20,641 nucleotides of DNA from a virus. Position numbers and translations under genes: made by a program. The stretch spans positions 1-20,641 of the IMG/VR virus record IMGVR_UViG_3300044834_000078; one strand, given 5' to 3'. Within the stretch, counting starts at the first letter, position 1. Each line of letters begins with the position of its first letter. This document shows positions 1 to 20,641 of this stretch, in pieces. A model generated the notes under the pieces. That model made no database searches. It had not been told where the DNA came from and saw only the letters and a list, made by a program, of their open reading frames with translations.

Positions 1-261
1 GCCGCCTCGATCTGGACCAGGGACGTGTTCCGGGCGATGGAGGCGGCACGCCGGCTGGACTTCGGCCACGTCCAGGTCAACGACCACCTGATGGTGACCT
101 CGGAGATGCCCCACGGCGGCTTCAAGCAGTCCGGCTACGGCAAGGACATGTCGAGCTACTCGTTCGAGGAGTACACCCGGGTCAAGCACGTCATGATCGA
201 GCTGACCGGCACCCCGGAGAAGCCCTGGCACTACACGATCTTCGGCGACAAGCCGGAGTAG
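1..261 (+). CDS. Aldehyde dehydrogenase, C-terminal fragment (gamma-aminobutyraldehyde dehydrogenase-like)
   Basis: The frame is open from the left edge, so only the last 86 codons of the gene are present. The stretch with ASIWTRDVFRAMEAARRLDF, the VNDH motif, SEMPHGGFKQSGYGKDMS and the EEYTRVKHVM end matches the C-terminal third of NAD-dependent aldehyde dehydrogenases. It is closest in pattern to the enzymes that oxidise 4-aminobutyraldehyde to GABA in polyamine breakdown. The catalytic Cys and Glu lie outside the window, so the substrate is an inference. The last codons (Y-T-I-F-G-D-K-P-E-stop) overlap the 25-bp repeat that recurs at 14519-14543. The element inserted here and supplied the present 3' end; the copy at the right junction would read G-D-K-P-A-E-stop, so the original protein probably had one more alanine. 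Confidence 0.9.
   Translation, partial: AASIWTRDVFRAMEAARRLDFGHVQVNDHLMVTSEMPHGGFKQSGYGKDMSSYSFEEYTRVKHVMIELTGTPEKPWHYTIFGDKPE
232..256 (+). repeat. attL core (left copy of 25-bp direct repeat)
   Basis: Identical over 25 bp to 14519-14543 (begins tacacgatcttcgg, ends gacaagccgg). It lies in the last codons of the dehydrogenase gene, 79 bp from the integrase stop. Similarity continues imperfectly beyond the core: both sides carry agtag, aatctga, cgtgaa and cgac in order, with small indels, to about position 286. The phage site therefore appears to contain a diverged copy of the host gene's end and some downstream sequence. Confidence 0.92.
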
Positions 262-282
262 AGGCCCCAATCTGAGCGTGAA

Positions 283-314
283 ACGACCCCCGGAGACGTT
301 CTGCCGGGGGTCGT
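283..314. terminator. Hairpin between convergent dehydrogenase and integrase genes
   Basis: A perfect 11-bp inverted repeat (acgacccccgg / ccgggggtcgt) has a 10-nt loop. It lies 21 bp after the dehydrogenase stop and 20 bp past the integrase stop, so it could terminate transcription from both sides. No clear T-tract follows on either strand, so termination is inferred from placement and stem strength. Confidence 0.55.
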
Positions 315-336
315 GACCGCAATTCTGACCGCAATT
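314..336. repeat. Putative arm-type integrase sites, left pair
   Basis: Two direct copies of TGACCGCAATT (314-324 and 326-336) are separated by one base. The same 23-bp block recurs at 14415-14437, just inside the other end. Short tandem direct repeats close to both attachment cores are the usual layout of arm sites bound by the N-terminal domain of lambda-type integrases. The block overlaps the last two bases of the integrase stop codon. Binding is inferred. Confidence 0.6.
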
Positions 337-1483
337 AGCCCGTCTCGACCTCGTGACGCCGGCCGAGGGCGGAGTCGATCCGGCTCGCGGTGGCCCGGGC
401 GCGCTTCGGCAGAAGGTGCGCGTACACCCGCTTCGTCGTGTCGACGCTGGTGTGACCGAGGGCTGCGGCGATCGAGCCGAGCTCCTCGCCCTCGTCGAAG
501 AGGAGCGTTGCGAAGGCGTGGCGCAGGTCGTGGAAACGGATCCGGCGGACGTCGGCCCGGCGCACTCGGACCTCGAACGCGCTCCAGACCGTCCGGTGGT
601 GGAGGGGAGCGCCCAGGTTGTCCGTGAAGATCAGGCCATCGGGGTTCGCCCACCGGCCGCCACCCGCCAGCCGATCGCGCTTCTGCTGGCCATCCTGGGC
701 GGCCAAGGCCCATCGCCCGAGGTCGCCTAGGCCGACGACGCGACGACCCGCGGCCGACTTGGCGTCACTGAACGTGCCCTGCCGGGTCCATTGACGCACC
801 ACCCGGATGACGCCCGCCTCCTGGTCGACGTCGCCCCATTGGAGCCCGAGCAGCTCGCCCTGCCGTAGGCCCGTGGCGATCGCGAAGGCGTAGAGCGGGG
901 CATGGCGATCGCCCGCCATCGCGTCCAGGAAGGCGTTGATCTCGGCGACCGTCCAGGTCGTCCGCTCCGACCGATCGAACGATGGGGCCGAAAGCTTGCG
1001 AACCGGGTTGCTTCGGATCCGGTCGGACTTCACGGCGTCATCCAGCGCCGCGCCGAGGATGACGTAGACGCGGCTGGTGCTCGAGGGGGCGAGCGTTCGG
1101 CCAGCGTCCGCAAGGGCCCGAGCGACCTGCTCGCGGGTCAACTTTGCCAGGACGATCCGACCGAGTCGCGGCTTGAGGTGAACCCGGACAACCGACTCGT
1201 AGAGTTCGACGGTTCGCGGCGCTTTCGGGCTCGTGCCGCCGGCGACGTAGCTGGCGAGCCAGGTATCAAGCCATCCGCCGACGGTGAGCCGCCCGCTCGG
1301 CGGCGCCTGGCCGTCCTCGGCTTGTCGCAGCGCCTCCCGGAGCTTCGCTCGGCAGTCGGTAGGTGTCCGCGCGATCACGCTCCGTCGCCGGCCGTCGGCC
1401 CCGGTGTAGTCGGATTGCCAGCGGCCATCTGACCGCTGCCGCGGCGCTCCACCCTCGTGGTTACCCCGCTTCGACCTGGTCAT
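335..1483 (-). CDS. int: Phage-type tyrosine recombinase (integrase)
   Basis: A 382-aa protein, the usual length for a lambda-type integrase. The N-terminal part (about 1-60) is basic with an AP2/arm-binding-like segment (SDGRWQSDYTGADGRRR). A SAM-like core-binding domain covers about 65-160, and the catalytic domain about 175-375. All catalytic residues are visible: R207 (ATGLRQGE), K242 (DAKS), H318 and R321 (FHDLRH), H344 (LGHTS) and the nucleophile Y354 (RVYAHL). It should catalyse site-specific insertion and, with an excisionase, removal of the element at the adjacent core. Its ATG shares an ATGA overlap with the end of the upstream gene, so the two are co-transcribed. The gene looks intact. 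Confidence 0.96.
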   Translation of the reverse strand: MTRSKRGNHEGGAPRQRSDGRWQSDYTGADGRRRSVIARTPTDCRAKLREALRQAEDGQAPPSGRLTVGGWLDTWLASYVAGGTSPKAPRTVELYESVVRVHLKPRLGRIVLAKLTREQVARALADAGRTLAPSSTSRVYVILGAALDDAVKSDRIRSNPVRKLSAPSFDRSERTTWTVAEINAFLDAMAGDRHAPLYAFAIATGLRQGELLGLQWGDVDQEAGVIRVVRQWTRQGTFSDAKSAAGRRVVGLGDLGRWALAAQDGQQKRDRLAGGGRWANPDGLIFTDNLGAPLHHRTVWSAFEVRVRRADVRRIRFHDLRHAFATLLFDEGEELGSIAAALGHTSVDTTKRVYAHLLPKRARATASRIDSALGRRHEVETG

Positions 1484-2103
1484 GAGCCCTCCTTCGTTGG
1501 GACCTTGACCGCTTCAGTGACGCTGACGAGCCAGCCCTTCACGATTGGGGATCCTTGCGGCACCACGCCCCGCTCCATGGCTGCATTGGCCCCAGCGAGT
1601 CCCTCCTCCGTCCAGGGCCGGTAGGCGAGGAACCACTGCAAGCTCTCATCGACGCGATCCTGATCAATCGTCCGGGCCATCGCCCGTGCCCGCTCGAGGA
1701 CGATGCCGAGCGGGAGGTCCGGAACGGCGTGGCGCAGCCGGACGATCCACGCCGCCTCATCGACCGTCAGCCGGGCCGGCGGCTTGCCGTCGGGCGCCAC
1801 CTCCGCCGCGTATCGCAGGACGGGAAGGATGAGCGCGGCATCCTCGCCGCGCGACTGTGAGAGGAGCCACGGGTCGCCCGGGGGCCGGCGGCGGATCGTG
1901 CCCTTGGCGATCCACTCGCGGACGGTTCGCTCACCTGGCGCGGTTCGCTCACCTGGCGCGTTGGCGTACTCGCGGGCGAGCTCGCGCGCAATGTCTCCGG
2001 GGCTGGGGGCCTTTGGGCCCTCGGACAGGAGGTCCTCAGCGCGTTCGTAGACCTCGTCCGGCCAGCGTTGCCGCAGACCGCGTCTAATCCGCTGCTCTGG
2101 CAA
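1480..2103 (-). CDS. Uncharacterised protein co-transcribed with the integrase
   Basis: A 207-aa protein that I do not recognise as a named family. Residues about 33-70 (GDIARELAREY followed by ERTVREWIAKGTIRR) look like a helix-turn-helix of the kind that reads a recognition helix and then a short basic tail, so a DNA-binding role is possible. The rest is predicted helical (DEAAWIVRLRHAVPDLPLGI; LQWFLAYRPWTEEGL). It is the first gene of the leftward operon and overlaps the integrase start by 4 bp. This position fits a regulator of integration or of the lysogeny switch, but no repressor-type signature settles that. An 18-bp tandem duplication inside it repeats the peptide APGERT. Confidence 0.8.
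   Translation of the reverse strand: MPEQRIRRGLRQRWPDEVYERAEDLLSEGPKAPSPGDIARELAREYANAPGERTAPGERTVREWIAKGTIRRRPPGDPWLLSQSRGEDAALILPVLRYAAEVAPDGKPPARLTVDEAAWIVRLRHAVPDLPLGIVLERARAMARTIDQDRVDESLQWFLAYRPWTEEGLAGANAAMERGVVPQGSPIVKGWLVSVTEAVKVPTKEGS
1923..1958. repeat. Perfect 18-bp tandem duplication inside a coding region
   Basis: Two adjacent identical copies (cggttcgctcacctggcg at 1923-1940 and 1941-1958). The unit is a multiple of three, so the frame is kept and six residues are duplicated next to the putative DNA-binding segment. This looks like a recent slippage event. Confidence 0.9.
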
Positions 2104-2127
2104 CGTAAATGCACCTCTAGGGGTCTT

Positions 2128-2157
2128 GGAGCCTCCGGTGGTGTCGCGTTAGGCTCC
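2128..2157. promoter_or_regulatory. Inverted repeat in the divergent control region (possible operator)
   Basis: ggagcct (2128-2134) and aggctcc (2151-2157) are perfect inverted 7-mers with 16 bp between them, giving half-sites about two helical turns apart. They lie just downstream of the leftward promoter and upstream of the 207-aa gene, where an autoregulator could bind. A hairpin in the leftward 5' UTR is the alternative reading. Confidence 0.35.
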
Positions 2158-2167
2158 GTTGGACGCC

Positions 2168-2197
2168 ACTGTACGCCGGCCGCTGTGCCGTAGTCAA
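2168..2197 (-). promoter_or_regulatory. Leftward sigma70-type promoter for the integrase operon
   Basis: On the minus strand, TTGACT (2197-2192) and TACAGT (2173-2168) are separated by 18 bp, close to the consensus. Transcription would start near 2161 and read the 207-aa gene and then the integrase, leaving a 5' UTR of about 58 nt. Confidence 0.6.
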
Positions 2198-2223
2198 GGC
2201 CGACAGACGAGGACTTAGACGCG

Positions 2224-2415
2224 ATGGACGACACAGAGCTTCTCACCGTTACCGAGGCCGCACGACTACTGCGGGTCAGCCGCGCCTCCGCCTATAGCCT
2301 GGCTGCGGCTGGTCGGCTTCCGATCGTCAAGGTCGGGCCGAGGTCGATCCGCGTCTCCCGGGCTCGGCTCGCGCGGTGGATCGAAGAGCGGTCCACCGAC
2401 GGTGACGCCGCCTAG
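2224..2415 (+). CDS. Excisionase-like helix-turn-helix protein
   Basis: A 63-aa protein with the winged HTH pattern of the MerR-like excisionase family (HTH_17): LLTVTEAARLLRVSRASAYSL, then the wing GRLPIVKVGPRSIRVSR, and a C-terminal helix LARWIEE. The full family domain is present and little else. Proteins of this size next to a tyrosine integrase usually bend DNA at the attachment site to favour excision, or repress nearby promoters. It is transcribed divergently from the integrase operon across a 120-bp control region and is the first gene of the rightward cluster. A gagga motif lies upstream of the ATG. Confidence 0.85.
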   Translation: MDDTELLTVTEAARLLRVSRASAYSLAAAGRLPIVKVGPRSIRVSRARLARWIEERSTDGDAA

Positions 2416-2423
2416 ACAAAGCA

Positions 2424-2455
2424 AAGCCGCCGGCGTCATCACTCGCCAGCGGCTT
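2424..2455 (+). terminator. Hairpin after the excisionase-like gene
   Basis: aagccgc / gcggctt form the outer stem, and after one mismatch ggcg / cgcc extend it around an 8-nt loop. It starts 9 bp after the excisionase stop. No T-tract follows, so it may be a weak terminator, an mRNA processing or stability element, or an attenuator limiting read-through to the replication genes. Confidence 0.45.
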
Positions 2456-2478
2456 CTAGCCAGCCCGGAGGTTTCTAG

Positions 2479-2577
2479 ATGCCCGGACCGACCTTTCCGC
2501 ACGATACCACCCGTTCGCCAGCACCTAGGCGTCCTCGCTCGCCTGTCCACTTCCTCACGCTCAAGCGGCCCATCTAA
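2479..2577 (+). CDS. Short ORF (32 codons) with strong ribosome binding site
   Basis: An ATG sits 6 nt after ggaggt (2467-2472), one of the best Shine-Dalgarno matches in the element, and opens a 32-residue basic, proline-rich peptide. Its TAA ends one base before the TTG of the next gene. That spacing fits translational coupling, in which this reading brings ribosomes to the next start, which has no good site of its own. The peptide resembles nothing I know, and its amino-acid content (many P, R, T) is also what out-of-frame GC-rich sequence gives. It may be only a leader. Confidence 0.35.
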   Translation: MPGPTFPHDTTRSPAPRRPRSPVHFLTLKRPI

Positions 2578-2578
2578 C

Positions 2579-2764
2579 TTGGTCCCCGAACAGGTCTACT
2601 CGGACCTCAGCGACCTGACCAACCACGCCCCGCGACTACGACGGCACCTCGAACTTATCGGCCACCCCGCTGAGGCGGCAGTCCTGGGTGAGTACATCGA
2701 ACGCCTCCAGCGGATCGCCGTCGCCATGGACCTCTTGTGCACCATCCGGGCAGAGCCCCATTGA
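2579..2764 (+). CDS. Small helical protein of unknown function
   Basis: With the TTG start at 2579 this is a 61-aa acidic helical protein (PEQVYSDLSDLTNHAP..., HPAEAAVLGEYIERLQRI). The same frame is open back to 2402, but the upstream part has shadow-like composition and would overlap the excisionase gene and the hairpin, so the shorter form is preferred. The stop overlaps the next start (TTGA), placing it in the replication operon. No family is recognised. It may be an accessory factor for the zinc-finger protein and helicase that follow. Confidence 0.5.
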   Translation: MVPEQVYSDLSDLTNHAPRLRRHLELIGHPAEAAVLGEYIERLQRIAVAMDLLCTIRAEPH

Positions 2765-3264
2765 GCCACCTCGACATTCCCCGATTCCACCTCGAGCGAG
2801 CCTTGCTCGCCCTCCGCGACCCGGCCGGCGAGGTCGACGCCGTAGCTCCGCTCAGTCGCTCCCGGGCCAGGGCGACAGTCGAGAACGCGATCCGGCACGT
2901 TGACCCGACGAAGAGCTTGGCGGCGCTCGAGGCCGATGGCGACCTTTGGGTCAGCTACTACCAGACGCCCAAAGGCGTGACGCCCTACTACTCGCGGCCT
3001 CGCGAGATCGTCCAGGCTGCCCTGCGTCCGCGACGTCGGCCATTGCTCCGGGTCTATGCCGGCGGTCGCATTGAACCCAGCGCCATCCTGGCGGCCCTTA
3101 AGGTGGACCCTCTCGCCGACTACGGCATGGTTTCCTGCCCGCTCCACCAGGACGAGCACCCGAGCCTGTCGTGGCGGCGGACGCCCGAGCGCGTGCTGCT
3201 CCATTGCTTCAGTCAGCAGTGCGCGTACGAGGACATCGTCGCGGGCCTCGGACTCGCGTCGTGA
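2761..3264 (+). CDS. CHC2-type zinc-finger protein (primase-like)
   Basis: From the TTG start at 2761 (TTGA overlap with the previous stop) the protein is 167 aa; a GTG at 2737 is an alternative. The C-terminal 45 residues carry a CHC2-like zinc site: C126-x2-H129 (CPLHQDEHPS), then C149 and C154 (LLHCFSQQCAYEDIVAGLGL). The DEHPSL and final hxDIVAxLGL segments are typical of DnaG-type zinc domains that recognise template DNA. No TOPRIM catalytic domain follows, so this is a stand-alone zinc module. It ends with a GTGA overlap onto the DUF3631-type ATPase, and together the two would form a split primase-helicase for element replication. Confidence 0.75.
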   Translation: MSHLDIPRFHLERALLALRDPAGEVDAVAPLSRSRARATVENAIRHVDPTKSLAALEADGDLWVSYYQTPKGVTPYYSRPREIVQAALRPRRRPLLRVYAGGRIEPSAILAALKVDPLADYGMVSCPLHQDEHPSLSWRRTPERVLLHCFSQQCAYEDIVAGLGLAS

Positions 3265-4631
3265 CTAGCGAGCCCACCAACCTCCGGCACAAGGCCGCCG
3301 GTCTCGGCTTGGCCGAATACCTCGGCGACGTCGAGACGTTCCTCCGGCGATACGTCGCCTTCCCGAGCGAGCACGAGCCGTGCGCCATCGCCTTGTGGAT
3401 CGCTCACGCGCACGTCGTGGACCAGTTCGATGTCTCGCCAATGCTGGCGGTCACCAGCGCGGAGATGCGTTCTGGGAAGACCCGAGTTCTGGACTGCCTC
3501 GAGCTCCTCGTGCCCGAGCCGTTCCGTGTTGTGACCCCGTCCGAGGCTGTCGTCTACACGGTCCTGGCCCAGCGACCCCGGCCCACCCTACTGCTCGACG
3601 AGGCCGATGCCATCTTCGGGCCCAAGACCGCCGAGCGTTACGAAGGCCTGCGGGCGATCCTCAATTCGGGCAATCAGCAGGGCACACCGGTCCTGCGGGT
3701 CAAGCTCGAGGGCCGGCGGCGGGAGGTCGACCGGTTCGACGTCTACGGCCCGAAGGCGATCGCCGGCATCGGCAAGCTCCCGGACACCGTCGCGGATCGC
3801 GCCATCCCGATCCGGATGCGACGCCGAGCACCGGGCGAGACGGTGGCCAAGTTCCGCCGCCGCACGGCTCGCGAAGAGGCCGCCGAGCTTTGGCTTGATT
3901 GGGCGAGTGTCACGGTTGTCACGGTTGTCACGGTTCCGGAGGCACTCAACGACAGGTCGTCGGACTCCTGGGAACCGCTTCTGGCGATCGCCGACCTTGC
4001 CGGCGGCGAATGGCCTTCCCGGAGCCGACTAGCTGCGGTCGCGCTCTCGTCTGAGGACGACATCCAGGTCTCGGTTGGGATCCGCCTCCTGGGCGACATC
4101 CACGAGGCGTTCGAAGACGACGACCACCTGCCGACCTCTGAGCTTCTGCGTCGACTCCATGACCTCGAAGAGAGTCCGTGGGCGGATTGGTATGGCAAGC
4201 CGTTGTCTGCTCGGGGCCTGGCCAAGTTGCTCGAGCCCTACAGGGTTACGCCGCTCCTGCGGCGGCTGGATGGACAGCGGTCGCGAGGCTACTTCCGCTC
4301 CGATCTCGAGGACAGTTTCGGGCGATATCTGACCACTTTGCAACTTGACGTTGGGTTAGGCCCCATAGACACCGGTAGTAACGGTCAGTCCGTAGCTGTC
4401 TCCGGAACCGTGACACCTGTGACAAGTGTGCCGGCCACGCTCAGCGATCCAGCGGCCGACACGGTAGCGGGTGATAACGACCTCGGAACGCCCACCGTCT
4501 CGATCGTTCCGGCTCTGGGCGATCTCGAGACGGTCGACTGCGACGACTATCTCGAACACCAGTCCGCCCACCGCCGCATCGCGGATCGTGGCTGGGTGTG
4601 TGATCTCTGCCACCCAGAGCCAGTGCCGTGA
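3261..4631 (+). CDS. DUF3631-type ATPase/helicase-like replication protein
   Basis: The GTG at 3261 gives 456 aa and a 4-bp overlap with the previous gene; the open frame upstream is out-of-frame sequence of that gene. Residues 25-75 (FLRRYVAFPSEHEPCAIALWIAHAH) and the Walker A-like SAEMRSGKT (66-74) lead to Walker B LLLDEADAIF (110-119). An arginine-rich stretch (DTVADRAIPIRMRRRAP) follows. This is the layout of DUF3631 proteins, common in phages and integrative elements of high-GC bacteria and usually next to a primase zinc domain. It probably unwinds DNA at the element's origin. The C-terminal 100 residues are low-complexity and end in CDLCHPEPVP, a possible half zinc site. A 9-bp tandem repeat lies near residue 217. 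Confidence 0.8.
   Translation: MTSEPTNLRHKAAGLGLAEYLGDVETFLRRYVAFPSEHEPCAIALWIAHAHVVDQFDVSPMLAVTSAEMRSGKTRVLDCLELLVPEPFRVVTPSEAVVYTVLAQRPRPTLLLDEADAIFGPKTAERYEGLRAILNSGNQQGTPVLRVKLEGRRREVDRFDVYGPKAIAGIGKLPDTVADRAIPIRMRRRAPGETVAKFRRRTAREEAAELWLDWASVTVVTVVTVPEALNDRSSDSWEPLLAIADLAGGEWPSRSRLAAVALSSEDDIQVSVGIRLLGDIHEAFEDDDHLPTSELLRRLHDLEESPWADWYGKPLSARGLAKLLEPYRVTPLLRRLDGQRSRGYFRSDLEDSFGRYLTTLQLDVGLGPIDTGSNGQSVAVSGTVTPVTSVPATLSDPAADTVAGDNDLGTPTVSIVPALGDLETVDCDDYLEHQSAHRRIADRGWVCDLCHPEPVP
3909..3935. repeat. Three tandem 9-bp repeats in the helicase gene
   Basis: gtcacggtt occurs three times in a row (3909-3917, 3918-3926, 3927-3935), encoding VTVVTVVTV in what looks like an interdomain linker. 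The frame is kept. Copy number could vary by slippage. As clustered short repeats in a replication gene they could also be iterons, but three 9-mers without an AT-rich stretch are weak evidence for an origin. Confidence 0.85.
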
Positions 4632-4834
4632 CGCTGGTCGCGCTGGCTGCGGCCTGTGACAACTGCCGTCGCCGGGGGATCCGAGGCTCGGCTTGGTACG
4701 CGGGCGTCTCTCCGGAGCGCGGTCCCGCCCGCCTGTTCTGCCGGCGACGCGCCTGCCAGCTCGCGCTCCGATTCTGGCTAGCCGGCTGCTACGCCGTCAC
4801 CCGATCGTCGCTTGCACTCGGGCCGTGGCAATGA
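4628..4834 (+). CDS. Small cysteine-containing protein
   Basis: A 68-aa protein. The GTG start overlaps the helicase stop (GTGA), and its own stop overlaps the HNH start (ATGA), so it sits in an unbroken coupled chain; this is the main reason to believe it. It has CDNC near residue 10 and a second cysteine pair (FCRRRACQ) near 38-43, which could form one zinc site, followed by a hydrophobic stretch (LALRFWLAGCYAV). No family is recognised. Confidence 0.6.
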   Translation: MTLVALAAACDNCRRRGIRGSAWYAGVSPERGPARLFCRRRACQLALRFWLAGCYAVTRSSLALGPWQ

Positions 4835-5211
4835 GGTACGCCGTCTGCCTCGGTTGCGGAAAGCTCTGTGCTCCTGGCCCACGCTGCCCGGACTGCAAGC
4901 GGGCCCGCGACCGCCTGTACGACGCGGCCCGTCCAGCGCACCACGCGGTGTATGCCACCGCAGAGTGGCGACGCCTGTCGGCTGCCGTCCGAGCCGGCGC
5001 GACGCGCTGCCACTGGTGCGGGAAGCGGACGACTCGTCTCGTCGGGGACCACGTCATCCCCGTAGAGGAGCGTCCCGAACTCGCGCTGGAACCGAGCAAC
5101 GTCGTGCCGTCGTGCTACGGATGCAACACGCGGCGCGGGAGAAACCTCAAGCCCGCCCGCTACCGCCAGCCGACGTTCGACGAGCTCATGGCTCACAGGG
5201 GCCGGAGCTGA
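4831..5211 (+). CDS. HNH endonuclease
   Basis: From the ATG at 4831 (ATGA overlap) the protein is 126 aa. The N-terminus has a zinc-ribbon-like cluster (C6, C9, C19, C22). The HNH core follows: CHWC (60-63), GDHVIP with D73-H74, the conserved N90 (LEPSNVVPSC), and CYGC (95-98) followed by the NTRRGR end of the fold. Small HNH proteins of this type lie beside terminase genes in many phages and are needed for correct DNA cutting in packaging in some of them. Here it precedes the small terminase gene by about 1.6 kb in the same chain, so a packaging role is plausible; a homing or defence nuclease is the alternative. Confidence 0.9.
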   Translation: MRYAVCLGCGKLCAPGPRCPDCKRARDRLYDAARPAHHAVYATAEWRRLSAAVRAGATRCHWCGKRTTRLVGDHVIPVEERPELALEPSNVVPSCYGCNTRRGRNLKPARYRQPTFDELMAHRGRS

Positions 5212-5213
5212 CC

Positions 5214-5597
5214 GTGGCCAGGCCGAAGGGCTCGACGACGTACCCCGATCCGCTCGCCGCGCTCGAGCAGGCGATCGCCGACCTCCAGGCTGACGACATC
5301 GTGCCCTCGGTCCGCGCCGTCGCGGTCCGGCTTGGCCTGGGCGAGACCGCAGTCCGCGACTACGCCCGATCGCACGGCGGACTGCCGTCGGTTATCCGAC
5401 AGTTTGCCGCGGACCAGGCGGCTCGCCGGGCGTCAGCATCGAGCTCATGTACAGCCGATTGCTCGTGCCGATGCCACGGCCCGTCGCCGACTACCTCACC
5501 CTCCGCGCCCGCGAGACGGGCCGTCATCCACGGGACCTGGCCGCCGAGATCCTCGAGCGTGCCGCCCTCAATCGGAGCCGTCGGGGTCGGACGATGA
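5214..5597 (+). CDS. Small HTH-like protein (C-terminal limit uncertain)
   Basis: A GTG two bases after the HNH stop opens a 127-codon frame. The first 70 residues are convincing: ARPKGSTTYPDPLAALEQA, then VPSVRAVAVRLGLGETAVRD, which reads as a helix-turn-helix. After about residue 75 the sequence becomes Ser/Cys/Pro-rich (ASSSCTADCSC) and overlaps a better reading frame from 5447 by 151 bp. Either the two genes truly overlap, or a frameshift has extended this one and its natural stop is lost. The function may be DNA binding. It could be mistaken for a small terminase, but a better candidate lies at 6804. Confidence 0.55.
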   Translation: MARPKGSTTYPDPLAALEQAIADLQADDIVPSVRAVAVRLGLGETAVRDYARSHGGLPSVIRQFAADQAARRASASSSCTADCSCRCHGPSPTTSPSAPARRAVIHGTWPPRSSSVPPSIGAVGVGR

Positions 5598-5656
5598 CCG
5601 CCCCGCAGCCCTCAACCGGCGCCCAGCGCGCCACCGCAGTGGAGAACACCCGATGA
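5447..5656 (+). CDS. Small CopG/Arc-like protein
   Basis: A 69-aa protein. Its first 45 residues (SRLLVPMPRPVADYLTLRA, then ETGRHPRDLAAEILERAAL) follow the strand-helix-helix pattern of ribbon-helix-helix proteins: a short basic beta strand and then two amphipathic helices. The C-terminal 20 residues are polar and disordered. It ends with an ATGA overlap onto the next gene. The call rests on pattern only, so DNA binding is an inference. Confidence 0.6.
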   Translation: MYSRLLVPMPRPVADYLTLRARETGRHPRDLAAEILERAALNRSRRGRTMTAPQPSTGAQRATAVENTR

Positions 5657-6279
5657 GTACCTTGTCCAAGGAAGCGCAAGCCCTCGTCGACTGGAAGCTT
5701 GGTCGGCCCACTACGGATTGGCCGGCACTGTCGGACGAGGATCGACGCGAGGTCGGCCGCCGGCTCGATGCCGGCCGCCGAGGGTCTCTCGGTAGCGACG
5801 AGCTCATGGCCGCCGAGAAGGCCATGAAGGATCGCCGCTCCGACGCCGAGAAGGCGGGCGACTGGACCGATGCCGAGCGGATCGAAGTCGAGATCGCGTT
5901 CGCCGCGTACGACATCGACATGCACGCCCTGAACGACGCCGCCCGAGAAACGCAGGACGCCAGCCGCGAGCTCGACCGCGCCAACCAGTCCCGCAACGTG
6001 GTCATCGACGGCCTTTACGACACGATCGGCCCGGACGCCGATGACCAGGCTCGGGCACAAGCGCGCAAGCGCCTGGCCGATGCCGAGTACAAGGCGGCCT
6101 TCGACGTCGTCGGCAAGACGAAGAACGCCTGGCTCGCCACGACCAACCGCGTCGGCTCGATCGCCGACGGCCGACGGTTGGCCGCCTGGCGCGCAGAGAA
6201 CGCGGCCAACCAGCAGGTGGTCCAGACCGGGATCCTCGACTCCCTCCGCTCGACGTTGGGAAGGTTGACCCGAGCATGA
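5653..6279 (+). CDS. Charged helical, coiled-coil-like protein of unknown function
   Basis: From the ATG at 5653 (ATGA overlap) the protein is 208 aa, almost entirely helical and rich in A, D, E, R and K. Long amphipathic runs cover about 75-115 and 135-205. The N-terminus (VDWKLGRPTTDWPALSDEDR) looks like a short globular part. Composition alone resembles phage scaffolding or accessory helical proteins, but the position upstream of the terminase genes does not match a scaffold gene, and no family is recognised. Confidence 0.7.
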   Translation: MSTLSKEAQALVDWKLGRPTTDWPALSDEDRREVGRRLDAGRRGSLGSDELMAAEKAMKDRRSDAEKAGDWTDAERIEVEIAFAAYDIDMHALNDAARETQDASRELDRANQSRNVVIDGLYDTIGPDADDQARAQARKRLADAEYKAAFDVVGKTKNAWLATTNRVGSIADGRRLAAWRAENAANQQVVQTGILDSLRSTLGRLTRA

Positions 6280-6719
6280 CCATCGTGCCGATGCCCGACG
6301 AGCTCCTGACTGCGGAGCAGATCCATGCCGCCAAGGCCGCCCTCGTCGCGACGATCGGCCAGCTGAAGCTGAGCGACGATCTCGGCGTCCGGTTCTACCT
6401 CCCGCCCGATCACCCGAAGGCGGCCGCCTGGCAGCCAGTCGAGCTCCAGACATCGGGCATCGATGCGCCGACCGGGTTCAAGCTGGCCGGGTTCCGCGCG
6501 CCTTCGTACTCCAAGGACGTCTGGGTCCGGTTCGACCTCTCACCGTCCGAGATGGCCAAGACCGTCTGCCATGAACTCCGCCACGCCTGGCAGTCGCGCT
6601 GGCCGTGGAAAGAGATCCGGGACGACATGGACGTCGGTCCCGACCCAGAGTCCGACGCCGAAGCGTTCGCCGTCGCCATGGTCGCGGGGACTCGCGGCGG
6701 GATGCGGATCATCCCGTGA
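6276..6719 (+). CDS. HExxH zinc metallopeptidase-like protein
   Basis: A 147-aa protein that starts in an ATGA overlap. The signature is TVCHELRHAWQ, with H99-E100-x2-H103, and 26 residues later ESDAEAFAVAM, where E129 is in the position of the third zinc ligand in gluzincin-like folds. This matches small one-domain phage peptidases related to the SprT/ImmA type. The preceding WVRFDLSPSEMAK could be the edge strand and support helix. Possible roles are cleavage of a host repressor or of an element protein. It lies immediately before the terminase genes. Confidence 0.75.
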   Translation: MTIVPMPDELLTAEQIHAAKAALVATIGQLKLSDDLGVRFYLPPDHPKAAAWQPVELQTSGIDAPTGFKLAGFRAPSYSKDVWVRFDLSPSEMAKTVCHELRHAWQSRWPWKEIRDDMDVGPDPESDAEAFAVAMVAGTRGGMRIIP

Positions 6720-6814
6720 AGGGGAGGGCGGTCGTAATCTCTGGAGCGGCCCAATCACCGTCGACCTCCGTCAACCCCTGTCGCGAAACTTCCGGGATCT
6801 CTGATGGCCGGTGA
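6716..6814 (+). CDS. Possible 32-codon ORF bridging to the small terminase
   Basis: A GTG overlaps the metallopeptidase stop (GTGA) and the frame ends inside the small terminase start region. The coupling geometry matches its neighbours, but the peptide (KGRAVVISGAAQSPST...) has no recognisable feature and could be chance. Its translation would carry ribosomes to 6804. Confidence 0.25.
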   Translation: MKGRAVVISGAAQSPSTSVNPCRETSGISDGR

Positions 6815-7184
6815 CTACCGCGGCCGGCGGCCCGCTGAGCGACCCTCGAACGTCCTGCCGACGACTGTCGGCCGCCAGAAGCCGCCCGAATGGCCCCTGG
6901 GGGCCGCCAGCAAGGACGAAACGGCCCTCTGGGCGGACCTGTGGCGTCGTCCCGTCGCTCACCTGTGGCGCCAGACGTACACGCCGACGATCGTCGTGGC
7001 CAGGTACGTCCGCGTCGTCATCGAGACGCCCGGATCTGGGTCCCTCGCACAGATGGAGAACGGTCTCGGGCTGACTCCGGCGTCGCTGGCTCGGCTCAAG
7101 GTGACGTTCGAGGAACCGCGCCCGACGCTCAGCGGCGCAGCCGAGGACGTCCTCGCCGCGGCCCGGGCCCGACGCGCGTCGTGA
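6804..7184 (+). CDS. Terminase small subunit (P27-like)
   Basis: A 126-aa protein. The pattern PPEWPLGAASKDETALWADL, VAHLWR, VVARYVRVVIE, then QMENGLGLTPASLARLKVTF matches the small terminase proteins of many phages of high-GC bacteria (phage terminase P27 group). The final LGLTPASLARL is the helix pair typical of the family. It recognises the packaging site and presents DNA to the large subunit. The large terminase begins in a GTGA overlap with its stop, the usual pairing. Confidence 0.8.
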   Translation: MAGDYRGRRPAERPSNVLPTTVGRQKPPEWPLGAASKDETALWADLWRRPVAHLWRQTYTPTIVVARYVRVVIETPGSGSLAQMENGLGLTPASLARLKVTFEEPRPTLSGAAEDVLAAARARRAS

Positions 7185-8686
7185 CCGTCCTGCCGGCTCC
7201 GGTCCCGGTCGGACTGGACAAAGCGCGCTGGCTCATGGCAACGCTGCCGAGCCCATCGGCTCCGACGACAGACCTCGTCCTGACGGATTCGCAGGTCGAC
7301 TTCCTGATCGATCTCTACGCGCCGGGCATTCGTCGCGGCGCGCTGCAGGGCGCCAAGGGCATCGGCAAGAGTCCGCTCGGCGCGTTCTGCGCCCTCGAGG
7401 AGTTCGCTGGCCCCGACGCGCCGTCCGATCCGCTGGTCCAGATCGGCGCCCTGTCCGAAGACCAGGCCAACTCGACCGTCTACAGCCTCGTGCTGCAGCT
7501 CGTGCGAGCCAATGACCGGCGCGTCGCTCAACGGCTCGGGATCGACGATGGCCGGGGCCGGCTGTACCTCGTCGGCCGCCCCGGCAAGCTCGAGGCCGTC
7601 ACGTCGGTAGCCGGCTCCCACGAGGGCGAGCGGACGACGTTTGCGGTCATGGACGAGACGCACCTGTGGACCCGGCAGAACGGCGGACATGCCCTCGCCC
7701 GGACGATTCGTCGGAACGTGGCCAAGGCCGGCGGCCGGACCCTGGAGCTATCGAACGCCCACGAGCCGGGGCTCGGCTCAGTCGCCGAACAAACCGCGGC
7801 CGACTTCGCAGCCGGCAAGCCCGGGATCCTGTTCGTCGCCGTCCGCCCCTCGCGGCTGCCCGAAGCGACCATGACCGACGACGAGCTCCGGCCGCTGATC
7901 GCCGAGGTCTATGCCAGCGCCCCCTGGATCGACCAGGCCCGGATGCTGGCCGAGCTACGCGACCCGGCGGTGCCCTGGGACGAGGGCGCCCGCTACTACC
8001 TCAACAGCCCGACCGCAACCGCCTCTGTCCTCGTGGACCCTCGCCGCTGGTCTCTTCTCCAACCGGCGACGGGGGCCCCGATCCCGGACGGAACGCGGGT
8101 CGGGGTCGGCTTCGATGGCAGCCACAGCCACGACGGAACGGCTTTGGTCGTCGCCGCCGAGGACGGCCGGCTACGGCTCGAACTCCTGATCGAGCGGAGT
8201 CCTAGCGACCCGCCCGACTGGACAGTGCCCCGCGCCAAGGTCAACGACGCCGTCGCCGCCGTGTTCGAGCGGTTCGACGTGGGTCGGATGCTGGTCGACC
8301 CATACCACTGGTACGACGAGCTCGATGACTGGAGCGGCCTGTACGGCGACTCGGTCGTGCTCGCCTATCCGACCAACTCAGGCCGCCGGTTCGGGCCGGC
8401 GGTCGATCGTTTCCGCACGGCCCTGGCCGAGGGCCGGGTGAGCCACGACGGCAACGCGGACCTCGCCCGCCACCTGGCCAACGCCCGGCTCCTGCGGACC
8501 GGTGGCCGGGCTGCCGACGACGGACATGCCCTGTTCACCCTCGAGAAGGCGGGGCCCGGACGGCTCATCGACGCGAGCGTGGCGGCTGTCCTGGCCCACG
8601 AAGCCGCCATGACGATGCCGGCGGGCGCCCCGCCGCTGTTCCGTTCGAACTACGAGCGCGAGGGATTGACCTTCGCACGCTCGTAG
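7181..8686 (+). CDS. Terminase large subunit
   Basis: The GTG at 7181 gives 501 aa and a 4-bp overlap with the small subunit. The ATPase domain has Walker A GAKGIGKS (57-64) and Walker B TFAVMDETH with D158-E159. The nuclease domain (about 305-475) has the three acidic metal-site residues expected of an RNase H-like fold: D312 (VGVGFDGSH), D373 (GRMLVDPYHW) and D464 (RLIDASVAA). Length and motifs are those of a complete, probably active packaging motor, which pumps DNA into a prohead and cuts it. That is notable because no portal or capsid gene follows. Confidence 0.93.
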   Translation: MTVLPAPVPVGLDKARWLMATLPSPSAPTTDLVLTDSQVDFLIDLYAPGIRRGALQGAKGIGKSPLGAFCALEEFAGPDAPSDPLVQIGALSEDQANSTVYSLVLQLVRANDRRVAQRLGIDDGRGRLYLVGRPGKLEAVTSVAGSHEGERTTFAVMDETHLWTRQNGGHALARTIRRNVAKAGGRTLELSNAHEPGLGSVAEQTAADFAAGKPGILFVAVRPSRLPEATMTDDELRPLIAEVYASAPWIDQARMLAELRDPAVPWDEGARYYLNSPTATASVLVDPRRWSLLQPATGAPIPDGTRVGVGFDGSHSHDGTALVVAAEDGRLRLELLIERSPSDPPDWTVPRAKVNDAVAAVFERFDVGRMLVDPYHWYDELDDWSGLYGDSVVLAYPTNSGRRFGPAVDRFRTALAEGRVSHDGNADLARHLANARLLRTGGRAADDGHALFTLEKAGPGRLIDASVAAVLAHEAAMTMPAGAPPLFRSNYEREGLTFARS

Positions 8687-8719
8687 AGACCGCGCTCCAC
8701 CCAGAAAGCAGGTAACCGG

Positions 8720-8807
8720 ATGACCATCCCGACCCTTCAGTCCACTGCCGGTGCCCTCGATCTACGAGACCCAACCCATCCGCGCGATCGAACTGGCCGA
8801 CTGGTGA
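8720..8807 (+). pseudogene. Possible deletion scar between packaging and tail genes
   Basis: An ATG with an aggtaa ribosome site opens MTIPTLQSTAGA, which looks like the true start of a phage protein. From about 8751 another frame reads PSIYETQPIRAIELADW and stops at 8805-8807, which looks like the true end of a different protein. The two would abut if a deletion fused the start of the first structural gene to the end of the gene before the tail chaperone. The first frame also stays open into the next gene, so a 33-residue extension of that gene is the alternative. Confidence 0.4.
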
Positions 8808-8818
8808 AAGGAACCCCG

Positions 8819-9118
8819 ATGACGCTGCCGATCATTTCACTCGCAACCGACTCGCTCGAACTCAACGGCACCGCGGTCGAGTACCGGTCGATGTCTCGGG
8901 CCGAGGCCCTCAAGCTTCAGGACTACAAGGGTCGTCCGGATGAGGCTGAAAACTACATCCTCATGTGCGGCACCGGTTGCACGGAGGACGAGGCCAAGGC
9001 GTTCCGCGACGGGTCAGATACAGCGACAGCGGGCCTGTTGATCGACGGCATCCTCGTGCTGTCGGGCCTCACCAATACGCCTCGTCGAGCTCGGTCGACC
9101 AAGGACAAGACCCGATGA
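8819..9118 (+). CDS. Tail assembly chaperone-like protein
   Basis: A 99-aa protein from the ATG at 8819, preceded by aaagga. The pattern VEYRSMSRAEALKLQDY...ENYILMCGTGCTEDEAKAFRD...AGLLIDGILVLSGLT matches the small protein encoded just before the tape measure gene in many siphophages. There it keeps the tape measure soluble during tail building. Such genes often have a longer product made by ribosomal frameshifting; here the stop overlaps the tape measure start (ATGA), which leaves no room for a second frame, so only the short form can be made. Confidence 0.65.
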   Translation: MTLPIISLATDSLELNGTAVEYRSMSRAEALKLQDYKGRPDEAENYILMCGTGCTEDEAKAFRDGSDTATAGLLIDGILVLSGLTNTPRRARSTKDKTR

Positions 9119-10587
9119 GTCGTCAGTTGGTCGTCGAGGTGATCGGCGATAGTTCCAAGCTCGGCAAGTCCCTCGACCAGGCCGGCACCAAGGCGCAGGG
9201 GTTCGGGAGCAAGCTCAAGGGCGTCGGCACTGGTCTGACCATCGGAGCCGGCGCTGCTGCGTTCAATCTCGTGACGACCGCCATCTCGATCGGGATCGGC
9301 AAGCTCGGCGAGGCGCAGCAGGCGTACCGCGACGACCAAGTCAGCCAGGCAAAGATGGCGACGGTGCTCAAGAACGCCATCCCCAACTGGAACGGGAACA
9401 CGGACGCGATTGAGAAGTACGCGACCGCCCAGCAGGGTCTCGGCTTTTCCGATGACTCGGTTCGCGACTCGATCAGCAAGCTCGTCGGCGTGACCCACGA
9501 CCAGAACGAGGCCATGGCTCTCAACAGCCTCGCGATGGACCTCGCTCGGGCCAAGAACATCAGCCTCGAGCAGGCCACGGCGATCGTGACCAAGGCCCAC
9601 GAGGGGAACGGCAAGGCGCTCAAGGGCCTCGGTATCGACATCGGCAATGCCAAGACGGGCGCTGAATTACTGCAGGCGGCCCAGGACAACGTCAAGGGCT
9701 CCGCTGAGGCGTGGGCCGCAACGTCTGAGGGCAAGGCAGCGGTCAGTCAGACGAAGGTCGCCGAGGCGATGGAAAAGGTCGGCATGGTGGTCGACAAGGT
9801 CAGCTCCGTCGTCATCCCAGCGCTCGCTGACGCCTTCGTGGGAGTCACCGACTGGATCGCCTCGATCTGGCCGACTGTGGGACCGATCGTCGGCAAGGTC
9901 ATGGACATCGTGGGCGAGGCAATCGGGTTCGTTTCAAAGAACGTTCTCCCCGCCCTCGGGGAGGCGTTCGGGTGGATCGTTAAGAACGTCATCCCGCCGC
10001 TGTCTGAGGCGTTCGGATGGATCGTTAAGAACGTGTTTCCGGCGCTGTCTGAGGCGTTCGGATGGATCGTTAAGAACGTCATCCCGCCCTTGGCTACGGT
10101 CATCGGCTGGGTGGTCGAGACCGTGCTACCGCCGCTGGTCAAGGCGCTGGGTTTCATCACGGAGAATATCGTGCCCGCCGTCGGAGCCGCGTTTAAGCTC
10201 CTGGGCGACATCATCGGGGGCGTATTCGACGTGGTTCCGAGAGTGATAAAGGGGGCCCTTAACTTCGTAATTGACATTGTCAACGGGATGATCGGGGCCA
10301 TCAACGGTATTCAGTTCCATGTCCATGCCGGGCCGATCAACTACGACTTCGATGGGCTGAACCTCGGCAAGATCCCCCGGCTCCACTCCGGCGGGATCGT
10401 GCCGGGGCCGATTGGCTCCGAGGTCCCCATCATGGCGTTGGGAGGCGAGCGCGTCTCGCCGCCGGGAGCGAGCGCTACCCCGCAGGTCGTGGTCCATATC
10501 CACGGTCACGTCATCGGGCTGTCCGGTGCCGATGAACTAGCCGAGCTCATTGCCCGGAGACTGCGCCTCAACGGCTCGACGGTCTAG
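9115..10587 (+). CDS. Tail tape measure protein
   Basis: From the ATG at 9115 (ATGA overlap) the protein is 490 aa. The N-terminus (VVEVIGDSSKLGKSLDQAGT) is typical of tape measure proteins. A helical region follows, then hydrophobic helices (about 230-410) containing three 15-residue repeats built on AFGWIVKNV. The C-terminus has HSGGIVPGPIGSEVPIMALG and a final HIHGHVIG...ELIARRLRLNG, both common at tape measure ends. A protein this short would set a short tail, roughly 70 nm by the usual 1.5 A per residue. No distal tail, baseplate or fibre gene follows, which is unusual. Confidence 0.88.
   Translation: MSRQLVVEVIGDSSKLGKSLDQAGTKAQGFGSKLKGVGTGLTIGAGAAAFNLVTTAISIGIGKLGEAQQAYRDDQVSQAKMATVLKNAIPNWNGNTDAIEKYATAQQGLGFSDDSVRDSISKLVGVTHDQNEAMALNSLAMDLARAKNISLEQATAIVTKAHEGNGKALKGLGIDIGNAKTGAELLQAAQDNVKGSAEAWAATSEGKAAVSQTKVAEAMEKVGMVVDKVSSVVIPALADAFVGVTDWIASIWPTVGPIVGKVMDIVGEAIGFVSKNVLPALGEAFGWIVKNVIPPLSEAFGWIVKNVFPALSEAFGWIVKNVIPPLATVIGWVVETVLPPLVKALGFITENIVPAVGAAFKLLGDIIGGVFDVVPRVIKGALNFVIDIVNGMIGAINGIQFHVHAGPINYDFDGLNLGKIPRLHSGGIVPGPIGSEVPIMALGGERVSPPGASATPQVVVHIHGHVIGLSGADELAELIARRLRLNGSTV
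9961..10095. repeat. Three 45-bp tandem repeats in the tape measure gene
   Basis: Units start with gaggcgttcg at 9961, 10006 and 10051. The first two are complete and differ at a few bases; the third diverges near its end. Each encodes 15 residues (pattern EAFGWIVKNV[IF]P[PA]LS). The repeats lengthen the hydrophobic helix region in whole helical steps and could change tail length by unequal recombination. Confidence 0.9.
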
Positions 10588-10588
10588 G

Positions 10589-11074
10589 ATGCTGGCGATG
10601 GCCAGCATCCCGCCCGTTTCGGAGCAGGAGGTCAGGGCGGCCTGGGCTGTAGTCGATCCATTCCTCCGGACGCTCGAGAGGGCTGATTACGCGGACGACG
10701 CACGGTTGCTCGACGGGATGACCCCGGACGCCCGCGCCCACTTTGATCGTATTGATGCGGTCAGAGTTTCGGGATTGACATACATTCCCCCGATCGCATG
10801 GAAGGTCAGGCAGGTGATGGGCCTGGAGGCCGCGACTGTGCCCTTGCTGCAGCTGCTTGCTACGGTCCACCTGTTCCCTGGCCCGGTTTGTCGCTTCCGC
10901 TATATGCCGGGCGTTCCGGTCGGGGGCGTCACAGTGGGTGGCGAACCGTCGTGGCACCTCGACCTCGAGTCCCACGACGGCCGGTGGCTTGTTGACCCGC
11001 GTGGCCTCGATCGAGGTCCGATGGTTGGCACGGCAATCATCGGACGGCCGGAGGCACCGCCCGCACGATCCTGA
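10589..11074 (+). CDS. Uncharacterised protein, NTF2-like by pattern
   Basis: A 161-aa protein starting at the ATG one base after the tape measure stop; an ATG at 10598 is an alternative. The N-terminal helix (EVRAAWAVVDPFLRTLERAD) and the C-terminal strand pair ending in HLDLESHDGRWLVDPRG resemble the helix and edge strands of NTF2/SnoaL-like proteins. That resemblance is weak. It is not a recognisable tail protein, although its position after the tape measure is where one would be expected. A strong inverted repeat begins two bases after its stop and probably ends the long operon. Confidence 0.65.
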   Translation: MLAMASIPPVSEQEVRAAWAVVDPFLRTLERADYADDARLLDGMTPDARAHFDRIDAVRVSGLTYIPPIAWKVRQVMGLEAATVPLLQLLATVHLFPGPVCRFRYMPGVPVGGVTVGGEPSWHLDLESHDGRWLVDPRGLDRGPMVGTAIIGRPEAPPARS

Positions 11075-11075
11075 C

Positions 11076-11102
11076 TGACCGGTAACCGCTTGTTACCGGT
11101 CA
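11076..11102 (+). terminator. Perfect 11-bp inverted repeat after the rightward operon
   Basis: tgaccggtaac / gttaccggtca surround a 5-nt loop (cgctt), two bases after the stop of the 161-aa gene. Its placement suggests a terminator, though no T-run follows. The symmetry would also suit an operator for a dimeric repressor of the promoter 60 bp downstream. Confidence 0.55.
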
Positions 11103-11162
11103 CCAGATCTAACTGTCCGTTAGGTTTGCGGCCCTTCCTCGCGCGTTTACCGCTGCCGGCCG

Positions 11163-11192
11163 TTGACGCCGGCGCCCTGTCGCAGCTAACGT
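11163..11192 (+). promoter_or_regulatory. Sigma70-type promoter upstream of the candidate RNA
   Basis: TTGACG (11163-11168) and TAACGT (11187-11192) are separated by 18 bp. The predicted start near 11199 falls at the base of the first hairpin of the candidate RNA, which supports both calls. It would serve the RNA and, by read-through of its terminal hairpin, the genes from 11302. Confidence 0.55.
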
Positions 11193-11196
11193 AGGC

Positions 11197-11284
11197 GGGC
11201 CGGGTACTAGACGGCTCCCAGACCGATAGAATCTCAAACGCCCCGCCCGGCTGCTGCTAGTACCAGCGTCGGCGGGGCGTTTGA
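11197..11284 (+). ncRNA. Candidate structured RNA with two hairpins and complementary loops
   Basis: Hairpin 1 pairs gggccg (11197-11202) with cggctc (11212-11217), including one G-T pair, and exposes ggtactag (11203-11210) in its loop. Hairpin 2 is a perfect 14-bp stem (11234-11247 with 11271-11284) containing a small inner stem (gctg/cagc) whose loop exposes ctagtac (11257-11263). The two loops are complementary over 7-8 bases, so they could kiss. Hairpin 2 is GC-rich and followed by gattt, so it may act as a terminator. A ribosome site and gene start lie directly downstream. It could be a small RNA of about 86 nt or a 5' UTR attenuator. No known RNA class is recognised. Confidence 0.5.
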
Positions 11285-11301
11285 TTTAGGGGAGGCCAGT
11301 C

Positions 11302-11676
11302 ATGGTCGCAGGATCCAAGCCAGTCATGATGCCGCGGTGGAACGGTCCAGTTCCGCCCGAGCATCTCGTGGCGATCATTGACGATCGCTGGGCGCAGCTC
11401 CACGTCGGGCTCAAGGAGAACGAGTACGGGACCTGGGTCGAGGATGGGACGAGCGAGCTCTCCCGTCGGCTATACGACACCCTCAGAGAGATGTCGGCGC
11501 TCATGGTCCAGGGGTTGAGCGAGACCTTCCCGGACGGGAGCGGGGATGAGGAAGCCGTCATGCAAGAACGCCTGTCGTTCGAGCTCGGACAGATGATCGA
11601 GGCTCGGATCAAGGCTTTTGCCATCGAGGTCGAGACATTCCGGGTGCAGGCTGACGGCAAGGCGGCGGCGTCATGA
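11302..11676 (+). CDS. Uncharacterised acidic protein
   Basis: A 124-aa protein with a strong ribosome site (aggggagg, 11288-11295) 6 nt before the ATG. It is mostly helical and acidic (LSRRLYDTLREMSALMVQGL; ERLSFELGQMIEARIKAFAI). The motif WAQLHVGLKENEYGTWVED may be a short beta element. No family is recognised. It is the first gene after the candidate structured RNA, which may regulate it, and its end overlaps the next start (ATGA). Confidence 0.7.
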   Translation: MVAGSKPVMMPRWNGPVPPEHLVAIIDDRWAQLHVGLKENEYGTWVEDGTSELSRRLYDTLREMSALMVQGLSETFPDGSGDEEAVMQERLSFELGQMIEARIKAFAIEVETFRVQADGKAAAS

Positions 11677-12278
11677 CGGCTGGCTGGACCGGTGGCGACT
11701 TGGCCGCCGGCGATGTGGCCTGGCGCGCGTGGCGACGGCTCGGAGTCGAGCCCTATGACTACATGTTCCTCGATAGTCCAATCCCGCCACTGCTCGAGGA
11801 GTTCGCCTCGTCGGTGGAGCCGATCGTCTCGAAGCTCACTCGTCTCGTCTTGGACGAGGCCGAGGCTCGGCTGTACGGTGAGGCCCGCGAGCGCGTCGTC
11901 GCTGCATCGGTACGCGGCGTCACTCACCATGTGCTATGGGCCGTGGTCGAGGCCGTGCGGGGAGAGCTGATGCGTCCGGAGCCCGTGCCGTTTACGCCAC
12001 CCCTAATGGGTGCGTGGATCCGGGGTCGGTCGCTGCCGCGCCCGGCTGTCCGCCGCCTGGGGCCTCGGCCCGAACCGACGTGGGATGGGCTCTGGCACGC
12101 CTTCTCTGGTGACTTCCGGATGCGGTCGCCGCGGGTCAAAAACGACATGGTTGGCCGAACCCGCTGCGGGGTCACGATCACCCTGCGGAGCGAGGGACAG
12201 GACGTCGCGATCGCCGACACGGCGCCGGGCGTAGACGCCTGCCGACGGTGCCAGCGAGGGGAGCCGAACCCCGCCTGA
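11673..12278 (+). CDS. Uncharacterised protein with C-terminal zinc-ribbon-like motif
   Basis: A 201-aa protein translated from an ATGA overlap. The N-terminal half is helical (PPLLEEFASSVEPIVSKLTR; HHVLWAVVEAVRGELMRP). The C-terminus has a separate small module: RTRCGVTITL..., then VDACRRCQRGE, giving one cysteine followed some 30 residues later by CxxC. This layout is common in small proteins of actinophages and integrative elements, where it usually binds zinc. The role is unknown. A clear terminator hairpin follows 22 bp after the stop. Confidence 0.7.
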   Translation: MTAGWTGGDLAAGDVAWRAWRRLGVEPYDYMFLDSPIPPLLEEFASSVEPIVSKLTRLVLDEAEARLYGEARERVVAASVRGVTHHVLWAVVEAVRGELMRPEPVPFTPPLMGAWIRGRSLPRPAVRRLGPRPEPTWDGLWHAFSGDFRMRSPRVKNDMVGRTRCGVTITLRSEGQDVAIADTAPGVDACRRCQRGEPNPA

Positions 12279-12300
12279 CCCATCCCGCTACGCTCATATC

Positions 12301-12332
12301 GACCCCGGCCGGATCCCCCCTCGGCCGGGGTC
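12301..12332 (+). terminator. Rho-independent-type hairpin
   Basis: gaccccggccg / cggccggggtc form a perfect 11-bp stem around a 10-nt loop, followed by tactctt. It lies 22 bp after the stop of the 201-aa gene and ends the two-gene transcript that begins near 11199. Confidence 0.7.
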
Positions 12333-12338
12333 TACTCT
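12333..12338 (+). promoter_or_regulatory. Possible -10 element for a leaderless transcript
   Basis: TACTCT (TAnnnT) lies 6 nt before the GTG at 12345, so transcription would begin at or next to the start codon. There is no Shine-Dalgarno sequence. The -10 abuts the terminator hairpin and no clear -35 is seen. Leaderless starts of this form are common in several high-GC phyla. Confidence 0.4.
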
Positions 12339-12344
12339 TGGTCT

Positions 12345-12446
12345 GTGGACGACAACCTTCGGGACGTCGCGATCGCGCTGACTACGGAGGACGACGTGGC
12401 CGAGATTCTCCACCGCCTTAGACACGTGGAGCCCGACCGTGGCTGA
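12345..12446 (+). CDS. Small acidic protein, 33 aa, possibly leaderless
   Basis: GTG start, sequence beginning DDNLRDVAIALTTEDDVAEI and ending HVEPDRG. It is acidic and predicted as two short helices, more protein-like than chance sequence. Its stop overlaps the next GTG by 8 bp, so the two would be translated together. The size would suit a small regulator or anti-host factor, but no family is recognised. Confidence 0.45.
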   Translation: MDDNLRDVAIALTTEDDVAEILHRLRHVEPDRG

Positions 12447-12645
12447 TCCCGACCGGGCTCAGCGCTTCGCGGATATCAACGAGCGGGCCCGCCGCGCGTT
12501 CCTCGAGGGCGCTGCCGAGGAGTGGCAACAGGCAAACGGACGGCCTCCGACCGAGGAGCAATTGCGCCGGATCCTGGCGCGGTATCCGGGGAACCCGCTA
12601 CGCCCCGACGGGACTGGAGTCGACAGGACGGCGACCGGAGGCTAG
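12439..12645 (+). CDS. Small helical protein
   Basis: A 68-aa protein (ADPDRAQRFADINERARRAF, EEWQQANGRPPTEEQLRRIL, ARYPGNPLRPDGTG). The second helix with PPTEEQLRRIL resembles small phage proteins of unknown role. It is preceded by the 33-aa frame with an 8-bp overlap, and its end overlaps the end of a convergent gene by 4 bp. Confidence 0.65.
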   Translation: MADPDRAQRFADINERARRAFLEGAAEEWQQANGRPPTEEQLRRILARYPGNPLRPDGTGVDRTATGG

Positions 12646-12854
12646 GTGCCCGGTCCGAGAACCTCCTCGATTTCTGCGTCAGTCATCGTGAGCATTGGAT
12701 TCGTGGCATCGGGGTTCATTCTCGCCGTCACGGATGCATTCATGTGGCGATAGAACGCCCGGAACCGCCTGAGGTAGTCCGCCTCGGGTTGATCTGTTGT
12801 GGTCGTCGCCAAGCGATCGGCCAGCTCGATGAGCTTGACGTGGGCATCGTCCAT
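12642..12854 (-). CDS. Small uncharacterised protein
   Basis: The ATG at 12854, preceded on its strand by ggag and a 4-nt spacer, gives 70 aa (DDAHVKLIELADRLATTTTD, YLRRFRAFYRHMNASV, MLTMTDAEIEEVLG). The frame stays open upstream, but that part is basic and shadow-like and lacks a ribosome site. The C-terminal TDAEIEEVLG is a typical capped helix. The function is unknown. It is the second gene of a short leftward pair. Confidence 0.6.
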   Translation of the reverse strand: MDDAHVKLIELADRLATTTTDQPEADYLRRFRAFYRHMNASVTARMNPDATNPMLTMTDAEIEEVLGPGT

Positions 12855-12919
12855 TCCGTCTCCACAAGATGATGGACTAATCCGCGAAGACGGTACGAGG
12901 TCTCCGTCTTTGTGACGTC

Positions 12920-13132
12920 TCAGGCGCGGCGGCCACGCTCGCGGTCGATCCACTCACGGCCTCGCTGCCAGAAGTCTCGATCCTGCCCGTCGAGACCCTC
13001 GGCGGCCGCGTGTGCCTCCCAGGCAGCGAGCCACCGCTCCGCGTCGTCCTGGGGCATTCCTGAGCTCGTCAGGCGCGCTTCCGCTGCAGCGCGGCGGGCG
13101 GCGTAGATGCGGACTGGCAGCGGCTCTAGCAC
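12920..13132 (-). CDS. Small uncharacterised protein, phage-type
   Basis: A 70-aa protein from a GTG start. The sequence YAARRAAAEARLTSSGMPQD, DAERWLAAWEAHAA, FWQRGREWIDRERGR has the regular helical pattern and W/D spacing of a real small protein; similar proteins occur in mobile elements of high-GC bacteria. There is no Shine-Dalgarno sequence, but TACCAT lies 7 nt upstream, so the message may be leaderless. It is transcribed leftward ahead of the 70-aa gene at 12642 with a 65-bp gap. Confidence 0.6.
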   Translation of the reverse strand: MLEPLPVRIYAARRAAAEARLTSSGMPQDDAERWLAAWEAHAAAEGLDGQDRDFWQRGREWIDRERGRRA

Positions 13133-13139
13133 GTGACCG

Positions 13140-13145
13140 ATGGTA
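13140..13145 (-). promoter_or_regulatory. Possible -10 element for a second leaderless transcript
   Basis: On the minus strand TACCAT is 7 nt before the GTG at 13132, the same geometry as at 12333-12345. No -35 is visible. Confidence 0.3.
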
Positions 13146-13269
13146 GAGCCGCCGGCCTGGTCTCTGCTACCGCCCTGGCGGTCAGCCTCCGCGGCTGAGG
13201 GGACCGCACCACCTTCCGCTCAACCTGCACGTCTTGACGGGTATGGTTAGAGTTTCGTTCGTCGCGTTG

Positions 13270-13292
13270 GTGCGGCTGGGTCCCAGCCGCAC
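13270..13292. promoter_or_regulatory. Strong palindrome upstream of the leader peptide
   Basis: gtgcggctggg and cccagccgcac are perfect inverted 11-mers around a single t; as RNA this would form a 9-bp stem with a 5-nt loop. It lies in the 205-bp gap 13133-13337, between divergent transcripts, 45 bp before the leader peptide start. It could be an operator for the right-end module or a hairpin in its 5' UTR. Further on, ccgg/ccgg and cctcc/ggagg pairings could mask the leader's ribosome site. A TTGACG occurs at 13234-13239 without a convincing -10; otherwise nothing is recognised in the gap. Confidence 0.45.
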
Positions 13293-13337
13293 AGGGGGAC
13301 CTCCGGGTCATGCCGGGGCGACAGGAGGAGGGCCACG

Positions 13338-13397
13338 ATGGCCGCCATGCAGGCCATCTCAACTAGCACCACATCACCGCGCGTTCGTTCACGCTGA
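13338..13397 (+). CDS. 19-codon leader peptide coupled to the next gene
   Basis: aggaggag (13323-13330), the strongest ribosome site in the right end, precedes an ATG that opens MAAMQAISTSTTSPRVRSR and a stop. The TGA shares its A with the ATG of the 197-aa gene (TGATG), a classical reinitiation junction. The 197-aa gene has no good ribosome site of its own, so its translation probably depends on this leader. An alternative is that the leader is an artefact and the site serves the larger gene from too far away. Confidence 0.5.
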   Translation: MAAMQAISTSTTSPRVRSR

Positions 13398-13990
13398 TGT
13401 GGCTCGTCGGGCCCGCGGTCTCGAAAGACGCCTCAGATGCTTCGACGAAGGCACCGAAGGCACCTCCTTCCGCTGATCCAGAACCCCAGGTGGTCGTCAC
13501 TCCGTCTGGCCACGACCATTGGATCGCAGAGGCACACGCGCCCTACTTCCGGGTGGAAGGGCGGGACCATGAGGTTCTGTCGGCCCTCTTGTCACAGGTT
13601 TGGGAGATGGTGGCGGCTGAGCGGGCGTTCGCCGAGCGGCGCGCTTCGCGAATGTCCGATCGGGGGGGTCGGCTTCTCGCAGACCTGGATGCTTTGGTCT
13701 TGGGACGCCTGCGACGGAGCGCCCGGACGGAGGTGAAGCGTCAGCCCATCGTGCTCGCCTTCGTGGATGCAGCGGCCGGCGTTCCGTCCGTAACTCGAGT
13801 GGCTGCCCGACAAACGGGCCCCGACGGCAGTCATTTTCGGGTGACGATCGCCGGCGATCGCCGGCAGGCCATCACGCAACTCGAAGCTCGACTTCGCCTC
13901 ATGCCGAAATTGCCATTCGACTACGACATCGTTCGGGCCGAACATGACGAGGCCGACCCGAGAGGCTACGCGACCGTCTACTCGACCTGA
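13397..13990 (+). CDS. Uncharacterised 197-aa partner of the HEPN-like protein
   Basis: After a low-complexity N-terminus (about 1-30, rich in A, P, S, K), two segments look folded. The first, about 31-75 (VVVTPSGHDHWIAEAHAPYF, DHEVLSALLSQVWEMVAAE), has a beta-beta-beta-alpha order. The second, about 112-197, has strand-helix order (IVLAFVDAAAGVPSVTRVAA, HFRVTIAGDRRQAITQLEAR, PFDYDIVRAEHDE). A vague likeness of the first segment to the HicB fold was considered but is not reliable. Its stop lies one base before the GTG of the HEPN-like gene, so the two form an operon. The function is unknown; an antitoxin or sensor role is inferred only from the pairing. Confidence 0.7.
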   Translation: MWLVGPAVSKDASDASTKAPKAPPSADPEPQVVVTPSGHDHWIAEAHAPYFRVEGRDHEVLSALLSQVWEMVAAERAFAERRASRMSDRGGRLLADLDALVLGRLRRSARTEVKRQPIVLAFVDAAAGVPSVTRVAARQTGPDGSHFRVTIAGDRRQAITQLEARLRLMPKLPFDYDIVRAEHDEADPRGYATVYST

Positions 13991-13991
13991 C

Positions 13992-14417
13992 GTGAGCTCC
14001 GTAGCTGAGCACCGCGCGGCGGCGGCCGCGAATGCCAATGTCGCCCTAAAGTTGGGCGGGATCCCGGCGAGTAATGACGCAAATGCGTGGGTCCCGACGA
14101 TCCTGTTTTACGCTGGGGTGCAGTTGGTCCAGGCGACACTGGCGCCGTTGGGCTGCGGCGGCGATCACGGTGGACGCTTAGTGGCCTTGCGAGGTCCCGG
14201 CCTGGGCCAGGCCGCGGAGTACTACAAACAGCTTCAAACGATCAGCAGCGACTGGCGCTACAAGGCTCTGCGTCCGTCCGACGCGGACCTTCAAGACGCC
14301 TGGGCTTACGCCACGGAACTCGCGCGGGCGATTGGCGAAGTATGGCCAGGACCGCTGCCTCCGCCCCAGCCGGTGCCTGGACCCGCCGGGACGGAGCCGC
14401 AGGAAACTGGCATCTGA
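13992..14417 (+). CDS. HEPN-like protein at the element's right end
   Basis: A 141-aa protein from the GTG one base after the previous stop. The pattern is that of a small HEPN-like helical family: EHRAAAAANANVALKL, then AWVPTILFYAGVQLVQATLA (residues about 32-51), a DHGGR motif (58-62), and YYKQLQTISSDWRY (77-90), followed by a last helix and a proline-rich tail. HEPN proteins include RNases in toxin-antitoxin and abortive-infection systems. The canonical R-x4-6-H motif is not evident here, so catalysis is uncertain. The stop codon is the first three bases of the right arm-site repeat, placing the gene hard against the attachment site, a usual place for cargo. Confidence 0.6.
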   Translation: MSSVAEHRAAAAANANVALKLGGIPASNDANAWVPTILFYAGVQLVQATLAPLGCGGDHGGRLVALRGPGLGQAAEYYKQLQTISSDWRYKALRPSDADLQDAWAYATELARAIGEVWPGPLPPPQPVPGPAGTEPQETGI

Positions 14418-14437
14418 CCGCAATTCTGACCGCAATT
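14415..14437. repeat. Putative arm-type integrase sites, right pair
   Basis: Two copies of TGACCGCAATT (14415-14425 and 14427-14437), identical over 23 bp to 314-336 and in the same orientation. They lie 81 bp inside the right core, compared with 57 bp on the left. The first three bases are the HEPN-like stop codon. Integrase binding is inferred from symmetry and spacing. Confidence 0.6.
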
Positions 14438-14518
14438 CGGATGGACCCGGCCGGACGGATTGGACGTATTCCACGCTTGTGGACGGCACGCCGACTCTCG
14501 TGAGCGTGCTCCGGTCCT

Positions 14519-14543
14519 TACACGATCTTCGGCGACAAGCCGG
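14519..14543 (+). repeat. attR core (right copy of 25-bp direct repeat)
   Basis: Perfect copy of 232-256. Read in the dehydrogenase frame it continues as G-D-K-P-A-E-stop, so the sequence just outside it (14544 onward) is the original end of the host gene. The copy has no gene in front of it and is a remnant of the split site. Confidence 0.92.
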
Positions 14544-14674
14544 CGGAGTAGCCTGAATCTGATCGTGAAGCGACGCAGGCCGACTGCCGTCGCCATCGGG
14601 CACGACAGTACGTCTGGGCGGAGCGCTGAGGCGGGTAGGGCTGCAGCAAGACAGCGCAGCAACACCTCGGGATG

Positions 14675-16891
14675 TCACCGGGTTGTCCGCCAGGAGAGGC
14701 GCACTTCGCCATCGCCATGGAGCTGGAAGCGGTGGTGCCCCTCGGGCGTCAACTCCCCTCGGACCTCACGACCATCCTGATGGCAATCCACGAGCGGGCG
14801 AGCATGGTTTGGGTCGCCGGGCACAATCCTCACCGCAGCTGAACCCCGCCGATGACCGCCCAACCTGAATGATGCGCTGCCGCCATCGTGCAGCTTCCGT
14901 TGTTCGAAGTCGAAGACAGGATAGTCAGCATGGAAGGTCGAGGATGTGCCCGACAGCCGCCGGGAGTAGCGAGTCGTCGCTACAAAGGCGAATGCGGCGC
15001 CGTATACCTCCTGGCCCACGTTGCCACTGGCTTCCCACCCGTCGGTCAAGTCTTCGAGGGGGATTGCCAGGGAGCGTTCGATCCGACCGACGCGCGGAGC
15101 AACCGCGACTGCCTCCGGTGCCTGATGATCGGGGAGGTATGCCCAGAGTCGATCCTGGGCATAGCGCAGGTATTCGGCGAGGACGATGCGGGCCGAGGGT
15201 CGAAGACGCTCACGCCCTTCGTTCAAAAGGTCGTGGATCGTGGCGACCATCTCTGCTTCTTCATAGGCCGCCAGGTAGGGGGCGTCGTGGAGGGGGAACG
15301 AGCCGAAGAACGTCTTCTGGCTGGCGCCATTGCCATAGCCACAATCCCAGAGCCAGAGGTTGTCGATCAGATTTGCGAGACAGACGTCGACCAAACTCGC
15401 GTACTTCTCGTCGCCGGTACGTTTGAGGAGACCGACCATCGCCTGCGCGGCGAAGGCGGTGGTATTCATCTGATAGCCGAGTTCAAAGCCCAGATTGGCC
15501 AGCGTTTCAGCAGCTCGCTGGGCTTCCTCCAGGTACTCTGGCTTTCCGGTCATCTCAAGCGCCTGGAGCATGACCAGGGCGTACAAGCCTGCGACGTCAC
15601 GCTCGCCCCCTCGACCCGGACTGGTCTCAGCACGAATTACTTCGAGGGACGTGAGGTCGAAGAACACCGGCCATCGATACCCGAAGCGTTGCGCCACCTT
15701 GATCGCGAATGGCAGCGAATTCGTGAACAGCCGTTGACTCGGTCGATGGCCTTGCTTGGCCAGCCGCGACAGGTTGAACAGCACGTGGTAGAGATACCAG
15801 CTATCCATCGCGGATGGACTTTGGCCATCCTCACTGCGTTCGCCAAACGACACACCCGGAAGCCATCGCACGACCGATCCGATCTTGGGATCGAAGAATC
15901 TCGGAAGCGAGGCTAAGAGTTCCCTCGCGAGCACCGATCGACGTCCGATCCACCGGTCGTATTCCCGCAATGCCAGGATGACCGTAAGCTGGACCATGCT
16001 TTCGGGCGGCTTCGAGCGATCGTCCACATATGGGAGCAAGTACCTCTGCCCGTTCAGTCGCTGGGAGCACATCGGCGAGAAAGTGAGGTCGTGGAGGACG
16101 GCCGCGGCCTGGTTTCGCCAGTCGTGCCAGGCAGGCGTTCGCTTCGGCAGGGCGAGGTACACCTCCGCCATCAAATCCAGATACACCTGCGCCTGCGCGT
16201 TCGCATCCACGCTGGAGCCATCCACAACCGCGAGGTAGGCATCTGAGATCACGTATTCCTTGCCGGGGGTCAAGGGGCCACCGGCCGGCATCGCAAACCC
16301 CATGAGCGGCCATTCCCCGCCGACTGAATCCTTCGGTGTCGCGTGGCGATCGGCAAGAAGCGTATTCAGAGAGGAGAAGTCCTGGAAGTACAGGAACGTC
16401 TTCTGTGAAGGAGATGTCATGGTCCCGTACACGACGCCGGATCGGAGTCCCCGCTGTCTCGTGTGAACCGCTCCGGTCGGGGCCAGCGGGTCGGTGCCGG
16501 GGGCAAAGGCCATCAAGTCGCGCGGCCAGGCGTCCAAATCCGCGCCGTGCGCCGGAATCAGGTGACTCGTGACGCGTAGGAGCTGCTGGCGCCCATTGAG
16601 AAACTCCACAACGCAGCGGACCGGTCCGATCGAAGTAGCGATATCGATGGTCCAACTCGTATCTTCGTTGGCGGCCGTAACAACAAGTTGCCCGCTGGGA
16701 CAGGAGGCCGCTCGTAGGGCAAAGCCCGCATCGCCGCTGGACGCGCAGATCCATAGGGCATCGGTTTGGGCCCGGGCAGTAATGGCCAGGCCCATGGCTT
16801 TTCGGGGCCCGATGACCTCGTTGCCGAACGCTTCGAGGGCAGTCGGCCCCCGGACTGATCGGACCGCATCGTGCGAGGACGCTGGATTCAC
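14675..16891 (-). CDS. Large (alpha/alpha)6-barrel, six-hairpin glycosidase-like protein
   Basis: GTG start with aggaga 5 nt upstream; 738 aa, no signal peptide, so probably cytoplasmic. About residues 1-215 are beta-rich. Residues about 250-570 show repeated helical pairs (AMDSWYLYHVLFNLSRLAKQ, GLYALVMLQALEMTG, EYLEEAQRAAETLANLGFEL, TTAFAAQAMVGLLKRTGDEK) with aromatic motifs, as in six-hairpin glycosidases. The C-terminus is beta-rich again. I cannot assign a GH family or name catalytic acids. It follows a GT4-type transferase 86 bp upstream, so the two probably act on the same glycan or compatible solute. Confidence 0.65.
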   Translation of the reverse strand: MNPASSHDAVRSVRGPTALEAFGNEVIGPRKAMGLAITARAQTDALWICASSGDAGFALRAASCPSGQLVVTAANEDTSWTIDIATSIGPVRCVVEFLNGRQQLLRVTSHLIPAHGADLDAWPRDLMAFAPGTDPLAPTGAVHTRQRGLRSGVVYGTMTSPSQKTFLYFQDFSSLNTLLADRHATPKDSVGGEWPLMGFAMPAGGPLTPGKEYVISDAYLAVVDGSSVDANAQAQVYLDLMAEVYLALPKRTPAWHDWRNQAAAVLHDLTFSPMCSQRLNGQRYLLPYVDDRSKPPESMVQLTVILALREYDRWIGRRSVLARELLASLPRFFDPKIGSVVRWLPGVSFGERSEDGQSPSAMDSWYLYHVLFNLSRLAKQGHRPSQRLFTNSLPFAIKVAQRFGYRWPVFFDLTSLEVIRAETSPGRGGERDVAGLYALVMLQALEMTGKPEYLEEAQRAAETLANLGFELGYQMNTTAFAAQAMVGLLKRTGDEKYASLVDVCLANLIDNLWLWDCGYGNGASQKTFFGSFPLHDAPYLAAYEEAEMVATIHDLLNEGRERLRPSARIVLAEYLRYAQDRLWAYLPDHQAPEAVAVAPRVGRIERSLAIPLEDLTDGWEASGNVGQEVYGAAFAFVATTRYSRRLSGTSSTFHADYPVFDFEQRKLHDGGSASFRLGGHRRGSAAVRIVPGDPNHARPLVDCHQDGREVRGELTPEGHHRFQLHGDGEVRLSWRTTR

Positions 16892-16977
16892 TGAGGTCTC
16901 CTGGTTAGGATCGGATCAGGGTTGGGAAGATGTGTCGATGACGGTCGGGATTGCGCGCATGGACGCCGTGGCCGCGC

Positions 16978-18261
16978 TCAACGATCGGAGACCCTGACAA
17001 CGCCACGCGATGAACCCGTCCGATCGTGCCAACGGCGGGCGGAAACGGGTTGAGACGCTCGCGAGGAGTTCGCCACGTCCACGAATAGGCGACGGTAGCT
17101 TTGGCCGACCACCGACCAGAGCATTGACCGGCCATGCTCGTAGGCTGCCCGGCGAGCGCGATCCCGGGCCACCGAATCAGTCAGGGACCGAACCAGCGCA
17201 ACGGCCAAGGCGGCAGGGTCGTCAAAAGGCACCAGCGAGCCTCTACCGGCCGCCAGCAGTTCGCGTGCGTATGCGTATGGTGTGGAGACGAGCGCCTTGC
17301 CCGCACCGAGTGCATAGGCCAAGGTCCCCGATACGACTTGGTCTGGATTCGGGTACGGCGTGACGTAGACGTCCGATGCCTGAAGCCACCGACCTAGCGT
17401 GGGCTGATCCACATAGGCGTCCACAAACCGGACATGCTCATCGATCCCCAGCTCGGCAACGAGACCCTCCAGGGATTCGCGGTAGGCCTCGCCCTCGCGA
17501 CGACGGAGCTCCGGATGGGTCGCACCGAGGACGACGTAACACGCATTCGGAGCAGCGCGAAGGACCCTGGGCATGGCTCGAATAGCCAATTCATAGCCCT
17601 TGCCCGGCCCAAGCAGGCCAAAGCTCAGAATCGTCGGTCGGCCCGTCAGTCCAAACTCAGGCTTGACCAGAGCGGGGTCAACGAAGGGCAGATCCGGAAC
17701 CCCGTGCGGAATTACCAAGACCTTGTGAGGATCGATCTCGTATGCCGTCAGCCTCTCGGCCGCGGCCTGAGAGAGAACGACGAGCCGAGCCGAATGCATC
17801 GCCAGCTCCTCGACGATTCGCCGTTGCCGCGGGGAGGGCCGCGCGAGAACGGTGTGTAGAGTTGTGACCACGGGAGCATCGATCCCGACCGCAAAATCGA
17901 CGATCCACTCTCCGTCGAGCCCTGCATAGATCCCGTACTCATGCTGGAGATTCACGACGTCGTACCCCAGCTCATTGAGCCGCACGCCTCTTGCCGCGTA
18001 GTCGCTCCGGCGGTCCGACGGCAGTGTCAAACGGACCTCAGAGGCGGACGGCCATCGGTCGGAGTACGGGGAAATGATCTCCACCTCGATGGTTGGCTCG
18101 CCGCGAGGAAGCGGGCCTGGGCCAATCCGGTTGACGTCGCCATATCCTCGAACCGCGTGCACGAGATCGCGCGAAAACGTCGCAATCCCGCACCGGCGAG
18201 GCGGGTACGTGGTCACAACCGCCAACCGCAGAGCAGCTCGCCACCCTGTGCGCGTTGTCAA
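16978..18261 (-). CDS. GT4-type glycosyltransferase
   Basis: A TTG start at 18261 gives 427 aa; a TTG at 18225 is an alternative. It has the two Rossmann halves of GT-B enzymes: the N-terminal RLAVVTTYPPRRCGIATFSR (12-31), NLQHEYGIY (104-112) and VVTTLHTVLARPSPRQRR; then VIPHGVPDLPF (183-193), the donor-binding part SFGLLGPGKGYE (213-224), VLGATHP, and DVYVTPYPNPDQVVSGTLAY, ending with GKALVSTPYAYARELL. These match a retaining GT4 subgroup seen in Chloroflexota and related bacteria. It uses a nucleotide sugar, with acceptor unknown. It is upstream of the six-hairpin protein in the same direction. Confidence 0.88.
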   Translation of the reverse strand: MTTRTGWRAALRLAVVTTYPPRRCGIATFSRDLVHAVRGYGDVNRIGPGPLPRGEPTIEVEIISPYSDRWPSASEVRLTLPSDRRSDYAARGVRLNELGYDVVNLQHEYGIYAGLDGEWIVDFAVGIDAPVVTTLHTVLARPSPRQRRIVEELAMHSARLVVLSQAAAERLTAYEIDPHKVLVIPHGVPDLPFVDPALVKPEFGLTGRPTILSFGLLGPGKGYELAIRAMPRVLRAAPNACYVVLGATHPELRRREGEAYRESLEGLVAELGIDEHVRFVDAYVDQPTLGRWLQASDVYVTPYPNPDQVVSGTLAYALGAGKALVSTPYAYARELLAAGRGSLVPFDDPAALAVALVRSLTDSVARDRARRAAYEHGRSMLWSVVGQSYRRLFVDVANSSRASQPVSARRWHDRTGSSRGVVRVSDR

Positions 18262-18437
18262 ATCCCAGCCCCCAGTTGCCGCGTTGATCGTTGCCAGGCT
18301 GAAGGATGCCGGCAGGGGCTACCGAAGAATCGCGAGTTCTGGCGGAATGCGTTGCGGTTTCATGTTCCAAGCGGGGGAGGCGATCGTGGCCCCTTGGCGC
18401 GACGTCCAATGGGCGTTCGTGGGAGTGACCGAGCGGC

Positions 18438-19502
18438 TCAGCCGGGAGCCGGTGCGCTTTCCACCGCTGGGTGGGTCAGGGCGATGACGTTGAAGGCGTG
18501 TACCCAGGCCGTCCTGCCATCGAGGCGCAAGCTGCCGAGGTCCTGCGTCACCACCAGGTCGCGCACCGCGTCGTGGGTCGGCTGGTCGATGAGGATCTGG
18601 CCGGGACCGGCCGTACCCTGGAGGCGCGAGGCGACGTTGACCGAGTCGCCGACGACGGCGTAGTGCATGCGACGTTCCGATCCGACGTTGCCGGCGATGA
18701 CTTCGCCGGTGGTGATCCCGACGCCCGCCTGGAGTCGCACACCGGGCATCGAGGGGATCTCGAGCCCCGTCACCGCAACCTGAACGGCGAGCGCTGCCCG
18801 GACCGCCCGCTCGGCATCGTCGGAGTGCATCACCGGAGCGCCGAAGAACGCGAATACACCGTCGCCGAGCAGATCGGCGACGGTGCCGCCATGACTTTCC
18901 ACGGCGTCGCTGACCACCGTGAGGTAGCCGTTGAGGAGCTCGAGGGTCGCCTCCGGGGGATGCTCGGCGGCCAGGGCCGTGTAGCCGCGGACGTCAGCGA
19001 ACAGCGTGGACACGTAGCGTCGATCGCCCCCGAGCGAAACCGCGAACGGATTGCGAAGCGCCTCGGCCGCCACGCTATGGCTGACGTACCGTCCGAGCAG
19101 ATCGGCGAGTCGATCCTGGAGGGCCTTGGTCCGGAGCAGCGAGCGCAGCCGCGCCGCGAGCTCGATGTGGTCGAACGGCTTGGACAGGAAGTCGTTGGCG
19201 CCGGCCTCGAGGCCGCGGACCTTGTCCTCGGGTCGATCGAGCGCCGTGAGGAGCAGGATGGGCAGGCCGGCCTGGTCGGGCTGCCGACGCAACCGCTGGC
19301 AGACCTCGATGCCATCGAGCCCCGGCATCATCACGTCCAGACAGACCAGATCGGGTCCGTGCTCCGCGACGGCGGCCAGCGCCGACGGCCCATCGACGGC
19401 CTCGACCACGTCGTAGCCCTGCCGGGTCAGCAGCTTTTGCAGCAGGGCCAGGTTGGCAGGCTCGTCGTCGACGGTGAGGATCAACGGCCGCTCGCGCTTC
19501 AT
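18438..19502 (-). CDS. Response regulator with class III nucleotide cyclase domain
   Basis: 354 aa. An N-terminal receiver has acidic residues D12-D13, phosphoacceptor D56 (LVCLDVMMPG), T86 and K108 (FLSKPF). After a helical linker (112-150) comes a class III cyclase domain (about 160-345): metal aspartates D170 (LFADVRGYT) and D214 (LLGDGVFAFFG), and transition-state residues N289 and R293 (GDSVNVASRL). At the position of the substrate-selecting lysine in the usual TVDKxxGD motif the sequence is TVADLLGD, so the lysine is missing and the base preference (ATP or GTP) is uncertain. It overlaps the single-domain receiver by ATGA and is the output end of the operon. Confidence 0.9.
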   Translation of the reverse strand: MKRERPLILTVDDEPANLALLQKLLTRQGYDVVEAVDGPSALAAVAEHGPDLVCLDVMMPGLDGIEVCQRLRRQPDQAGLPILLLTALDRPEDKVRGLEAGANDFLSKPFDHIELAARLRSLLRTKALQDRLADLLGRYVSHSVAAEALRNPFAVSLGGDRRYVSTLFADVRGYTALAAEHPPEATLELLNGYLTVVSDAVESHGGTVADLLGDGVFAFFGAPVMHSDDAERAVRAALAVQVAVTGLEIPSMPGVRLQAGVGITTGEVIAGNVGSERRMHYAVVGDSVNVASRLQGTAGPGQILIDQPTHDAVRDLVVTQDLGSLRLDGRTAWVHAFNVIALTHPAVESAPAPG

Positions 19503-19864
19503 GGCAAATAGCTCGCGACGCTGGCGGCGAACGTGCCGAACTCGATGGGCTTGCTCAGGTAGCCGTCGAAACCCCAGGCCAGCGCGCGCTCGCGGTCGCC
19601 GACCATCGCGTGGGCCGTGAACGCGATGACCCGCAGCCCCGCGGAACGATCGTCGGCGCGGATCGCGGTCAACGCCTGCCAGCCGTCCATCTCGGGCAGC
19701 CCCAGATCCATCAACACCAGATCGGGCAGCCGCTCCCGGGCCAGGACGATGCCTGCCTCCGCGGTCTCGGCCGTCAGCACCTCATGCCCGGCGACGGTCA
19801 GGAGCTTGGCGGCGAGAGCCCGATTGGCCGGCGTGTCTTCGACCAGCAGGATGGTCGCCATCAC
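19499..19864 (-). CDS. Single-domain response regulator
   Basis: 121 aa with only a receiver domain: ED at 9-10, phosphoacceptor D53 (LVLMDLGLPEMDGW), T at FTAHAM, and K at YLSKPIEF. There is no output domain. It is translated through an ATGA overlap from the kinase and overlaps the cyclase gene in turn. It probably carries phosphate between the kinase and a partner, or competes with the cyclase receiver. Confidence 0.93.
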   Translation of the reverse strand: MMATILLVEDTPANRALAAKLLTVAGHEVLTAETAEAGIVLARERLPDLVLMDLGLPEMDGWQALTAIRADDRSAGLRVIAFTAHAMVGDRERALAWGFDGYLSKPIEFGTFAASVASYLP

Positions 19865-20641
19865 GCCTCCTTCTGGGGCACGGGCCGGCTGTGCTCCTTC
19901 AGCAGGCGCAGCAGCCGGTCCTGGCGGACCGGCTTGGTCAGGTAGCCGTCGGCCAGATCGGGCAGGTCGGCCGAGTCGACCACGGATAGCACGATCACCG
20001 GGATGTCTCTCGTCTGGGGGTCGCTCTTGAGCTCGCGCAGGATGTCGCGACCATCGCGGCCGGGCATGAGGACGTCGAGGAGGATAGCCGCAGGACGCAA
20101 CCGTTGCGCGTCGCTCACGGCCGTGCTGGCATCGGTGGAGGCCACGATGCGATAGCCGTTGCCGGCGAGCATCTTCTCGAGCAGCGGTGCGACCGAGGGA
20201 TCGTCGTCCACGCTGAGGAGCAGTGCCCCGTCGCGGTCGGGATCGGCACTGGCGTTCCCCGGAACGACCGCTTCGGCGCGGCTGTCGAGCGGCAGGGTGA
20301 GGTAGAAGACGCTGCCTCGACCAGGCTCGCTCTCGAGGGTGATGTCGCCGCCCATCAACCGCGCCAGGCGCCGGCTGATGGCGAGGCCAAGCCCGGTGCC
20401 GGTCTCCTCGCGCGACCCCTGCTGGAACTCCTCGAAGATCGCCTCGTGCTGATCGGCGGGGATGCCCGGGCCCGTATCGCGGACAGCGACACGAAGGACC
20501 GACTCCGCCGCGCCGCCGGTCTCGACGTCAACCTCGCCTTCGGGCGTGAACTTGAGCGCATTGCCGAACAGGTTGACCAGGATCTGGCTGACCCGCTGAC
20601 GATCGAGCACAACCTCCGTGGGGGCGGCGGCATCGTGCCAG
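19861..20641 (-). CDS. Hybrid sensor histidine kinase, C-terminal part (runs off right edge)
   Basis: The frame is open to the right edge. It starts in the ATP-binding domain: N box QILVNLFGNALKFT, G1 DTGPGIP, F box IFEEFQQGS, G2 GTGLGLAISRRL. A receiver domain follows with DD in LLSVDDDP, the phosphoacceptor in ILLDVLMPGRDG, and K in GYLTKPV. The HisKA domain and any sensor lie outside the window. It leads the leftward operon with the two regulator genes and should phosphorylate one or both. Confidence 0.93.
   Translation of the reverse strand, partial: WHDAAAPTEVVLDRQRVSQILVNLFGNALKFTPEGEVDVETGGAAESVLRVAVRDTGPGIPADQHEAIFEEFQQGSREETGTGLGLAISRRLARLMGGDITLESEPGRGSVFYLTLPLDSRAEAVVPGNASADPDRDGALLLSVDDDPSVAPLLEKMLAGNGYRIVASTDASTAVSDAQRLRPAAILLDVLMPGRDGRDILRELKSDPQTRDIPVIVLSVVDSADLPDLADGYLTKPVRQDRLLRLLKEHSRPVPQKEA

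Follow-up and report, generated by a model that had tools for sequence, protein, structure and literature searches.

Two adjacent genes at the right end of an integrated element appear to form a conserved module in which a HEPN protein is preceded by a partner of an undescribed type. The C-terminal domain of the partner lies upstream of the HEPN gene at 22 of 23 loci of this HEPN family (in Chloroflexota, Acidobacteriota, three viral contigs and, tentatively, the Thermus phage Tsatsa). An MNT nucleotidyltransferase is nearby at none of these 23 loci, whereas it accompanies 27 of 30 ordinary PF05168 loci; a partner of the present type was found at none of those 30 loci, which belong to the same phylum. 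The HEPN two-gene module as such is already known; judging from the sequences compared, the new part is the partner, and no description of a HEPN protein with this partner was found in the literature or the family libraries searched. We lean towards reading the two genes as toxin-antitoxin or abortive-infection-like cargo, with the partner restraining the HEPN protein by binding.

The integrated element and the layout of the genes

The sequence examined (the window), 20,641 bp long, is a viral contig from IMG/VR in which an integrated element is flanked on both sides by host DNA (Table 1). The host is most likely a member of the Chloroflexota, because the best relatives (46-54% identity) of a host glycosyltransferase at 16978-18261 are from Chloroflexi MAGs, together with one other bacterium. 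According to Pfam and PHROGs, the element encodes the tyrosine integrase, an excisionase-like HTH protein, a DUF3631 protein and an HNH nuclease, and its structural and packaging genes include a terminase large subunit, a tape-measure protein and a minor-tail match. No capsid or portal protein of the 14.3-kb element (257-14518) was recognised in PHROGs, and the element is possibly a satellite, a degenerate prophage or a carrier of capsid genes too divergent to see. The integration target is the 3' end of a protein-coding gene, an aldehyde dehydrogenase, with a 25-bp att core. A sequence-only reading of this DNA had placed the genes under study against the right attachment site, and this was borne out by the perfect repeat, which begins 101 bp after the end of the HEPN frame. 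The 23-bp inner repeat is a probable arm-binding site of the integrase; it consists of TGACCGCAATT twice and overlaps the stop codons of the integrase gene and the HEPN gene.

Three tightly joined frames, as that reading had described, could be read directly in the sequence. The stop codon TGA of a mini-ORF (13395-13397) overlaps the ATG of the partner at 13397 in a TGATG junction, and the stop codon TGA of the partner (13988-13990) is followed by a gap of 1 bp and then by the GTG of the HEPN gene at 13992. Because homologues of both the partner and the HEPN protein keep the same order elsewhere, these two frames are taken as genes and not as chance ORFs. The mini-ORF had been read as a leader peptide of the module; conservation does not support this part of the reading, as no equivalent of the ORF was found in any relative examined. 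A strong ribosome-binding site, AGGAGGAGGG, precedes the ATG of the mini-ORF, and an equivalent site in L035, the closest chromosomal relative, directly precedes the partner gene itself. Since the relatives are without a leader and the site in L035 abuts the partner gene, the mini-ORF could serve coupling or stem from an indel artefact, and it is no established part of the module.

Table 1. Positions of the genes, domains and repeats in the window.
Feature	Position	Strand	Basis or remark
attL core	232-256	.	3' end of host aldehyde dehydrogenase gene; 25-bp perfect repeat TACACGATCTTCGGCGACAAGCCGG
Inner repeat near attL	314-336	.	23 bp, TGACCGCAATTCTGACCGCAATT; copy of 14415-14437
Tyrosine integrase of the element	335-1483	-	Pfam PF00589, E 2.3e-23; PHROG integrase, E 3.2e-65
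Shine-Dalgarno-like sequence AGGAGGAGGG	13323-13332	+	Read directly from the sequence
19-codon mini-ORF ('leader peptide')	13338-13397	+	Translation MAAMQAISTSTTSPRVRSR; function doubtful
Partner protein, 197 aa, putative antitoxin/neutraliser	13397-13990	+	Open frame; homologues elsewhere
Conserved C-terminal domain of partner, alpha-beta-beta-alpha-beta	13706-13987	+	Alignments A4/A6; leave-one-out rank 1, E 1.7e-7
HEPN protein, 141 aa, GTG start, putative effector/toxin	13992-14417	+	HEPN profile and predicted fold
Inner repeat near attR	14415-14437	.	23 bp, TGACCGCAATTCTGACCGCAATT; copy at 314-336; overlaps HEPN stop codon
attR core	14519-14543	.	25-bp perfect copy of 232-256, TACACGATCTTCGGCGACAAGCCGG

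The downstream protein as a HEPN domain

When the two proteins of the window were compared with Pfam, PHROGs, NCBIfam, PADLOC and PDB sequences, neither could be assigned to a family, and the window HEPN protein by itself had no match to Pfam PF05168. The family profile was more informative. Aligned by hhalign with 28 canonical PF05168 proteins, it matched over the full length with a probability of 95.2% (E 2.9e-8) and a score of 50.4, compared to 19.9 or less for 40 column-shuffled controls. The Pfam model matched seven of the 17 family members, with L067 alone above the curated cut-off (22.6 bits vs 22). Among the defence models of PADLOC, neither window protein had a match and the HEPN family gave two weak matches of single members.

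As modelled by AlphaFold2 (pLDDT 76.8, pTM 0.72), the window protein has the four-helix HEPN fold, with helices at residues 4-22, 29-53, 72-91 and 97-117. The C-terminal rows of the underlying alignment are out of register, so the confidence of the model is probably underestimated. In Foldseek, the top PDB matches were all HEPN proteins (probabilities of 1.00 for 2hsb, 0.99 for 4nqf, 0.99 for 1wol and 0.98 for HepT, 6m6u), with TM-scores of about 0.5-0.7 and weak E-values of 0.03-0.6. By profile and predicted fold, then, the last protein is a HEPN domain of the PF05168 kind, as the sequence-only reading had supposed from its pattern.

Nine positions are conserved in at least 18 of the 19 rows of the HEPN alignment: W33, F39, Y40, H59, R62, Y78, L81, R89 and Y90. 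The RNase motif RX4-6H is absent from these conserved columns, in which no Arg is followed by a His 4-6 residues on. The protein thus has the features of a Class II HEPN, namely a domain of the PF05168 type without RX4H and with a conserved Tyr, and in hhalign H59 and R89-Y90 align with the His and the Arg-Tyr of the canonical Class II proteins. The persistence of these positions here, where there is no transferase, speaks for a role in the HEPN protein itself.

The partner protein

The conserved part of the partner is formed by its last 90 or so residues, arranged as a helix, two strands, a helix and a strand, and the N-terminal 100 or so residues (13397-13700) were not found in the relatives. 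The sequence-only reading had left this protein unrecognised, and it remains so: there was no match to any known family or antitoxin family and no recognised DNA-binding domain. An AlphaFold2 model of the domain (pLDDT 66.9, pTM 0.64), built from an alignment of two sequences, those of the window and L085, resembled ferredoxin-like alpha+beta domains in the PDB (AcrB/MmpL subdomains, dimeric alpha-beta barrels, CcmK and RRMs), with TM-scores mostly of about 0.45-0.65 and no E-value below 0.01. It is likely that the modelled domain belongs to the ferredoxin-like fold class, any specific relative being unproven. Just one position of the partner alignment is conserved at 70% or more, and an enzymatic role appears unlikely because there are no conserved polar residues.

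Several apparent similarities of the partner were set aside. Two PDB sequence matches at E 0.21 were taken as chance, and so was a PDB profile match to a phage coat protein (E 6e-4), which was the sum over two repeats with E about 6 each. The likeness of the model to viral structures, many of them replication proteins, is one of fold alone, with no E-value below 0.01. The strand-strand-helix appearance of residues 30-75 recalls HicB; no Pfam match supports this reading.

Conservation of the pair

Because 20 of the 23 loci went into the partner model, the unbiased part of the evidence lies in the leave-one-out models and the three loci outside. In the former, the frame upstream of the HEPN gene ranked first at 19 of 20 loci (E 1e-3 to 1e-23), the sole miss being Tsatsa_34. 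The latter are Acidobacteriota loci that were found by the HEPN protein alone, and in two of the three the frame just upstream is the partner (E about 2e-6 and 4e-6); the third, L160, carries a HEPN fragment and is the one locus without a partner. Distances between partners and between HEPN proteins were correlated (Mantel r 0.61), with none of 10,000 permutations as high. Two adjacent small genes kept as a pair are a feature of type II toxin-antitoxin systems.

The phage counterpart of the partner gene (Tsatsa_34, L098 3076-3456) encodes a hypothetical protein and overlaps the HEPN gene. Its profile match is weak, and its predicted order of helix-strand-strand-helix-strand agrees with that of the partner domain. 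It appears that Tsatsa carries the same pair. The sequence-only reading depended on two points, a four-helix HEPN fold and the occurrence of the two genes together in other genomes; the fold was predicted and the genes co-occur in other genomes and viral contigs, so the reading withstood both.

Distribution of the family

Direct searches of viral contigs, plasmids, phages and genome contigs with the window proteins gave no relatives; these first emerged when whole genomes around the phylum of the host were searched. The HEPN search covered 177 genomes from the class of a related Chloroflexota MAG and gave two clear loci (E 4e-24 and 1e-18). An independent search with the partner in the same genomes had its two best matches at these loci (E 1e-10 and 2e-4), where the partner gene is directly upstream of the HEPN gene, and gave an additional match elsewhere (E 6e-4). 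In profile searches, the HEPN family was present in 10 of 400 Chloroflexota genomes, several with two or three copies, and in three of 327 Acidobacteriota genomes. The partner profile alone found nothing in Acidobacteriota, though two loci there carry the partner, and such a search is thus too insensitive to be informative on lone partners. Family members also occur in three viral contigs (L085, L086 and L097) and in an isolate, Thermus phage Tsatsa, whose HEPN protein Tsatsa_33 is 35% identical to L066 (E 5e-6). The family was not found in the plasmid collection, which likely includes few plasmids of these phyla.

Proposed mechanism and alternative explanations

The nine conserved positions of the HEPN protein, set against one in the partner, fit the expectation for an effector paired with a neutraliser that is no enzyme. 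For this pair we infer complex formation, toxicity, an RNA target, a trigger and a benefit to the element. The small alpha/beta protein of the upstream gene would be made first and would bind the HEPN protein, holding it inactive through occupancy rather than chemistry. Once freed, the HEPN protein may cut or bind RNA by means of a patch of H59, R62, R89 and Y90 that replaces RX4-6H. Disturbance of the cell by a rival phage, or loss of the element, may set the HEPN protein free, and growth would then stop. A putative antitoxin gene that comes first, with tight spacing, is the order usual in type II toxin-antitoxin and MNT-HEPN pairs, and the positions beside the att site in the window and between the repressor and the integrase in Tsatsa suit a cargo that is expressed in the lysogen. 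Several points count against this proposal: the HEPN protein lacks the known RNase motif, the partner has no recognised DNA-binding domain and matches no known antitoxin family, and the family is absent from the plasmid collection, although addiction modules are common in plasmids. A wider claim, that the loci represent a widespread undescribed conflict system, in which a HEPN of the PF05168 type with a His/Arg/Arg-Tyr site instead of RX4-6H is held under a ferredoxin-like binder, is one that we would put at slightly less than an even chance.

The HEPN protein might merely bind RNA, as the known RNase motif is absent. On this basis, the pair could be non-toxic and regulatory, with a HEPN protein devoid of catalysis and a ferredoxin-like partner that bind a transcript and regulate prophage or host genes. 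Non-catalytic RNA-binding HEPN domains such as MtlR have been proposed (PMC3710099), and the partner model had RRM-type folds among its matches in the PDB. However, HEPN proteins without the motif can still be toxic (PMC3710099), and the unrelated neighbours of the pair in many genomes and in unrelated phages, together with its two or three copies in some genomes, fit a mobile conflict module better. We regard the regulatory explanation as unlikely, at perhaps one chance in five.

It is also conceivable, with a still smaller probability, that the complex gives immunity to superinfection without self-toxicity or addiction, acting directly on the RNA or proteins of an incoming phage. The places of the pair in the window and in Tsatsa would agree with this, and HEPN proteins of the Tsatsa type were proposed as defence effectors expressed in the lysogen (PMC11437467). 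However, most members are in bacterial contigs that are not recognised prophages, and the upstream position of the partner suits neutralisation.

That the partner is a decayed MNT (a pseudo-nucleotidyltransferase) and the pair a degenerate HEPN/MNT is very improbable and was dropped: the gene order is that of MNT-HEPN and the alignments show a superficial likeness in strand order and in a C-terminal motif (...VDF.LVN...A..IWER), but the partner failed both the profile test (0.7% and a score of 13.7 in hhalign against 27 Chloroflexota MNT proteins, with reversed profiles at 13.0-13.3 and the best shuffled one at 14.4) and the fold test (no MNT in the top 50 PDB matches of its model in Foldseek), and it is without the GSX10DXD motif.

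Comparison with known systems

Two-gene modules with a HEPN protein as the predicted toxin and a partner on its 5' side have been described (PMC2701414, PMC3710099), and in MNT-HEPN pairs the antitoxin usually comes first, as in type II systems (PMC3710099). Returning to a HEPN effector restrained by its partner, the nearest of these modules is the Class II HEPN/MNT (PF05168 with PF01909; PMC7641770, PMC2701414), which likewise has two small adjacent genes with the partner first and a HEPN protein without RX4H, the His of its THDL and its RYP corresponding to H59 and R89-Y90 here. The difference lies in the partner, which here is no MNT by motif, profile, fold or Pfam match. The Class I pair HepT/MntA (Shewanella SO_3166/SO_3165) shares the HEPN fold and the gene order; in contrast to the pair described here, HepT carries the RX4HXY motif, and its neutralisation proceeds through AMP transfer to Tyr104 (PMC7641770), whereas neither RX4HXY in the HEPN protein nor GSX10DXD in the partner is present in ours. 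A HEPN protein of the MAE_18760 family, also a predicted toxin, has a non-MNT partner in the 5' position (PMC3710099), but that partner is a ParA/Soj-like ATPase and not a domain of about 100 residues without conserved catalytic residues. In Tsatsa (PQ109078), Tsatsa_33 belongs to the same family, and the gene immediately before it, Tsatsa_34, agrees with the partner in topology and stands in the lysogeny module beside the integrase, although it matches the partner profile weakly. In the publication of this phage the HEPN protein was presented as a defence effector with no partner named, and Tsatsa_34 was left hypothetical (PMC11437467).

Toxin-antitoxin-like pairs of the HEPN/MNT kind rank with the commonest. 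The canonical Class II proteins have no known RNase motif, their Tyr was proposed to accept AMP, and how a HEPN of the PF05168 kind acts without RX4-6H is an open question (PMC7641770). The present family keeps the His and the Arg-Tyr and seems to have swapped the MNT for an unrelated partner, which makes it a natural test of these residues without AMPylation. If the proposed His/Arg/Arg-Tyr site is true, the Tyr of Class II HEPN proteins belongs to the effector site and is not merely an AMP acceptor. The pair is testable at the bench, since it appears to be carried by a culturable phage, Tsatsa (on Thermus thermophilus HB8), and the proposal offers a candidate function for a gene that is now merely a 'hypothetical protein'.

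Genomic settings of individual loci

The surroundings of some members deserve mention. In L035 (2057-2715), the HEPN pair is followed immediately by a MazE-like/PIN toxin-antitoxin pair. In the viral contig L097 (5193-6369), the partner and HEPN genes stand among tail genes and genes that look structural, far from any integrase seen, and so differ from the pair in the lysogeny module of Tsatsa. At two loci (L079 1408-1801, minus strand, and L085 4846-5067, plus strand), the upstream partner is still an open frame, whereas the HEPN frame is broken or truncated. This is as expected if the HEPN protein is the harmful one; the breaks may also be errors, because both sequences come from metagenome assemblies. 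The Acidobacteriota fragment in L160 (1477-1764, minus strand) lies beside a frame-broken Phd/RelB-like antitoxin sequence, read by eye, and this region looks like a toxin-antitoxin graveyard.
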